A stretch of DNA of 64,000 nucleotides from Alphaproteobacteria bacterium (GTDB lineage: Bacteria; Pseudomonadota; Alphaproteobacteria; JAAEOK01). The DNA lies in contig JAAEOK010000001.1 of NCBI GenBank assembly GCA_024244705.1, positions 1 through 64,000 of the forward strand, read 5' to 3'. Both the position numbers and the translations under genes were made by a program. Within the stretch, counting starts at the first letter, position 1; every line of letters begins with the position of its first letter. Below the pieces are notes generated by a model. That model made no database searches. It saw only the letters and a list, made by a program, of their open reading frames with translations, and was not told the origin of the DNA. This document shows positions 1 to 64,000 of this stretch, piece by piece.

Positions 1-247
1 ACTATTTCCGGCACGGATTTGAGCAAGAATGATTCCTAAATGACCCGGGGGCGATTCTTTCTTTTCGCTAGTGGCACCGTGTCGATTCTTTTATTGCGAG
101 CCCTGCCCATCTCACCGACTTTTTCAGCACCCTGCTAGAGCAGGTTCGGTTGTGTTTGAACTGGAGGGGATTCCCAAATCGGAGCATGCGATGCCGCAGC
201 CGCCGTCGCGGCGTCACATCAATGGCTGGAAGTAGGGCCGGAGCGCG

Positions 248-1177
248 TCAAATCCGGCGGGCCAGAAAACTCAGATTGTAGTCGAAGGCGTGGCACAGGC
301 GCTGATAGTCCGACAGCAGCCGTTCGCGGAACGCCGCTTCCGAACGGAAGCGGTGCACCAAGTGCGCCGGATCGCTCAGCATCTCGGTCTCTTCCGCCGA
401 CAGGATCGCCGAGCGGCCCGGGTCGAGGTCGAAGAAACGCTCGACGCGGAAGCCATGGCCGCCCATGATCGCGTCGATCTCGTCGACGGTGCCGAAATTC
501 GGCGGGCCGGCCGCCGCCGCCCCGGTCTGCAGGGCGCGCGCGGCAAACGCGAAATCCGGGTCCTGCCAACCGCCGTCCTCGAACGCGTAGCACAGCAGCG
601 CGATCATGCGCCCGACGGCGAAATACAGGCCGACGAACAGTCGCCCGTCCGCCCGCAGCACGCGCCGCAGTTCTTCCAGAGTCTGGCTGCGGTCGACGAA
701 ATGCAGGGCGCTGAAACACCAGGCGCCATCGAACTGCGCTTCGGTGAACGGCAACTCGTTGCTGGTGCCGCCGGCGAAGACCGTATTGTCGAAGGCCAGC
801 CGCGCCGACAGATTGCGGGCGATGGTGAGGCGGCCGCCCATCGGATCGATCCCGGTGACCGACCGGTTGACCTCGGCCAGAAACACCGACCATCGGCCGA
901 AGCCGCAGCCCAAATCGAGAATATCCTCGTCGTGATCGAAATTCGCGCCGGCGACGATGTCGCGGTAGAACGTGGCCTCATTGGTAAAGCCGCGTTCGAC
1001 ATAACCCGAATGGCCATAATTATGGCCCTCGGCGAGCGAGGAGAGGTCGAGGCCGGTGAGATCGGGTACCGCATCGATGGCGCCGCGGCGCGGGCGCTCA
1101 GAGCCCGGCCTCGACGGAACCGCGGTAAGACTTGCGGACACGGACAATTTTCGTCCGTTCGCTAGATGATCGAACAT
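248..1177 (-). CDS. class I SAM-dependent methyltransferase
   Basis: A 309-residue Rossmann-type methyltransferase. Motif I is DILDLGCGFGRW and is followed by VTGIDPMGGR, the acidic end of strand 2; a post-I loop and the LRRVLRADGRLFVG strand fit the UbiE/Methyltransf_11 type. The substrate cannot be told. The reading frame stays open far upstream, but the ATG at 1177 has a purine-rich AGGGGTGGCGGGG just before it and the family-like sequence starts there, so I chose it. It lies alone, 372 bases downstream of the methyltransferase pair at 1550-4773 and on the same strand. Family sure, function unknown. Confidence 0.85.
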   Translation of the reverse strand: MFDHLANGRKLSVSASLTAVPSRPGSERPRRGAIDAVPDLTGLDLSSLAEGHNYGHSGYVERGFTNEATFYRDIVAGANFDHDEDILDLGCGFGRWSVFLAEVNRSVTGIDPMGGRLTIARNLSARLAFDNTVFAGGTSNELPFTEAQFDGAWCFSALHFVDRSQTLEELRRVLRADGRLFVGLYFAVGRMIALLCYAFEDGGWQDPDFAFAARALQTGAAAAGPPNFGTVDEIDAIMGGHGFRVERFFDLDPGRSAILSAEETEMLSDPAHLVHRFRSEAAFRERLLSDYQRLCHAFDYNLSFLARRI

Positions 1178-1549
1178 GAAGACCCCGCCACCCCTTTCAG
1201 CACGTAACGACCGTTCATTTTTTTGTTCTCCTGCCGCCTGCGATACAGCCCAACAGATCGAGCGGGTCGAAAAGCGGCCCAATCGAGGCATTGGAATGTG
1301 GCGATTCCGAGGAGACCCCGCATCTACGCCGTGCCTGCTCGGCATTCCAACCCGTCATTCGCCGCGCGTCAACCAACTTCGCAGCGCTGTTCCCGGCACA
1401 GATTCCGGTGGCAACGAGCCGTTATGGCCGATTTTGGCCATCTCTCCGCCTCTTCTCCGATGATCTGTCTTCGGATATGGCGGCGGTTGGCGACAATTCA
1501 ACGAATAGTGAAGGATCGCCCGGTGGCGATTCGGCCCGATCCAGGAGCG
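1178..1549. other. gene-free stretch between methyltransferase genes
   Basis: A 372-base gap between the start of the first methyltransferase and the stop of the next. Open frames of 90-167 codons cross it on the plus strand, but they have no ribosome binding site and no recognisable protein. The part near 1180-1230 presumably holds the promoter and leader of the gene at 248-1177. I see no strong hairpin or repeat. Confidence 0.5.
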
Positions 1550-3142
1550 TCATGCCGGTTTGAGGCTGTCGAGCGCGACAAGCAACGGAACAACGCCAGT
1601 GCGGACGTTTCGATAGGCCCCGACGATGTCGCTACGGCCAAGGGATGCGCCGGCGACCGGACCCTGACGGGATTGGAACGGCCCCGGCAGGCTTCGGATT
1701 CGGTCGACGATTTCGCGCGCCGATGAATCGTGGACCGCGCCGTCGGCGAGGAACGACAGGATACAGCCCTCGAGTGCCGGATGATGGGTGCAGCCGCCGA
1801 TTACCGGCGATGCGAGATAGATGCCGGCGCCGCCTCGCGCGGCGGTCTCGAGGCTCAGCGCGTTGAATTCGCTGGTGGCGGTGAGCGGCGCATGTTCGCC
1901 GATCTCGCCGCCGCTCGGGCGGCGTTTGCAGACCGCCGCCAAATCCTCGGCCAACAGCCAGGTTACCGCCGTTGGCACGGCGTAGTCGCCGCCGCCCGGG
2001 CTGCCCGCATTCAGCTCCGCGATCGTCGCCGGACCCCCGATCAACTGGGCGATGACGCGTTCGGTGTCGGCCGCCATCGCGTCACTCGGCGGCCGCGCCA
2101 GCGCCCGCAGCCGCCGCCGGCATCGATCGCCATCGGCGATCAACGCGATCGGCAGCCGTTCGGTTACAAACGCCGTCGCGGTGGCGGCATCGAATACCGG
2201 CGCCTTGACATAGACGTCCATGCGCTGACGCCGGTTATGGTGGAAATCCTTGACCAGTTCGATAAGCGCGGGATCGTTCAGTTCACCGGCCATGGCCAGA
2301 AGATCGGGCGGCAGCGAGAGCGTGGGATCGTTGCTATCGACGGCAAGGTTGCCGGCATAGTGGAGGCCCATGGCGCGAAACCGGTCGCGCATGTCGGGAA
2401 AAAATTCCGCCTGCCGATACGGCGACAGGGCATTGTGGGCGATCCGTCGGACCCAGCTATCCTGGGTCTTGATCTGCTCCCGAAACGTCGTCAGGAGCTT
2501 ATCGGCCGCCGGATTGCGCACCAGGTAACCGGCCTTCGCCGCCTGCAGCTGCGCCAGCATCGCCATGCCTGCGGTGACGCGGGCGCGGCTGCCATGCCCG
2601 TGGCCGGCGGACACCCGGCGCACGAATTCCATCAGCGGCGCGGTGTGCGCATGACCCGGCAACGCCATGTATTCGACATAGAATAAGCCGCCCGGCTTGA
2701 GAACGCGGGCGACGATATCGTGGACCGCCGTCTGCGCGTCGGGATCGAGCCAGGAATAGGTGCCTTGGATCGCGATGAAGTCCGTTTCGGGCAGCGCATC
2801 CGCGGCGACTTCGGGAAACGCCGACCGGATATAGCGGACGTTGCTCAAGTTCGCCGCCGTCGCCGTGGTGCCGGCGATTTCGATGTGCTCGCGGTTGAAG
2901 TCGATGCCGACGAACCGGGACTCCGGATTGGCCGCGGCAAGGCCGTTGAGGGTCACCCCGGTGCCGCAGCCAAGCTCCAGGTAAACGTAAGGCGATGCCG
3001 GGTCGGGCGGCACGATGCCGCGCGCAGCGACGACATGACAGAGCAGCGTCGGTTGCTGATGCCGGACATAGGCCGAGGGGTAGACAACATCGGAAATGTA
3101 ACCTGGATCATCACTCCCGCCTTTGGTCCGTGGGCCGGTCAT
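1550..3142 (-). CDS. methyltransferase with C-terminal regulatory domain (paralogue A)
   Basis: A 530-residue class I methyltransferase. The catalytic domain is N-terminal: LELGCGTGVTLNGLA (motif I, about residues 56-70) and FVGIDFNREH (end of strand 2). The remaining 300 or so residues match the layout of proteins with a methyltransferase regulatory domain (MethyTransf_Reg type). The start overlaps the stop of the upstream paralogue by 4 bases (ATGA, 3139-3142), so the two are probably translationally coupled. It shares the same blocks with its neighbour (HQQPTLL / YQQPALL, PPDPA, LNGLAAANP), so the pair arose by tandem duplication. The methyl acceptor is unknown. Confidence 0.88.
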   Translation of the reverse strand: MTGPRTKGGSDDPGYISDVVYPSAYVRHQQPTLLCHVVAARGIVPPDPASPYVYLELGCGTGVTLNGLAAANPESRFVGIDFNREHIEIAGTTATAANLSNVRYIRSAFPEVAADALPETDFIAIQGTYSWLDPDAQTAVHDIVARVLKPGGLFYVEYMALPGHAHTAPLMEFVRRVSAGHGHGSRARVTAGMAMLAQLQAAKAGYLVRNPAADKLLTTFREQIKTQDSWVRRIAHNALSPYRQAEFFPDMRDRFRAMGLHYAGNLAVDSNDPTLSLPPDLLAMAGELNDPALIELVKDFHHNRRQRMDVYVKAPVFDAATATAFVTERLPIALIADGDRCRRRLRALARPPSDAMAADTERVIAQLIGGPATIAELNAGSPGGGDYAVPTAVTWLLAEDLAAVCKRRPSGGEIGEHAPLTATSEFNALSLETAARGGAGIYLASPVIGGCTHHPALEGCILSFLADGAVHDSSAREIVDRIRSLPGPFQSRQGPVAGASLGRSDIVGAYRNVRTGVVPLLVALDSLKPA

Positions 3143-4773
3143 GGCGCCCTTCCGGCGCCCGGCGCGAGCACTTTCAAGGCCGCCAACAGGGGAACGATCA
3201 TCGAATCGAACCGGGCGAGAAGGTCATCGACATCGCGCTCGTGCAGATCGGTGCCGGGTCTCGGCGTGCCGGCTAAATCCAACGGCAGGGAAAGTCCGTG
3301 CAACCCCGCCGCGACGGTGGCCCGGGACTCGCCGCCGCCGACCCGGAGTTTGAGGACGACCGCGTCCGCGGGCGATAGCGGGACACAGCCGCCGGTGACC
3401 GGGGACGCCAGGAAGGCGGTCTCGCCGCCCGCCATCGCCGCGGACAGCGCCCTGGTATTGAACGCGCCTGCGACCCCAGGCGGCCCGCCGCTGCTCTCGA
3501 CCGGTTGCGGCGGTTCCTTGGCAATCGCCGCCAACCCCGCATCGAGCAGCCAGATCATGGCTTTGGGAATTGCCGGCACCGGCTCTGACGCTTGCGCCGC
3601 GCGCGCGAGAAGCCCGCCCATGGCCAGTCCGCTGCCCGGTCCGGCCGCCGCGATTTGCTCGGCCTCGGTGGCCAGCGGGTGATCCGGCGGCAGGTTGAGG
3701 GCGGCCAACCGCCGCCGGCACAGGTCGCGGTCTCCGGTGACAACGAGATGGAAGTGACTGCCGAGAAATGCGGCGGCGGCCTCCGGCTCGTAGGTAGGCG
3801 CCTTGACGAAGACGTCCTTGCGCTGCTGCTCGTCGAGGCAGAAGTCCTTGATCAACTCGACCAGGGCCGGATCGTCGACGGCGTCGACCAGCGGACGAAC
3901 GGCGGCCGGCACGGCCAGATCGAGGTCGTTCTTGGCGAGGCGGGTGCTGCCGACGAATTCCACGCCCGCCGCGGCGAGGCGATCACGGATGTCGGGAAAA
4001 TACGCCGGCGCCGCGTGGGCCGCCAGCGCCTGATGGGCCCATTGCCGCCGAGTCTTGTCGTCTTCGAGATGGGAAAGAAAGCCGTCCAGGATCTCTGCCG
4101 CCGGCGGGTTCTGGGTCAGATAACGCGACCTTGCGTCCTTAAGGCATGACAGCAGGCGCATGCCCTCGATCACGCGCGATTCGCCGTCGCCGCCTCGGGA
4201 CTCGGTGGTCTTGCGCAAAAAGTACCACAGCGGCGCGATCGGCGCCTTGCCGGGCAAGGACAGGGTGTCCAGAAAGAGCAACCCGCCGGGGCGAAGACGG
4301 CGCTCGAGAATCCCGTGGAGCGCGGTAGCCGCCGCCGGGCCGAGCCAGGAATAGGTGTCGTTGGTCGCGATGTAATCCGATAGCGGCAGGGACTCGACGG
4401 CGAGGTCCTCGAACGCCGCCTCGATATAGTCGACGTTGTCCAGTTGCGCGTCCACAGCGGCGGTGCGGGCGAGCCGTATATGCGCCGGGTTGGAATCGAC
4501 ACCGACGAATGACGCCTGCGGGTTGGCGGCAGCCAAGCCGTTCAAAGTCGCACCCGGCCCGCAGCCCAGTTCGAGGTAGTGGAACGGTGCCGCCGGATCC
4601 GGCGGCAGGTAGCCTTGCGACGCCGCGACAAGGCTTAACAGGGCGGGCTGCTGATAACCGATGTAGCCACCGGGAAAGACCGTATCGCGGGTATCGGATG
4701 GCGGCGACGGCCGCGTATCGTTTGGGATGGGGGAAGACTGCATCAGGGCTCTTGGGCGGCTGAGCCGGGACAT
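3139..4773 (-). CDS. methyltransferase with C-terminal regulatory domain (paralogue B)
   Basis: A 544-residue paralogue of the gene at 1550-3142, with LELGCGPGATLNGLAAANP as motif I and FVGVDSNPAH after it. The regulatory half contains the shared segment DDPALVELIKDF (paralogue A has NDPALIELVKDF). I used the ATG at 4773; an in-frame ATG at 4743 is an alternative, and neither has a strong ribosome binding site. It follows the L,D-transpeptidase-like gene by 22 bases, so Lon-like protease, transpeptidase-like gene and the two methyltransferases probably form one transcript. The substrate is unknown. Confidence 0.88.
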   Translation of the reverse strand: MSRLSRPRALMQSSPIPNDTRPSPPSDTRDTVFPGGYIGYQQPALLSLVAASQGYLPPDPAAPFHYLELGCGPGATLNGLAAANPQASFVGVDSNPAHIRLARTAAVDAQLDNVDYIEAAFEDLAVESLPLSDYIATNDTYSWLGPAAATALHGILERRLRPGGLLFLDTLSLPGKAPIAPLWYFLRKTTESRGGDGESRVIEGMRLLSCLKDARSRYLTQNPPAAEILDGFLSHLEDDKTRRQWAHQALAAHAAPAYFPDIRDRLAAAGVEFVGSTRLAKNDLDLAVPAAVRPLVDAVDDPALVELIKDFCLDEQQRKDVFVKAPTYEPEAAAAFLGSHFHLVVTGDRDLCRRRLAALNLPPDHPLATEAEQIAAAGPGSGLAMGGLLARAAQASEPVPAIPKAMIWLLDAGLAAIAKEPPQPVESSGGPPGVAGAFNTRALSAAMAGGETAFLASPVTGGCVPLSPADAVVLKLRVGGGESRATVAAGLHGLSLPLDLAGTPRPGTDLHERDVDDLLARFDSMIVPLLAALKVLAPGAGRAP

Positions 4774-4795
4774 TTGCCCGTATCGTCTTGCCGTG

Positions 4796-5314
4796 TCAAT
4801 CGGCGCCGCCGTCCGTCTCCTCCGCGACGATCAGGGTGCTGCCGGAATCGCAGAGCCGCAGGAGATCGATGAGCTCGCGGCGCGCGACCGCGAGGCAGCC
4901 GTCGGTCGGCGCATAGTCCGGCCGCGCGATGTGGAGAAATATTGCACTGCCCGCGCCGGCGACCACCGGGGCATCGTTATGGCCGAGGACGACGATGATG
5001 TCGTAGATCCGGTTGGCGCGCCACAGCAACTCGTGAGAGGCCGTGTAGGGGATCGAGACCGGCCGGTTGTAGCGTTGGTCCGTTGGGTCGTCGCACCAGC
5101 CGTCGTCACGGGCGATCCGCGCCACCGGTAGTGCGGTGACCGGGGCCTGGAGGCGGTCGCCGCGATAAAGGACCCGGCGCAGGGGAAAGCGGCCGACGGG
5201 GGTCGCACCGTCGCCCTCGCGCTTGTTCCGGCGCACGCCGCCGCGGCCCAAGGCGCAGCGTATCCGGTGTTCGTCGTAGTACAGCCAGCCCGCCGCGGTG
5301 ACGCGGAGGTCCAC
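4796..5314 (-). CDS. L,D-transpeptidase (YkuD) family protein
   Basis: A 172-residue single-domain YkuD-type protein. The family signature is a histidine about 15-20 residues before a C-terminal S/T-H/x-G-C motif. Here IFLHIARPDY is followed by APTDGCLAV, giving the catalytic-type cysteine in TDGC rather than the usual SHGC. L,D-transpeptidases crosslink peptidoglycan or attach proteins to it in the periplasm, but no signal peptide or membrane segment is visible, so the location is uncertain. The start is a GTG one base after the stop of the Lon-like gene, which implies coupling. Confidence 0.82.
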   Translation of the reverse strand: MDLRVTAAGWLYYDEHRIRCALGRGGVRRNKREGDGATPVGRFPLRRVLYRGDRLQAPVTALPVARIARDDGWCDDPTDQRYNRPVSIPYTASHELLWRANRIYDIIVVLGHNDAPVVAGAGSAIFLHIARPDYAPTDGCLAVARRELIDLLRLCDSGSTLIVAEETDGGAD

Positions 5315-5315
5315 G

Positions 5316-7682
5316 TCAGGTTCCGAATTCGCGGCCGGCGCGTTCGCTCAGGGCGCGGTCATAGGAAGTCAGTTTCGCCATGACGCGGCCATAGACGGTA
5401 TCGGCCGGATAATGGCCGTCGCCGTCGCCCTCGCCGGCCGTCATTTCGGTGAGCAATTCGAGCGCCTCCTCCACCGTGGCGACGCTCCAGATATGGAACC
5501 GCTCGTCGGCCACCGCGGTCGCGACCGGAGGCCGCAGGGCGAGGTGGATCTCATTGGCGGCCGGAACGATAACACCCTGCGAGCCGGTCAGGCCGGCCTC
5601 CTCGCAGGAGCGGAAGAAGCCCTCGATCTTCTCGTTGGCGCCGCCGATGGCCTGGCTGCGGCCCCTCTGGTTGACCGAGCCGGTAATCGCGATGTCTTGA
5701 CGAACCGGCACGTCGGCGAGCGAGGACAGGATGGCGATCAGTTCCGCGAGCGACGCGCTATCGCCTTCGACGCCGCCATAACTCTGCTCGAAGGTGATCG
5801 ATGCCGAGAAGCTGATCGGAAATCGCTGGGCGAAACGGCCCTTGAGAAAGCCTTCGAGAACAAGGACGCCTTTTTGTTGGATCGGTCCGCCGAGTGCGAT
5901 ATCGCGTTCGATGTTCAGCACGCCGCGCGCGCCGGCATAGGTTCGCGCGGTGACCCGGGTCGGGCTGCCGAAGCTGTGGTCGCCGGTGCTGCGCACGGTG
6001 AGGCCATTGACCTGGCCGACCACGGCGCCCTCGGTATCGATCATCATCGTGCCGAGCGCGATCTGCTCCTGGGCCCGGTCCTCGAGCCGCGAATTGCGCT
6101 GCCGTCTTTGTTCGAGCGCGGCATCGATGTGGTCGGCGTCCAGGCAGTCGCTGTTTTCGCCGTCGGCGATGACCGCGGCCTCGCTGAGCACGTCCTCGAC
6201 CAGTTCGAACCGGGAGGTCAGGCGGTCCCGCATCCCGGCCCAGCGCGCGCTTTGTCCGAGAAGCGCCTCGATCGCGCCGGCGGCGCAACTGCGGTTGGCG
6301 AGCCGCTGCGCGGATTTCCCGATCAGGGCGCGATAGGTCGCCAGATCGGAAACCTCGGCCGGGATGTCGGGGTCGATATCCGCCTTGATTCGAAAGTGGG
6401 ACTGAAAAGACGGGTCGAGCGAAAAGAACGCGTAGAACCAATTGGGCGCGCCGACGAGCGCGACTTTGATGTCGAGCGGAATCGGTTTCGGCGACGGCGC
6501 TCCGATCAGCGGCAGAGCGCCGCGTCGGGGTCGCTCGACGATGCGCAGCAACCGGTCCCGCAAGGCACCCTTCAACGCTTCCCAGGCATCCGGTTCGCGC
6601 GCGATCGCCTCCGCCCGGAGCACCAGAATGCCGCCATTGGCGCGATGAACCGAGCCCGCACGAATCATCGAGAAGTTGGTTTCGAGAACGCCGTTGACCG
6701 ATTGGTATTCGATGCAGCCGAACAGATTCTCGAAGGTCGGGTTGGGTTCGAGAACGACGCTCTGATGCGGCGTGTCGCCATTGTCGACCATCAAATTGAC
6801 CGCGTAGCGGTCCTCGGCGCGGCGCCCCGGCGGCGGCTCCTGGCCGTCCTTGGGCAGGAACAGGTCGAGATGATCGAGGACGTCCTCCCGCAGCTCGACC
6901 AGCCATCGTTTGAGGCCGACCAGCGCGTCGAATTCCCCTTCGAGCTCGTCGATCAAAGGAGCGACCGCGAGATCGGCGGTTTGGCGGCGCAGCTCCAACA
7001 CCTGCTCGGTCATGGCCGCCGCTTCGCGCGCGGTCTCGACGTTGAAGCCGCGTATCGGCTCGCGCAATTGATCAAGCGCCTCGTTGACCGCCCGGCGCTC
7101 GTCCTCGCCGAGGGCATCGGGCGGTTTCGCATTGCCGTCGGCATCGAGCGCCGCGATCGACAGGCCCTGGGGCGTCCGTTCGAGGTGCAGGTTGAGGGCG
7201 TGGGCCTGCGCGTTGAGCGCGTCGAAAAGTTTCTGAAGCCGCCCCTGCACGGCCGCCGATAGGCGTTGCATGTCGTTGGCGAAATCCGGCGATTCGAAGG
7301 CGTTCTTGAGCGCCTGTCGCATCGCCGGCAGCAGCGCTGCCATGCGGATTCGCAGCTTTCGACCCTGGCCCGGCGGCAACCGGTAGGGGTTGGGTTTGTG
7401 GGGATGCTTGAAATTGTTGAGATAGACCCAATCGCTCGGCGTCGGCTTAGTCCGTACGTGGTCCTCGAGATAGGCCAAGGTGGCCGTCATTCGCCCGCTG
7501 CGATCCTCGCCGAGGACAAATATGTTGAAGCCCGGATCGTCGATCGCGAGGCCGCGCGCGAGGGCGGCGCGGGCGCGGGCGTGCGACGACAGATCGAATA
7601 GTTCGACATCGTCGGCGCTCGTCTCGCCCAGGGGAAAGCGCGGCAGAGCGATCGATTCTGGCGCCAGTCGGCGAGCGGTCAT
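5316..7682 (-). CDS. Lon-like AAA-family ATP-dependent protease
   Basis: A 788-residue protein of the non-canonical Lon family (AAA_32 plus Lon C-terminal protease domain). The proteolytic dyad is visible: the serine in GDSAS (about residue 640) and the lysine in GGANEKIEGF exactly 43 residues later, the spacing of E. coli Lon Ser679-Lys722. The N-terminal nucleotide loop reads LGEDRSGRM rather than GxxGxGKT, so it is degenerate, as in other members of this group. I chose the ATG at 7682 with GGAG upstream; a GTG at 7736 would add 18 residues. It heads a minus-strand operon and is divergent from the hydrolase at 7823. It should degrade cytoplasmic proteins; the substrate is unknown. Confidence 0.88.
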   Translation of the reverse strand: MTARRLAPESIALPRFPLGETSADDVELFDLSSHARARAALARGLAIDDPGFNIFVLGEDRSGRMTATLAYLEDHVRTKPTPSDWVYLNNFKHPHKPNPYRLPPGQGRKLRIRMAALLPAMRQALKNAFESPDFANDMQRLSAAVQGRLQKLFDALNAQAHALNLHLERTPQGLSIAALDADGNAKPPDALGEDERRAVNEALDQLREPIRGFNVETAREAAAMTEQVLELRRQTADLAVAPLIDELEGEFDALVGLKRWLVELREDVLDHLDLFLPKDGQEPPPGRRAEDRYAVNLMVDNGDTPHQSVVLEPNPTFENLFGCIEYQSVNGVLETNFSMIRAGSVHRANGGILVLRAEAIAREPDAWEALKGALRDRLLRIVERPRRGALPLIGAPSPKPIPLDIKVALVGAPNWFYAFFSLDPSFQSHFRIKADIDPDIPAEVSDLATYRALIGKSAQRLANRSCAAGAIEALLGQSARWAGMRDRLTSRFELVEDVLSEAAVIADGENSDCLDADHIDAALEQRRQRNSRLEDRAQEQIALGTMMIDTEGAVVGQVNGLTVRSTGDHSFGSPTRVTARTYAGARGVLNIERDIALGGPIQQKGVLVLEGFLKGRFAQRFPISFSASITFEQSYGGVEGDSASLAELIAILSSLADVPVRQDIAITGSVNQRGRSQAIGGANEKIEGFFRSCEEAGLTGSQGVIVPAANEIHLALRPPVATAVADERFHIWSVATVEEALELLTEMTAGEGDGDGHYPADTVYGRVMAKLTSYDRALSERAGREFGT

Positions 7683-7822
7683 GAGGGCGGCTCCGGATCG
7701 GTCAGGGTCCGGCGATGGTGCGCGTGCCTTCGGCACCCGTCAAGGCCGGGGCCGGCCGCTCGCGTAAAGGTGACAGCGGCGTCGTGATGGGCCACACTGA
7801 CCGCCGATTGCGGAGCAGGGTG

Positions 7823-8692
7823 ATGGCACTGTACCGGAATTACAATCAGGCCGGTCTGGACGCCCAGTACAACAACCGGGCGCGGGTCCCGGGCCACCAG
7901 ACCCATATCGACCGTTGGGCCACGGACAGCGCCGCGGTCCGCGCGACCGCCGACGGCCGGCTCGATATCGCCTACGGGCCCGCCGAGCGCGAACGGTTGG
8001 ACATCTTTTCCGCCGGCCCGTCGGCGCCGGTGCTGGCGTTTATCCATGGCGGCTATTGGAAGGCGCTGGACAAGGACCATTTCTCCTACCCCGCCCCGGC
8101 CTTCAAGGCGGCGGGGATCAGTTGGGTGACGATCGGCTACCCGTTGGCGCCGGCGGCGACGATGGACGACATCGTCGATGCCGTTCGGCGCGCGCTGGCC
8201 TGGCTGTGGCGCGAGGGCGCCGGACACGGTCTCGATCCGAACCGGCTCTTTGTCACGGGGCATTCGGCGGGCGGCCACCTGACGGCGGTCATGCTGTCGA
8301 CCGACTGGCCCCGGTTCGACGCCGCGCTGCCCGGCGATCTCGTCAAAGGCGGGTGCGCGATCAGCGGCATCTACGACCTCGAGCCGATTCGGCTCAGCTT
8401 CATGAATGACGAGATCGGCCTCGATCCGGCCATGGTCGGCCGCCACAGTCCGATCCGTCATGTCGACGACGGCGGCGGTCGCTTGGTGGTCGCGGTCGGC
8501 GCCGAGGAGTCGCCGGAGTTCCTGCGCCAGCAAGACGATTTCGCCACCGCCCGGCGCGCCGCCGGTAAATCCGTGACCGTCGTCGACGCGCCGGGCGACG
8601 ATCATTTTTCCGTCGTCGCCGCGTTGGCCCGACCGGACAGCGCCCTGTTCGGCGCCGTAAAGCAACTAGTCGAACGCCCCGATTACACTTAA
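7823..8692 (+). CDS. alpha/beta hydrolase
   Basis: A 289-residue alpha/beta hydrolase of the esterase/kynurenine-formamidase-like type. The oxyanion motif HGGYW (in FIHGGYWKALDK) and the nucleophile elbow GHSAGGH are present, and a C-terminal DDHFS supplies a probable catalytic histidine. The ATG at 7823 follows GGAGCAGGG; open sequence upstream is GC-rich and not protein-like. It may be an arylformamidase, but no tryptophan-degradation gene is next to it, so I leave the substrate open. Confidence 0.85.
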   Translation: MALYRNYNQAGLDAQYNNRARVPGHQTHIDRWATDSAAVRATADGRLDIAYGPAERERLDIFSAGPSAPVLAFIHGGYWKALDKDHFSYPAPAFKAAGISWVTIGYPLAPAATMDDIVDAVRRALAWLWREGAGHGLDPNRLFVTGHSAGGHLTAVMLSTDWPRFDAALPGDLVKGGCAISGIYDLEPIRLSFMNDEIGLDPAMVGRHSPIRHVDDGGGRLVVAVGAEESPEFLRQQDDFATARRAAGKSVTVVDAPGDDHFSVVAALARPDSALFGAVKQLVERPDYT

Positions 8693-8781
8693 AACCTTGA
8701 ATTCATAATGCGTTACGACAAATTTCCGAATGGATCGCGGTGACGGGGTATGGCATGACTGCAGGAAGGAGGCACTAGATT

Positions 8782-9477
8782 GTGGTGAATTCGGGAAAAC
8801 GCAGGGTCTTACTGGTCGATGACGAAGACGCATTGCGCGAATCGCTCGCCGAGCAGCTGACGCTTCACGAGGAGTTCGACATCGTCGAGGCCTCGACCGG
8901 TGCCGATGCGCTGGAGAAGAGCAAGGCCGATTATTACGATGCCATCATCCTCGATGTCGGGCTACCCGATATCGATGGCCGCGACGCCTGCCGCCTGATG
9001 CGGCGCAACGGTGTCAAATCGCCGATCATCATGCTCACCGCCGCCGGATCCGACGCCGACACCATCCTCGGCCTCGACGCCGGCGCCAACGATTACGTGA
9101 CCAAGCCGTTCCGCCTCGGCGTCCTGTTGGCGCGGCTCCGCGCACAGTTGCGTCAGCACGAGCAAAGCGAGGACGCGGTCTTCTCGATCGGGCCCTACAC
9201 CTTTCTGCCCAGCGCCAAGCAATTGGTCGACACCCAGACCGACCGCAAGGTGCGACTGACCGAGAAGGAGACCGCAATTCTCAAATACCTCTACCGCACC
9301 GGCGACAAGGTCGTCGGTCGCGAGACCCTGCTCAACGAGGTCTGGGGTTACAACGCCGGCGTCACCACCCACACCCTCGAGACCCATGTCTATCGCCTGC
9401 GCCAGAAAATAGAGGCCGATCCATCGCGGGCGAGGATTCTCGTGACCGAGCCGGGCGGCTACCGCCTGATCCCGTGA
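8782..9477 (+). CDS. orphan OmpR-type response regulator
   Basis: A 231-residue transcription factor with an N-terminal receiver domain and a C-terminal winged helix. The acidic pair is in LVDDED, the phosphoacceptor is Asp58 in IILDVGLPD, and the conserved lysine is in YVTKPF. The winged helix contains RLTEKETAILKYL and ends in VTEPGGYRLIP. The start is a GTG at 8782, 9 bases after a perfect AAGGAGG (8766-8772). No histidine kinase is adjacent, so its partner lies elsewhere. The sequence recalls the essential envelope regulator CenR of alphaproteobacteria, but I cannot confirm this without alignment. Confidence 0.92.
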   Translation: MVNSGKRRVLLVDDEDALRESLAEQLTLHEEFDIVEASTGADALEKSKADYYDAIILDVGLPDIDGRDACRLMRRNGVKSPIIMLTAAGSDADTILGLDAGANDYVTKPFRLGVLLARLRAQLRQHEQSEDAVFSIGPYTFLPSAKQLVDTQTDRKVRLTEKETAILKYLYRTGDKVVGRETLLNEVWGYNAGVTTHTLETHVYRLRQKIEADPSRARILVTEPGGYRLIP

Positions 9478-9583
9478 CGTCCGGCCGCCGCCATGTGACC
9501 GAAGTCACAGCCTTGAACACGGGCGGTCCTTACGGTGCGGGAAAAACTTGACGGGGAGGAAACGATCGACGGAGCCAAGGCCT

Positions 9584-10432
9584 GTGGCTGGTCAGGATAG
9601 TTTCAGCGTCCGCTTCTGGGGCGTGCGCGGCAGCATACCCTGCCCCGGCCCGGAAACCGCGAGATACGGCGGTAACACGTCGTGCCTGGAGATCCGCTGT
9701 GGTGATTCGCTGCTGATCTTCGATTCGGGGACCGGCATCCGCGAGCTCGGCGCGGCGCTCGATTCGGAGGCAAAAGCGAAGGGGCAGCCGCTCGACGTCG
9801 ACCTGTTCTTCACCCACACCCATCTCGACCACGTCTGCGGACTACCCTTTTTCAGTTCGCTCTATGTCGGCGAGAACCGGTTTCGGCTTGCCGCCGGCCA
9901 TCTGGTATCGAAATATCGGCTGCGCGAAGTGCTCAACGACATGATGATGCCGCCGCTGTTTCCGGTACCTCTGGATATCTTTTCGGCCGATATGACCTAT
10001 TCCGACTTCGTCGCCGGCGAATCGCTGAACCCGCTGCCGGGGGTGACCATAAGCACCGCCCCGCTCAACCATCCCAACGAGGCGACGGGATATCGCATCG
10101 AATACGGCGGGCGCTCCATTTGCTATGTCACCGACACCGAACACGTGCCCGGCCAGCCCGACAAAGATATTCTGGCGTTGATCGACGGCGCCGACGTCTT
10201 CATTTACGACGCGACCTATACCGACGACGAATTCCCGTCGCATGTCGGTTGGGGCCATTCGACTTGGCAAGAGGGGGTGCGCCTGGCCGACGCCGCCGGG
10301 GTCAAAACCTATGTTCCGTTCCACCACGATCCCGCCCACGACGACGATTTCATGGACCGCGTCGCCGCCGAGGCCGAGGCCGCACGGGCCGGCACGATCG
10401 TGGCCAAGGAGGGCCTTGTCCTGAGCCCGTGA
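9584..10432 (+). CDS. metallo-beta-lactamase-fold hydrolase
   Basis: A 282-residue MBL-fold protein. The metal motif HxHxDH is THTHLDH (His78, His80, Asp82, His83), preceded by FDSGTGIRELG and followed by APLNHPNEATGYRI, CYVTDTEH and YDATYTDDEF, which supply further ligands. I chose the GTG at 9584 with GGAG nine bases upstream; a TTG at 9548 is possible. The family includes nucleases, lactonases and class II cyclic-nucleotide phosphodiesterases. The gene sits 112 bases before a class III nucleotide cyclase on the same strand, which makes a phosphodiesterase role worth testing. Confidence 0.85.
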   Translation: MAGQDSFSVRFWGVRGSIPCPGPETARYGGNTSCLEIRCGDSLLIFDSGTGIRELGAALDSEAKAKGQPLDVDLFFTHTHLDHVCGLPFFSSLYVGENRFRLAAGHLVSKYRLREVLNDMMMPPLFPVPLDIFSADMTYSDFVAGESLNPLPGVTISTAPLNHPNEATGYRIEYGGRSICYVTDTEHVPGQPDKDILALIDGADVFIYDATYTDDEFPSHVGWGHSTWQEGVRLADAAGVKTYVPFHHDPAHDDDFMDRVAAEAEAARAGTIVAKEGLVLSP

Positions 10433-10544
10433 TCGTCTCTCACGGCGCGGTCACACACATATGAACGTGATTTGCGGCGCCGTCCGCTGATCGTCTGCCA
10501 TATATCGTTGGCGGCAGGGTCAATAGGTTAGGAGTGGCCAGGCA

Positions 10545-11903
10545 ATGGCGAGAAGCGGCATCGTGACCCGTTGGCAGGCGCAAAGCAGCGCCAGCCTCTA
10601 TCGGTCGCTCCCGGCGCGGGTCAGAGACGCCATTCGTGCTCAACAGGATGCCAGCGAGGTTCTGATCGGCTGGATCCAGCTCGCCGTCGTGCTGATATTC
10701 GGCACCCTGTGGGCGATCTCTCCGAAGACGGTGTCGAGCGAGGCGGCGTTGCCGGTACCGATCACCTTGGCCGCGTACCTGTTGTTCACCGTGCTGCGGC
10801 TCTATCTCGCCTATCGCCATCGCTTGCCGCAGTGGATGCTGGCCCTGTCGGTGGTCATCGACATGGGCTTGCTGCTGGTCCTGATCTGGACCTTCCATCT
10901 GCAGTATGACCAACCGCCGTCGTTCTATCTGAAGGCGCCGACATTGCTCTACGTGTTTATCTTCATCGCCCTGCGGGCGCTGCGATTCGAAGCGCGCTTC
11001 GTCATTCTGGCCGGGCTGGTGGCGGCGGCCGGGTGGGGCATGATGATCATCTATGTCCTGTTCTCGAACCCCGAGGACACGATGATCACCCGCAACTACG
11101 TGACCTATCTAACCTCGAATTCGATTCTGCTCGGTGCCGAATTCGACAAGATCGTGTCGATCCTGGTGGTGACCACGATCATCGCCCTGGCCATCCATCG
11201 CGCCCGCACGCTGCTCGTGCGCTCGGTGGCGGAGGAGGCCGCGGCGCGCGAACTGTCGCGTTTCTTTTCGCCCGAAATCGCCGATCGCATCAAATCCTCC
11301 GAGGAGCGGATTACGGCGGGACACGGCCTGTTCCGCGAGGCCGCCATCTTGACCATCGACGTCCGCGGATTCACCGCGCTGGCGCAGAAGCATCCGGCCG
11401 ACGAGGTGATCGCCTATCTCTGCGAGTACCAGCGCCGCGTCGTGCCGGTGGTCCAGGACAACCAGGGCACGATCGATAAATTTCTCGGCGATGGCATTCT
11501 GGCGACCTTCGGCGCCGCCGCGCCGAGCGAGGCGCCGGCGGCCGAAGCCTTGCGCTCCGTCGAGGGGATTCTGGCCACAATCGACGACTGGAATCGGGAA
11601 CGGGTGGCGGCTGGCGACGAACCGGTCCGCATCGGCGCCGCCGTCGCCTACGGACGCGTCCTGTTCGGTGCCGTCGGCGACGCGACACGCCTCGAATACA
11701 CGGTCATCGGCGATCCCGTGAACCTCGCCGCGAAGCTCGAAAAACACACCAAGGCCGAGCAGGTGCGCGCGCTGACCACGATCGACGCCTACGAGGCCGC
11801 GGCGGCGCAAGGCTATCGCTACCAGGGCAAGCTCGATATCCGCCGCCGCCGCGATGTCGCCGGGGTTGCCGATCCGGTCGATATCGTCGTGCTGGGGGCT
11901 TGA
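10545..11903 (+). CDS. membrane-bound class III adenylate/guanylate cyclase
   Basis: A 452-residue protein with six predicted membrane helices in the first 210 residues or so (for example WIQLAVVLIFGTLWAIS and MLALSVVIDMGLLLVLIW), then a linker and a class III cyclase domain. The metal-binding aspartates are in LTIDVRGFTAL and FLGDGILATF; the lysine in DKFLGDG is the purine-contacting candidate. The motif VNLAAKLE keeps the catalytic asparagine but has Lys where Arg is usual. It makes cAMP or possibly cGMP at the inner membrane. The MBL-fold hydrolase is immediately upstream. Confidence 0.9.
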   Translation: MARSGIVTRWQAQSSASLYRSLPARVRDAIRAQQDASEVLIGWIQLAVVLIFGTLWAISPKTVSSEAALPVPITLAAYLLFTVLRLYLAYRHRLPQWMLALSVVIDMGLLLVLIWTFHLQYDQPPSFYLKAPTLLYVFIFIALRALRFEARFVILAGLVAAAGWGMMIIYVLFSNPEDTMITRNYVTYLTSNSILLGAEFDKIVSILVVTTIIALAIHRARTLLVRSVAEEAAARELSRFFSPEIADRIKSSEERITAGHGLFREAAILTIDVRGFTALAQKHPADEVIAYLCEYQRRVVPVVQDNQGTIDKFLGDGILATFGAAAPSEAPAAEALRSVEGILATIDDWNRERVAAGDEPVRIGAAVAYGRVLFGAVGDATRLEYTVIGDPVNLAAKLEKHTKAEQVRALTTIDAYEAAAAQGYRYQGKLDIRRRRDVAGVADPVDIVVLGA

Positions 11904-11981
11904 GGCGCCGCCCTAAGCCCTCTTGATTTTCGGCACCCGCTTTGCGCGTGATGGCGGCCGCCCCTCGATAGGAGGATACCG

Positions 11982-13409
11982 GTGCCGCAGTTTCCCGAAT
12001 ATGACACGCTGGATGCGACCGCGCTGGCAGCATTGATCCGCCGCGGTGAGATCGACGCCGCGGCGGTGCTCGACGCCGCCCTCGCGCGCATTGCCGAACG
12101 CAATCCCGCCCTCAACGCCGTCGTTCACGACATGGGCGAGGCGGCGCAGGCGGCGGTCGCCGGCGGACTGCCCGATGGTCCCTTCACCGGTATTCCGTTC
12201 CTGGTCAAGGATCTCTATGCGTTTTGCGCCGGCGCGCCGTGCGAAAACGGCAGCCGCCTGTATCGCGGTTTCGTCCCGCAACAGGACGCCGAAATCGTCC
12301 GCCGTCTGCGCGCCGCCGGAGTGGTCATCGCCGGCCGCACCGCGACCTCGGAATTCGGGCTCTCGGTGTCGACCGAGACCGTCGCCTTCGGCATCACCCG
12401 CAACCCGTGGCAGAGGGACCATTCGGCCGGCGGCTCGAGCGGCGGCAGCGCGGCCGCAGTGGCGGCGCGGATGGTGCCGATGGCTCACGCCAGCGACGGC
12501 GGCGGATCGATCCGCATCCCCGCCGCGTGTTGCGGCTTGTTCGGACTCAAGCCGACGCGCGCCCGGGTTCCCCTCGGGCCGGGCGTGGCCGAAGCATGGG
12601 CCGGTCTCGCGACCCAGCACGCGGTGACACGCTCGGTGCGGGACAGCGCCGCCTTGCTCGATGTCGTCGCCGGCGGGATGCTCGGCGACCCCGCTATTGC
12701 GCCGGTGCCGGCGCGCCCGTTTGGCGATGAAGTCGGCGCCGATCCCGGCCGGCTCCGCATCGGTTTCTCGAGGCGCGGGCCCGGCGGCGACGCGGTGGCC
12801 GATGAGTGCGCCGCCGCGGTCGACATGGCGGCGGCCCTAGCGGTGGATTTCGGCCACGGCGTGGAGGAAGCGGACCCGGACATCGACCTCGAGGAAATCA
12901 AGGCGATGGTGATTCCGGTCATCGCCGCCAACATGGCCCACGATCTGCCATCGCGACATCCGATGACGGGGGCGGTGACGACGCCCGAAGACGTCGAGCC
13001 TCTGACCTGGGCGATGGCCGAGCATGGGCGCGGTATCTCCGCGGTCGATTATGTGGCGGCGGTTCACGGATTGCATCGGATCGGCCGCGCCTTCGCCGTG
13101 TTTTTCGAGCGCTACGATGTTTGGCTGTCGCCGGCGTTGGCGTCGCCGCCGCCGCGGCACGGGTATTTCGCCACCGATACGACGGACATCTGGAACTTCA
13201 GCGACCGGGTTCTGGCCTTCACGCCGTTCACCGCGATCGCCAATATCAGCGGCCAGCCGGCGGCCACGATCCCGCTCCACTGGCCCGACTCGGGACTGCC
13301 GGCGGGGATCCAGATCACCGCGCGCTTTGGCGACGAAGCGACGCTGTTCGCGCTCGCCGCGCAATACGAGGCGGCCCGTCCCTGGCAGGGGCGCCTGCCG
13401 CTGGGTTGA
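11982..13409 (+). CDS. amidase signature family hydrolase
   Basis: A 475-residue amidase. The Ser-Ser-Lys triad is visible: Lys76 in FLVKDLYAF, the cis-serine in the [10 protein letters not shown] loop (about 151-159) and the nucleophile Ser176 in [11 protein letters not shown]. The start is a GTG at 11982, six bases after a perfect AGGAGG. The family hydrolyses carboxamides, including glutaminamides and aryl amides; GatA is unlikely because no gatB or gatC is nearby. It is convergent with the ABC operon that ends at 13500. Confidence 0.92.
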
Positions 13410-13499
13410 GGCGCGGACGCTGGCGCGGAACCGATCAGATCAATCGGAGGCGTTTCTCGGGATGACGGAGTGGCCCGACCGAACGAACCGGGACACGCT

Positions 13500-14666
13500 C
13501 TATTTGTAGGGATCGGCCGCGTCGCGCAAGCCATCGCCGAGGAAGTTGAAGGCAAGGACGACGATGATCACCGGGACGACGGAGAACATCAGCCACGGAT
13601 AGAGCGCGACCACGTTGATGTTCTGCGCCTCGTTGAGCAACACGCCCCACGACGTGATCGGCGGCCGCAAGCCGAGGCCGAGGAAGCTCAGCGCCGTCTC
13701 GCCGAGGATCATCGCCGGGATCGACAACGTCGCGCTGGCGATCAAATTGCTCATGAAACTCGGCATCAGGTGGCGGAAGATGACGCGCCGCGGGCTGGCC
13801 CCCATCAGGACCGCGGCGGTGCAGAAATCCTCCTCGCGCAGCGCCAGCAGCTTCGAGCGTACGCCGCGCGCGAGGCCGGTCCAATCGATCAGGCCGAGAA
13901 TCAGCGTGATGCCGAAATAGATCAGTATCGGGCTCCAGGTCACCGGCAGGGCGGCCGACAGCGCCATCCACAGCGGCAGCTCGGGGAACGAACGTATGGT
14001 CTCGATGATGCGCTGGATGACCGAATCGACCCAGCCGCCGTAATAGCCCGCGAGCCCGCCGAGGATGATACCGAGGACGAAGCTGATGGTGATTCCGATC
14101 AGGCCGACGGTCAACGATATGCGGGCGCCATAGATGATTCGGGACAGCATGTCGCGGCCCAGCCGGTCGGTGCCGAGAAGGAAGAACGTGCCGTTTTCGC
14201 TCGGACAGATGAGGTGGACGTCGAGCGGGACCAGACCCAGCCACTTGTAGGCGTCGCCGCGGCAGAAGAATCGGATCGGTTCGACCTTGTCGAAATTTGG
14301 TGCGTATTCGCGCTGCAGATTGGTCATGTTCAGCTTGAAGTCGAAGCCGTAGACGAACGGCCCGACAAAGCGGCCGTCGTGGAACATGTGGACGCCCTGG
14401 GGCGGCGCATAGATGAAGCTCGTGTTGCGGGTATGGAGGTTGTACGGGGCGAGGAACTCACTGATCAGGATGCTGAAATAGAACAGCAGCAGAATGGCGC
14501 CCGAGATCACCGCCAGCCGGTGCTGCTTGAGCTTCCACCACATCAGCCACCACTGCGAGGCCATGTAGTAGCGTTCCTGTTCGGGCGTCAGGGCCTCGAC
14601 CGAAAGCGCGTCGAACGGCGCTTCCGAGACGTAGTGCTTGAGGCGGTCGTGCGACGTATCGGCCAT
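13500..14666 (-). CDS. oligopeptide-type ABC transporter permease (OppC/YejE-like)
   Basis: A 388-residue inner-membrane permease of the DppC/OppC class. It has an N-terminal helix (HRLAVISGAILLLFYFSILI), a long periplasmic stretch, then LGTDRLGRDMLSRIIYGARIS, the family's entry motif, and five helices with the EAA-type loop RHLMPSF. The ATG at 14666 overlaps the last base of the stop of the upstream permease (TGATG). Sequence open further upstream in this frame is only the shadow of that permease. It pairs with the gene at 14666-15661 and is the last gene of the operon. Confidence 0.92.
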   Translation of the reverse strand: MADTSHDRLKHYVSEAPFDALSVEALTPEQERYYMASQWWLMWWKLKQHRLAVISGAILLLFYFSILISEFLAPYNLHTRNTSFIYAPPQGVHMFHDGRFVGPFVYGFDFKLNMTNLQREYAPNFDKVEPIRFFCRGDAYKWLGLVPLDVHLICPSENGTFFLLGTDRLGRDMLSRIIYGARISLTVGLIGITISFVLGIILGGLAGYYGGWVDSVIQRIIETIRSFPELPLWMALSAALPVTWSPILIYFGITLILGLIDWTGLARGVRSKLLALREEDFCTAAVLMGASPRRVIFRHLMPSFMSNLIASATLSIPAMILGETALSFLGLGLRPPITSWGVLLNEAQNINVVALYPWLMFSVVPVIIVVLAFNFLGDGLRDAADPYK

Positions 14667-15661
14667 CAGCGGCTCCCGCCCTGGAACCGAATGCGCGGAT
14701 CGAGCACCGCCAACAGGAGATCGGAAACCAGCACGCCGACCACGGTCAACAAGGCGAGGAACATGAGGAACGACCCGGCGAGATACATATCCTGGCTGCG
14801 CAGCGCGTCGAGCAGCATCGGGCCGGTGGTCGGCAGGTTGAGAACGACGGAAACGATGGCGGCGCCCGAGATCACCTGCGGCAGAATATTGCCGATATCG
14901 GAGATGAACGGATTGAGCGCCATGCGTAGCGGATATTTGAGCAACAGGCGGGTTGCCGGCAGGCCCTTGGCACGGCCGGTGGTAACATATTGCTTCTGCA
15001 GCTCGTCGAGCAGGTTGGCCCGCAACCGGCGAATCATGCTCGCCGTCCCCGAGGTGCCGATGACGATGACCGGGATCCATAGATGTTCGAGGATCGAGGC
15101 GATCTTGCCCCACGACCACGGCGCACCGATGTATTGGTCGTCCATCAGCCCGCCGATCGAAGTGCCGAAATAGACATTGCCGATGTAGAGCAGAACAAGG
15201 GCGAGCAGGAAGTTGGGCGTCGCCAAGCCGATGAAGCCGAGGAAGGTTAACCCATAGTCGCCCCAGCTGTATTGGTGGGTCGCTGAATAGACGCCGATCG
15301 GGAACGACACGATCCATGTGAAGACGATGGTCGCGAACGAGATGAAGAAGGTAAGCCAAAGACGGTCGCCGACGACGTCGCGAACGGGCAGGCTGTATTC
15401 GAACGAATAGCCGAAGTCGCCTTGAAGCATGCCGAAGACCCAGGTCGCGTATTGCGCCAGGAACGGCTCGTCGAACCCATATTGCTCGCGCAGAAACGCG
15501 ATCTTTTGCGGGTCGACGTTTTCACCCTGGCTTTGGAGCTCGGCGACGTAGCTCTCAAGGTAGTCGCCCGGCGGCAGCTGAATGATGACGAACACGATGA
15601 AGCTGATCGCCAGCAACGTCGGGATCATGATCAGCAGCCGATGGGCGACGTAGTTGAACAT
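14666..15661 (-). CDS. oligopeptide-type ABC transporter permease (OppB/YejB-like)
   Basis: A 331-residue permease. The start MFNYVAHRLLIMIPTLLAISF is the classic DppB/OppB N-terminus. It is followed by a periplasmic segment with the typical FLREQYGFDEP, and by the EAA loop VTTGRAKGLPATRLLLKYPL. Six helices are expected. It begins 3 bases after the stop of the substrate-binding protein gene and ends overlapping the next permease by one base, so stoichiometric expression of the pair is likely. Confidence 0.93.
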   Translation of the reverse strand: MFNYVAHRLLIMIPTLLAISFIVFVIIQLPPGDYLESYVAELQSQGENVDPQKIAFLREQYGFDEPFLAQYATWVFGMLQGDFGYSFEYSLPVRDVVGDRLWLTFFISFATIVFTWIVSFPIGVYSATHQYSWGDYGLTFLGFIGLATPNFLLALVLLYIGNVYFGTSIGGLMDDQYIGAPWSWGKIASILEHLWIPVIVIGTSGTASMIRRLRANLLDELQKQYVTTGRAKGLPATRLLLKYPLRMALNPFISDIGNILPQVISGAAIVSVVLNLPTTGPMLLDALRSQDMYLAGSFLMFLALLTVVGVLVSDLLLAVLDPRIRFQGGSR

Positions 15662-15664
15662 CGG

Positions 15665-17599
15665 CTAGTCCTTCGCCTCCGGCGGCGGCGGGAGCGGTTT
15701 GTCGGTTCCGTCGAGCCAGAACGTGTCGGGCCGGAAAATACCGAAATGGGCCCCTGGATCCCAGTTCCACAAGCCGTCCGCGGGCACATTGTGCAAACGG
15801 TTGCTGACCACCACCGGCTGCAGCACGGCGCAAACGAGTCCGATCGTGTATTGCTGATCGGCGTGGGTGGTCAGCATCTTCTGCCAGATCTCCTCGCGCT
15901 TGGTGCTGTCGACGGTGCCCTCCCACTCATGCAGCAGGTCCGCGAGCTCGACGACCTCGGTCAGGTCCGGCTTTTCACCCGCCTTACCCTTGGTCTCGTA
16001 ATATTGACCCCATTTCGGCCATTGCAGCTGCTGCTGCGTCGAGGGGGCCAATTCCGTCGGGCTCATGGCGGCCGTCGCGTTGCCGTTGTTGAGCCCCGAC
16101 CAGATCGACATGATCGTGTCGCCGGCGAAAATACGATTGCGGAACACTTCGCGCTGCGACGGTTTGGTAAACAACTTGACGCCAATCTTGCTCCAGCCGT
16201 CGGCGATGAGTTCGAGCACGTCGGTCTGCTCGGTGCTTTCGCCGGCCGTCTCGACGACGATGAAGGCCGGTTTTCCGTTCGGCAACAGGCGGGTCCCTTC
16301 GCTGTCTCGTTTGGTCAGGCCCATCTCGTCGAGAAGCGCGTTGGCGCGGTCGGTGTCGAATTGCGCCCACTTGGTCTGATATTCGGGCTTGAACAACGGG
16401 CTTTGCGGCAGGACCGTGTTGTTGCTCGCCAGGGCGAGACCGAAATAGACGACTTGATTGATTTCGTCGCGGTCGATGGCCAGCGAAAGCGCGCGCCGGA
16501 AGCGGGAGTCGCGCAGCACCTCGCGCCACGCCGGATCGTTGGCGTTGAGATTGGGAAACAGCGCCAGTTGGGCGCCGACCATTTGCGGCCACAGCCGCAC
16601 CGTGTAGTCGTTGCGCTCTTCGCCCTCCTTGAGGAAGGTGAAATTATCGAAACGGAGATAGCGCGCCTGCAGATCGCTTTCGCCGGCTCCGGTCTTGAGC
16701 GGCACCAGGGAGCTGCCGGCGATATCGACCACGACACGGTCGATGTAAGGCAGTTGTTGTCCGTCCGGATCGATCCGGTGGTAGAACGGATTGCGCATGA
16801 ATTCGAACCGCTGCGAGGGCGGGGCCGTCGCCAGCACCCAAGGCTGAAGCGTCGGCAGATCGACATTCTGATTGCGGTATTGCCGCCCTTGTTTCTGGTG
16901 CAAAGCGGCCCAATTGCGCTGGCCCTGTTTTTTGATCATGGCGGCGAGCTTGTCCGCATCCTGATACTTGGCGTGGAATTGCTTCAAATAGTGGGCGGGG
17001 CGATAGATATAGAGCGGCGAGGCGCCGGCCAAGGCGGGCAGGAAGTAGGGATTGGGGCTCGACCACGAATAGCGCACGGTGGTCTCGTCGGGGAATTCGA
17101 CCAATGGGCGTTCGCCATCGACCAACAGCGCCGGCGGCAGGCCGAACGGTGAAATCTCTTCGTTCTTCGCCATGTCCTCCCAGTAGTAACGGAAATCGGC
17201 GCTGGTGAAGGGGTGGCCGTCGGACCATTTGTGCCCGGGCCGGAGCTTGAGCGTGAACGCGCGGCCGTCCTCGATATCGACCGCTTCGAGGATATCGGGA
17301 ACGATTTCCAATTCGGGGGTATAGGTGACCAGACGGGCATACCCGTAGACGGTCATGATCCGGGTATCCTTCGCCGCCCCCATCAGGGTGTGGAGCGTGC
17401 CGCCCTGACTCCCGATCGACTTGCCCTCCGCCGCCATGTCGACAACGGACGGCACCAAGGGCACCCGCTCGCTCACCGGCGGCACGCGGCCGTTGGCGAT
17501 GTCGTCACGCAAACTGGGCGTCTCCTTGAGGTCGAGCGCGGCGGCCTGACCCGGCAACGCGAGCAACATGACGACGAGCCCGATGGTTATTCTTTTCAT
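15665..17599 (-). CDS. ABC transporter substrate-binding protein, family 5
   Basis: A 644-residue periplasmic solute-binding protein. The N-terminus [21 protein letters not shown] is a clear signal peptide. Family 5 hallmarks include LKLRPGHKWSDGHPFTSADF and RRALSLAIDRDEINQ. The size is at the upper end of the family, close to YejA-type proteins, which bind peptides. The ATG overlaps the stop of the ATPase gene by 4 bases. The ligand is not known; since it is embedded in a glycan operon, an oligopeptide or a glycosylated or muropeptide-like ligand are both possible. Confidence 0.92.
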   Translation of the reverse strand: MKRITIGLVVMLLALPGQAAALDLKETPSLRDDIANGRVPPVSERVPLVPSVVDMAAEGKSIGSQGGTLHTLMGAAKDTRIMTVYGYARLVTYTPELEIVPDILEAVDIEDGRAFTLKLRPGHKWSDGHPFTSADFRYYWEDMAKNEEISPFGLPPALLVDGERPLVEFPDETTVRYSWSSPNPYFLPALAGASPLYIYRPAHYLKQFHAKYQDADKLAAMIKKQGQRNWAALHQKQGRQYRNQNVDLPTLQPWVLATAPPSQRFEFMRNPFYHRIDPDGQQLPYIDRVVVDIAGSSLVPLKTGAGESDLQARYLRFDNFTFLKEGEERNDYTVRLWPQMVGAQLALFPNLNANDPAWREVLRDSRFRRALSLAIDRDEINQVVYFGLALASNNTVLPQSPLFKPEYQTKWAQFDTDRANALLDEMGLTKRDSEGTRLLPNGKPAFIVVETAGESTEQTDVLELIADGWSKIGVKLFTKPSQREVFRNRIFAGDTIMSIWSGLNNGNATAAMSPTELAPSTQQQLQWPKWGQYYETKGKAGEKPDLTEVVELADLLHEWEGTVDSTKREEIWQKMLTTHADQQYTIGLVCAVLQPVVVSNRLHNVPADGLWNWDPGAHFGIFRPDTFWLDGTDKPLPPPPEAKD

Positions 17600-19485
17600 T
17601 CTGCGGCCTCCCTGAGTGAACCGTCATCGGCGGCACGGACCTGGTGGCCGTCGCCGAGATCGATCATTCCTGGCAAATGCGAGCTGTCAATCGTGAACGG
17701 CGGCGCCCACGCGGATGGGTCCGACGTTCGTCCTTCGACGACGGCCTCGAAGTCTAACGGATGATTGAGGTCAGGATCGGGCACGGCGGTAAGCAGCGCC
17801 TTGGTATAAGGATGAATCGCTTCGCGGAAGAAGCGATCTCGGGGCGCGACCTCGACCAGGTTGCCGGCACACATGACGGCGATGCGATCCGCGATGTATT
17901 CGACCACGGCCAGATTGTGCGAGATAAACAGATAGGTCAGGTCCAGCTTTTCCTGGAGGTCCTTCAACAGGTTGAGGATCTGCGCCTGAATCGAAACGTC
18001 GAGCGCGGAAACCGGCTCGTCGCAGATCAGTAGATCGGGCTGTAAAGCCAGCGCGCGGGCAATCCCGATCCGTTGGCGCTGGCCGCCCGAAAAGCTGTGC
18101 GGGTAGCGGTTGAGGAATCGCGGATCGAGCCCGACCAACTCCATCAATTCGCGAACCGTCGAGCGCCGGTGGCGTTCGTCGCCGGTGCGATGGATGATCA
18201 GCGGTTCGCTGACGATATCGTACACCGTCATCCGCGGATTGAGCGAACCGAAGGGATCCTGGAAAATGAACTGGATCTTTCGCCGGTAAGGCTGCCGCGA
18301 CCCGCCGTCGAGGCGAAGCAGGTCGACCAGACTGCCGCGGTCGTTATAGATCGCCTCGCCGCTGTCCGCGCTGATCGCGCCCATGATCATCTTGCTGACC
18401 GTGGTCTTGCCGCTGCCGCTCTCGCCGACCAGGCCCAGGCATTCGCCGCGCTCGATTACGAACTCGACATCGTTGACGGCGCGGATCGCGTTGTCGGACT
18501 TGGACAGCACGCCGCCCTTGCGGATATGAAAGGTCTTGCCGAGTCCGGTCACCCGCAGCAGTGGCTCGGCCTTGTCGGCGGTCGCCGGCCATGGCTCCTT
18601 TGCGGCCAGCAGGTGGCCGGTTTCGACGACCTTGATTTCGCGCAAAGGCTGGAGCCGCTCCCCGGGCGCCATCTCGAATCGCGGAACCGCGTTGAGCAGC
18701 GCCTTGAGATAGGGGTGGCCGGGGTTCTCGAAAATGTCCTCGACCGTGCCCCGCTCCATGACCTCGCCGTGGTACATCACCACCACCTCCTCGGCGACAT
18801 TGGCGACCACGCCGAGGTCGTGGGTGATGATCAGCACCGCCATGCCCAGTTCCTTCTGCAGGTCGCGCATGAGCTTCAGGATCTGGGCCTGGATGGTGAC
18901 GTCGAGCGCGGTTGTCGGTTCGTCGGCGATCAACAGCGCCGGCCGGCATACCAGCGCCATCGCGATCATGGCGCGCTGGCGCAATCCGCCGGAGAGCTCG
19001 AAGGGATAGGTCTTGAGGGCGCGGACCGGATGAGGGAAGCCGACCAGGCGCAGCATGTCGACGACCATTTCATCGGCTTGTTTGCGGTCGCATTCGCGAT
19101 GGAGCATCAGCGCCTCGCCGACCTGGTCGCCGACGGTGTGCAGCGGCGACAGCGAAGTCATCGGTTCCTGGAACACGATCGAAATGCGACCGCCGCGGAT
19201 GTCGCGCATCGCGGCGCTCTCGGGATCGAGCTGCGCGATGTCGACGACGTCGCCGTGGCGCAGCGGGTCGCGGAACAGGATCTTACCGCCGCGGATGCGG
19301 CCATTGGTCGGCAGGATGCTCATGATGCACTGCGAGACCACGCTCTTGCCCGACCCGGATTCGCCGACCAGCGCGACCGTCGTCCCCGGCCGCACGCGGA
19401 GCGAAATGCCGCGGACCGCGTCGACCCAGCCGCCGTGGACGTTGAAGCCGACCTTGAGGTCGCGGATTTCGAGGAGCTCGGTCAT
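17596..19485 (-). CDS. fused dual-domain ABC transporter ATPase (YejF/GsiA-like)
   Basis: A 629-residue cytoplasmic ATPase with two complete ABC domains. Domain 1 has Walker [13 protein letters not shown], signature [14 protein letters not shown] and Walker [13 protein letters not shown]. Domain 2 has [27 protein letters not shown] and [12 protein letters not shown]. Both carry the C-terminal oligopeptide-transporter extension ([28 protein letters not shown]). It energises the permeases at 13500-15661. It starts by a 4-base overlap with the small PH-like gene and couples into the binding-protein gene the same way. Confidence 0.94.
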
Positions 19486-19976
19486 CGGGCCTGATCTTCC
19501 GACATATCGATGCCGAGTTCACTGAAATTGCTGATCGTCGCCGGCGTCAAGACAATCCCGTTCTGCCGCGCCGCGCGCGCCGCTTGCTGCGCAATTTCAT
19601 CAAACCCCTCGAGGGTCGACTCCACGCAAACTTGCCCTGCTCCCCCCTTCAGGACCAGCTGCATCCAGCCTCCCGCTTGGTCACGCCGCGTCGAAAAGTA
19701 ACTCAGCCTGACCTCTTCGACATCTTTCCAGCGCAAATTAGCGCCTCTTGCGCCCGAGGTCGATATGCCTTCTTCGTCGACGGCAATCGTCGTTTTTACC
19801 CGCTGCAGGACGCGAAAGCCGAAGATCGCGAAGAAGACGAAGAGGCCGCCGAAGATAATGGCCCCCGCCGGATGGCCGCCCGCCATCGCCAAACCGATGC
19901 CGGCGATAACCAGCCCAAGCGCCGCTCGGGTCAGATCGCCGCGGACGACCGAAATGGGATAGCGAAACGTGCTCAC
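19482..19976 (-). CDS. small membrane protein with PH-like domain
   Basis: A 164-residue protein with two close hydrophobic segments near the N-terminus (LGLVIAGIGLAMAG and IIFGGLFVFFAIFGF) followed by a soluble part of about 110 residues (TIAVDEEGISTSGA, LRWKDVEEVRLSYF) that resembles bacterial PH-like domains. The start is a GTG at 19976 that overlaps the deacetylase stop by 4 bases (GTGA); it ends with the same kind of overlap on the ATPase. The role is unknown; position suggests a membrane adaptor between glycan enzymes and transporter, but that is inference. Confidence 0.72.
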   Translation of the reverse strand: MSTFRYPISVVRGDLTRAALGLVIAGIGLAMAGGHPAGAIIFGGLFVFFAIFGFRVLQRVKTTIAVDEEGISTSGARGANLRWKDVEEVRLSYFSTRRDQAGGWMQLVLKGGAGQVCVESTLEGFDEIAQQAARAARQNGIVLTPATISNFSELGIDMSEDQAR

Positions 19977-20767
19977 GAAGCGAAAAGCTGCGACGCGCGG
20001 CGGAACCGCGCCGATTGATGGCGGTCGAGGAAACTCAGCAATTCGGCGAAGAATTGCCAGGCGTCGGCACCATGAACCAGATGATGGGTGAGCAATCCGG
20101 TCGGTTCGTCCGGATCGGCGCGGCCGGTGCGCCGGGCGGCCAAGTGAGCGATCACCTGCTGGATCGCCGCCGCCGCGCCGACGAACGGGCGGCTGTCGGT
20201 GAGGTCTCCGCGGCGGCCGTCGCCGGCGGGCCGTTTCCAGTCGACGACGTCGACGTGGGCATTGATCTCGCGGAGCCGCGCCACTGGTTCCGGACGGCGC
20301 CGTGCGGCAAACCGCGACAGACCGCGATAGCCGATCTCGGGCAGCAACGGCACCAGCGATGGCGCGATCCGGTTCCACGGCGGCACCAGGACCGGCAGCA
20401 CACGATCGCCGAACCGGGCGCCAAGTTGCTCGTGGCCGGTGGCGAGGTCGGCGAGCAGATACGGCGTCGGCCGCGACAATCCCAATTCGCTGCGCTTTTC
20501 ATGCGGCGCCGCCATATTCTGGTGGGCATAGCCGTGTTGCAGAATTTCGACATCGACCCCGTCCAGGGCGTCGGCGAGGCTGGAATCGATCTTCGCCGGA
20601 ACCACCGCCAGCGCGACCGGCACCCCGGTCTTCGACGATAGCGACAACAATTGGTCGAGCGCCGGGCCGGCGAGGTGGGCATCGTCGTCGCGCCACCAGA
20701 ACTCGGCGATGCGGCCATCGTCGCGCCACCGTTCGAGTTCGCTATCGAGATCGTGCCAATCGCTCAC
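19973..20767 (-). CDS. polysaccharide deacetylase-like protein (CE4 type)
   Basis: A 264-residue protein with the marks of the CE4 fold. The metal/catalytic acids are in FWWRDDDAH (Asp27-29), the metal histidines in HGYAH (His78, His82), a PPWN motif follows near residue 130, and LLTHHLVHG is the C-terminal histidine motif. Such enzymes remove N- or O-acetyl groups from sugars. No signal peptide is visible, so it may act in the cytoplasm on a lipid- or nucleotide-linked precursor. The GTG at 20767 overlaps the upstream glycosyltransferase stop by 4 bases. Confidence 0.8.
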   Translation of the reverse strand: MSDWHDLDSELERWRDDGRIAEFWWRDDDAHLAGPALDQLLSLSSKTGVPVALAVVPAKIDSSLADALDGVDVEILQHGYAHQNMAAPHEKRSELGLSRPTPYLLADLATGHEQLGARFGDRVLPVLVPPWNRIAPSLVPLLPEIGYRGLSRFAARRRPEPVARLREINAHVDVVDWKRPAGDGRRGDLTDSRPFVGAAAAIQQVIAHLAARRTGRADPDEPTGLLTHHLVHGADAWQFFAELLSFLDRHQSARFRRASQLFAS

Positions 20768-21909
20768 GGTCGCTCCGCCAGCCAACCTTTTACCAAACGC
20801 GCACTGGTCGGCATGCCGCTCAGATCGACCTTCGGCGGCTTGAGCGGCGGGGCGGCAAGCGCGCGATCGATCGCCGCCGCGAGATGTTCCGCGGTCAAGT
20901 CCGATTCGGCAACGATCTGCACCCTGCCGCGCTCGGCGAGGACGCGAGCACGGGTCGATTGCTCGGTCTCGCCGCACCCGGCAAAGGGCACGACAATGGC
21001 CGGCGTCTCGGTCGACAGGAGGTCCATCACCGTGTTGTATCCGGCCTGGGAGACCGATACCGCGGCACCGGCCAAGAGCCGGCGGAAATCCGGCCGCGCC
21101 CGTTCGACGATCGTTCCCGCGGCGGCGTGCGCACGCAATTCATCGACTTCCGTCTCGCTCATATTGTGGCCGGCGAGCAGACGCCATGTCTGGCCCCGTG
21201 CCGCCGACAGCGGCCGCGCGGCGATCGCCGCCTGGAGCAATGCCATACCCACCGCGCCTCCGCCGGCGGAGACGACGATCTCCCGACGAGCGGCCGGCCT
21301 GGGGCGGCGTTGGGTCGCCGCCATGTAACCAGTATAGAAGACCTTTTTCCCGATTCGATCCGCTTCCGGGAAGCTCGATTCGAGCGGAATGAGATCGGGG
21401 TCGCCGTGAACCAGGACGGCGTCGAACTGTTCCAGGACGCGGCGGACGGTATCCGCGTTGCGCTCGGCGGAGCGCTCCTGCTGCACGTCGCGTATCGACG
21501 AGATTATCAGCGGACGGGGCGCCCGCGCGGCGGCGGCGTCGAGCAGCGGATCGAGCTCGAATCTCATCATCCAGCGGCCGAACGGAAAGGTCTCGACGAT
21601 CAACGCGTCGGGCTCGATATCGGCGAACAACGCCAGCAGGCTGTCGCGTCTGGCGGCGCGGAACCGGTCGTCGAGGGGCTGCCCGTCGCCATCGACCAAG
21701 GTGCGGAAGGTCATGTCGGCGGCCCGCAACGGTGCCAGTTGGTGAATCCGGACATTGCCGGTGCCGACCGCCACGACCGCCATCCCGCCGGTGATCAAAT
21801 CGACCTCGATGCCGGCGCGGTCCAAGGCGAGGGCGAGCAACTCCGCCCGTTTGTAGTGTCCGATGCCCAGCAAGTGCTGGACATAGATCATGGCCCGCGC
21901 CGTGTTCAT
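20764..21909 (-). CDS. GT28/COG4671-like glycosyltransferase
   Basis: A 381-residue glycosyltransferase of the MurG/GT28 fold. It begins MIYVQHLLGIGHYKRAELLALALD-like (His and Gly of the N-terminal donor loop) and has the C-terminal GT28 block SQAGYNTVMDLLSTETPAIVVPF followed by GCGETEQSTRA. The start ATG at 21909 overlaps the histidine phosphatase stop by 4 bases. It is a distant paralogue of the gene at 24889-26112. It likely transfers a sugar from a nucleotide donor to a lipid or glycan acceptor; neither is known. Confidence 0.82.
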   Translation of the reverse strand: MNTARAMIYVQHLLGIGHYKRAELLALALDRAGIEVDLITGGMAVVAVGTGNVRIHQLAPLRAADMTFRTLVDGDGQPLDDRFRAARRDSLLALFADIEPDALIVETFPFGRWMMRFELDPLLDAAAARAPRPLIISSIRDVQQERSAERNADTVRRVLEQFDAVLVHGDPDLIPLESSFPEADRIGKKVFYTGYMAATQRRPRPAARREIVVSAGGGAVGMALLQAAIAARPLSAARGQTWRLLAGHNMSETEVDELRAHAAAGTIVERARPDFRRLLAGAAVSVSQAGYNTVMDLLSTETPAIVVPFAGCGETEQSTRARVLAERGRVQIVAESDLTAEHLAAAIDRALAAPPLKPPKVDLSGMPTSARLVKGWLAERP

Positions 21910-22499
21910 GTCTCGACCAAGGGCAGGTTGAGGTGGCCGATACGCGGCCGGCCGCCGTCGTCGATATCGAAGGCGTGCGCCGCCGCCCAGGCCATCTTGT
22001 GTGGCGGTTTGCCGCGCATATCCCACCCGCTGGCCAGGGCAAAGATGGCGCGAATGACCCCCTTGTGGGCGACGGCCAGGGTCGGCGTACCGGCAGCGGC
22101 GATATCGGCGAGCCAGGAGCCGACCCGGACCTGAACCTCGCGCGGGCTCTCCCCGCCATGCGGGCGGAAGTCGAGGCCGCGATCCTCGTTGGCGCGGGCG
22201 GTTTCCCCGCCGCGGCGCCGGATGTCGGCCAAGGTCAGGCCTTCCCACGCGCCCCAGTGCATTTCAGCGAGCCGCGCATCGGTCGCCAGCGGCTCGGGCG
22301 CGCCAAGGAGACGCGCCGTCTCGACGGCCCGCACCAGCGGGCTCGAGATCCAGGCGAAGTCGGCCAATTCCGCCGGCACCCGCCACCGGCCGACCTCGCC
22401 CCGGCCGCCGTCGCTGAGCGGCGTGTCGCGGCGCCCCTGAATCCGACCGGCCTCGTTCCACGCCGTCGGACCGTGACGAATCAGCGCGACCCGGGTCAT
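21906..22499 (-). CDS. histidine phosphatase family protein
   Basis: A 197-residue phosphoglycerate-mutase-like phosphatase. The phosphohistidine motif is LIRHGPTAWNEAGRIQG near the N-terminus. The acid residue is in LAEMHWGAWEGL and the second histidine is in LAVAHKGVIRAI. It overlaps genes on both sides by 4 bases inside a run of glycosyltransferases, so it may act on a phosphosugar such as a mannose or heptose phosphate intermediate; a cobalamin-type (CobC) role is less likely because no cobalamin gene is present. Confidence 0.88.
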   Translation of the reverse strand: MTRVALIRHGPTAWNEAGRIQGRRDTPLSDGGRGEVGRWRVPAELADFAWISSPLVRAVETARLLGAPEPLATDARLAEMHWGAWEGLTLADIRRRGGETARANEDRGLDFRPHGGESPREVQVRVGSWLADIAAAGTPTLAVAHKGVIRAIFALASGWDMRGKPPHKMAWAAAHAFDIDDGGRPRIGHLNLPLVET

Positions 22500-23641
22500 G
22501 CCGCGTGCCTGACGAGACCGCGAAGATGCCGGTCGAGGATCTCGGCGGCGCGGCTTATGTCGTGGCGTGAGGCGACGTGGTCGCGGGCCGAACGGCTCAT
22601 CCGGCGGCGGCGCGCCGGGTCCGCGACGAGGCTGGTGACGGCGTCGGCGAAGGCATCGGCGTCACCCACCGGGGTCAAGATCGCCGAACTCCCGGTGACG
22701 ATATCGGGCACGCCGCGGGTGTCGCCGGCAACGACCGGAAGACCGGCGGCCTGGGCTTCCAGGATTGCCATCCCAAAGGCCTCGCCCACGGCCGGCCAGA
22801 GGAACATATCGCCGGCGGCATAGATCGCCGGCAGCGCGTCGGCGGCGAGGGCGCCGGCGAAATGGAGCCGGTCCTGTGGTAGGGCGCAGAACAGGTCGCG
22901 GACCGCGCCGCCCGCCGGACCGTCGCCGACAATCAGCGACTGCCAGGGCGTCTGCCGGCACTCGGCGAGCGCCGCCGCCAACAGCTCATAGGAGGCGAAT
23001 TTGTCGCCGCCGCGCATCATGGCGACGGTCAGCAGCCATGGCAGCGCCGGGTCGATGCCGTAGCGCCCGGCAACAGCGGCACGGTGGCGGTCGCGGTCGC
23101 GCGACGCGGCGGCATAGGGGGCGGCATCGAGGAACGGCGGCAGCACGGCGACCTTTTCGATGTCGACGATATCGGGCAGGCAAATCAGGTCGTCGCGGTT
23201 CAAGGCGAACAAGACCGCGGCGCGGCGCATGGCCTCGATGGTCGCGCGATGACCGGGTTCCCAAGCGCCTCCGGCTCGCTTCGGCGAATGCGAGGCCTCG
23301 GCCGCGACATAGGGAATGCCGAGCCCGTCGGCGACCGCCGGGCCGATCCAATCGGGCGCCTTGTAATAGACGTGATAGGTGAACCACAAATGCGGTCTTT
23401 CGCCGGGCGGGCGGGCGCGGTAACGGCGGACCAGCCGCGCCGCCAGCGCCGCCCCGACCCGCTGCAAGCGGTGCTGGCGTTCGCCGTCGCCGCTCGGTTC
23501 CCAACTGCGATAGGCGGTCGCCAGTTCGACATCGTGGCCGGCCAAGGCGAGCGCGTCCATCAACAGCCGCGACATCCGCCGATCCCCCGACGGCACCGGG
23601 TGGCGGGGCGATTTCAGCGGCGCATAGAATGCGATGCGCAT
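22496..23641 (-). CDS. GT4 glycosyltransferase
   Basis: A 381-residue GT-B enzyme of family 4. The start MRIAFYAPLKSPRHPVPSGD contains the glycine-rich acceptor loop, and the C-terminal donor site is PAVGEAFGMAILEAQAAGLP followed by VAGDTRGVPDIV. The ATG at 23641 lies 28 bases inside the end of the preceding glycosyltransferase gene, which I prefer over upstream starts because it opens exactly at the conserved N-terminus. It is part of the 11-gene operon. The donor sugar is unknown. Confidence 0.88.
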   Translation of the reverse strand: MRIAFYAPLKSPRHPVPSGDRRMSRLLMDALALAGHDVELATAYRSWEPSGDGERQHRLQRVGAALAARLVRRYRARPPGERPHLWFTYHVYYKAPDWIGPAVADGLGIPYVAAEASHSPKRAGGAWEPGHRATIEAMRRAAVLFALNRDDLICLPDIVDIEKVAVLPPFLDAAPYAAASRDRDRHRAAVAGRYGIDPALPWLLTVAMMRGGDKFASYELLAAALAECRQTPWQSLIVGDGPAGGAVRDLFCALPQDRLHFAGALAADALPAIYAAGDMFLWPAVGEAFGMAILEAQAAGLPVVAGDTRGVPDIVTGSSAILTPVGDADAFADAVTSLVADPARRRRMSRSARDHVASRHDISRAAEILDRHLRGLVRHAA

Positions 23642-24879
23642 CCCGATTCTCCGCCGGGCAAGTTGAACTGCGCGGCCAATTGGTCGCATCCGGTTTCGCA
23701 GGAGAACCGGTCACGCAGCCGGCGCTGGGCTTTTGCCGCCAAGTGCTCGCGCAATGCGGGCTCGCGGATCAAACGGATGAGGCCGTTGGTCAGCGCCGCC
23801 ACATCATCGGGCGCGACCAGCAAGCCGTCGCTGCCGTCCTCGATCAGTTCGGGGATCGCGGCGACGTCGCTGCCCAGGCAGGCGAGGTTTTGGCTTTGCG
23901 CTTCCATCAGGACGTTGGGCAAGCCGTCGCGGTCGCCGTCGTCGGCGATCCGGCTGGCGAGGACGAAGAGGTCGGCTTGGCGATAGGCATCAAGCACCGA
24001 ATCCTGTGCCTGCGGGCCGCGCCAGTCGATGCGCGCGGCGATCCCGAGATCGGCCGCCTGCGCCTTGAGCGCAGCCAGCAATTCACCATCGCCGACATGG
24101 ACGAAGCGCCAGGCGAGGTCCGCCGGCAACGCCGCCAGCGCCCGCAACAGGGTGTCGTACCCCTTTTTCGCCACCGCCCGGCCGACCGACAGCACCACCG
24201 CCGGATCGTCCGGGTTGCATCCGTCGCGGCCGCCGAAGCGGGCGGGCGGCGCCGGAAAGCGATCGAAATCGAGCCCGTGATAGACGAGCCGAACCTTGGC
24301 CGGGTCGGGGGCCAGCGCCGCCAGGTGGGTGGCGCCGAAACCGGTGCAGGTGACCAACCAGTCGAGATCGGCGAGCTTCTCTCGAATCTCCCAATCGGGC
24401 GTCGTCCAGATATCTTTGGCGTGGGCCGAGCAACTCCACGGCCGGCCGCTGAGGCGCGCCGCATAGCGGGCCACCGACGCCGGCGTATGCAGGAAATGGG
24501 CGTGCAGCCGCTCGATCTCGGGGGCCAGCTCATGGGCCAGGACCAGGGCCTGGCCGAACCGCCGCACGCGATTGCTCGAGCGGTCCCGGGCCAGGTCGGC
24601 GCGCCACATGCGGTGGGCGGCGCGATAACCGGGGCGACCGCGCAACGCCAGCCAGGCGCGCCATACCCGCGCCGGGTCGTCGCCCAGGTATTCCGGCAGA
24701 TAGGTCACCGGGGCCGTGATCTCGTCATGGACCGGGTGGGTCGCCGGATCCGTGGGCCGGCGCAGCGAATAGATTTGGATGTCGAGGCCGCGGCGCTCGA
24801 GGCCTCTTATTTCCTGAGCGATGAACGACTCCGATAGCCGGGGATATCCCTTCAGAACGAAGGCGACAGGGCCACCCAT
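23614..24879 (-). CDS. GT4 glycosyltransferase (colanic-acid WcaL-like)
   Basis: A 421-residue GT-B enzyme. The N-terminal KGYPRLSESFIAQEIRGLE is typical of the EPS/colanic-acid glycosyltransferase group (WcaL, AmsK). Further marks are HAHFLHTPASVA, SAHAKDIW, VGRAVAKKGYDTLLRAL and the donor-site run DGLPNVLMEAQSQ. The GTG-ATG pair at 24882/24879 gives two adjacent starts; I use the ATG. It lies 9 bases after the stop of the upstream gene. It probably builds a surface polysaccharide or glycolipid. Confidence 0.88.
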   Translation of the reverse strand: MGGPVAFVLKGYPRLSESFIAQEIRGLERRGLDIQIYSLRRPTDPATHPVHDEITAPVTYLPEYLGDDPARVWRAWLALRGRPGYRAAHRMWRADLARDRSSNRVRRFGQALVLAHELAPEIERLHAHFLHTPASVARYAARLSGRPWSCSAHAKDIWTTPDWEIREKLADLDWLVTCTGFGATHLAALAPDPAKVRLVYHGLDFDRFPAPPARFGGRDGCNPDDPAVVLSVGRAVAKKGYDTLLRALAALPADLAWRFVHVGDGELLAALKAQAADLGIAARIDWRGPQAQDSVLDAYRQADLFVLASRIADDGDRDGLPNVLMEAQSQNLACLGSDVAAIPELIEDGSDGLLVAPDDVAALTNGLIRLIREPALREHLAAKAQRRLRDRFSCETGCDQLAAQFNLPGGESGCASHSMRR

Positions 24880-24888
24880 CACGCCGTC

Positions 24889-26112
24889 TCAGGCCCGTTG
24901 CCGGGCGGGCGGAGTCTTGGTCCGGGCCCGCGATCCCAGGATACGGCCGACCTTTTCGCAAATGTCCGGGAGGCCATCGAGCAACCCGGGCGGCATCGCC
25001 TGCGCCGGCGGTTGCTGCTCGGAAAATCCGCGGATCGCGGCGGCCATGACATCGGGATCGACGCACCGCGCCTCGTCGAGCGTGCGGACAAGGCCGAGCG
25101 CCTCGGCGCGCGTGGCGCGCAGCGCCTGTTCGCGGCGGGGGACGACGCGCGGCACGATTATCGCCGGTTTGTTGAACGACATGATTTCACAGAACGTGTT
25201 GTAGCCGCCCATCGAAACGATGCCGGCGGCATTGGCCATGAGCACCTCGACATGCGAATCGAAGGTGAGCGTTGTGACCCGGTCGAGGCGCGCGCCGCGG
25301 CGGCGGAAATCGCTTTGCAGTTCCGGTGCCATGAAGGGTCCGAATACGATCATCGCGCCGTACGGAATATCGGCGTCCGATTCGTAGGCCGACAGCACCC
25401 AGTCGATCAACGGGCCGCCATCGCCACCGCCGCCCGGCGTCACCAGGATGTAGGGCGCCTCGGGTATCTCGGGCATCGCCGAGCGCGGCGGCGCGAGGGG
25501 GACCGAGCGCCTGAGGTAGCCGGTATAGGCGACCTTTTTGCGCACCGTGGCCGGCAGATCGAGGCCTTCCAACGGGTCGCAAATCTCGGGTGCGCCATAA
25601 ATCCAGATCTCGTCATAGAGCCCGTCGAGGGCCGGCAGCACATTCTTCCCCTTCCATTCCGGGACCAGGCCGTCGGGATCGTCGAGAACGTCCCGCAGAC
25701 CGAGCACCAGGTGGGTGCCGCGCTTCTTCAGGTCGTTGAGGGTCTCGGTGACTTCGCCGCGCAGGCCGAGCGGTTCCTTGTCCATGATCAACATGTCGGG
25801 ATCGAAGATGCGCGCGGTGTGCGAAATGATCGACGCCCGCATGTCGAGGGTCTGATGGGTGTCGATGTGGAGGCTGAGCGAGGTGTATTCGCCGTTGCGC
25901 AACTTGATGATGCCGGGGATGCGGACGAAGTCGACGCGGGCACCGAAATCGAAGCTGCCGATGATCGGCGAACCCGAAAGGATCAATATGGACAAGCCCT
26001 TGTAACGCTCGACGAGGGCATGCGCGATGGCGCGACAACGACGCAGATGGCCGAGCCCGAAACTGTCGTGACTGTAGATCAGGATGCGCGCATCCTGCAG
26101 GCGGTCGGTCAT
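24889..26112 (-). CDS. COG4671-like glycosyltransferase, first gene of operon
   Basis: A 407-residue GT28-fold protein. The opening ILIYSHDSFGLGHLRRCRAIA and the C-terminal SMGGYNTFCEIMSFNKPAII are those of the uncharacterised glycosyltransferase group COG4671. It is a distant paralogue of the gene at 20764-21909. It is the promoter-proximal gene of the long minus-strand operon and is divergent from the ABC gene at 26262, with about 150 bases between them. Confidence 0.82.
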   Translation of the reverse strand: MTDRLQDARILIYSHDSFGLGHLRRCRAIAHALVERYKGLSILILSGSPIIGSFDFGARVDFVRIPGIIKLRNGEYTSLSLHIDTHQTLDMRASIISHTARIFDPDMLIMDKEPLGLRGEVTETLNDLKKRGTHLVLGLRDVLDDPDGLVPEWKGKNVLPALDGLYDEIWIYGAPEICDPLEGLDLPATVRKKVAYTGYLRRSVPLAPPRSAMPEIPEAPYILVTPGGGGDGGPLIDWVLSAYESDADIPYGAMIVFGPFMAPELQSDFRRRGARLDRVTTLTFDSHVEVLMANAAGIVSMGGYNTFCEIMSFNKPAIIVPRVVPRREQALRATRAEALGLVRTLDEARCVDPDVMAAAIRGFSEQQPPAQAMPPGLLDGLPDICEKVGRILGSRARTKTPPARQRA

Positions 26113-26160
26113 CTCGGCCCCATTTCACGTGGCGCCCATCGTACTCGGGCGGCGGACCTA

Positions 26161-26178
26161 TGCGAAACGCTTTTCGCA
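26161..26178. promoter_or_regulatory. 18-bp inverted repeat, possible operator
   Basis: Arms TGCGAAA and TTTCGCA are perfect over 7 bp with a 4-base centre. It lies between two divergent transcription units, just upstream of the putative promoter at 26185-26212, so it could be the binding site of a dimeric regulator that controls both. No regulator gene is adjacent. This is sequence pattern only. Confidence 0.4.
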
Positions 26179-26184
26179 CGGTGC

Positions 26185-26212
26185 GTTTACCTGTAATCGA
26201 CGGTAATATAGT
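26185..26212 (+). promoter_or_regulatory. putative sigma-70 type promoter for the ABC exporter-like operon
   Basis: GTTTAC (26185-26190) and TATAGT (26207-26212) are separated by 16 bases, in an AT-richer patch of a GC-rich genome, 50 bases before the ATG at 26262. The -35 box is a weak match. The call is moderate; a divergent promoter for 26112 may overlap. Confidence 0.4.
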
Positions 26213-26261
26213 GTCGCGTAAGCCGAAAAGGGGTTCGGCCACCATTCGGGGACAGGGTCAT

Positions 26262-28922
26262 ATGCGCGATTCGGCTCTCGAGCCATCGATCTTCAAGTTC
26301 ATCTTCCGTTACAGCAAGAAAGAGCAGATCTTCGTAACGCTGATGACGGGGCTCATGTTCCCGATCCTCTATTACGCCCTCGAACTGCCCAAGATCATCA
26401 TCAACGAAGCCATCGGCGGCACCGATTTCCCGACCGATCTGCTCGGCGTCGAATTGACCCAGGTCCAGTTCCTGATGGTGCTGTGCTTTGGCTTCCTGGC
26501 CTTGGTGTTGATCAGCGGCGGGCTCAAATACTACGTCAACGTCTATCGCGGGCGACTCGGCGAACGCATGTTGCGGCGCCTCCGGTTCGAGCTTTACAGC
26601 CGCGTGCTGCGTTTCCCGCTGCCCCATTTCAAACGGCTGTCCTCGGGCGAAATTATTCCGATGGTCACGGCCGAGGTCGAGCCGCTCGGCGGCTTCATCG
26701 GCGATGCCCTGGCGCTGCCGATGATGCAAGGCGGCACCCTCGTCACCTACATGTTCTTCATCTTCATCCAGGATTTCTGGCTCGGATTGGCCGCGATCTC
26801 GCTCTATCCGTTCCAAGTTTATCTGATCCCGAGGCTGCAACGGAAAGTCAACCTGCTCGCCAAGGAGCGGGTGCGCAACGTGCGCAAGCTCTCCGATCGG
26901 ATCGGCGAATCGGTGTCCGGGGTGACCGAGATCCACGCCAACGACGCCTCGCGTCTGTTGCGCGCGGACATCGCCAACCGTCTCAACACGATCTACGACA
27001 TTCGCTACGAGCTGTTTCGGCGCAAGTTCTTCATCAAGTTCCTCAACAATTTCCTGGGTCAGCTGACGCCCTTTTTCTTCTATTCGATCGGCGGCTATTT
27101 CGTGATCGGCGGGGAATTGTCTTTCGGCGCCCTGGTCGCCGTTATCGCCGCTTACAAAGATCTCGCCGCACCCTGGAAAGAGCTGCTCCAGTTTTACCAG
27201 ATCAAGGAAGACGTCCGCATCAAATACGAGCAGGTGGCCGAGCAGTTCGAACCGGAAGGAATGCTCGAAGGCGAGCTGCAGGATTTGGAACCGGATCCGT
27301 TGCCCAATCTTCATGGCAAATTCGAGGCGGCAAACGTTCAGCTTTCCGAAGACGGCCGCGTCTACCAGGTCGCCGGCGCGACCTTCGAGATCGATACCAC
27401 CGATCACGTCGCCATCGTCGGCGGCGGGGGCTCGGGCAAGGAGGAGCTGACGATGTTGATCGCCCGCCTGTTGGCGCCGAGCGGCGGCGCGATACGGGTC
27501 GGCGACGAACGCCTGCAGGACCTGCCGGAATCGGTGACCGGCCGCCGCATCGGTTATGTCGGCCCCAATTCCTTCATGTTCGCGGCGACCGTTTTCGACA
27601 ACCTGACCCTCGGTCTCAAGCACCGGCCATTGTTGCCGCCGACCTACGAGGGCGAAGCAGCCGCGGCGCGCCAGACCTACATTCGCGAGGCGCAGTTCTC
27701 GGCGAATATCGACGACGATCCAACGGCGGACTGGATCGACTACGGGTCCGCCGGCGCGGATGGTCGGGCGGAGCTTTACGCCCGTATCGGTGAGGTCCTC
27801 GAGATCGTCGATCTCAGTGGCGACATTTACAGCTTCGGTCTGCGCGGCACGGTCGACCCGGTTGTGCATCCGGAGCTGGCGGGCAAGTTTCTCGAGGCGC
27901 GGTCCGCCCTGCGCGATCACCTAGCCCAGCCGACGATGCGGCAGATGGTCGAACCGTTCGATGTCGAGGCCTACAACACCAATGCGACGTTGGCCGAAAA
28001 CCTCCTGTTCGGGACCCCAACCGGCACCGCCTTCGATGTCACCAATTTGGCCGACAATGCCTACGTCAAATCGGTTCTCGACGCCGAGGACCTGACCCAT
28101 GATCTGCTCAGGATCGGCTATCAGGTCGCCGAAACGATGGTCGAACTGTTCGCCGGCCTGCCGGCGGGCCATGAGTTTTTCGCCCAATACAGCTTCGTCG
28201 ATTCCGACGAGCTGCCCGAGATTCAGGGGCTGCTGAACCGCGTTCCCGCCGATCGCCTCGACGAACTCAAGCCCGAGGAAAGGACGCGGCTGCTATCGTT
28301 GCCCTTCGTCCTCGTCGAACGGCGCCACCGCCTCGACCTTATCAACGACAGCATGAAGGCCCGCATCCTCAAGGCGCGGCATTACTTTGCCGAAAACCTG
28401 CCCGAAGACCTCCGCGGCGAGATCGAGTTCTTCGACGCCTCGGCCTACAACGCAGCGGCCACGATCCAGGACAACATTCTGTTCGGCAAATTGGTCTACG
28501 GACAAGCGCAGGCCGAAGCCAAGGTCGGTGAAATGATTCGCACGGTCGTTGACGAACTCGATCTTGGCGAGGAAGTTGTCTTCGTCGGACTCAATTTCGA
28601 CGTCGGCATCGCCGGGTCACGCCTGTCCGCCGCGCAGCGCCAGAAACTGGCCATCGCGCGCAGCTTGCTGAAGCAGCCCGACCTATTGGTCGCCAACGAA
28701 GCCACCGCTTCGTTGGATGGGGCGGCGCAGACGCGTATCCTCGACGCAATTCTTAGGACCCGCGCCGGACAGGGCGTAATCTGGGGTCTTCACCGAGCGG
28801 GTCTCGCCCGCAGTTTCGATCGGGTCATCGTGATGGCCAATGGCCGGGTCGTAGAACAGGGGGCCGTCGCCGAATTGGACAAGCAAGGGACGGCATTCTT
28901 CAAACTCGTAGAGGCCGAATAA
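26262..28922 (+). CDS. aberrant ABC exporter-like protein with large helical insertion
   Basis: An 886-residue membrane/ATPase fusion. Residues about 15-300 are an ABC exporter membrane domain with several hydrophobic helices. The nucleotide-binding part is unusual. Walker A is GGGGSGKEE (387-395), with Glu instead of Ser/Thr after Lys. The Q-loop region reads VGPNSF without Gln. The signature is LSAAQ instead of LSGGQ, and Walker B is LLVANE with Asn for Asp. The H-loop His844 is kept. About 290 extra residues separate the Q-loop region from the signature, and the segment ATVFDNLTLG (442) recurs as ATLAENLLFG (575) and ATIQDNILFG (733). The ATG at 26262 follows a GGGGACAGGG stretch. A cNMP-binding gene follows by 22 bases. 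Substrate unknown; ATPase activity may be weak or regulated. Confidence 0.85.
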   Translation: MRDSALEPSIFKFIFRYSKKEQIFVTLMTGLMFPILYYALELPKIIINEAIGGTDFPTDLLGVELTQVQFLMVLCFGFLALVLISGGLKYYVNVYRGRLGERMLRRLRFELYSRVLRFPLPHFKRLSSGEIIPMVTAEVEPLGGFIGDALALPMMQGGTLVTYMFFIFIQDFWLGLAAISLYPFQVYLIPRLQRKVNLLAKERVRNVRKLSDRIGESVSGVTEIHANDASRLLRADIANRLNTIYDIRYELFRRKFFIKFLNNFLGQLTPFFFYSIGGYFVIGGELSFGALVAVIAAYKDLAAPWKELLQFYQIKEDVRIKYEQVAEQFEPEGMLEGELQDLEPDPLPNLHGKFEAANVQLSEDGRVYQVAGATFEIDTTDHVAIVGGGGSGKEELTMLIARLLAPSGGAIRVGDERLQDLPESVTGRRIGYVGPNSFMFAATVFDNLTLGLKHRPLLPPTYEGEAAAARQTYIREAQFSANIDDDPTADWIDYGSAGADGRAELYARIGEVLEIVDLSGDIYSFGLRGTVDPVVHPELAGKFLEARSALRDHLAQPTMRQMVEPFDVEAYNTNATLAENLLFGTPTGTAFDVTNLADNAYVKSVLDAEDLTHDLLRIGYQVAETMVELFAGLPAGHEFFAQYSFVDSDELPEIQGLLNRVPADRLDELKPEERTRLLSLPFVLVERRHRLDLINDSMKARILKARHYFAENLPEDLRGEIEFFDASAYNAAATIQDNILFGKLVYGQAQAEAKVGEMIRTVVDELDLGEEVVFVGLNFDVGIAGSRLSAAQRQKLAIARSLLKQPDLLVANEATASLDGAAQTRILDAILRTRAGQGVIWGLHRAGLARSFDRVIVMANGRVVEQGAVAELDKQGTAFFKLVEAE

Positions 28923-28944
28923 ACCGACCGACGGAGCGCGAACG

Positions 28945-29400
28945 ATGGGATTGTCGGAAGAGGTCGAACTGCTGCGGAACATTCCGCTGTTCTCGAAGAT
29001 CGAGCCGGCCAAGCTAAAGCTGCTGGCCTTTACCAGCGAGCGCCTGGTCTTTGCCGATGGCGAAGAACTGTTTCACCAGGGCGATTCCGGCGACGCCGCC
29101 TATATCATCATCGCCGGGGCCGCCGATATCGTCGTCGACGGTGACGCCGGTCCGGTCGTTGTCGCCCAAGTTGGCCGCAACGACATCGTTGGTGAAATCG
29201 CCATCATTTGCGACGTGCCGCGCACGGCAACGGTAAAGGCGAACGCGGAGCTCGAGACGCTGAAGATCTCGAAGGATCTATTCTTCCGGCTGATCAAGGA
29301 ATTTCCGGAAATGTCGATCGAGATCATGCGCGAGCTGGCCGAGCGGCTGGAGAAAACGACCAATCAGCTGCGCGACGCGCTGACCGCGGCGGACCGCTAG
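28945..29400 (+). CDS. stand-alone cyclic-nucleotide-binding domain protein
   Basis: A 151-residue single cNMP-binding domain (CAP_ED type). Key blocks are FSKIEPAKLKLLAF, the GDSGDAAYIIIAGA turn, the phosphate cassette GRNDIVGEIAIICDVPRTATV (with Glu, Arg and Thr in the usual places) and a C-terminal helix. There is no DNA-binding helix-turn-helix, so it is not a CRP-type regulator. It begins 22 bases after the ABC gene and probably forms part of its complex or regulates it. The window also encodes a class III cyclase at 10545. Confidence 0.9.
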   Translation: MGLSEEVELLRNIPLFSKIEPAKLKLLAFTSERLVFADGEELFHQGDSGDAAYIIIAGAADIVVDGDAGPVVVAQVGRNDIVGEIAIICDVPRTATVKANAELETLKISKDLFFRLIKEFPEMSIEIMRELAERLEKTTNQLRDALTAADR

Positions 29401-29412
29401 CCGGACCGCGGC

Positions 29413-29907
29413 ATGAGCCGGCTCGACAGCGCCATCCGCCGCCTCGAGGCCCAGCGCCATTGCCTCAATCGGGCTGCCCGCATGATCGACGGCGTCAGCG
29501 GTCCGGTCCTCGAATTCGGTCTCGGCAACGGGCGCACCTTCGATCACCTGCGGGAGTTGTTTCCCGATCGGGAAATTTTCGTCTTCGACCGGCATGTCGA
29601 GGCGCACCGCGAATGCATCCCCGACGACCGCCACATTGTCGTCGGCGATTTCCGCGATACGCTTGCCGGCGCCGGCGCGCGCATCGGCGCGCCCGCCGCC
29701 CTGGTCCATTGCGACGTCGGCAGCGGCCGGGCGGAAGAAGACCGGCGCCTGGCCCGATACCTTGCCGGCGCGCTGTCCGGACTGGTCGCGCCGGGCTGCG
29801 TCGTGGTCGCCGATCAGGCCCTCGACAGTGACACGCTGGTTGCCATCGACCCGCCGTCGGAGGTCGAGCCGAGGCGCTATTTCATGTACCGCGCGGTGCC
29901 GACGTGA
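29413..29907 (+). CDS. small SAM-dependent methyltransferase (paralogue 1)
   Basis: A 164-residue compact Rossmann protein. VLEFGLGNGRTFDHLRELF is motif I and REIFVFDRH ends strand 2; VVGDFRDTL is motif II-like. The size and pattern fit the small Methyltransf_17-type family. It begins 12 bases after the cNMP-binding gene and overlaps its own paralogue downstream by 4 bases (ATGA). The methyl acceptor is unknown, and whether it retains catalytic activity cannot be told. Confidence 0.82.
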   Translation: MSRLDSAIRRLEAQRHCLNRAARMIDGVSGPVLEFGLGNGRTFDHLRELFPDREIFVFDRHVEAHRECIPDDRHIVVGDFRDTLAGAGARIGAPAALVHCDVGSGRAEEDRRLARYLAGALSGLVAPGCVVVADQALDSDTLVAIDPPSEVEPRRYFMYRAVPT

Positions 29908-30395
29908 GCCGTCTGCAGCGAATGATCGACCGCTTGACCACGCAACGCGCCTGCTTGGAATTCGCCGCCGGGGACATCGCCGCCCGCGACGGACCGGTGC
30001 TCGAAATCGGGCTCGGCAAGGGCCGGACCTATAGCCATTTGCGAGCCCTCTTGCCGCGGCGGGAAATCTTCGCCTTCGACCGCGAAGTCCATGCCCCGGC
30101 CGATGCGCAACCGGACGCGGCGCATATCCTGCTCGGCGATTTTCGCGAGACCCTGCCGGCGGCGGCGGCGGTCATCGGCGCGCCGGCCGCGCTCATCCAC
30201 GCCGATATCGGTTCCGAAAAACCGGCGCGCGATGCCAAGCTTGCCGCCGCTATCGCGCCTCACCTCGCGGTCTTGGCGGCGCCCGCCGCACTGGTTCTGT
30301 GCGACCGCGCCCTTCCGGTGCCGGCCTGGACCCGGCTGCCACTGCCCAAGGGCGCCGGTGACTGGGAGTATTTCGTTTACCGCGTGCCGCAATGA
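29904..30395 (+). CDS. small SAM-dependent methyltransferase (paralogue 2)
   Basis: A 163-residue tandem paralogue of the preceding gene: VLEIGLGKGRTYSHLRALL, REIFAFDRE and LLGDFRETLP align block for block, and the start MSRL is shared. The ATG lies within the stop overlap of paralogue 1. It is the last gene of the unit starting at 26262 and is convergent, by 15 bases, with the glycosyltransferase at 30411. Confidence 0.82.
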   Translation: MSRLQRMIDRLTTQRACLEFAAGDIAARDGPVLEIGLGKGRTYSHLRALLPRREIFAFDREVHAPADAQPDAAHILLGDFRETLPAAAAVIGAPAALIHADIGSEKPARDAKLAAAIAPHLAVLAAPAALVLCDRALPVPAWTRLPLPKGAGDWEYFVYRVPQ

Positions 30396-30410
30396 CGCGG
30401 CGGTTTTCGA

Positions 30411-32660
30411 TTAGGAGGGTGGCCGCGATTCAACGCCGAGATTGGCCAGCACGGTGTCCCAGCGATTGAAGTATTCGGCGCGCGAATAAGTATGCGTCGC
30501 CAGCTCGAGGCCGATCCGGGCGCGTTCCTTGCGCAGCACGGGGTCGGCGACGAGCGCCAGGATGTCCTCGCCGAAGGCGCGCGGGTCGTCGAATGTCGGG
30601 ATCGGTTCGCAACCGTTCGCGGCGAGGCCGCGCACCGCCGCCGCGGTCGCCGTCACCGCACAGCCGAGGGTCAAGGCCTCGAGCGTCTTGATCGGGATGC
30701 CGGCGCCGCTGGTGACCGGCAGGGCGACGAGTTTGGCGGCGCTGTAATACGGGCCGATGTCTGGAACCTGCCCGGTACATCTCACGTTCGGGTGGTCGAT
30801 GGTCAAGGCGTCGGAGATGCCGCCGACAATGGTCACGGTGACCGGGCGGCCGCTCAACACCGGCGCGAAGACCTCGTCGATGAACCACCGCATACTGATG
30901 ATATTGGCGGCGTGACGCGAGGCGACAAGCAGGATGTCGAACGGCTCCGGAAAAAGGATCCGGTCCCGGGTCGCGAACAGCGCCGGGGCCGATCCGGGAG
31001 CCTCCTGTCCGTTGGGCCGCAAGCCCTTGCGATCGTTCAAATAGGGATGGATGGTGGTTATTCGCTCCAAGCCCCCCGACTCGGCAAAGAACCGGCTCTC
31101 GTCTTCGTTGAGCGAAACGACCCAGGCGGCGTCGCGCATCAGCGCGAACTCGTCGGCGAGGGCCGCGTCCATATCGAAGTTCGGCGCCGATTGCGACGCC
31201 ACGACATTGCGCAGCCGCGACTGCTCGGCCTGGATGTCGTGGCTCTCGAGCACCAGCCGCGAGCCGGGAAAGAGACGCTTCGCCAGCTTCATGTTGAAGC
31301 AGTGATTGACGACGACGATGTCGGGCTTGCGACGTGAAAACACACGCCCGATCGAGGCCGGCAGTTCGGCCAGATCCAGGCATACGGCACGCATCGCGAT
31401 GCTGCTGCTGAATAGCGTTCGCCCATTCCGCCGCAACGCCCGCGCCCACGGCAGAAGTCCCACCGTCATGTTGGTCAATAACGTGCGATGGGCATGCGAG
31501 CCGCGGTTGCGGGCCAGGATATAGGCGGTCAGGTCGTCGGGATTGTTGTGGCCGAGGAACAAATCGTTGGCGATGATTTCAATGACGTAGAACCCGCGCT
31601 CCACCAAATAGGAGATCTGGTTGGCGAACACCATGTTGCTGCCGCAGAACAGCCATTGCGGGCGAATGACGACGGCCAGCTTTTGCGCCGGTCGGTGGGC
31701 ATCGGCGACGCTCGATGACGGCGCGAGGTCGTCAGCTTCAAGGCGATCGAGTTGTCCGACCTCGAGCGAAAGGAGATCCTCGAGCTCGACGCTTAGCGTT
31801 GGTGAATCGCAAAAGATGCGAAGGCGATCGGCGACGCGGGAGGTCGCCAACCGGCTGCCCAGGGTTTCGGGATCGATGGTCTCGGCGAAAGCGAGGCGCC
31901 CTTTCTCCGCGACCAGCAGGACGAAAACGATCTCTCCGCGCCACCCGTCGGCCAGCAATTCGAGATCGATCAGGGCGTCGAGGTCGGAAGGGTCGCGGGA
32001 CAGGATCACGGCGACGTCGGGCGCGGCACGATCGCCGCCGCCGACCAGGCTGGACAGGCCGCGCGACAATTCCGCGAATGGTTCACAGGAAACCGCGGGG
32101 CCGGCGACGAGATTCTTGATCACGCGCGGCAGTCCGACCATGAAGACCACGATGTCGCGGAATGGCCGGCCGACAAGGCGTAGCCAGCCCAGCACGCGAT
32201 CACCCCGTGCTCCTACACGGCCCGCCGAATCTTGATACCGAGTGGCCAACGACAGGCGGAACAATGCACGCAAGCCGTCGCCGACGTGTTTGCTCTTATT
32301 CTGCGTGAGATGAGAGAGCAGTCGCGAAGCTTTCCCTTTTGGTCCTCGCGGGGCGGCGTCGCCGTTCGGCCCAGTTGCCTCGCATATCTCTGCACATTCA
32401 AAATAGGGTGCCCATGACACCGAAGACTCATTACGCGGGTCAACAAAGTCCATATTGGCAATGCCGATTGCCGAAGAGCCGGCCTCCTCTGCGATGGCGG
32501 CGATCTTGCGCGCCGCCGCGAACACCGGTCCGACCGGGCCGCGCAACTGAGGGGCCACCAACATAACGTAATTAGCGATACCAACCTCGCGTTCGATTTC
32601 GTCCGCCGACGCCGATTCCCTGGCGACGTGTTCAATATCCATCTTTGCTTCGGTCGCCAT
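30411..32660 (-). CDS. large glycosyltransferase with uncharacterised N-terminal region
   Basis: A 749-residue protein. The C-terminal part (about 325-740) is a GT-B glycosyltransferase: LFPGSRLVLESHDIQAEQS, VVSLNEDESRFF, DILLVASRHAANI, YYSAAKLVALPVTSGAGIP with IKTLEALTLGCAV as the donor site. The first 320 residues contain no motif I recognise; parts alternate hydrophobic strands and acidic helices and may be a second, degenerate Rossmann-like domain. It is on the opposite strand from the methyltransferases at 29413-30395 and starts 13 bases after the xthA stop-side boundary, so it may be cotranscribed behind xthA. Confidence 0.78.
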   Translation of the reverse strand: MATEAKMDIEHVARESASADEIEREVGIANYVMLVAPQLRGPVGPVFAAARKIAAIAEEAGSSAIGIANMDFVDPRNESSVSWAPYFECAEICEATGPNGDAAPRGPKGKASRLLSHLTQNKSKHVGDGLRALFRLSLATRYQDSAGRVGARGDRVLGWLRLVGRPFRDIVVFMVGLPRVIKNLVAGPAVSCEPFAELSRGLSSLVGGGDRAAPDVAVILSRDPSDLDALIDLELLADGWRGEIVFVLLVAEKGRLAFAETIDPETLGSRLATSRVADRLRIFCDSPTLSVELEDLLSLEVGQLDRLEADDLAPSSSVADAHRPAQKLAVVIRPQWLFCGSNMVFANQISYLVERGFYVIEIIANDLFLGHNNPDDLTAYILARNRGSHAHRTLLTNMTVGLLPWARALRRNGRTLFSSSIAMRAVCLDLAELPASIGRVFSRRKPDIVVVNHCFNMKLAKRLFPGSRLVLESHDIQAEQSRLRNVVASQSAPNFDMDAALADEFALMRDAAWVVSLNEDESRFFAESGGLERITTIHPYLNDRKGLRPNGQEAPGSAPALFATRDRILFPEPFDILLVASRHAANIISMRWFIDEVFAPVLSGRPVTVTIVGGISDALTIDHPNVRCTGQVPDIGPYYSAAKLVALPVTSGAGIPIKTLEALTLGCAVTATAAAVRGLAANGCEPIPTFDDPRAFGEDILALVADPVLRKERARIGLELATHTYSRAEYFNRWDTVLANLGVESRPPS

Positions 32661-32673
32661 CGCAACGGAGCCG

Positions 32674-33471
32674 CTAGATTGCGATATCGATCATGACCGG
32701 GACGTGGTCGGAGGGTTGCTGCCAGCTCCGCAGCTCACGCAGGATTTGGGCGCGCTTGAGCTTGGGCGCCAGCGCCGGTGTCACCCAGATATGATCGAGG
32801 CGGCGGCCGCGGTCGTTCTCGGTCCAGTCCGGCGAACGATAGCTCCACCAACTGAACAGCTTCTCCTCCTCGGGCACGAAATGGCGCACCGCGTCGACCC
32901 AATCGTGGGCGGCGGCGACGCGGCGATAATGCTCGACCTCGATCGGCGTGTGACTGACCACGCGGAGCAATTGCTTGTGCGACCAGACATCGGTTTCGAG
33001 CGGGGCGACGTTGAGGTCGCCGACCAGGATCGCCTTGCGCGCCGGGTCCTTGCGCGCCGCCCACCAATTGGCCATCTCGGTCATGAAATGGAGCTTGTGG
33101 GCGAACTTGGCGTTGGTCTCGGGGTCCGGCACGTCGCCGCCGGCGGGGACGTAGTAGTTGTGCAATTCGACGCCGCCGCGCAGCTCGACCCAGGCATGGC
33201 GGCTGTCATCCTTGCCGCACCAGCGCTCGCCGCCGGTGGCTTTGAACGGCAGCCGCGACAGCACGGCGACACCGTTGTAGCTCTTCATGCCGAGGACGTG
33301 CTGATGGCGGAAGCCGATCTCGCGCATCGCCGCGGCGGGGAACAAATCGGTTGTGACCTTGATCTCCTGCAGGCACAGGATGTCGGGGGCGAACTCGGCC
33401 GTGAAATGACCGATCTGCTCGACCCGCAACCGGACCGAGTTGATGTTCCAAGTGGCGATGCGGATCGCCAT
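32674..33471 (-). CDS. xthA: exodeoxyribonuclease III
   Basis: A 265-residue AP endonuclease/3'-5' exonuclease of base excision repair. It has the complete family pattern: ATWNINSVR, LCLQEIK (metal Glu), YNGVAVLSR, VGDLNVAPLETDV (Asp and Asn of the active site), RRLDHIWVT and the C-terminal SDHVPVM with the catalytic histidine. Length is typical. It lies 4 bases after the stop of the FAH-family gene on the same strand. Confidence 0.96.
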   Translation of the reverse strand: MAIRIATWNINSVRLRVEQIGHFTAEFAPDILCLQEIKVTTDLFPAAAMREIGFRHQHVLGMKSYNGVAVLSRLPFKATGGERWCGKDDSRHAWVELRGGVELHNYYVPAGGDVPDPETNAKFAHKLHFMTEMANWWAARKDPARKAILVGDLNVAPLETDVWSHKQLLRVVSHTPIEVEHYRRVAAAHDWVDAVRHFVPEEEKLFSWWSYRSPDWTENDRGRRLDHIWVTPALAPKLKRAQILRELRSWQQPSDHVPVMIDIAI

Positions 33472-33475
33472 CGAT

Positions 33476-34162
33476 TCAGATTATGGTGACGGTGAGGTCG
33501 TCGAGGCCGTCGATATGTCCATCGAGGCGATCGCCCGCTACCACCGGGCCGACCCCTTCGGGGGTGCCGGTATAGATCAGGTCGCCGGGTGCCAGGGTCA
33601 CCAGGCCGGAGAGATAGGCGATGGTCTCGCTGACGCTCCAGATCAGATTGGCGATGTCCGATTCCTGACGGGTCTCGCCGTTCACGGTGAGGCGGATCAG
33701 GCCGCTCTCGAAATGGCCGACATCGGCGACCCGATGGACCGTGCCGCATGGTGCCGAATTGTCGAATCCCTTGCCCATGTCCCACGGGCGGCCGATCTCG
33801 CGGGCGGCGATCTGCACGTCGCGGCGGGTCATGTCGAGCCCCGGCGCATAGCCTAAGACATGGTCGAGCGCCCGGTCGGCCGCAATATCGGCACCGCCGG
33901 TACCGATCGCGGCGACCAGCTCGAATTCGAAGTGGTAGTTCGAGGTCGCCGGCGGATAGGGGATCGCGGCCCCGTTCTGGACGATGGCGTCTCCCGGCTT
34001 CATGAAGAAGAACGGCGGTTCGCGGTCGGGGTCGAAGCCCATTTCGCGGGCATGGGCGGCATAGTTGCGGCCGACGCAATAGATGCGCCGCACGGGAAAC
34101 AGGTCGGCGCTGCCGGCGACCGGCACAGCGGGCGGATCCCACAGGGATATGGCGTAGGTCAT
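33476..34162 (-). CDS. fumarylacetoacetate hydrolase family protein
   Basis: A 228-residue FAH-fold enzyme. The metal ligands are in NYHFEFELVAAIG (the ExE pattern), with YCVGRNYAAHAREMG upstream and the C-terminal PGDLIYTGTPEGVGPV. The family covers acylpyruvases, oxaloacetate decarboxylases and 2-hydroxyhepta-diene isomerases, so the substrate is open. I chose the ATG at 34162; upstream in-frame codons give a basic, non-conserved extension. Confidence 0.88.
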   Translation of the reverse strand: MTYAISLWDPPAVPVAGSADLFPVRRIYCVGRNYAAHAREMGFDPDREPPFFFMKPGDAIVQNGAAIPYPPATSNYHFEFELVAAIGTGGADIAADRALDHVLGYAPGLDMTRRDVQIAAREIGRPWDMGKGFDNSAPCGTVHRVADVGHFESGLIRLTVNGETRQESDIANLIWSVSETIAYLSGLVTLAPGDLIYTGTPEGVGPVVAGDRLDGHIDGLDDLTVTII

Positions 34163-34229
34163 CGATCGGCACCTCGATCCGGCATGGCGGGCGGCCCGGT
34201 TATCGGCCACGGCCCGCCGGTCCCTTGTT

Positions 34230-34262
34230 TAGAGCACTATGTGTCCATGTGGAACCATTCTG
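34230..34262 (+). repeat. left terminal inverted repeat of MITE-like element
   Basis: Starts at the TA duplication and runs inward as TAGAGCACTATGTGTCCATG and beyond to a TTCTG block. It matches 34468-34501 in reverse complement, with two substitutions near the tip. Confidence 0.78.
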
Positions 34263-34467
34263 CCGGAGGCATATTTCGCCGTGACCAGGAAAGCGCCGAA
34301 GAGCGTATCCCGCATACGGTCGAGGCGGTTGACGCCGTCATGGCGAAAAAGGCCCCGGCCCGACAGGGTTGCGTTTGGGCGGGCATCCGCGTCGTTGCCG
34401 CCCTCACCCGATGCTTCGGCATCGCGTTTCGGACGGCGCCTTGCGGCCTGCCACGCCCAAACCGCAC

Positions 34468-34501
34468 CAGAATTGTTTCCACATGGACACATAGCCCTCT
34501 A
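34468..34501 (-). repeat. right terminal inverted repeat of MITE-like element
   Basis: Reverse complement begins TAGAGGGCTATGTGTCCATG and continues to ATTCTG, matching the left end. One extra base relative to the left copy lies near the inner edge. Confidence 0.78.
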
Positions 34502-34598
34502 ACGGCCCGGTCGCGGCGGCGCAATCGGGACGCATCCGTTGCAGTCGCGGGGCCCGGCCCTATAGTGCGGTCTCCAATACGAGGAGCGCCGAACCGAG

Positions 34599-35780
34599 AT
34601 GACGATCGATGTGGCCCGGGCCCGGGCCGACACGCCGGGGACGGAACACGTCGTCCACCTCAACAACGCCGGCGCCGCGCTGATGCCGCGCCCGGTGATC
34701 GCCGCCCAGCGCGACCATCTCGACCTCGAATCGCGGATCGGCGGTTACGAGGCGGCGGCGCGCGAGGCCGCGCGCATCGACGCGGTCTATGACTCCCTCG
34801 CCCGGCTGATCAACGCGGCGCCGGACGAGATCGCCGTCGTCGAGAACGCGACCGTCGGCTGGGACATGGCGTTCTACGCGTTGCCCTTCGGCCGGGGTGA
34901 CCGCATCCTCACCGCCGGCGCTGAATACGCCGCCAACTATCTCGCCTATCTGCAGGTCGCGCGGCGCACCGGCGCCGTCATCGAAATAATCCCCTCGATG
35001 GCCAGCGGCGAGACCTCGCCCGAGGCCCTTGAGGCAATGATCGACGACCGGGTCAAGCTGATTTCGGTGACCCACGTTCCGACCAATGGCGGCCTGGTCA
35101 ATCCCGCCGCGGAGATCGGCGCTATTGCGCGCCGTCACGGCATCCCGTTCCTGCTCGATGCCTGCCAATCGGTCGGCCAGATGCCGATCGACGTCGCCGC
35201 GATCGGCTGCGATATGCTGACCGCGACCGGGCGGAAATTCCTCCGCGGTCCCCGCGGCATCGGCTTTCTCTATGTCCGGCGCGCGCTGCTCGACGATCTC
35301 GAGCCGCCGATGATAGACATGCACTCGGCGCGCTGGGTCGCGCCCGACCGCTACGAGCTGCGACCCGACGCCCGCCGGTTCGAGAACTGGGAGAACAACT
35401 ACGCCGCCAAGCTGGGCCTCGGCGCCGCCGCCGACTACGCGCTCGATTGGGGCCTCGACGCCATCGCGGACCGCGTTTTCGCGCTCGGCGAAACGACACG
35501 TCGCCGCCTCGATGCGATCCCCGGCGTCACCGTCCGCGACATCGGACGCCGGCGCTGCGGCATCGTCAGCTTCACCGTCGACGGTATCGATGCCGATGAG
35601 GTCAAGGCGCGGCTCGGCGCGGTGGCGATCAACGTCTCGGTGTCGACACCCAGCAGCACGCTCCTCGATGCCACCGAACGCGGCCTGCCCGATGTCATCC
35701 GTGCCTCGGTCCACTATTACAACGACGAGGACGAGATCGACCGCTTCGCCGATGCGGTGACGGCGATTGCCCGCGGCTGA
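34599..35780 (+). CDS. class V aminotransferase / cysteine-desulfurase-like PLP enzyme
   Basis: A 393-residue fold-type I PLP enzyme. The PLP lysine is Lys213 in TATGRKFLRGPRGIGFLYV, preceded by FLLDACQSVGQ (the PLP-binding Asp and Gln) and VTHVPTNGGLVNP. It belongs to the SufS/EgtE-like branch. EgtE-type C-S lyase activity in ergothioneine synthesis is possible, but no egtB or egtD is nearby, so the reaction stays open. It lies immediately downstream of the MITE-like element. Confidence 0.9.
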   Translation: MTIDVARARADTPGTEHVVHLNNAGAALMPRPVIAAQRDHLDLESRIGGYEAAAREAARIDAVYDSLARLINAAPDEIAVVENATVGWDMAFYALPFGRGDRILTAGAEYAANYLAYLQVARRTGAVIEIIPSMASGETSPEALEAMIDDRVKLISVTHVPTNGGLVNPAAEIGAIARRHGIPFLLDACQSVGQMPIDVAAIGCDMLTATGRKFLRGPRGIGFLYVRRALLDDLEPPMIDMHSARWVAPDRYELRPDARRFENWENNYAAKLGLGAAADYALDWGLDAIADRVFALGETTRRRLDAIPGVTVRDIGRRRCGIVSFTVDGIDADEVKARLGAVAINVSVSTPSSTLLDATERGLPDVIRASVHYYNDEDEIDRFADAVTAIARG

Positions 35781-35825
35781 ACCGCCGGCGGATTTCCGGT
35801 TTTCCCAACGCAGTCGTGGAAATTA

Positions 35826-35964
35826 CCCCTCACCCCGACCCTCTCCCCAAAATTGGGGAGAGGGAGTTCGACTAAGGTCACGGCATTTTCCCTCGCCCCT
35901 CCGGGGAGAGGGCGGCAGAGGTCGAGCGCGGCGAAGCCGCGACCGGCCCGAGCCGGGTGAGGGG
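35826..35964. repeat. dispersed-type palindromic intergenic repeat
   Basis: A 139-base unit between two convergent genes. The outer arms CCCCTCACCC (35826-35835) and GGGTGAGGGG (35955-35964) are perfect inverses; inside, CCCTCTCCCC and GGGGAGAGGG (35839-35864) form a 10-bp hairpin with a 6-base loop, and a second CCCTC/GGGGAGAGGG pair follows. Repeats of this look are widespread between genes in GC-rich Proteobacteria. It may also act as a bidirectional terminator. Confidence 0.75.
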
Positions 35965-36006
35965 TTGTCTCGCAGAACTGGGATCCAGTGCCTTCGCGGC
36001 GCGAAC

Positions 36007-36795
36007 CTAAGCCACACGGTGGACGGGATGCTTGTCGTGGCTCGCTGTGGCGTGGGCGCGGCAAGCGTCGCCGAAGGCGCCGAACAGGGCGCGGCCGAAG
36101 GCGTTGTCCTGGAACTTGAATTCCGGGTGCCACTGAATGCCGAGCGCGAAGGCGCGGGCCTGATCGACGCGCACCGCTTCGACGGTGCCGTCGGGCGCCG
36201 TGGCCTCGATCACAAGACCCTCGCCGGGCCGGTCGATGCCCTGGGAGTGGAGCGAATTGACGTCCATTTCAGTAGTCCCGGCGAGCTCGGCCGTCATGCC
36301 GCCCGGCGCCATCTCGATGGCGTGCGCCGGTCCGTACATGATGTCGTGGGGCTGGCCCTCCGGGGCGCGGTGATCGAGGCGGTCCGGCACCTCGTGCAGG
36401 TTCTGGTGCAGCGTGCCGCCGAGCGCGACGTTCAGTTCCTGGATACCGCGGCAGATCGCGAGCAGCGGCACGCCGGCATCGATCGCGGCGCGAATCAACG
36501 GCAGCGTCGTCTCGTCGCGGTCGCGATCGTGCAAGGTGCCCTCGCGGCTCGGCGGGCCGGCATAGCGGTGGGGCTCGACGTTCGACGGGCTGCCGGTGAC
36601 CAGGAAGCCGTCGAACCGCTCGATCATCAGCGGAATGTCGTAGTGGGCACCAAGGGCGGGAATGATCACCGGCTGAGCGTCGGCGCCGAACGCGATGGCA
36701 GTGATGTATTTGTGCCCGGCGGCGTGGAACGGGTGCGTCTCGATGGTCTTGACGCAGGCCGGAACGCCGACCAGGGGATGCGGGGCGCTGGACAT
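36007..36795 (-). CDS. class I glutamine-amidotransferase-like peptidase C26 (PuuD-like)
   Basis: A 262-residue gamma-glutamyl-gamma-aminobutyrate hydrolase-type protein. The nucleophile is Cys115 in LLAICRGIQELNVALGGTL and the histidine is in ALGIQWHPEF, with VTGSPSNVEP as the oxyanion region. PuuD cleaves gamma-glutamyl-GABA in putrescine breakdown; no other puu gene is here, so the substrate is tentative. It is divergent from the fatty acid hydroxylase at 36897. Confidence 0.9.
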   Translation of the reverse strand: MSSAPHPLVGVPACVKTIETHPFHAAGHKYITAIAFGADAQPVIIPALGAHYDIPLMIERFDGFLVTGSPSNVEPHRYAGPPSREGTLHDRDRDETTLPLIRAAIDAGVPLLAICRGIQELNVALGGTLHQNLHEVPDRLDHRAPEGQPHDIMYGPAHAIEMAPGGMTAELAGTTEMDVNSLHSQGIDRPGEGLVIEATAPDGTVEAVRVDQARAFALGIQWHPEFKFQDNAFGRALFGAFGDACRAHATASHDKHPVHRVA

Positions 36796-36896
36796 GGCTT
36801 TTCGCTACCATGGTCGGCGACCGACCGGCAAGGGGCGTTTCGACGGGGCAGCCATGTCCGAATTGCCGCATTGGCATGGCGCACGGGCGATGCCAT

Positions 36897-37697
36897 ATGT
36901 CGAGGATGGAAGACGCCGCCGCGGTATTCGTCGAAAACAAAGCCCTCGTGGTCACCGTCTGGTTCGTCCTCCTGTTTGTCGGCGAACGCGTTCACGCCGC
37001 GACCACGGCGATCCTCGAAGAGGGCGGCCGCGAGGTCGAATGGCGGCGCGATTGGCCGCGGTTCGGCCGCAATCTGGGTCTGTTCGTGGTCAACGCGCTG
37101 TTGTCGCCGTTGTTCGTGCTGCCGATCTCGGCCTGGGCCGGCGCTCACGGGCTCGGGCTTCGGCCCGATTGGTGGGTGCTGGTCCTCGACATCATCATCC
37201 TCGATTTGTGGATCTATTGGTGGCACCGGGCCAACCACGAGGTGCCGTTCCTGTGGCGCTTTCACTTGGTCCACCATCTCGACCGCTTTCTCGACACCAC
37301 GTCGGCGGTGCGCTTCCACTTCGGCGAGGTCTTCCTGTCGGCGCTCGCCCGCGCACCGGTCATCATCGTGCTCGATATTCCATTCGCCTCGGTGGTCGTG
37401 TTCGAGACCCTGGTCCTGGCCGGCGCGGTGTTCCACCATTCCAATTTGCGCCTGCCGGCACTTGTCGAAACCGTGCTGTCGAAGGTCATCATCACGCCCG
37501 GCATCCACTGGGTCCATCACCACCGGGTGCGGCGCGACACGGATTCGAACTACGGCACGATCTTCAGCTTCTGGGACCCGCTGTTCCGCACCCGCAGCGG
37601 CCATCGACGGACGGCGGACATGGAAATCGGCGTCGAGGGCCAAGACGAGCAGCCGTTCCACGACCTATTCGTCACGCCGTTCCGCGCCGCGCCGTGA
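36897..37697 (+). CDS. fatty acid hydroxylase / sterol desaturase family membrane protein
   Basis: A 266-residue integral membrane di-iron enzyme. The histidine boxes are WWHRANHEVPF, FHLVHHLDRF and HWVHHHRVRRD, the standard three-box arrangement, with four or so hydrophobic helices between. It would hydroxylate or desaturate a lipid in the inner membrane. The start is uncertain: ATGs at 36897 and 36906 are both possible, and the frame is open further upstream without a convincing ribosome binding site. Confidence 0.88.
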   Translation: MSRMEDAAAVFVENKALVVTVWFVLLFVGERVHAATTAILEEGGREVEWRRDWPRFGRNLGLFVVNALLSPLFVLPISAWAGAHGLGLRPDWWVLVLDIIILDLWIYWWHRANHEVPFLWRFHLVHHLDRFLDTTSAVRFHFGEVFLSALARAPVIIVLDIPFASVVVFETLVLAGAVFHHSNLRLPALVETVLSKVIITPGIHWVHHHRVRRDTDSNYGTIFSFWDPLFRTRSGHRRTADMEIGVEGQDEQPFHDLFVTPFRAAP

Positions 37698-37728
37698 GTG
37701 ACGGCGATTCGATCAAGCCGGTCGGGCT

Positions 37729-39375
37729 CTAATTGAATGTTGCCGGCGCCAATCGCCGGTAGATCGTGATGAAGGGGTTCGCGTTGGCGTGGATGACCGC
37801 GACCGAGTCATGCCAGCCGCGAGGCGCGAATTCCTTGACGCGCTCGTAGCCGTCGGGGGCGGGCGAGCGTTTCGGGTCGCCGACGACGATGTGGTAGCCG
37901 CAATCGGGGCCGTGCAGCCGATAGCGCGCGACATCGAGAGGCGGCATGCGGTAGGGGGACGGGCGCGCGGTGCCGGCGCAGACGCTGCTCCCCGCGGGAA
38001 CCTCTGCGGACACCCAGGCGGCCGCGGCGAGGCGCGTTCCCCGTAGCGGGTCGTTTTCGTCGACATAGGCGATCTTGAGGGGAACGGTCTGCAGGACGGT
38101 CAGCACGAAGACTGCGGCAAGGACTGGCCGGCGATGCGGCCACGGCCGAGAAACGGTGACCAGCAACGCGATCGGCACCATGAAGCCTAAATACCGGTAG
38201 CTCAGAGCGCCGCCGTCGAGCCCCTGCGTGACATAGGCATAGAACAGGATAGGCCCCGCGAGGAGCGCGGCTGCCCACCACGTCACCGGTCCGCGGCCGG
38301 TGGCCAGGCGGTACAGCCATAGACCGAGCAACAGCAGCACGAACGCAAGCCCGAAGCCGAGCACCAGCGGAGTCGCGAAAAACCCCCAGATGCGTTCCGG
38401 GTCGATGGAATAGTCAACCCAGCCCGTCGATTGGCTCGTCTCGAGGCCGAGCCGGCCCAAGTCGATGACAAAATAGGGGCTGGTCGCGAAGAAGGCGAGG
38501 AACGCGGCAAGCGGAATGCGGAAAAGCGCGCGGGGATTCATCGATCCGTCGCGCACCGCCGCGAGCACGGCGAAGCCCAGCAGCAAGGCGGGGCCGGGAT
38601 TGAGCGGAACGGAAGCGAGAGCGAGACCGCCCAGCACACCCAACGCCAGTTCGTCTCCTACGCGGAAGTCGTGCCGCTGCCAGGCGCGGACCAGGACGTA
38701 GAGGCCGCCGCAGACCCACAGCAAGGCATACCAATGGGGCTTCGTCACCACGCTAAACACGATGGTCGCGGGAACGAAGAGATAAATGCCGAGCGCCCAG
38801 GTCGCCGACCACGGGTCGCCGACAATTCGGAAGGTTCTATAAAGGACCAAAGCGGAGAGAAGAAACGCGATCAGGACGAAGACCCGCCCCGCAACATACA
38901 CTTCGTCGAGCCCGTCGGGCGATTTCAGGACCTCTTCGAGCGACCCCACCTCGATGATGCCGGCCTTCGAGAGGACGAAGTACCAGAGCCCGAGGGGATA
39001 AAGGAAGGCGCCGCCATACTGGTAGTAATCGGGATTGAAATCGAATTCGCGCGGCTTCATCCGGCTCAGCGCCATGATCGCCATATGCTCGTCCGGATTG
39101 ACGCTATAGAGCTTGAACCGCATCGCGGCCTTGCCCGCGGATTCGGGAATCTCGGGAGCCACCGCGATGACGGTCACCTGCCGCTCGAAGGCCCCGGACA
39201 GCGCCGCGCCATCGAAAACGAAATTCCGGATGTGAGCGACGTCGTTGAAACGCGTGCCGTAATCGATGGTCCAGGCCTGGACCAAGGCGAAGACCAATGC
39301 CAGGGCAAGCGCCCCGAACTCGGCGACCGGTGTCGGGTTCTTGCTCGCCGTCACGCCGAGGCCAAGGTCATGCAA
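37729..39375 (-). CDS. GT39-like polytopic membrane glycosyltransferase
   Basis: A 548-residue protein with around ten hydrophobic helices (for example FGALALALVFALVQAW, VLIAFLLSALVLY, LLLGFAVLAAV) and a soluble C-terminus. An acidic loop early on (RFNDVAHIRN, NPDEHMAIMAL) and the YYQYGGAFLYP segment fit the GT39/ArnT-type membrane transferases that use polyprenyl-phosphate sugars. The start is a TTG at 39375 or a GTG at 39354; neither has a good ribosome binding site. The substrate is unknown. Confidence 0.72.
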   Translation of the reverse strand: MHDLGLGVTASKNPTPVAEFGALALALVFALVQAWTIDYGTRFNDVAHIRNFVFDGAALSGAFERQVTVIAVAPEIPESAGKAAMRFKLYSVNPDEHMAIMALSRMKPREFDFNPDYYQYGGAFLYPLGLWYFVLSKAGIIEVGSLEEVLKSPDGLDEVYVAGRVFVLIAFLLSALVLYRTFRIVGDPWSATWALGIYLFVPATIVFSVVTKPHWYALLWVCGGLYVLVRAWQRHDFRVGDELALGVLGGLALASVPLNPGPALLLGFAVLAAVRDGSMNPRALFRIPLAAFLAFFATSPYFVIDLGRLGLETSQSTGWVDYSIDPERIWGFFATPLVLGFGLAFVLLLLGLWLYRLATGRGPVTWWAAALLAGPILFYAYVTQGLDGGALSYRYLGFMVPIALLVTVSRPWPHRRPVLAAVFVLTVLQTVPLKIAYVDENDPLRGTRLAAAAWVSAEVPAGSSVCAGTARPSPYRMPPLDVARYRLHGPDCGYHIVVGDPKRSPAPDGYERVKEFAPRGWHDSVAVIHANANPFITIYRRLAPATFN

Positions 39376-39470
39376 AGCCCTCGCTGAAAAGCGTCCATGC
39401 GCCCTCGGGTTCAGTCATAGGGGCCGACCTTGCCGATGACAAGCGTCCTCCGGCTGCCGGGGCGCCGTCG

Positions 39471-40115
39471 CTATTTGTTGGGTCCGGTGATGTCGGGGGA
39501 AATGTAGAGGAACAGCCGTTCCTCGAGTTCGGCGCCGAACACGGAATCGAGTAGCGCCACGCGGGTCTCCTGGCCGTCGGGATCGAAGATGCTCCAGCGG
39601 CTGAGCTCGAGCGGCTCGCGTTTGAAGATCAGTTCGACCGTGCCGGAGTCCGGCTGCTCGGCCTGGACCAAGGTCACCTTGAGGGTGTCATCGGCGCGTT
39701 CGAGGCGGCGCACCAGAACGTTCTTGCCGAATTCCGTATGTTCCTCGACGAGGAAATAGGCCGGCGTGTCGTCGATCGACATTTCGACCGTCTGCTTGAC
39801 CGAGCCGTCGTAGAAGAAAAACGCGCGCCCGGTGGCGACCATCAGGATCTTGACCGGCGGGTCGTATTCGACCCGCATCTTGCCGGGGCGCGAAAGGAAG
39901 AAGGATCCGGTCGCGATGCCGCCGTCGGGCGACATCTGCATGAAGCGGGCGGCGACGGTGGTGAGACCGTTGAGGTATTCCTCGACGCGGTCGAGGTCGG
40001 CCTGGTCGCGCTCGGATAGCGCCTGGGCCGGCAGCGCCAGCGACAGTGATAGCGCCACCACCAGCGCCATCAGACCGCCGCCGCCGCGCGGCCATTTCGC
40101 GAATCTCGAAACCAT
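39471..40115 (-). CDS. lolA: outer-membrane lipoprotein carrier protein LolA
   Basis: A 214-residue periplasmic chaperone that carries lipoproteins from LolCDE to the outer membrane. It has a signal peptide (LMALVVALSLSLALPAQA) and LolA-like beta-strand blocks: VEEYLNGLTTVAARFMQM, GSFFLSRPGKMRVEYDPP and FFFYDGSVKQTVEM. I chose the ATG at 40115 because it puts the signal peptide at the right place. It lies 64 bases after ftsK on the same strand, the usual alphaproteobacterial order. Confidence 0.9.
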   Translation of the reverse strand: MVSRFAKWPRGGGGLMALVVALSLSLALPAQALSERDQADLDRVEEYLNGLTTVAARFMQMSPDGGIATGSFFLSRPGKMRVEYDPPVKILMVATGRAFFFYDGSVKQTVEMSIDDTPAYFLVEEHTEFGKNVLVRRLERADDTLKVTLVQAEQPDSGTVELIFKREPLELSRWSIFDPDGQETRVALLDSVFGAELEERLFLYISPDITGPNK

Positions 40116-40179
40116 GGTCTCTATGTAAGTCGAAACGGGGCCGTTCGCCACCGCGAAGTTTGGGCGATTTCGTGGCGCT

Positions 40180-42519
40180 TTAGATATCCCCCTCGCCGCC
40201 CATCAGGATTTCGCGCTTGCCGACATGGTTGGCCGGGCTGACGATGCCCGCGCTTTCCATCTGCTCGACGATGCGCGCGGCGCGGTTGTAGCCGATCTGC
40301 AGGTGGCGCTGGACGAAGCTGGTCGAGGCCTTGCGCTCGCGCAGCACCAGCTGCACCGCCTGCTCGTAGAGCTCGTCGCCGCCGTCGCCGTCGAGGCCGC
40401 CGAGCAGCCCCGGCTCGTCGGGCTCCTCGGTGATCGCCTCGACATAATCGGGCGCGCCCTGGCTGCGCAGGAAGCGGACCACCTGCTCGACCTCCTCGTC
40501 GCTGACGAAGGGGCCGTGGACCCGCGAAATGCGGCCGCCGCCGGCCATGAACAGCATGTCGCCCTGGCCCAGGAGCTGCTCCGCCCCCTGTTCGCCGAGG
40601 ATGGTGCGGCTATCGATCTTGGAGGTCACCTGGAAGCTGATGCGGGTCGGGAAGTTGGCCTTGATGGTGCCGGTGATGACGTCGACCGACGGCCGCTGGG
40701 TGGCCATCAGGATGTGGATGCCGGCGGCCCGCGCCATTTGCGCCAGGCGTTGCACGGCGGCCTCGATATCCTTGCCGGCGACCAGCATCAGGTCGGCCAT
40801 CTCGTCGACGACGACGACGATGTAGGGCAGCGGATCGAGCGGCAGCGGCTGCTCCTCGAAAACCGGCTTGCCGGTATCGGGGTCGAAGCCGGTCTGCACC
40901 TTGCGCATCAGCACTTCGCCCTTGCGCCGGGCGTCGGCGACGCGGGTGTTGTAGCCGTGGATGTTGCGGACGCCGAGCTTCGACATCGCCTGGTAACGGC
41001 CTTCCATCTCGCGCACCACCCATTTGAGCGCGACCACCGCCTTCTTGGGCTCGGTCACGACCGGCGAGATCAGGTGCGGGATGCCGTCATAGACCGACAA
41101 CTCGAGCATCTTGGGATCGATCATGATGAACTTGCATTGGTCGGGCGGCAGCCGGTAGAGCAGCGACAGGATCATCGTGTTGATGGCCACCGATTTGCCC
41201 GAACCGGTGGTGCCGGCGATCAGCAGGTGGGGCATGCGGGCGAGGTCGGAGATCACCGGCGCGCCGCCGATCTCCTTGCCGAGGACGAGGGTGAGCTGGG
41301 CCGAGGTCTTCTCGTAGATTTCGGAGCCGAGAATTTCGCGCAGGTAGACGACCTCGCGGCGGCGGTTCGGCAGCTCGATGCCGATCACGTTGCGGCCGGG
41401 TATGACGGCGATGCGGACCGAGACCGCGCTCATCGAGCGGGCAATATCGTCGGCCAACCCGACGACCCGGGAGGCCTTGGTACCGGGGGCGGGTTCCAAT
41501 TCGTAGAGGGTGATGACAGGTCCCGGACGGACCTTGACGATCTCGCCCTTGACGCCGAAATCCTGCAACACCGATTCGAGATAGCGCGCGTTCTGCGCCA
41601 GCGCCTCATCGTCGACCTTGTCGGTGGCCGCGCTGCGCGCCGGCAATTCGAGCAGGTCGAGCGGCGGCAGGTGATATTCCTCCTGCGGCAGCAGGTCGAG
41701 GGTCGGCTGGCGGTCGCGTTCCGCACGCCGGCCGGGCTTGGCCTTTTTCTTCTTGGGCGCGACGATCGAGCGCTTTTTCTTCTCCGCCTTGGGCGCCGGC
41801 TCCGGCGGCGGCGCCGGGGCCGGGCGCACCGGACCCATGCCGTCATCGATCGAGCGCGCCGGCGCGGTGGCCGCCTCGACGGCCAGCCGGCCGCCGCTCC
41901 TGAAGGTCGTGAACAACCAGCCGATGCCGCGCGCCAGCTCACGCCATTCGCGGGCCGGCACGGCGATCAGGTAGAGCAACAGCATGACCACCGCGAGGCC
42001 GACGATTGCGGCGATCCAACCGGCCGAGACCGGCGCGATGGCGCCAATCAGGGTGGTCAGTCGGCCCAGCATCAGGGTGCCGACGAAGCCGCCCATCGTG
42101 CTGCTGAGTTGCCATTCCGCGGGCGGCGGGAAATCGGCCACGGCGGTCGCGGTCAGGATCAGGGTAAACGGCACCAGCAGGAGCCGGAGCCAGATCTGTT
42201 CGATGCGGCCGTCGCGCATCAGACGCCAGCCCCAGCCGACGAGCACGACGACGACCGCCATCGCACCCAGACCGAGGGTTTGGACCAGCAAGTCGGCGGT
42301 GTAGGCGCCGGGGGCGCCAAGCAGATTGCGGACCGGTCCCTCGGCGGCGCGATTGAATGATGGATCGGTCGGCCAATAGCTGGCGACCAGGGCCAGCGCG
42401 GCCAGTCCCAATGCGGTCAGCGCGATGCCGAACAGCTGCAGGATCCGTCGCCGCAACAACGCGCTCAACGCGGGCGGCAACAGGGTCGCGCGGTCGGCGC
42501 GGGTCGAGGTTATCGCCAT
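40180..42519 (-). CDS. ftsK: DNA translocase FtsK
   Basis: A 779-residue septal DNA pump. The N-terminus carries four hydrophobic helices that anchor it at the division site. A short basic/proline-rich linker (about 215-275) follows, then the motor: Walker [16 protein letters not shown], Walker [15 protein letters not shown] and [12 protein letters not shown]. The C-terminal gamma winged helix ([20 protein letters not shown]) reads KOPS sites and activates XerD. The length is typical of the short-linker alphaproteobacterial form. Confidence 0.96.
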
Positions 42520-42835
42520 CGGCTTATCACCAATGGCGGACGACCATCGCCATCGGATCCTTCGGCAGCCGAAATGGAAGGAAATCGATATTTATTCACG
42601 GCGGGCAGCTCCGGGACATTACGGTCCCCTTAAGCTCGCCCCAACCACAACCCGCCGCCATCATAATGGCAAAGCGCGAACAGGACAAGAACGGGAGCCG
42701 CGCCCCGCGCCATGCCGTTGACACGCAGGCGCCATGCGATTTTTTCGCTGGATCGCGGGTCAAATCTCAGGCAGAAGCGCGAAACGGGCCACGTTATTCC
42801 TCATCCGGATCACACGAGCCCCAAGAAGGGTGCCG
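42520..42835. other. divergent intergenic region between ftsK and MFS gene
   Basis: 316 bases with no supported gene. A plus-strand frame open from about 42666 to 42881 has no ribosome binding site and overlaps the MFS start, so I do not call it. Promoters for both genes must lie here; an AT-rich patch GATATTTATTCA near 42588 is a candidate for ftsK. Confidence 0.5.
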
Positions 42836-44095
42836 ATGTACGCTACGATCGTCTCCTGCTGGACACTCCTTCTGGGCATGAGCCTGTTGATGCTGGGTAA
42901 CGGTCTGCAGGGGTCGTTGCTGGGCATTCGCGCGACCATCGAAGGATTTCCGACCGCGGTCACCGGTTTCGTCATGTCGGGCTATTATCTCGGCTTTCTC
43001 GCCGGCTCGACGGTGGCGCCGGTGGTGGTCAAAAGGGTCGGGCATGTCCGCGTCTTCGCCGCCCTGGCATCGATCGCCTCGGCTTCGGCTCTGGTCCACG
43101 CCGTATTCGTCGATCCGGCGGTGTGGACCGCCATGCGCATTGTCACCGGTTTCGCCTATGCCGGCCTCTATGTCGTCGCCGAGAGCTGGCTCAATGCCAC
43201 CGGCACCAACCAGAACCGCGGGCAATTGCTGTCGATCTACATGGTGTGCATGCTCGGTGGGCTGGCCTGCGGCCAATTCCTGCTTACCGTCGCCGATCCC
43301 GGCGGCTTCGTGCTGTTCATCCTGGTCTCGGTGCTGGTGTCGCTGTCCATGGTGCCGATCTCGCTGACCGCGGTCACCGCCCCGTCCTACGATGCGCCCG
43401 ACCCGGTCGGCCTCATCGGGCTCTATCGCATCTCGCCGCTGGGCGTGATCGGCTGCCTCGGCGTCGGCGTGGGGCAAGGCGCGTTCTACGGCATGGGCGC
43501 GGTCTATGGCGAAGAAATGAATTTTCCGGTTTCCGCCATCGCCCTGTTCATGGGTCTGTTCACCGTCGGCGGCGTGGTGCTGCAATGGCCGATCGGCCGC
43601 CTGTCGGACCAATTCGACCGTCGCATCGTGCTCACCGTCGCGACCTTTCTGGCCGCCGCCGCGGCACTCGGCGCGATGGCGCTGGCCGCGCGCGACGGCC
43701 TGCCGTTCTTTACCCTGGTCTTTCTGTTCGGCGGCATGTCGCTGCCGATGTATTCGCTCTGTATCGCGCATACCAACGACTATCTGGACGCCAAGCAGAT
43801 CGTCGCCGCCAGCGGTTCGCTGGTCCTGGTCACCGGCGCCGGCGCCGTGCTGGGGCCGTTGACGGTGTCGGCGATGATGTCGGTGGCGGGCGCGCCGGCG
43901 TTCCTGTGGTCGATCGCCGTGGTGCACGTGCTGATCGGGCTGTTCGCCCTATACCGCATGACGCGGCGGCCGTCGGTCGCGTTGGAAGACAGACTGCCGG
44001 GGCTGGACCTGCCGATGCGCACCACCGCGCTTGCCGCCGCCATGGCCATGGAAGCCAGCCAGGACGAAGCCGACGAGCAGCGGGACGCGACCTAG
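42836..44095 (+). CDS. MFS transporter (YcaD-like)
   Basis: A 419-residue 12-helix transporter. The N-terminal LGMSLLMLGNGLQGSLLGIRA and the SGYYLGFLAGS segment resemble the YcaD group of the major facilitator superfamily, and IGRLSDQFDRRIVL is the cytoplasmic inter-helix motif. The ATG at 42836 has AGAAGGG upstream; earlier in-frame sequence is basic and not membrane-like. The substrate is unknown. The stop is overlapped by the stop of a small convergent gene. Confidence 0.87.
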   Translation: MYATIVSCWTLLLGMSLLMLGNGLQGSLLGIRATIEGFPTAVTGFVMSGYYLGFLAGSTVAPVVVKRVGHVRVFAALASIASASALVHAVFVDPAVWTAMRIVTGFAYAGLYVVAESWLNATGTNQNRGQLLSIYMVCMLGGLACGQFLLTVADPGGFVLFILVSVLVSLSMVPISLTAVTAPSYDAPDPVGLIGLYRISPLGVIGCLGVGVGQGAFYGMGAVYGEEMNFPVSAIALFMGLFTVGGVVLQWPIGRLSDQFDRRIVLTVATFLAAAAALGAMALAARDGLPFFTLVFLFGGMSLPMYSLCIAHTNDYLDAKQIVAASGSLVLVTGAGAVLGPLTVSAMMSVAGAPAFLWSIAVVHVLIGLFALYRMTRRPSVALEDRLPGLDLPMRTTALAAAMAMEASQDEADEQRDAT

Positions 44096-44226
44096 AACGC
44101 CGCGATGCCTCCTTCGGGCGGCGGCAGGTTGCCGCGCCGACCCTGGCGGATGCTGTCCGGGCTGACGGCAAAGGCTTGGCACAAACGCGCCAAAAGCCCG
44201 ATCAAAACTTTCGAAATTGCAATCAT
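44092..44226 (-). CDS. small 44-residue protein with strong ribosome binding site
   Basis: Not matched to any family I know. The ATG at 44226 is preceded by AAAGGAGGG with 8 bases from GGAGG to the start, the best Shine-Dalgarno match on this strand nearby. The product begins MIAISKVLIGLLARLCQAF, a hydrophobic or amphipathic helix, and ends in a basic then proline-rich tail. It lies 138 bases downstream of amtB on the same strand and its last codons overlap the end of the MFS gene. It could be a membrane-associated small protein linked to the ammonium operon. Confidence 0.5.
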   Translation of the reverse strand: MIAISKVLIGLLARLCQAFAVSPDSIRQGRRGNLPPPEGGIAAF

Positions 44227-44364
44227 CGCAGTGCCCTCCTTTCAGGTATCACGTAAGCATGATGAGCGGCTTCGCGCAGCCGGTGTCGGCGCATGGCTGC
44301 CATGCCGCCGACGCGGCCCGCCACCGGGTCGCCGCACCAGTCTCCGCCCGGTGCCGCACGAGCG

Positions 44365-45699
44365 CTACAGGCTTTGGCCTTGGCGGGCGAACTCGGGGTA
44401 GGCCTCCATGCCGAGCTCCGACATGTCGAGCCCGGCGTCTTCCTGCTCCTCGCTGACGCGGATGCCGACGACGGCCTTGAGCAGCAACCAGGTCAGGGAG
44501 CTGGCGGCGATGACGAACAACCCGACGGCGACGACACCGAGACCCTGGGCGGCGAACGTCGTGTCCGGGTTGGTCAGCGGCACCGCCATGGTGCCCCATA
44601 TGCCGGCGAACAGATGGGCCGGGATGGCGCCGACGACGTCGTCGATCCTGAGGCGATCGAGCAACGGCACGAAGAACACGACGAGCGCGCCACCGACGCC
44701 GCCGACTACGATGGCCATGCCCATCGACGGCGTATCGGGGCCGGCGGTGATGCTGACCAGCCCGGCGATCGCTCCGTTGAGCGCCATGGTGAGGTCGACC
44801 TTGCGGTACAGCAGCTGGGTCAGGACCATCGCCGCCACCACGCCGCCGGCGGCGGCCAGGTTGGTGTTGACGTAGATCGTCGAAATGGCGATGGCATCCG
44901 CGGCCGAGCCCATGGCGAGCTGGGAGCCCCCGTTGAAGCCGAACCAGCCGAGCCACAGGATGAAGGTGCCGAGCGTGGCGAGTGGCAGGTTGGCCCCGGG
45001 CATGACGTTGATCTTGCCGCTCTTGGTGTATTTGCCGCGGCGGGCGCCGAGGATGACGGCGCCGGTCAGCGCGGCCCAGCCGCCCGTCGAATGAACGATG
45101 GTCGACCCGGCGAAATCGGCGAAGCCCATTTCGGAGAGCCAGCCGCCGCCCCACTGCCAGGCGCCCTCGATGGGGTAGATGACGGCGCTGAGGATGACGA
45201 CGAAGGCGAGGAACGGCCACAGCTTGATGCGTTCGGCCAGGGTGCCGGAGACGATCGAGGCGGCGGTGGCGACGAACACCATCTGGAAGAACCAGTCCGA
45301 CGCCGCCGCGTAGCCGCCGGCTTCGAACTCGCCGGCCAGCGCCGCGCTGTCGTCGGCCGACCACCAGGTGAAGGTGCCGATGAAGCCGCCGTCGACGCCG
45401 TCATACATGAGGTTGTACCCGACCAGGTAGAAGGCGATCCCGGCGATCGAATAGAGCGCGATGTTCTTGAGGCAGATGGTCGCCGTGTTCTTGGTGCGCA
45501 CGAGGCCCGATTCGAGCATGGCGAAGCCGGCCGCCATCCACATCACGAGGAAGCCGTGCATGAGGAACGACAGGGTGTTGAAAATGTACTGCGATTCGAG
45601 CGGAACGGCGGCGGGCTCGGCCGCGGCCGGCCCCGTCGTGGCGAGGGCGGCTACGGTGGCGAGGGCGGCGACGATCAGGCGGCGGCATCCGGTGGTCAT
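44365..45699 (-). CDS. amtB: ammonium transporter
   Basis: A 444-residue Amt channel. It has a cleaved signal peptide (VAALATVAALATTGPAAA), then 11 helices. Conserved blocks are FAMLESGLVRTKNT, DFAGSTIVHSTGGWAAL, with the pore histidine, and a second block in PAHLFAGIWGTMAVPL. It takes up ammonium/ammonia under nitrogen limitation and is gated by GlnK, whose gene lies 13 bases upstream. I chose the ATG at 45699 because upstream in-frame sequence lacks a signal peptide. Confidence 0.96.
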   Translation of the reverse strand: MTTGCRRLIVAALATVAALATTGPAAAEPAAVPLESQYIFNTLSFLMHGFLVMWMAAGFAMLESGLVRTKNTATICLKNIALYSIAGIAFYLVGYNLMYDGVDGGFIGTFTWWSADDSAALAGEFEAGGYAAASDWFFQMVFVATAASIVSGTLAERIKLWPFLAFVVILSAVIYPIEGAWQWGGGWLSEMGFADFAGSTIVHSTGGWAALTGAVILGARRGKYTKSGKINVMPGANLPLATLGTFILWLGWFGFNGGSQLAMGSAADAIAISTIYVNTNLAAAGGVVAAMVLTQLLYRKVDLTMALNGAIAGLVSITAGPDTPSMGMAIVVGGVGGALVVFFVPLLDRLRIDDVVGAIPAHLFAGIWGTMAVPLTNPDTTFAAQGLGVVAVGLFVIAASSLTWLLLKAVVGIRVSEEQEDAGLDMSELGMEAYPEFARQGQSL

Positions 45700-45712
45700 G
45701 GTCTGTCCTCTC

Positions 45713-46355
<643 letters not shown>

Positions 46356-46922
46356 CTAGTCGTCGTTCTTGCCGGCTTTGTCGTCGTCGTCGTTATCGTG
46401 ATCGCCATCGTCGTCGCGATCATGGTGACGATCGCCTTTGTGACGCCGCCCGTCGTCGCGGCCGAGCGCGCCGTCGTCGTTACGATCCTTGTCGGCGACG
46501 ATGGTCGCCATCGGGGCCTGGAACTCGATTATGGTGACGATGGCGTCGCCGTCGGCGTCGAGGTGTTGGAAGCGGTCGACCATCCGATCGCGCATGGCGT
46601 CGAGCCACAGCGCCTCGTATTCGCCGAGGGTCAGTTGCCGGTCCTGGTCGGCGTCGAACTTGGTGACCAGGCCCTGGCGGCCCTCGTCGATCTCGGCCTG
46701 GGTCACCTTGCCATCCTGGTTGGTGTCGAATTCCTCGACCAACATCATCGTCCGGCCGCCGTGACGGTCGGCGCGCTGATGTTTCTTGCCGTGAAAGCCG
46801 CGGCACTCTTCCTTGCCGTCGCGATACCCGCCACGCTCGGCGTAGGAGGCTCCGGCGAGCGCCATGCTGCCGGCGGCGGCGATCATGCCGGCGGCCAGAA
46901 GTGTCTTCGTCGTGCGTTTCAT
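46356..46922 (-). CDS. secreted EF-hand calcium-binding protein with Asp-rich tail
   Basis: A 188-residue exported protein. Residues 1-28 are a signal peptide (LLAAGMIAAAGSMALAGASYA). Four EF-hand-like loops follow: DTNQDGKVTQAE (66-77), DADQDRQLTLGE (90-101), DADGDAIVTIIE (122-133) and DKDRNDDGALG (144-). The last 25 residues are His/Asp-rich. It should bind Ca2+ or other divalent cations in the periplasm or outside. It is divergent, by 194 bases, from a response regulator whose partner kinase also has an Asp-rich sensor. I chose the ATG at 46922 for the signal peptide. Confidence 0.88.
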   Translation of the reverse strand: MKRTTKTLLAAGMIAAAGSMALAGASYAERGGYRDGKEECRGFHGKKHQRADRHGGRTMMLVEEFDTNQDGKVTQAEIDEGRQGLVTKFDADQDRQLTLGEYEALWLDAMRDRMVDRFQHLDADGDAIVTIIEFQAPMATIVADKDRNDDGALGRDDGRRHKGDRHHDRDDDGDHDNDDDDKAGKNDD

Positions 46923-47116
46923 GATGGTCCTCGTTGCGGTCAATTTACGATGACCCACATATGGCGGGGCAATGTCGCGAAAGTACGTCCGAAAACGGGA
47001 GAATCGTCGCAAATGACCGCAAATGGCGGCGTTGCGACAATTTGATACACTTTTCCGCTGCCCTCGCGGGCCGCCGCACCCATAGTGGGACCGACAGCGT
47101 GGAAGAGACCGAGTGA
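46923..47116. promoter_or_regulatory. divergent control region, EF-hand gene / response regulator
   Basis: 194 bases. It contains two CGCAAATG copies, 10 bases apart (47008-47025), and two copies of a GTTGCG-CAATTT motif (46933-46946 and 47031-47043). Phased direct repeats of this spacing are what OmpR/PhoB-type regulators bind, so the downstream regulator may control both genes. Confidence 0.5.
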
Positions 47117-47836
47117 ATGGAAGCGTCGCCCCACATCCTGGTCGTTGACGACCATCGCGACATCCGCGACCTGCTCGCCAAGTACCTGACCAAGCATGGG
47201 TTCCGGGTCACGGTCGCGGAGAGCGGCGCGGCGGCGCGCCGCGTTTTGCAGGGGAGCGCCATCGATCTGGTCGTGCTCGACGTCATGATGCCCGGCGAGG
47301 ACGGCCTGTCGCTGTGCCGCTTTCTGCGCGAGAGCACCGACCTGCCGGTGATCCTGCTGACCGCGATGGCCGAGGAAACCGACCGCGTCGTCGGTCTCGA
47401 AATCGGTGCCGACGACTATGTGACCAAGCCGTTCAATCCGCGCGAGCTGCTGGCCCGCATCAAGGCGGTCTTGCGCCGGGCCCACAGCCTGCCACCTCAG
47501 CGTGCGCCGCTGGCGACCAACGAGATTCGCTTCGACCGCTGGACCTTGGATGTCGACCAGCGCCATCTGGTCGGCGCCGACGGCGTGGTGACGCCGCTCA
47601 GCAATGGCGAATTCCTCCTGCTCAGCACCTTCCTCGCCCGGCCCAACATGGTGTTGAGCCGCGATCAGCTGCTCGATCTCACCCGCGGCCGGGCGGCCAA
47701 CGCTTTCGACCGCAGCATCGACAACCAGGTCAGCCGGCTGCGCCGCAAGATCGAGGCCGATCCGAAGAACCCGGCGCTGGTCAAGACCGTATGGGGCGGC
47801 GGCTACCGGTTCACCGCGACGGTCGAACGATCATGA
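47117..47836 (+). CDS. OmpR/PhoB-type response regulator
   Basis: A 239-residue regulator with a receiver domain (VVDDHRDIRD; phosphoacceptor in VVLDVMMPGEDG; YVTKPF lysine) and a winged helix (PLSNGEFLLLSTFLARP, ending VWGGGYRFTATVE). Its stop overlaps the start of the sensor kinase gene by 4 bases (ATGA), so the two are coupled. The ribosome binding site is weak. It probably acts on the divergent control region upstream. Confidence 0.94.
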   Translation: MEASPHILVVDDHRDIRDLLAKYLTKHGFRVTVAESGAAARRVLQGSAIDLVVLDVMMPGEDGLSLCRFLRESTDLPVILLTAMAEETDRVVGLEIGADDYVTKPFNPRELLARIKAVLRRAHSLPPQRAPLATNEIRFDRWTLDVDQRHLVGADGVVTPLSNGEFLLLSTFLARPNMVLSRDQLLDLTRGRAANAFDRSIDNQVSRLRRKIEADPKNPALVKTVWGGGYRFTATVERS

Positions 47837-49248
47837 GGTCACTGCTGCCGCGAAGCCTGGCCGGGCGGCTGATCGCCTTGTTGCTGCTGGCATTGGTGGT
47901 ATCGCAGGCGGTCAGCATCGTCATCTTTCTCGACGAGCGCCGTCACGCCGTCCGCGCCGCCGGACGTGAGGCGGTGCTGGTGCGGACGGCGGCCCTCTTC
48001 CGTTTGCTCCAGGACACGCCGGCCGAGATCCATGGCCGTATCGTCGAGACGATGACGACGCCGCGACTGCGCGCCTGGCTCGACGATGAAAGCGCGGTCG
48101 ATAGCGAACGTGCCCGGTTCCGCAATAACCGTCTTGCCCGGCGCCTCGACGAGCTTCTCGGCGGTGCCGCCGAAATCGTTCTGGTCGAGGCGTCGCGCGC
48201 CGACGACCGCTGGTTCGACTGGGACGACGACGATGACGACGACCACAAATGGCGCGACGACCGGCGGTCGAAGGACGGAAGGCGGTGGCGCGAGGGTCGG
48301 AAGCCGCTCGAGCTGACGATCTCCGTACGGCCGCGCGGCGGCCATTGGCTCAACGTCGAGACCGTGCTGCCGCCGGCGGCCCCGGCGTGGGCCTGGCCGT
48401 CGCTGGTTTCGATGGCGGTGATGGCGCTAGCGATCGCGGTCATCGTCGTTTTCGTCGTGCGCCGCATTACCCGGCCGATGCAGCGCCTGGCGGAAGCCGC
48501 CGACGGCCTCGGCCGCGGCGAAAACCTGCCAGCGGTGGTCGAGGACGGTCCGCTGGAGGTGGGCCGCACGACCCGTGCCTTCAACCGCATGCGGGAACGG
48601 CTCGAGCGCTTCGTCCGCGACCGCACGCTCATGCTGGCGGCGATTTCCCACGACCTGCGCACGCCGATCACGTCGTTGCGGTTGCGCGCCGAATTGCTCG
48701 ACGACGAGGACGCGCGCGACAAGTTCCTGGCCACCCTCGACGAGATGCAAAGGATGACCGAAGCGGTCCTCGCCTTCGTCCGCGAGGAGGCGGCCGCGGA
48801 GGACACCCGCCGGGTCGACCTGTCGGCGCTGGTCCAAAGTCTGTGCGACGATCTCGCCGACATGGGAATGGATGTCACCGGCAACGTTACCGCGTCGTCG
48901 TCGTATGCCTGCCGGCCGGTGAGCCTGAAGCGCGCGATCCGCAACCTGATCGAGAACGCGGTCGCCTACGGCCACCGGGCCCGGGTCGGACTGCGCGAAA
49001 CCCCCGCCGAATTCGTCATCGTCATCGACGACGACGGGCCGGGCATCGCCGACGCCGACCGCGAACGCGTGTTCGGCCCCTTCGTCCGTCTCGAGGAGTC
49101 ACGAAGCCGCGACACCGGCGGCATCGGTCTCGGCATGGCGATCGCGCGCTCGATCGTGCGCAGCCATGGCGGTGACGTAACCCTGGCCAACCGGGACGGC
49201 GGCGGGCTGCGGGCGACCATCACGTTACCGCGCGACGCGCGAGCATGA
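47833..49248 (+). CDS. sensor histidine kinase with Asp-rich periplasmic domain
   Basis: A 471-residue membrane kinase. Helices lie at about 12-32 and 190-210; between them is a periplasmic sensor of about 155 residues that contains a run of seven aspartates followed by His (131-138) in a D/K/R/W-rich stretch. A HAMP domain (RRITRPMQRLAEAA) follows, then HisKA with His273 in ISHDLRTPIT, and an HATPase_c domain with NLIENAVAYG, DDDGPGIAD and GGIGLGMAIA. The acidic patch recalls the divalent-cation site of PhoQ, though the sequences are not otherwise alike. It pairs with the response regulator at 47117. Confidence 0.93.
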   Translation: MRSLLPRSLAGRLIALLLLALVVSQAVSIVIFLDERRHAVRAAGREAVLVRTAALFRLLQDTPAEIHGRIVETMTTPRLRAWLDDESAVDSERARFRNNRLARRLDELLGGAAEIVLVEASRADDRWFDWDDDDDDDHKWRDDRRSKDGRRWREGRKPLELTISVRPRGGHWLNVETVLPPAAPAWAWPSLVSMAVMALAIAVIVVFVVRRITRPMQRLAEAADGLGRGENLPAVVEDGPLEVGRTTRAFNRMRERLERFVRDRTLMLAAISHDLRTPITSLRLRAELLDDEDARDKFLATLDEMQRMTEAVLAFVREEAAAEDTRRVDLSALVQSLCDDLADMGMDVTGNVTASSSYACRPVSLKRAIRNLIENAVAYGHRARVGLRETPAEFVIVIDDDGPGIADADRERVFGPFVRLEESRSRDTGGIGLGMAIARSIVRSHGGDVTLANRDGGGLRATITLPRDARA

Positions 49249-49289
49249 TGCTCTAGACAAATCCCCGCCTCCGGTTCAAACAGGATGTC

Positions 49290-50522
49290 ATGGCGGGGAT
49301 CGAAACGCGCGCGGACAGTGAAACCGATCTGATCATCGTCGGCGGCGGCATGGTCGGTCTGACCCTGGCCGTCGCGGCGGCGGCGGGCGGCCTGCGTACG
49401 GCGGTCGTCGACCGTGCCGATCCGGCGGCCCAGGTCGATGCCGGCTTCGACGGCCGCACCTCGGCGATCGCCTACGGCAGCCAGCGACTGCTCGACGCCA
49501 TCGGGGTCTGGCCGGCGATGGCGGCGGAGGCCGAGCCGATCGTCGACATCCGCGTGTCCGATGGCGATTCGCGTCTGTTTCTCCACTATGACGGCGCGAT
49601 GGTCGACGGCGAACCGCTCGGCTTCATCGTTGAAAATCGCGTAACCCGGACCGCGCTTCACGCCGCCGCCCGCGGTACCGACCGGATTCGATTGCTGGCC
49701 CCGGCGGCGGTCGCCGACTTTGCTTGCGACGGTGCCGCGGCAATAGTGCGGCTCGAAGGCGGAACCGTTCTCCGCGCCCCTCTCCTCGTCGGCGCCGATG
49801 GCCGCAATTCCTTCATTCGCCGGCGCGCCGGCATCGCGGCGACCGAATGGTCCTATCCCCAAACCGGTATCGTCTGCACCATCGCCCACGCGCGGTCCCA
49901 TCGCGGGGTCGCCCATGAGCGGTTTCTGCCGGCCGGGCCGTTCGCGATCCTGCCGATGACCGGAAACCGTTCGTCGCTGGTGTGGACCGAGCGCGCCGAC
50001 CTCGCGCCGGCGATGATGGCGCTGCCCGATGACGAATTCCTGGCCGAGATCGAGCGCCGGGTCGGCGGTTTTCTCGGGGCGTTGTCGCTGACCGGGCCGC
50101 GCTGGTCCTATCCGCTCGCGCTGCTCCACGCCAACCGCTACGCCGACCGCCGGCTGGCGCTGATCGGCGACGCCGCCCACGCCGTTCACCCGATCGCCGG
50201 CCAGGGCCTCAATCTCGGCCTCAAGGACGTCGCCGCCCTGGCCGAGGTGATGATCGACGCCCGCCGTCTCGGGCTCGATATGGGTGCCGACGACGTCCTC
50301 GAACGCTATGCGCGCTGGCGCCGGTTCGACAATCTCGCCTTGATCGCCGCCACCGATTCGCTCAACCGCCTGTTCTCGAACGATATCGCGCCGGTCAAGC
50401 TGGCCCGCGACCTCGGCCTCGCCGCCGTCAACCGCCTGCCGCCGCTGAAGCGCCTGTTTATGCGCCATGCCATGGGCGTGGTCGGGGACCTGCCGCGCCT
50501 GATGCGCGGCGAAGCGCTCTAG
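49290..50522 (+). CDS. UbiH/UbiF-family FAD-dependent monooxygenase
   Basis: A 410-residue flavoprotein hydroxylase of the ubiquinone pathway family. The FAD motifs are LIIVGGGMVGLTLAVAAA, VGADGRNSFIRRRAG and GDAAHAVHPIAGQGLNLGLKD. It hydroxylates the benzoquinone ring precursor on the inner membrane; which position (UbiH, UbiF, UbiI or alphaproteobacterial UbiL) cannot be told from one sequence. It is 41 bases downstream of the kinase gene. Confidence 0.92.
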   Translation: MAGIETRADSETDLIIVGGGMVGLTLAVAAAAGGLRTAVVDRADPAAQVDAGFDGRTSAIAYGSQRLLDAIGVWPAMAAEAEPIVDIRVSDGDSRLFLHYDGAMVDGEPLGFIVENRVTRTALHAAARGTDRIRLLAPAAVADFACDGAAAIVRLEGGTVLRAPLLVGADGRNSFIRRRAGIAATEWSYPQTGIVCTIAHARSHRGVAHERFLPAGPFAILPMTGNRSSLVWTERADLAPAMMALPDDEFLAEIERRVGGFLGALSLTGPRWSYPLALLHANRYADRRLALIGDAAHAVHPIAGQGLNLGLKDVAALAEVMIDARRLGLDMGADDVLERYARWRRFDNLALIAATDSLNRLFSNDIAPVKLARDLGLAAVNRLPPLKRLFMRHAMGVVGDLPRLMRGEAL

Positions 50523-50527
50523 ATCGG

Positions 50528-50746
50528 ATGCCGTCGCCGAACGATCGCCTGCTCAGGACCGGCGTCATCGGAACGCTGCTGACGGCGATCTGCTGCTTCA
50601 CGCCGGTGCTGGTCCTCATTCTCGGCGCTATCGGCCTCGGGGCCGCCGTTGGCTGGCTCGATTATGTGCTGTTTCCGCTACTCGCCGTCTTTGTCGTCAT
50701 CACCGTGATGGCCGTGTTGCGGCGCCAAAGGGAAGGCGATGGTTGA
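50528..50746 (+). CDS. merF: mercury transport protein MerF-like
   Basis: A 72-residue membrane protein that would carry Hg2+ inward. It has two helices; the first contains the Cys pair in LLTAICCFTPVLVLILGAIGL, which is nearly the MerF signature, followed by GWLDYVLFPLLAVFV. Known MerF proteins have a second Cys pair after helix 2; here the protein ends REGDG without it. It overlaps the next gene by 8 bases. No merR, merP, merT or merA is in the window. Confidence 0.88.
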   Translation: MPSPNDRLLRTGVIGTLLTAICCFTPVLVLILGAIGLGAAVGWLDYVLFPLLAVFVVITVMAVLRRQREGDG

Positions 50747-50939
50747 CCTCGATTCCGTCGTGACGTGCCCCGAATGCGGTCACCGTGCGACCGAAATCAT
50801 GCCGACCGATTGCTGCCTCTATTTTTACGACTGCACGGGCTGCGGCAAACTGATCAAGCCCAAGCCGGGCGATTGTTGCGTCTTTTGCTCCTATGGCACG
50901 CGGCCCTGCCCGCCGAAGCAAACCGGCGCCTGCGACTAG
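50739..50939 (+). CDS. GDCCVxC domain small Cys-rich protein
   Basis: A 66-residue cysteine-rich protein of the GDCCVxC family, some members of which contain selenocysteine. It has CPECGHRA, DCCLYFYDCTGC and GDCCVFCSYGTRPCPP, ten or so cysteines in all, and looks like one or two zinc-ribbon-type knuckles. Such genes are commonly next to merF or merP-like genes, so a metal-handling role, perhaps supplying the cytoplasmic thiols that this MerF lacks, is likely. Its stop overlaps the convergent DUF971 gene. Confidence 0.85.
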   Translation: MVDLDSVVTCPECGHRATEIMPTDCCLYFYDCTGCGKLIKPKPGDCCVFCSYGTRPCPPKQTGACD

Positions 50940-51310
50940 GGATCGCGGCTGAGGCCGCGCTTGTCGAGCTCGGTGATATAGGTCGCCCAGATTTCGTCCT
51001 GGCGCGCGCCGAGATCGTAGAGATAACCCCATGAAAAGATGCCGGTGTCGTGAAGGTCGTCGAACTTGATGCGGATGGCATAATTTCCCACCGGCTCGAT
51101 CTCCATGATGCCGACATGGCGGCGCCCGGGCAGAATCTTCTTCTGGCTCGGTCCGTGACCCTGGACTTCCGCCGACGGGCTCTCGACCCGCAACAACTCG
51201 GCCGGCAACGAAAAGTTGGCGCCGTCGTCGAAATCGACTTCGAGCCGTTTTTCGTCCTTGCGCAGGCGGATTTCCGTCGGCCAAACCTTGCCGTCGCCGC
51301 CGTCGTCCAT
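50936..51310 (-). CDS. DUF971 / gamma-butyrobetaine hydroxylase-like N-terminal domain protein
   Basis: A 124-residue single-domain protein. Conserved blocks are PTEIRLRKDEKRLEVDFDDG, LPAELLRVESPSAEVQGHG and DLHDTGIFSWGYLYDLG. The domain occurs alone or fused to carnitine-synthesis oxygenases and to Mrp-type Fe-S ATPases, but its job is not settled. The ATG at 51310 lies just before the Trm112 stop. It belongs to a conserved minus-strand block. Confidence 0.87.
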   Translation of the reverse strand: MDDGGDGKVWPTEIRLRKDEKRLEVDFDDGANFSLPAELLRVESPSAEVQGHGPSQKKILPGRRHVGIMEIEPVGNYAIRIKFDDLHDTGIFSWGYLYDLGARQDEIWATYITELDKRGLSRDP

Positions 51311-51311
51311 G

Positions 51312-51515
51312 CTATTTCTTGACCTCGTGATCCTCGAGGACACGCGCTTCGTCGGGCAGCATGATCGGGATGCCGTCCCGGATGGGAAACGCCAGGCCGG
51401 CACCGTCGCTGATCAGTTCCTGGTGTGTGGCGTCATACCTCAGGCTCTTCTTGGTCAGCGGGCAGACCAGGATCTCCAGAAGTTTGGGGTCGATCTTATG
51501 ACCATGTTCTGACAT
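51312..51515 (-). CDS. Trm112 family protein
   Basis: A 67-residue small protein with [17 protein letters not shown] and [20 protein letters not shown], the usual Trm112/YcaR pattern. Trm112 proteins activate partner methyltransferases in archaea and eukaryotes; the bacterial role is less clear. The ATG at 51515 is preferred over an upstream one because family members start near there. Confidence 0.88.
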
Positions 51516-51533
51516 CGGCTTCTCCATGACGGC

Positions 51534-52199
51534 TCAATGGCGCGCGGCGGGTGCATCCAGCCCATTGAGCCCGCCCATCTCCAATAAGGTAATTATGGTC
51601 TCGGCCCGGGCCGGCAGGTCGGGGGCCTCGAGGATCGCTTGTTTTTCCTGCGGCTCGAACGGGCACACCATGGCAAGCGCGGTGACCAGATAGGCGTTGC
51701 TGGCCTCGTCGATCGATTCCCAGTCGGCCTCGATATCCTGGCTTTCGAGAAACCGGCGCAGGGCATTCGTCAATCGCTTGCGGTCGACGGGGAGGTCGGG
51801 CGGCGGCTCGAGGTCGTCCTGGTAGCGGTCGAACAGCGCCTCGACGCGACGGTAGCCGTTCATCAACGGCAATTCGCGTCCGACCCGAAACCTGCAGACA
51901 CCGGTCAAGGTGATCAGGAAGCGGCCGTCGTCGGTCTCGCTGAACGCGGTGATGCGTCCGAGGCAGCCCACCGGATAGACCGGCGGGCGGTCGTCTTCCG
52001 TCAGTTCTTCTTTTTCGGTCGGCTGAATCATTCCGATCATGCGATCGCCGCCGAGCGCGTCGCGGGTCATGTTGAGATAGCGCGGCTCGAAAATGTTGAG
52101 CGGCAATTGGCCGCCCGGCAGCAGCAACGCACCGGTCAGCGGAAAGATGGGGGCCGTCCGCGGCAGGTCGTCGAAGTTCGGGTGAAACGGTCCGGACAT
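51534..52199 (-). CDS. LON peptidase substrate-binding domain protein
   Basis: A 221-residue protein with only the N-terminal LON domain: IFPLTGALLLPGGQLPLNIFEPRYL, GDRMIGMIQP and GRITAFSETDDGRFLITLTG. It has no ATPase or protease part, so it is an adaptor or substrate receptor rather than a protease. The ATG shares its first base with the TAA stop of the thioredoxin gene (TAATG). Confidence 0.92.
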   Translation of the reverse strand: MSGPFHPNFDDLPRTAPIFPLTGALLLPGGQLPLNIFEPRYLNMTRDALGGDRMIGMIQPTEKEELTEDDRPPVYPVGCLGRITAFSETDDGRFLITLTGVCRFRVGRELPLMNGYRRVEALFDRYQDDLEPPPDLPVDRKRLTNALRRFLESQDIEADWESIDEASNAYLVTALAMVCPFEPQEKQAILEAPDLPARAETIITLLEMGGLNGLDAPAARH

Positions 52200-53113
52200 T
52201 ACGAAAAGAGCAGCGAGGACAGGCGGCGCCGGCCGTCGATCGTCAGCTCATGGGTCGGGCCCAAGGCCTCGAAGTATTTCAGCAGCTGCTTGCGCGCGGC
52301 TTCCTCGTTCCAGCCACGGTTCCGTTCGACGATCTCGAGCAATTGGTCGATCGCGCCGCCGCCGTCTCCGGACGCGTGCAGGGCGTTGGCCAGGTCGAAG
52401 CGGGCCTCGTGGTCGTTGGGATCGGCCACGATCTTGGCCTGCAGCTCGGCGAGGTTGCCCGACGCTCCAGCCGCTTGCTCGGCCAGCTCGAGGGCCGATC
52501 TCGCCGCTCCCAGATCGGCATCGTCGGCGCCCTCGGGCGCGGTGTCGAGGATCTGCCGCGCGCGCTCCGTGTCGCCGGCGGCGAGATAGGCGCGCACCAT
52601 TCCGGCGACCGCCCTGACGTTGTCGGGCTCTTGACCGAGGACCTGGCCGTAGAGGGCGCTGGCTTCGCCGAGTTGGCCGCTTTCCAAGGCCTCGGCGGCC
52701 TGTTTCAAGACCGCCTCGACCGGCGAATCGCTGCCGTCACCGCCGAGATCGAGTAGCCGCTGGACGAATTCCTTGATGTGGCTTTCCGGCAGCGCGCCGG
52801 CGAAGCCGTCGACGGGCTGGCCTTGAAAAAACGCATAGACCGCCGGTATCGACTGAATCCGCATCTGCTGCGACAACGCCTGGTTTTCATCGACGTTGAT
52901 CTTGACCAGCTTGACCTTGCCCTTTGCCTCGCGGACGACTTTTTCGATCGTCGGCCCCAGTTGCTTGCATGGTTCACACCACGGCGCCCAGAAATCGACG
53001 ATAATCGGGACCTCGCGCGACGCCTCGATGACGTCGGCCATGAAGTTGTTGGTGTCGGAATCCTTGACGACGTCCGCGCCCGGCGCTGACGCCATGTTCA
53101 AGATCGGTTCCAT
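52199..53113 (-). CDS. thioredoxin-TPR protein (YbbN/CnoX-like)
   Basis: A 304-residue cytoplasmic protein. The thioredoxin domain (about 17-125) has the active site WCEPC (Cys46, Cys49), a Gly-to-Glu variant of WCGPC, plus the cis-proline segment IQSIPAVYAF. The rest is helical TPR repeats (GQLGEASALYGQVLGQEPDN). YbbN/CnoX is a chaperedoxin that passes clients to GroEL; unlike E. coli CnoX this copy keeps both active-site cysteines. I use the ATG at 53113. Confidence 0.9.
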   Translation of the reverse strand: MEPILNMASAPGADVVKDSDTNNFMADVIEASREVPIIVDFWAPWCEPCKQLGPTIEKVVREAKGKVKLVKINVDENQALSQQMRIQSIPAVYAFFQGQPVDGFAGALPESHIKEFVQRLLDLGGDGSDSPVEAVLKQAAEALESGQLGEASALYGQVLGQEPDNVRAVAGMVRAYLAAGDTERARQILDTAPEGADDADLGAARSALELAEQAAGASGNLAELQAKIVADPNDHEARFDLANALHASGDGGGAIDQLLEIVERNRGWNEEAARKQLLKYFEALGPTHELTIDGRRRLSSLLFS

Positions 53114-53193
53114 CGTTCTAAATCCCAAACCGGTATCGCGATTGGCCCCAACATGGCGATTCGTCAGGGCGGAAGCAAGGGTCGGCGATAGCT

Positions 53194-53694
53194 TCAGTCG
53201 AGCGCATCCATATCGACGATGCGGGCCTGATGACCGGTGGAGGCGATGAATTTGATCAAGTCGCCGGGCGCGATCGCGGTCGTCGCGCCGTTTGTCAGCG
53301 GGTGGTAATTCAGCGGGTCATGTTCGAGCATCGCCTTGTCGAGGACGACATCGACCCGTCCGGCGCCGTCGCTAAGAAGCGCGAACGGCGTCACCGAACC
53401 CGGCTCGATGCCGAGCACCTCCATCAGCAGTTCGGGTTTGCCGAAAGACAAATTGCCGGCGCCGATCGATTTGCGCAGCTTCTTGAGGTCGACCGGCCGG
53501 TCCTCGAGCGCGACGACCAGGAACAGGCGTCCCTTCTTGTCCTTGAGGAACAGGCTTTTGCAATGGCCGCCCGGCAGGTCGCCGCGCAGGCGCTTGCTCT
53601 CTTCGACCGTGAACAGGGGGGCGTGATAATGGGTCGTGGTGTCGATGCCCAGCGCCTCGAGGCGGGCGAACAGGTCGTCGGTCGTCGCGGCCAT
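53194..53694 (-). CDS. YbaK/ProX-type prolyl-tRNA-editing domain protein
   Basis: A 166-residue YbaK-fold protein. HCKSLFLKDKKGRLFLVVA carries the catalytic-type lysine, followed by DLKKLRKSIGAGNLSFGKPE and the GSVTPFAL loop. Stand-alone members remove Ala or Cys from mischarged tRNA-Pro. The ATG at 53694 is used; it is divergent from the GT4 gene at 53826 and 80 bases upstream of the thioredoxin-TPR gene in the transcription direction. Confidence 0.9.
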   Translation of the reverse strand: MAATTDDLFARLEALGIDTTTHYHAPLFTVEESKRLRGDLPGGHCKSLFLKDKKGRLFLVVALEDRPVDLKKLRKSIGAGNLSFGKPELLMEVLGIEPGSVTPFALLSDGAGRVDVVLDKAMLEHDPLNYHPLTNGATTAIAPGDLIKFIASTGHQARIVDMDALD

Positions 53695-53825
53695 GATCGT
53701 TCCTTCCGGGCGCGCCCTTAACATAGCCGCCGTCCGACCTCAAGCCTGCCGCGCGGCCGGTTGCGCGGCCGCCGCCATTGGCACATAGTCGCCCCGATTT
53801 CGGTCGCTGGCACTCGGCTTCGCGC

Positions 53826-55112
53826 ATGACCAACTCCATCGGCATCGTCACCGGATCGTTCCCGAGTCCGTCGGAAACGTTTGTCGTCAATCTGGTGACC
53901 GGCCTCCTCGACAACGGCGTCGATGTGCGCGTCTTCGCCTTGAGCGAAGGGCCGCGGGAGACCGGTGGCCCGCATCCCGCGATGGCGACCCATGACCTCG
54001 CGGCGCGGACCTTTGCCGCGCCGGAATTGTCGTCGAGCCGGCTCCGCCGCTTGTTGAGCGTTCCGCCCATCGTCGCCGCGAACTGGGCCCACCGGGCGGC
54101 GCTCGGCCGGGTCTACGCACTGATGCGGCAAGGACGATTGGCGATGTCGGCGCGCACGGTGCAGGCCGCGGGGTTGTTTCTCGGCGCCGACGTGCCGCCC
54201 CTGCTCCACTGCCAGTTCGGGCAATATGGGCGACTGGTCCTGGGCCTGCGCGCGGCCGGCATCGTCAATGCCAAGATCATCACCCATTTCCGCGGCAGCG
54301 ATATCTCACGCGAGCTGCGAAAGCGTGGCGACGCGGTCTATGCCGATTTGTTTCGTGACGGCGACTTTTTCCTGACCAACTGCGAGTTTTTCAAGCGGCG
54401 GTTGATCGAGATCGGGTGCCCGCCGGACCGTCTCGCGGTGTCGCGGTCGGGCATCGACCTCGATGTGTTCCGCCCGCGCGCACCGCGCCCGGTCGCGACC
54501 TCCCCGTGCCGCCTGCTCACCGTCGGTCGCCTGGTCGAAAAGAAAGGCACCGAATTCGCCATACGGGCGGCGGCGGAACTCAAGCGCGACGGGCTCGACA
54601 TCCGACTCGACGTCATCGGACAGGGCGCGTTGCGCGACTCGCTCGAACGGCTGATCGCGGAACTCGATGGTCACGGCTACATCACGCTTCACGGCGTCAG
54701 GCGGCCGACCGAGATCCGCGACTTCCTAGACGAGGCCGATATTTTCATGGCGACCAGCGTGACGGCGAGGAACGGCGACCAGGACGCGACCGTCAATACG
54801 GTCAAGGAGGCGATGGCCGTCGGCGTACCGGTGGTCGCGAGCGACCACGGCGGCATTCCGGAATTGGTCGAGGACGGCGTCACCGGGCGCTTGGTGCCGG
54901 AACGCGACGTCGCGGCGCTGGCCGTCGCCGCGCGCTGGATGATCGACAACGCGGCGGCGCGCGAGACCATTGTCGGCGCGGCCCGCGCCCGGGTTCGGGC
55001 CGACTACGACAATCGCCGTATCGTCAATGGGTTGGCCGCGCTGTATCGCCGCCTGTTGGACGACCCGGGGCCGTCATCGGCGGCGACCGATGGCGCACGA
55101 ATCCTCGCTTGA
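53826..55112 (+). CDS. GT4 glycosyltransferase
   Basis: A 428-residue GT-B enzyme. IVTGSFPSPSETFVVNLVTGLL is the acceptor loop, HCQFGQYGRLVLGLR and HFRGSDISRELRKRG follow, and the donor site has GRLVEKKGTEFAIRAAAEL and VKEAMAVGVPVVASDHGGIPELV. It belongs to the same colanic-acid/EPS-like group as the gene at 23614 and is probably a relative. It sits alone on the plus strand ahead of the tRNA. Confidence 0.88.
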   Translation: MTNSIGIVTGSFPSPSETFVVNLVTGLLDNGVDVRVFALSEGPRETGGPHPAMATHDLAARTFAAPELSSSRLRRLLSVPPIVAANWAHRAALGRVYALMRQGRLAMSARTVQAAGLFLGADVPPLLHCQFGQYGRLVLGLRAAGIVNAKIITHFRGSDISRELRKRGDAVYADLFRDGDFFLTNCEFFKRRLIEIGCPPDRLAVSRSGIDLDVFRPRAPRPVATSPCRLLTVGRLVEKKGTEFAIRAAAELKRDGLDIRLDVIGQGALRDSLERLIAELDGHGYITLHGVRRPTEIRDFLDEADIFMATSVTARNGDQDATVNTVKEAMAVGVPVVASDHGGIPELVEDGVTGRLVPERDVAALAVAARWMIDNAAARETIVGAARARVRADYDNRRIVNGLAALYRRLLDDPGPSSAATDGARILA

Positions 55113-55176
55113 AATGCCAAGCTCTTTGCGACATAGTCCCCGCCCTCACGGTCGGGCACCGGTCCGGCCGCATGGT

Positions 55177-55251
55177 GCGGGAGTAGCTCAGGGGTAGAGC
55201 ATCACGTTGCCAACGTGAGGGTCGCGAGTTCAAATCTCGTCTCCCGCTCCA
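55177..55251 (+). tRNA. tRNA-Gly(GCC)
   Basis: A cloverleaf is complete: acceptor arm GCGGGAG / CTCCCGC, D-loop AGCTCAGGGGTAGAGC, anticodon stem-loop TCACG-TTGCCAA-CGTGA with anticodon GCC, and T-arm GCGAG-TTCAAAT-CTCGT. The discriminator is T and the CCA end is encoded. No duplicated tRNA end or integrase gene is nearby, so it does not mark an integration site. Confidence 0.95.
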
Positions 55252-55449
55252 TTCTTTCTCGACCAACAATATGCCATGTCGCCCGATTGTCGCGGCGGGT
55301 GGTTTCCGAGTGGCTGGACGACGGCCCCCACCGGTCCGCTGTTGCGATGTCGAACCGTTGCCCAAATAGGTCGCTGCGCCGCTTGCCAAGCGCGCGCAAT
55401 CAGGTAGCCTGCTTCAACGAGATGGACTCACGGTTCGAAGGAGGCGGGA
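55252..55449. other. leader region between tRNA-Gly and glutamate dehydrogenase gene
   Basis: 198 bases with no gene. AAGGAGGCGGG just before the ATG at 55450 is a good ribosome binding site for the dehydrogenase. I see no clear terminator or riboswitch. Confidence 0.5.
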
Positions 55450-58400
55450 ATGACCACGGCGGGTCAGGCAAAAAAAGAAATTCTCGTCGAAAAGGTCGCG
55501 GCGGAAACGCGCAAGCGGGCCAAGGGTACCGGCGTAAAGAACGCGGTCATGTTCGCGCAGGAATTCTATCGTTTTGTGCCTCCCGACGACATCGTTGAGA
55601 CGCCGCCGCGCGACCTCGCCGGTTCGGCGTTCAGCCTGTGGAGTTTTGGTCAGAAACACAGGCCAGGCCAGACGGCGGTGCGCGCCTACGCGCCAAACCT
55701 GAAAAAAAATGGTTGGTCGCTACCCTTTTCGATCGTCGAGATCGTCAACGACGACATGCCGTTTCTGGTCGATTCGGTCGCCAATGAATTGACCCGCCTC
55801 GGGCTCTCCGTCCATCTCATCATTCATCCGATCGTCAGCGTGGTCCGGGACGCCAAGGGCCGGATCGTTCGCGTGGTCAACCCGGAGGACCGCGAACCCA
55901 GCGCGTCAAACGAATCGTTCATGCATGTTGAAATCGACCAGATAGTCGATTCCGAAATGGCGAAACGGATCGTCGACGGCATCAAGAACGTTCTCTCGGA
56001 CGTCAGTGCGGCGGTCGAGGATTGGCCCCGAATGCGGGCCGAGGTGGCCAGCGTCCTGGCCGAACTCGATGCCTCGCCGCCCAGTCTGCCGATGGAGGAG
56101 CTCGAAGAGGGCAAACAGTTTCTGCGCTGGCTCGATGACGGCCATTTCACCTTTCTCGGCTATCGCGAATACACTTTCCCCCATGAAAAGCGGGGCACCC
56201 GGCTGGGTGTCGTTCCGGGCTCCGGCCTCGGCGTGCTGCGGAAGGACGAAGCGCAGGTCTTCGAAGGCATACGCGACATGGACCACCTGCCGCCGGAGGT
56301 GACGAATTTCGTCCAGCAGCCGAAATTGCTGCTGGCGACCAAGGGCAACCGCCGCGCCACGGTCCACCGTACGGTCTACCTCGATGCCATCGGCATCAAA
56401 CTGTTCGACAGCGCCGGCCGGGTGACCGGCGCCAGGCTGTTCGTCGGCCTGTTCACGTCGGCCGCCTACAACCGCAGCCCCCGCTACATCCCGATGCTGC
56501 GGCGGAAGATCAATCAAACGCTCGAGGCGGCGGGGCTCCACCCGGCCAGTCACGACGGCAAGGCGATGCTCCACATCCTCGAGACCTTTCCGCGCGACGA
56601 GTTGTTCCAGATCGGGGGCCAGGATCTGCTCGATATCGGCATCGGAATCCTCAATCTGCAGGAACGGCAACGCACGGCGTTGTTCGTTCGCCGCGACCCG
56701 TTCGAGCGCTCGATCTCATGCATGGTATTCGTGCCGCGGGATCGCCACGACACCAACCTGCGGAAACGATTTCAGCGCATTCTCGAAAAAGCCTTCGAGG
56801 GCGAATGCATAGCGTTCGATACGTTGCTCGATCAGCAATCGGTGCTGGCCCGGATCCATTTCATCATCCGCACCCGGCCGGGTCATATCCCGGCTTACGA
56901 TGCCCACCAAATCGAGCAGCGGATCATCGCGGCCGCGCGGTCATGGAACGACAGGTTGCGCGCCGCCCTGACCAAGACCGACGGCGAAAAGCGGGCGACC
57001 GAGTTGCTGGCGCGCTATAGCGATGCGTTCGGCATCGCCTATCAAGAAAGCTACAACGTCGTCTCCTGCGTACAGGACATCAAGAAAATCGAGGAGATTA
57101 TTTCGGGCGGCCGGATCGGACTGAATCTGCATCGCCGCGACGATCAGGCCGAGACCCGGGTTCGCTTCAAGATCTATCACCTGATCGACCAAGTGCCGCT
57201 TTCGGACGCCCTTCCCGTGCTCGAAAACTTGGGCTTCAAAGTCATCTCCGAGCAGCCGTTTCGGATCGATCCCTCGGACCGGGACGCGGTATGGATCCAC
57301 GATTTCAACCTGGTCCGGCGCGACGGGCTGGAGATCGACATCGATGAGATTCACGACGCCTTTCACGAGGCATTCGCCCGTGTCTGGACCGGCCACATGG
57401 AAAGCGACGGGTTCAACCGCCTGGTCGTGACGTCGGGCCTGAGCTGGCGCGAGGTCGTCGTGCTGCGCTCCTACAGCAAGTATCTGCGCCAGGCGCAGAT
57501 CCCGTTCAGCCAGGAATATATGGAAACCACCCTGGCCAAGAACGCCGACCTGACCCGCCTCATCGTCGATCTGTTCGAGGCCCGCTTCAACCCGGCTGGC
57601 GGCAAGGCGGCGGCCCAGAAGGAACGCCGCATCGCCAAGGCGATCGCGAAAGGCCTCGATGCCGTCGTCAATCTCGACGAAGACCGCATCATCCGCCGCT
57701 TCACCAATCTGGTCGAGGTGACGCTGCGCACCAATTTCTATCAGGCCGCCGCGACCGGCGATCCGAAGACGTACGTATCCTTCAAGTTGGACAGCCGCGC
57801 GGTCGACGATTTGCCGCTGCCGCGGCCGATGGTCGAAATTTTCGTCTACAGCCCGTGGATCGAAGGGGTTCACCTTCGGTTCGGCAAGGTCGCGCGCGGC
57901 GGCCTGCGCTGGTCGGACCGGCGTGAGGATTTCCGCACCGAGATCCTCGGCCTGGTCAAGGCGCAGCAGGTCAAGAACGCGGTCATCGTTCCGGTCGGCT
58001 CGAAGGGCGGGTTCGTCGTCAAACGGCCGCCGCAAGGCGGCGACCGCGAGGCCATCCTCAAGGAAGGCATCTCCTGTTACAAAACCTTCATCTCGGGACT
58101 GCTCGATCTCACCGATAATCTCGTCGGCGGCAAGGTCGTGCCGCCGAAAGACGTGGTGCGCAAGGACGAGGATGATTCCTATCTCGTGGTTGCCGCCGAC
58201 AAAGGCACCGCGACCTTCTCCGATATCGCCAACGGCGTTGCCGGCGATTACGGCTTCTGGCTCGACGACGCCTTCGCGTCGGGAGGATCGGCGGGATACG
58301 ACCACAAGAAGATGGGCATCACCGCGCGCGGCGCCTGGGAATCGGTGAAGCGCCATTTCCGCGAGGCCGGCAAGGATATCCAGAACGAGGATTTCACCGT

Positions 58401-60291
58401 GGTCGGCGTCGGCGACATGTCGGGCGACGTGTTCGGCAATGGGATGTTGCTGAGCCGGCACATCAAGCTTGTCGCCGCATTCAATCACATGCACATCTTC
58501 GTCGATCCCAATCCGGATCCGGCCAAGAGCTTCAAGGAGCGGCAGCGGATGTTCCGTTTGCCGCGGTCGGCATGGTCGGACTACGACTCGAAGGTGCTGT
58601 CGAAAGGCGGCGCCATCTACGCGCGCTCGGCAAAATCTCTCAAGCTGACGCCGGAGATCAAGGCGCTGCTCGGCATGACCAAGGATAACGTCGCGCCCAA
58701 TGAATTGATGACCGCCATCCTGACGGCGGACGTCGATTTGCTGTGGTTCGGCGGCATCGGCACATATGTCAAATCCGACAGCCAGAGCAACGCCGACGCC
58801 GGCGACCGCGCCAACGACGGGATTCGCATCAACGGCAAGGACGTGCGCGCCAAGGTCGTCGGCGAAGGCGCCAATCTCGGCGTGACCCAATTGGGCCGCA
58901 TCGAATACGCGCTCGCCGGGGGACGCATCAATACGGATTCGGTCGACAACTCCGCCGGAGTCGATTGTTCGGACCACGAGGTCAACATCAAGATCCTGCT
59001 CGGCGCCGTCGAACAGGCCAACAAGCTCAACCGGGTGCAGCGGGACAAATTGCTCGTCTCGATGACCGACGAGGTCGCCGATTTGGTGTTGCGCGACAAT
59101 TACCTCCAGACCGGGAGCCTGGCGGTCACCGAGTTCGTCGGCACCCGGCTCACCGACCGATGCGGGCTGTTCATGCGGGCGCTCGAACGCGCCGGCCATC
59201 TCAATCGGGCGATCGAATACCTTCCCGACGACGAGGAACTCGCCGACCGCAAGGCCAAGAAATTGGGGCTGACCAGCCCCGAACTCTCGATCCTCATCGC
59301 CTACGCCAAGATCGTGCTCTATGACCAGTTGTTGGCGTCGGATTTCCCCGACGACCCGTTCATGGCGATTGATTTGGAGCGCTATTTTCCGGTCCCGCTG
59401 CAGAAAAAGTACAAGGACGCCATCAACCAGCATCGTCTGCGCCGCGAGATCGTCGCGACGGTTGCGACCAATTCGATGATCAATCGGGCGGGGATCACAT
59501 TTGCCCACGAGGTCATGGATCAAACCGGCGCGGCGTCGAGCGACGTCGCCCGCGCCTATACGATCAGCCGCACGATCTTTTCCATGCGCGATCTCTGGGC
59601 GGCGATCGAGGCGCTCGACAACAAGGTTCCGGCCGCCGTTCAGTCGGAGATGCATATGGAGACCGGGCGGCTGATCGACCGCGGAACGACCTGGTTCCTG
59701 CGCTACGGCAAGCAACCGCTAGACGTCGCGGCCAACATCGAGGCCTACGGCCCGGGCACCGCGCAGCTCATGCGCGGCCTGGAAAAGGTAACCACCCCGG
59801 CGGACCATGAATTCATTCGCAACAACGCCAACGCCTTGGTCGAAAAAGGCGCCCCCCACGGCCTAGCCCGCAGAATTGCCAGCCTGCGCCTGCTGGTCTC
59901 GGCCTGCGATGTGGTCATGATCGCGCGCGAAGCCAAGTCGAGCATCGATATCACGGGCTCGCTCTATTTCGCGGTCGGCGACCATTTTGGCTTCGATTGG
60001 CTGCGCCGCAAAGCAGCCCGGCTTCCGATCGACAGCCATTGGGACAAGCAGGCGACGACGGCGATCGTCGACGATCTCTATGGCCACCAATTCGAGCTCA
60101 CGTCGAATGTCCTGAAATCGGCAAAGAAGAACGTGACGCCGAAAAAGGCGATCGACGAATGGTGCGGCCGTCGCGGGGTGGAGTATCAATCGACCTTGCA
60201 GCTGATGGACGACCTCCGCCAGGGCGGCACCATCGACCTCGCGATGCTCGCGGTGGCCAATCGCCAGTTGCGCTCGTTGATCTCGAGTTAG
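55450..60291 (+). CDS. gdhB: NAD-specific glutamate dehydrogenase, large (180-kDa) class
   Basis: A 1613-residue enzyme that oxidatively deaminates glutamate to 2-oxoglutarate with NAD. The size is that of the GDH-180 class. The catalytic domain is in the middle: GGLRWSDRREDFRTEILGL and NAVIVPVGSKGGFVVKR (about 815-860), then AADKGTATFSDIAN and VVGVGDMSGDVFGNGML. Long N- and C-terminal regulatory regions flank it. A good ribosome binding site precedes the ATG. It is the largest gene in the window and stands alone on the strand; the symbol follows family usage. Confidence 0.94.
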   Translation: MTTAGQAKKEILVEKVAAETRKRAKGTGVKNAVMFAQEFYRFVPPDDIVETPPRDLAGSAFSLWSFGQKHRPGQTAVRAYAPNLKKNGWSLPFSIVEIVNDDMPFLVDSVANELTRLGLSVHLIIHPIVSVVRDAKGRIVRVVNPEDREPSASNESFMHVEIDQIVDSEMAKRIVDGIKNVLSDVSAAVEDWPRMRAEVASVLAELDASPPSLPMEELEEGKQFLRWLDDGHFTFLGYREYTFPHEKRGTRLGVVPGSGLGVLRKDEAQVFEGIRDMDHLPPEVTNFVQQPKLLLATKGNRRATVHRTVYLDAIGIKLFDSAGRVTGARLFVGLFTSAAYNRSPRYIPMLRRKINQTLEAAGLHPASHDGKAMLHILETFPRDELFQIGGQDLLDIGIGILNLQERQRTALFVRRDPFERSISCMVFVPRDRHDTNLRKRFQRILEKAFEGECIAFDTLLDQQSVLARIHFIIRTRPGHIPAYDAHQIEQRIIAAARSWNDRLRAALTKTDGEKRATELLARYSDAFGIAYQESYNVVSCVQDIKKIEEIISGGRIGLNLHRRDDQAETRVRFKIYHLIDQVPLSDALPVLENLGFKVISEQPFRIDPSDRDAVWIHDFNLVRRDGLEIDIDEIHDAFHEAFARVWTGHMESDGFNRLVVTSGLSWREVVVLRSYSKYLRQAQIPFSQEYMETTLAKNADLTRLIVDLFEARFNPAGGKAAAQKERRIAKAIAKGLDAVVNLDEDRIIRRFTNLVEVTLRTNFYQAAATGDPKTYVSFKLDSRAVDDLPLPRPMVEIFVYSPWIEGVHLRFGKVARGGLRWSDRREDFRTEILGLVKAQQVKNAVIVPVGSKGGFVVKRPPQGGDREAILKEGISCYKTFISGLLDLTDNLVGGKVVPPKDVVRKDEDDSYLVVAADKGTATFSDIANGVAGDYGFWLDDAFASGGSAGYDHKKMGITARGAWESVKRHFREAGKDIQNEDFTVVGVGDMSGDVFGNGMLLSRHIKLVAAFNHMHIFVDPNPDPAKSFKERQRMFRLPRSAWSDYDSKVLSKGGAIYARSAKSLKLTPEIKALLGMTKDNVAPNELMTAILTADVDLLWFGGIGTYVKSDSQSNADAGDRANDGIRINGKDVRAKVVGEGANLGVTQLGRIEYALAGGRINTDSVDNSAGVDCSDHEVNIKILLGAVEQANKLNRVQRDKLLVSMTDEVADLVLRDNYLQTGSLAVTEFVGTRLTDRCGLFMRALERAGHLNRAIEYLPDDEELADRKAKKLGLTSPELSILIAYAKIVLYDQLLASDFPDDPFMAIDLERYFPVPLQKKYKDAINQHRLRREIVATVATNSMINRAGITFAHEVMDQTGAASSDVARAYTISRTIFSMRDLWAAIEALDNKVPAAVQSEMHMETGRLIDRGTTWFLRYGKQPLDVAANIEAYGPGTAQLMRGLEKVTTPADHEFIRNNANALVEKGAPHGLARRIASLRLLVSACDVVMIAREAKSSIDITGSLYFAVGDHFGFDWLRRKAARLPIDSHWDKQATTAIVDDLYGHQFELTSNVLKSAKKNVTPKKAIDEWCGRRGVEYQSTLQLMDDLRQGGTIDLAMLAVANRQLRSLISS

Positions 60292-60307
60292 AGCACATAG
60301 CGCTCTA
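60289..60307. terminator. short inverted repeat at the end of the dehydrogenase gene
   Basis: TAGAGC and GCTCTA around a 7-base loop, with the stop codon inside the left arm. The stem is only 6 bp and has no T-run, so it is a weak terminator at best. Confidence 0.3.
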
Positions 60308-60370
60308 GCCGCGGGAGCTGCGCACATCGCCGCCGGGTACGGGCACAGCGGCGGCGGCTCCGGGCCGCCG

Positions 60371-61633
60371 GTGCCGCGTCGTGGCGTCGTCGCGTGGTGC
60401 CTCTACGATTTTGCCAACTCGACCTATCCGACGATCATCCTGACCTTCGTCTTCGCCGCCTATTTCACCCAGGGAATCGCCAAGAGCCCGGAAATCGGGA
60501 CCAGCCAATGGGGCTACATGGTCAGCGTGTCGGCGCTTGTCGTCGCCGTGCTCAGCCCGGTGCTGGGGGCCATCGCCGATCGCACCGGAAGACGCAAACC
60601 CTGGCTGGCGGGGTTTTCGCTGCTGTGTATCGCCGCCACCGCGGCGCTGTGGTTCGCCCGGCCCGGTCCGGACTACGTGCTGCTGGCGTTGTTGCTGGTC
60701 GGTATCGGCAACATCGGCTTCGAGATCGGCATGGTGTTCTATAACTCGATGCTCAACGATCTTGCGCCGCCGGCGTGGATCGGCCGGGTCTCGGGCTGGG
60801 GTTGGGGCATCGGCTATGCCGGCGGTTTGATCGGTCTGGCGGTCGCGTTGTTCGTGTTCGTTCAGCCGGCGGATCCGCCGTTCGGGCTCGATCAGTCGAC
60901 CGCCGAGCATGTGCGTGCGACGGCGCTTCTCGCCGCTGCCTGGTTCGCCGTCTTCGCCATACCGCTGTTCCTGTTTACGCCCGACCGCCCGGCGACCGGC
61001 GTGCCAATCTCGCGGGCCATGCGTGCCGGCATCGCCTCGGTCGCCTCGACGCTGCGCAATGTCCGTGCCCACCGCACGATCTTCCTGTTCCTGATCGCTC
61101 GCATGTTCTACATCGACGGGCTCACGACCCTGTTCGCCTTCGGCGGGATCTATGCCGCCGGAACCTTCGGGCTGAGCCTCGACGAGGTCATCATGTTCGG
61201 CATTGGCCTCAATGTGACGGCCGGCCTCGGCGCCGCGGTCTTCGCGTGGTTCGACGACGCGTTCGGGCCCAAACCGACCATCGTCATATCGCTGATCGCC
61301 CTGATTGCGCTCGGCGCCGGCGCGGTCGTCGTCGAAGACCACACGCTGTTTTGGATCCTGGGCCTCGGGCTCGGCACCTTCGTCGGCCCGGCGCAGGCGG
61401 CCAGCCGATCGCTGATGGTGCGCCTGGTGCCGCCCGAGCTCGAGACGGAAATGTTCGGTCTCTATGCCCTCGCCGGCAAGGCGACGGCGTTTCTCGGACC
61501 CCTGGTCCTGGCGTTGGTGACGGCGCATTTCGACAGCCAGCGTGCCGGCATGGCGACGATCCTGGCGTTCTTCGCCATCGGGCTGGTTCTCCTGCTGGCC
61601 GTGCGTCAGCCCCCGCCGCGGCTGGCCGCCTGA
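60371..61633 (+). CDS. MFS transporter, UMF1/Atg22-like
   Basis: A 420-residue 12-helix transporter. The N-terminal [20 protein letters not shown] is the signature of the Atg22/UMF1 group, and [11 protein letters not shown] is the MFS cytoplasmic loop; [12 protein letters not shown] and GFGLFVGP-like segments ([18 protein letters not shown]) also fit. The start is a GTG at 60371. The substrate in bacteria is unknown; an amino acid is possible, given the adjacent glutamate dehydrogenase gene, but that is inference. Confidence 0.86.
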
Positions 61634-61673
61634 GTAAAGGGCGGTCTTTCCGGCGGCGCGCGCCGGCTCCGGA

Positions 61674-63272
61674 TCAGTGCCGGAAGTGCCGGCTGCCGGT
61701 CAGCACCATCGCCAATCCGGCGGCATCGGCGGCGGCGATGACCTCGTCGTCGCGGACCGAGCCGCCCGGTTGGATGACCGTGGTTGCGCCCGCTTCGGCC
61801 GCCGCCAACAGACCGTCGGCAAAGGGGAAGAAGGCATCCGAGGCCACCGCCGAGCCTTTGGTCAGGGGCGCCGCCAACCCGGCCGCGGCGGCCGCATCCT
61901 CGGCCTTGCGGGCGGCGATGCGGGCGGAATCGACACGGCTCGTCTGGCCGGCGCCGATGCCCACCGTGGCGCCGTCCCGGGCATAGACGATGGCATTCGA
62001 CTTGACATGCTTGGCCACCGTGAAGGCGAACAGCATGTCGCGGATCTCGGCTTCGCTCGGCGCGCGCTTGGTCACCACCTTGAGGTTCTGGACGGTGGCC
62101 GAAATGTGGTCGCGGCCTTGTGCCAGCCATCCGCCCGCGACGCTGCGCAGAGTCGTGCCGCCGGCGCCGGGGTCGGGCATGGCGCCGGTCAGCAGCAGCC
62201 GCAGGTTGGCCTTGCCGGCAAGCACCGCGCGCGCCGCGTCGTCCGCATCGGGGGCGATCACCACCTCGGCGAACAACTTCGCGATCTCCGCCGCGACCGC
62301 GCCGTCGAGAGAACGGTTGACGGCGATGATGCCGCCAAAAGCGCTCACCGCGTCGCACGTCAGCGCGCGGCGATAGGCATCGACCAGGGAATCGGCGACG
62401 GCGACACCGCAAGGATTGGCATGTTTGATGATGGCGACGGCGGGCGCATCGAATTCCGCCACCAGCTCGAAGGCGGCGTCGGTATCGTTGATGTTGTTGT
62501 AGCTCAGCTCTTTACCCTGCACCTGTTCCGCGGTCGCGACGCCCGGCCGGTAGCGGCCGTAGGCGTCCGGCGCGACGTAAAAGCCGGCGTCCTGGTGCGG
62601 GTTTTCGCCATAGCGCAGGATCTGGCGGCGGCGGCCGGCCAGGACCAGGGTGGCGGGCAGAGCGTCGTCCTGTTCCGCCGCCAGCCAGGCGGCGATGGCG
62701 GCGTCGTAGGCGGCGGTTCGGGCGAACGCGCGGACCGCCATGAGGCGGCGGAAGTCGGCGCCGACCTCGCCGCCCGTCGCCTCGAGTTCGGCGATCAAGG
62801 CCGGGTAGTCGGCGGGATCGGTTACAACCGTGACGTCGTTGTGGTTCTTCGCCGCCGCGCGGATCATGGCCGGCCCGCCGATATCGATGTTCTCGACGCA
62901 GGCGGCGAAGTTCGCGCCCGACGCGACCGTCGCCTCGAACGGGTAGAGGTTGATCGCGACGAGATCGATGCCGGCGATGCCGTGTTCGGCCATGATTGCG
63001 GCGTCTTCGTCGTTGCCGCGCCGCGCCAGGATGCCGCCATGAACCCGGGGATGGAGCGTCTTGACCCGGCCGTCCATGATCTCGGGAAAGCCGGTGATGT
63101 CCGACACGTCCAGAACCTCGAGGCCGGCCTGGCGCAGGGCCGCCGCCGAGCCGCCCGTCGATACCAGTTCGACACCCAGATCCGAGAGGCTCGCCGCCAG
63201 CTCGACCAAACCGGACTTGTCGGAAACGGAAATCAGCGCGCGGCGAATTGCACGGGCATCTGGGTCGCGCAT
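61674..63272 (-). CDS. purH: bifunctional AICAR transformylase / IMP cyclohydrolase
   Basis: A 532-residue enzyme for the last two steps of purine synthesis. The N-terminal MGS-like cyclohydrolase domain has [21 protein letters not shown] and [10 protein letters not shown]; the transformylase domain has [18 protein letters not shown] and [11 protein letters not shown] with the catalytic Lys-His. Length is typical. The ATG at 63272 is chosen; further upstream the frame is not conserved. It is convergent with the transporter at 60371. Confidence 0.96.
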
Positions 63273-63333
63273 GACCGGGCTCCCAAATAAAGTTTGGTCG
63301 GCGGAGTTCAGGACTCGGGTATCAATACCGGCC

Positions 63334-64000
63334 TCATGACCGCATGGCAACGACGACGCCCGGGTTCTCCTCCAACGGCTGATATTCAGGCACGAGGCGC
63401 CGCAGCAGCCGCAAGGTCTCGCTGCTATCGCCGGCATTGGCGGCCGCCGCCAGGGCTTCGAATCCGGGCCCGAAGGTGTCGAGTGCGGGAACCTTGGGCC
63501 GCGCGATCAACAGGCCCGGATACTCGGCCGGCCGCGCCCCTTCGTCGGGATGGAACAACTCTTCATGCAATTTTTCGCCAGGCCGGCAGCCGGTGTAGAC
63601 GATGTCGATGTCCTCTCCCGGGCGGAGGCCGGCCAGGCGCACCATCTGCCGCGCCAGCTCATCGATCGAAACCGGGTCGCCCATGTCGAGCACGAAGATA
63701 CCGGGATCGTGTTCCGATTCGGACGCGCCCAGGGCGGACGCCTCGAGAACGAGTTCGACCGCTTCGCGCGTGGTCATGAAGTAGCGGGTCATCTCGGGAT
63801 CGGTCACCGTTATCGGCCCGCCGTTTTCGAGCTGACGCCGAAACAGCGGAACCACCGATCCGGTCGAGCCGAGCACGTTACCGAACCTCACCGTGACGAA
63901 GCGGGTGTCGCCCGGACCCACGGCGCGGGCGAGGGCGAGGCAATAGAGCTCGGCCAGCCGCTTGGTGGCGCCCATGACGCTGGTCGGTTTCACCGCCTTG
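63334..64000 (-). CDS. CapD/FlaA1-type nucleotide-sugar dehydratase, 3' part
   Basis: The last 222 residues of a gene that continues past the right edge. [20 protein letters not shown] has the S-M-K triad of the FlaA1/WbpM/CapD 4,6-dehydratases, in which Met replaces the usual Tyr; [20 protein letters not shown] and [17 protein letters not shown] are family blocks, as is [15 protein letters not shown]. The full membrane-anchored form is about 630 residues; the missing part would hold four helices and the NAD site. It makes UDP-4-keto sugars for surface glycans, which fits the glycosyltransferases in this window. Confidence 0.92.

Follow-up and report, generated by a model that had tools for sequence, protein, structure and literature searches.

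The window (the whole stretch of 64,000 nucleotides that was analysed) holds at 26262-28922, on the plus strand, an intact reading frame for a protein of 886 amino acids, with its ATG at 26262 and its stop codon at 28920-28922. The layout is that of an ABC exporter of the ABCB/MsbA type: a transmembrane domain (TMD) is followed by a nucleotide-binding domain (NBD) fold, as found by Pfam (PF00664 ABC_membrane, E 3.4e-20; PF00005 ABC_tran, E 5.8e-15, split) and by structural alignment. The membrane domain begins near residue 10, and the Pfam scan found no C39 peptidase domain in the protein. In the full AlphaFold model (pLDDT 84.3 for the whole protein) the predicted NBD fold is complete, with 239 of 239 residues of the ComA NBD aligned at 1.8 Å and Z 29.6. 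The parts of the gene are as follows.

26262..28922, plus strand: ABC-exporter-like protein of 886 aa, predicted pseudo-ATPase (open reading frame, translation, Pfam ABC_membrane and ABC_tran, family alignment)
26289..27245, plus strand: transmembrane domain, residues 10-328 (AlphaFold helices, column entropy)
27294..27548, plus strand: N-terminal half of the NBD core, residues 345-429, with the degenerate Walker A at 27420-27443
27549..27947, plus strand: U1, residues 430-562, with the Q-loop strand, the ATVFDNL helix and predicted helical subdomain copy 1 (hhalign against U2, U3 and canonical Q-loop segments)
27948..28421, plus strand: U2, residues 563-720, predicted extra copy 2, with an AENLLFG motif (hhalign; isolated-insert model)
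28422..28682, plus strand: U3, residues 721-807, predicted copy 3, with the signature helix at its end and LSAAQ at 28623-28637 (canonical-segment alignment)
28683..28919, plus strand: C-terminal half of the NBD core, with Walker B LLVANE at 28683-28700

How widely does such a protein occur? The protein is intact and belongs to a conserved family. At a threshold of E < 1e-60 the protein is present in 17 of 58 sampled genomes of Alphaproteobacteria, and a profile search found it in 147 of the 387 sampled genomes of its class. Metagenome-assembled genomes of Betaproteobacteria also encode the family, and 329 plasmid records, mostly of Rhizobium and Sinorhizobium, carry the family protein or its membrane domain. 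When the membrane domain alone was used as query and contig-end fragments were set aside, the matches listed were of two sizes, either about 880-1100 residues (with one of 1386) or about 360-425 residues, and among these matches there was no canonical exporter of about 600 residues between the two. No literature directly treating the family was found, and its members are membrane proteins that are widespread in bacteria and apparently undescribed. MsbA2 of S. meliloti (SMb21191) was rejected as being one and the same gene with the S. meliloti orthologue: the orthologue lies at about 841.7-844.4 kb of pSymB, the MsbA2 operon near 938 kb (PMC3687685).

Catalytic motifs in the window copy and in the family

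The motifs of the window copy were assigned by alignment to canonical exporters from its own genome. Walker A reads GGGGSGKE, in which Lys393 is retained and Ser/Thr394 is replaced by Glu; Gln435 of the Q-loop is replaced by Pro, and the A-loop aromatic by an acidic stretch. The signature is LSAAQ (residues 788-792) with Ser789 retained, and His844 of the H-loop is retained as well. An initial annotation, made from the sequence of this copy, had pointed to Glu after the Walker A Lys (GKEE), a missing Q-loop glutamine and the LSAAQ signature, all of which the alignment confirms; the A-loop change is an addition to that list. It had also described a Walker B ending in ANE; Asp812 of LLVANE is indeed Asn, but the motif is not wholly lost, since the catalytic Glu813 is kept ("NE").

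Is this a single copy of a normal exporter in decay? That four motifs are damaged together in the window copy would fit decay, but the orthologues in those 147 of 387 genomes have the insert and the damaged motifs too, and their frames are intact and their partner gene is conserved. This rules out a copy decaying on its own, and we give the idea practically no credence. The initial annotation had held that orthologues lacking the insert or keeping normal motifs would mark a decaying copy; the orthologues retain the insert and none regains the motifs, so neither came true.

The motif columns were counted in 66 distinct members, many of them from related rhizobia and so non-independent, with 65 sequences in some columns. 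At Walker A, Lys occurs in 27/66 and Ser/Thr in 8/66, and the two never occur together (0/66). The Q-loop Gln is retained in 12 of the 66; at the signature, Ser is found in 26 members, the glycines in 5 and 11, and Gln in 53. Walker B has Asp in 15/65 and Glu in 24/65, with the Asp-Glu pair in only 2/65, and the H-loop His is present in 15/65. By variability these columns rank from the 25th to the 98th percentile and behave like average columns. For example, the copies of S. meliloti and R. leguminosarum lack the Walker A Lys and Ser/Thr, the Gln, the Walker B Asp and Glu, and the His, all at once. The counts show that, as far as sequence motifs can tell, the equipment for ATP hydrolysis is degenerate across the family and its positions drift. 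The public annotation of the family, simply "ABC transporter ATP-binding protein", is misleading.

There is some order left at the site. An acidic residue (Glu or Asp) follows the position of the Walker A Lys in 50 of the 66 members, and this fair conservation indicates that the site is not pure drift. In the window copy Lys393 of Walker A, the catalytic Glu813, Ser789 of the signature and His844 of the H-loop are all retained, so that a weak binding or turnover of ATP may be possible there. Might the protein then be a slow or binding-driven ABC exporter, in which ATP is still bound, the cyclic-nucleotide-binding subunit regulates a low residual ATPase, and the product of the neighbouring glycosyltransferase cluster is exported? 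The complete NBD fold speaks for it, as do Lys393, Glu813, Ser789 and His844 in the window copy and the basic-acidic pair found at 393-394 in 36/66. On the other hand, many members have Ala or Gly in place of the Lys, or lack the glycine-rich loop, or have a Walker B with neither Asp nor Glu, and relatives consisting of the membrane domain alone exist. We consider this explanation somewhat unlikely.

A threefold helical subdomain

The second peculiarity of the NBD is an insert of about 290 residues, in which the initial annotation had suspected a tandem triplication of the helical subdomain. The insert is real and is found in every full-length member of the family alignment. Modelled alone, it has a pLDDT of 92.9.

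In the single sequence the repeat signal is weak (U2-U3 0/500 shuffles; U1-U3 p 0.010; U1-U2 p 0.23), whereas with family profiles it is strong. For the profile comparison the units were cut as residues 427-560, 556-722 and 714-815, and hhalign matched unit to unit at E 1.5e-5, 3.4e-7 and 1.1e-13, the raw scores of the unit matches being 37-85, while column-shuffled controls did not exceed 20; the block 530-600 matched 690-760 at E 2.6e-18. Slices of the membrane domain and the NBD core did not match the units in hhalign, barring one weak match of U3 (to 808-886, E 0.0025; both slices contain residues 808-815). What does the repeated unit correspond to? U3 can be aligned with the Q-loop-to-Walker-B segment of canonical exporters along 91-94 columns, at E values down to 4.8e-16, and the start of U1 aligns to the same segment over 23 columns. 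For the isolated insert, Foldseek gave no fold match below E 0.6, and in a second structural comparison the best seven matches were all ABC exporters, at Z 3.4-4.7, low but consistent; some other known fold was rejected on these two results. In the isolated-insert model, residues 569-711 align to residues 426-498 of MsbA and to six other exporters, over a span from just past the Q-loop to the signature helix. U2 is thus the predicted match for the helical subdomain and signature helix of ABC exporters. Taken together, the profile matches, the alignments to the canonical segment and the structural alignment of the insert with exporters show, at the level of profiles and predicted structures, that a unit of Q-loop strand, helical subdomain and signature helix is present three times, which supports the triplication.

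Mean column entropy among the 66 members is lowest in the TMD (1.40, with 1.7-2.3 in the other regions), the best-conserved region of the family. The NBD core has 2.09 in one half and 2.31 in the other, while U2 (1.89) and U3 (1.73) are better conserved than the core into which they are built.

The conserved partner, the gene neighbourhood and the membrane-only relatives

The gene lies between two groups of neighbours, of which the upstream one is mostly divergent.

10545..11903, plus strand: class III nucleotide cyclase, at the distal end of the cluster (Pfam Guanylate_cyc, E 1.8e-10)
13500..19485, minus strand: oligopeptide-type importer of two permeases, an SBP_bac_5 protein and a fused ATPase (flank comparison)
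20764..21891, minus strand: second GT28-like glycosyltransferase (neighbourhood comparison)
21906..22499, minus strand: histidine phosphatase (neighbourhood comparison)
22496..23653, minus strand: GT4 glycosyltransferase (neighbourhood comparison)
23614..24882, minus strand: GT4 glycosyltransferase (neighbourhood comparison)
24889..26112, minus strand: GT28-like glycosyltransferase, the divergent neighbour (neighbourhood comparison)
28945..29400, plus strand: stand-alone Crp-like cyclic-nucleotide-binding (cNMP-binding) protein of 151 aa, without a DNA-binding domain (Pfam cNMP_binding, E 2e-18)
29413..29907, plus strand: Methyltransf_17 SAM methyltransferase, the next gene in many loci
29904..30395, plus strand: second Methyltransf_17 copy (neighbourhood comparison)

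The cNMP-binding gene is the next gene on the same strand in all 62 of the 62 loci with enough sequence, and in 7 loci its domain is fused in frame to the C-terminus of the ABC-like protein. These gene arrangements show an obligate pairing of the cNMP-binding gene with the gene for the ABC-like protein. Its phosphate-binding cassette, GEIAxLCDVPRTATV, has the Arg in 62/63 and Glu or Asp in 62/63 members, being less typical in the fused clade. The retained cassette residues mean that conservation holds for the sensor site but not for the ATP site.

The divergent upstream block (two GT28-like and two GT4 glycosyltransferases and the phosphatase) is largely retained in 15 of 24 distinct loci. Beyond it, the importer was found in all 11 flanks reaching that far, also in S. 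meliloti and R. leguminosarum, and in 4 of the 11 (L149, L153, L154, L157) a class III nucleotide cyclase closes the importer block. As a separate observation, the importer-glycosyltransferase-phosphatase block at 13500-24882 is syntenic with S. meliloti pSymB and with R. leguminosarum plasmids. The small Methyltransf_17 genes at 29413-30395 form a tandem pair behind the cNMP gene, overlapping end to start.

Does the protein borrow a functional site from another one? It might be half of a heterodimer of the kind known from TM287/288 or TAP, in which a canonical exporter half encoded elsewhere lends the one functional site. Degenerate halves are common among heterodimers (PMC7756269), and the genome does encode other exporters. 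However, no canonical exporter half adjoining the ABC-like gene was recognised in the conserved block, the degenerate residues are unconserved, and, as both the Walker side and the signature side are damaged, pairing with a canonical half would not yield a normal site; we think a heterodimer very unlikely.

Some relatives of about 400-435 residues (one annotated as 497) are about 40-50% identical to the TMD and have no NBD. On plasmids of roseobacters and Azospirillum, and in several genomes, they stand in copper-resistance operons behind a copper-oxidase, copB or azurin-like gene (L115:9773-11011, L116:9773-11266, L117:9770-11029, L118:7773-9077, L140, L141, L143, L144), and near them no NBD, insert or cNMP gene was found. 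In a tree with distant, partly unsuitable outgroups the membrane-only clade is monophyletic with support 0.95. In these copper-operon proteins the extra N-terminal helix has a conserved W-x-H-x3-H, which may be a metal site. There is also a membrane-only orthologue of 345 residues in a reduced genome of 1.6 Mb, G287 (L145:2197-3276). It lies beside what reads as the same GT28/GT4 block, whose glycosyltransferases were identified from sequence, and is flanked on the opposite side by zapA-like and transketolase-like genes; it has lost the ATPase domain together with the insert, and the cNMP gene is missing as well. No second case in the order of G287 was found, and the in-cluster form is represented by that one genome. 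Judging from this one natural deletion, the membrane domain may still have a function where the cytoplasmic part is missing.

Another possibility is that the protein transports nothing and serves the glycosyltransferases and methyltransferases as a scaffold or receptor in the membrane. It would account for the tight synteny with glycosyltransferases, an ATPase that judging from its motifs does not work, and the presence of a cyclic-nucleotide sensor. But the TMD is the part conserved best, and copper operons, among whose annotated genes there are no glycosyltransferases, retain it by itself. We regard a pure scaffold as distinctly unlikely.

The proposed gate and its comparison with known systems

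Then what could such a protein do? The initial annotation had suggested "a regulated or low-activity transporter". The first adjective is backed by the invariable cNMP-binding partner. The second is probably too mild, because the motif columns vary freely, no intact Walker A exists, and there are relatives without the ATPase domain; a role without ATP hydrolysis probably fits the sequences better than low-activity transport does.

The reading we prefer, while stopping just short of calling it probable, is that a former ABC exporter acts as a ligand-gated gate in the membrane and does so without hydrolysing ATP, the family having descended from a homodimeric ABC exporter and given up the hydrolysis. 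Alignments and models do show the frame in which this reading is set: the TMD is kept best, the predicted NBD fold is kept, the motifs have drifted, the helical subdomain is triplicated and the cNMP gene is paired. Beyond this frame, two ABC-like chains would form one membrane gate. The triplicated helical stack might be the docking surface that joins the cNMP-binding subunit to the membrane helices, and ligand binding, not ATP turnover, would open or close the path. The cargo passed or positioned may be what the neighbouring glycosyltransferase cluster makes, a glycoconjugate or a lipid-linked product. By analogy, the protein would be a ligand-gated flippase, channel or facilitator with a logic comparable to that of CFTR and SUR. 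A more specific version, which we put forward tentatively as a possible one, is that the ABC exporter fold has become an ATP-free, cyclic-nucleotide-gated channel or flippase, in which the NBDs and the helical stack would be only a mechanical linkage from sensor to gate, and lineages without need for control would shed the cytoplasmic part and keep the membrane domain.

ABC exporters are textbook ATP-driven machines. If the proposal is true, the family would show the conversion of a pump into a gate, and it makes the function of an exporter membrane domain without ATP directly testable. The family occurs in over a third of the sampled genomes of the class, among them those of S. meliloti and R. 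leguminosarum, both models of symbiosis.

Compared with canonical homodimeric exporters such as MsbA, Sav1866 and PCAT1, the predicted fold is alike, full-chain alignments giving Z of about 28 over about 420-450 residues; the family differs from them in its lost catalytic motifs, its three predicted copies of the helical subdomain and its obligate cNMP partner. Altered Walker B, signature and Q-loop are shared with the degenerate-site exporters (TM287/288, TAP, TmrAB, ABCC, CFTR, SUR), some of which are channels or channel regulators (PMC7756269). These keep one intact site, and their degenerate site is conserved without further divergence (PMC7756269), whereas in the present family neither side is canonical and the motif residues are drifting. 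The copper-operon relatives, about half or somewhat less identical in the TMD as given above, differ from the family in having no NBD, insert or cNMP gene and in their extra N-terminal helix. The pairing of an ABC exporter with a cNMP-binding domain is known from HetC-type exporters and from the TIGR03896 bacteriocin-transport cNMP proteins. In HetC the cNMP-binding domain is N-terminal and essential in vivo, and it bound ppGpp, not cAMP (PMC10986499); the ligand of an exporter-linked cNMP domain therefore need not be cAMP. HetC has a C39 peptidase and requires its ATPase Glu (PMC10986499), while the family described here has no peptidase, a degenerate ATPase, and a cNMP domain that is a separate gene or C-terminal.
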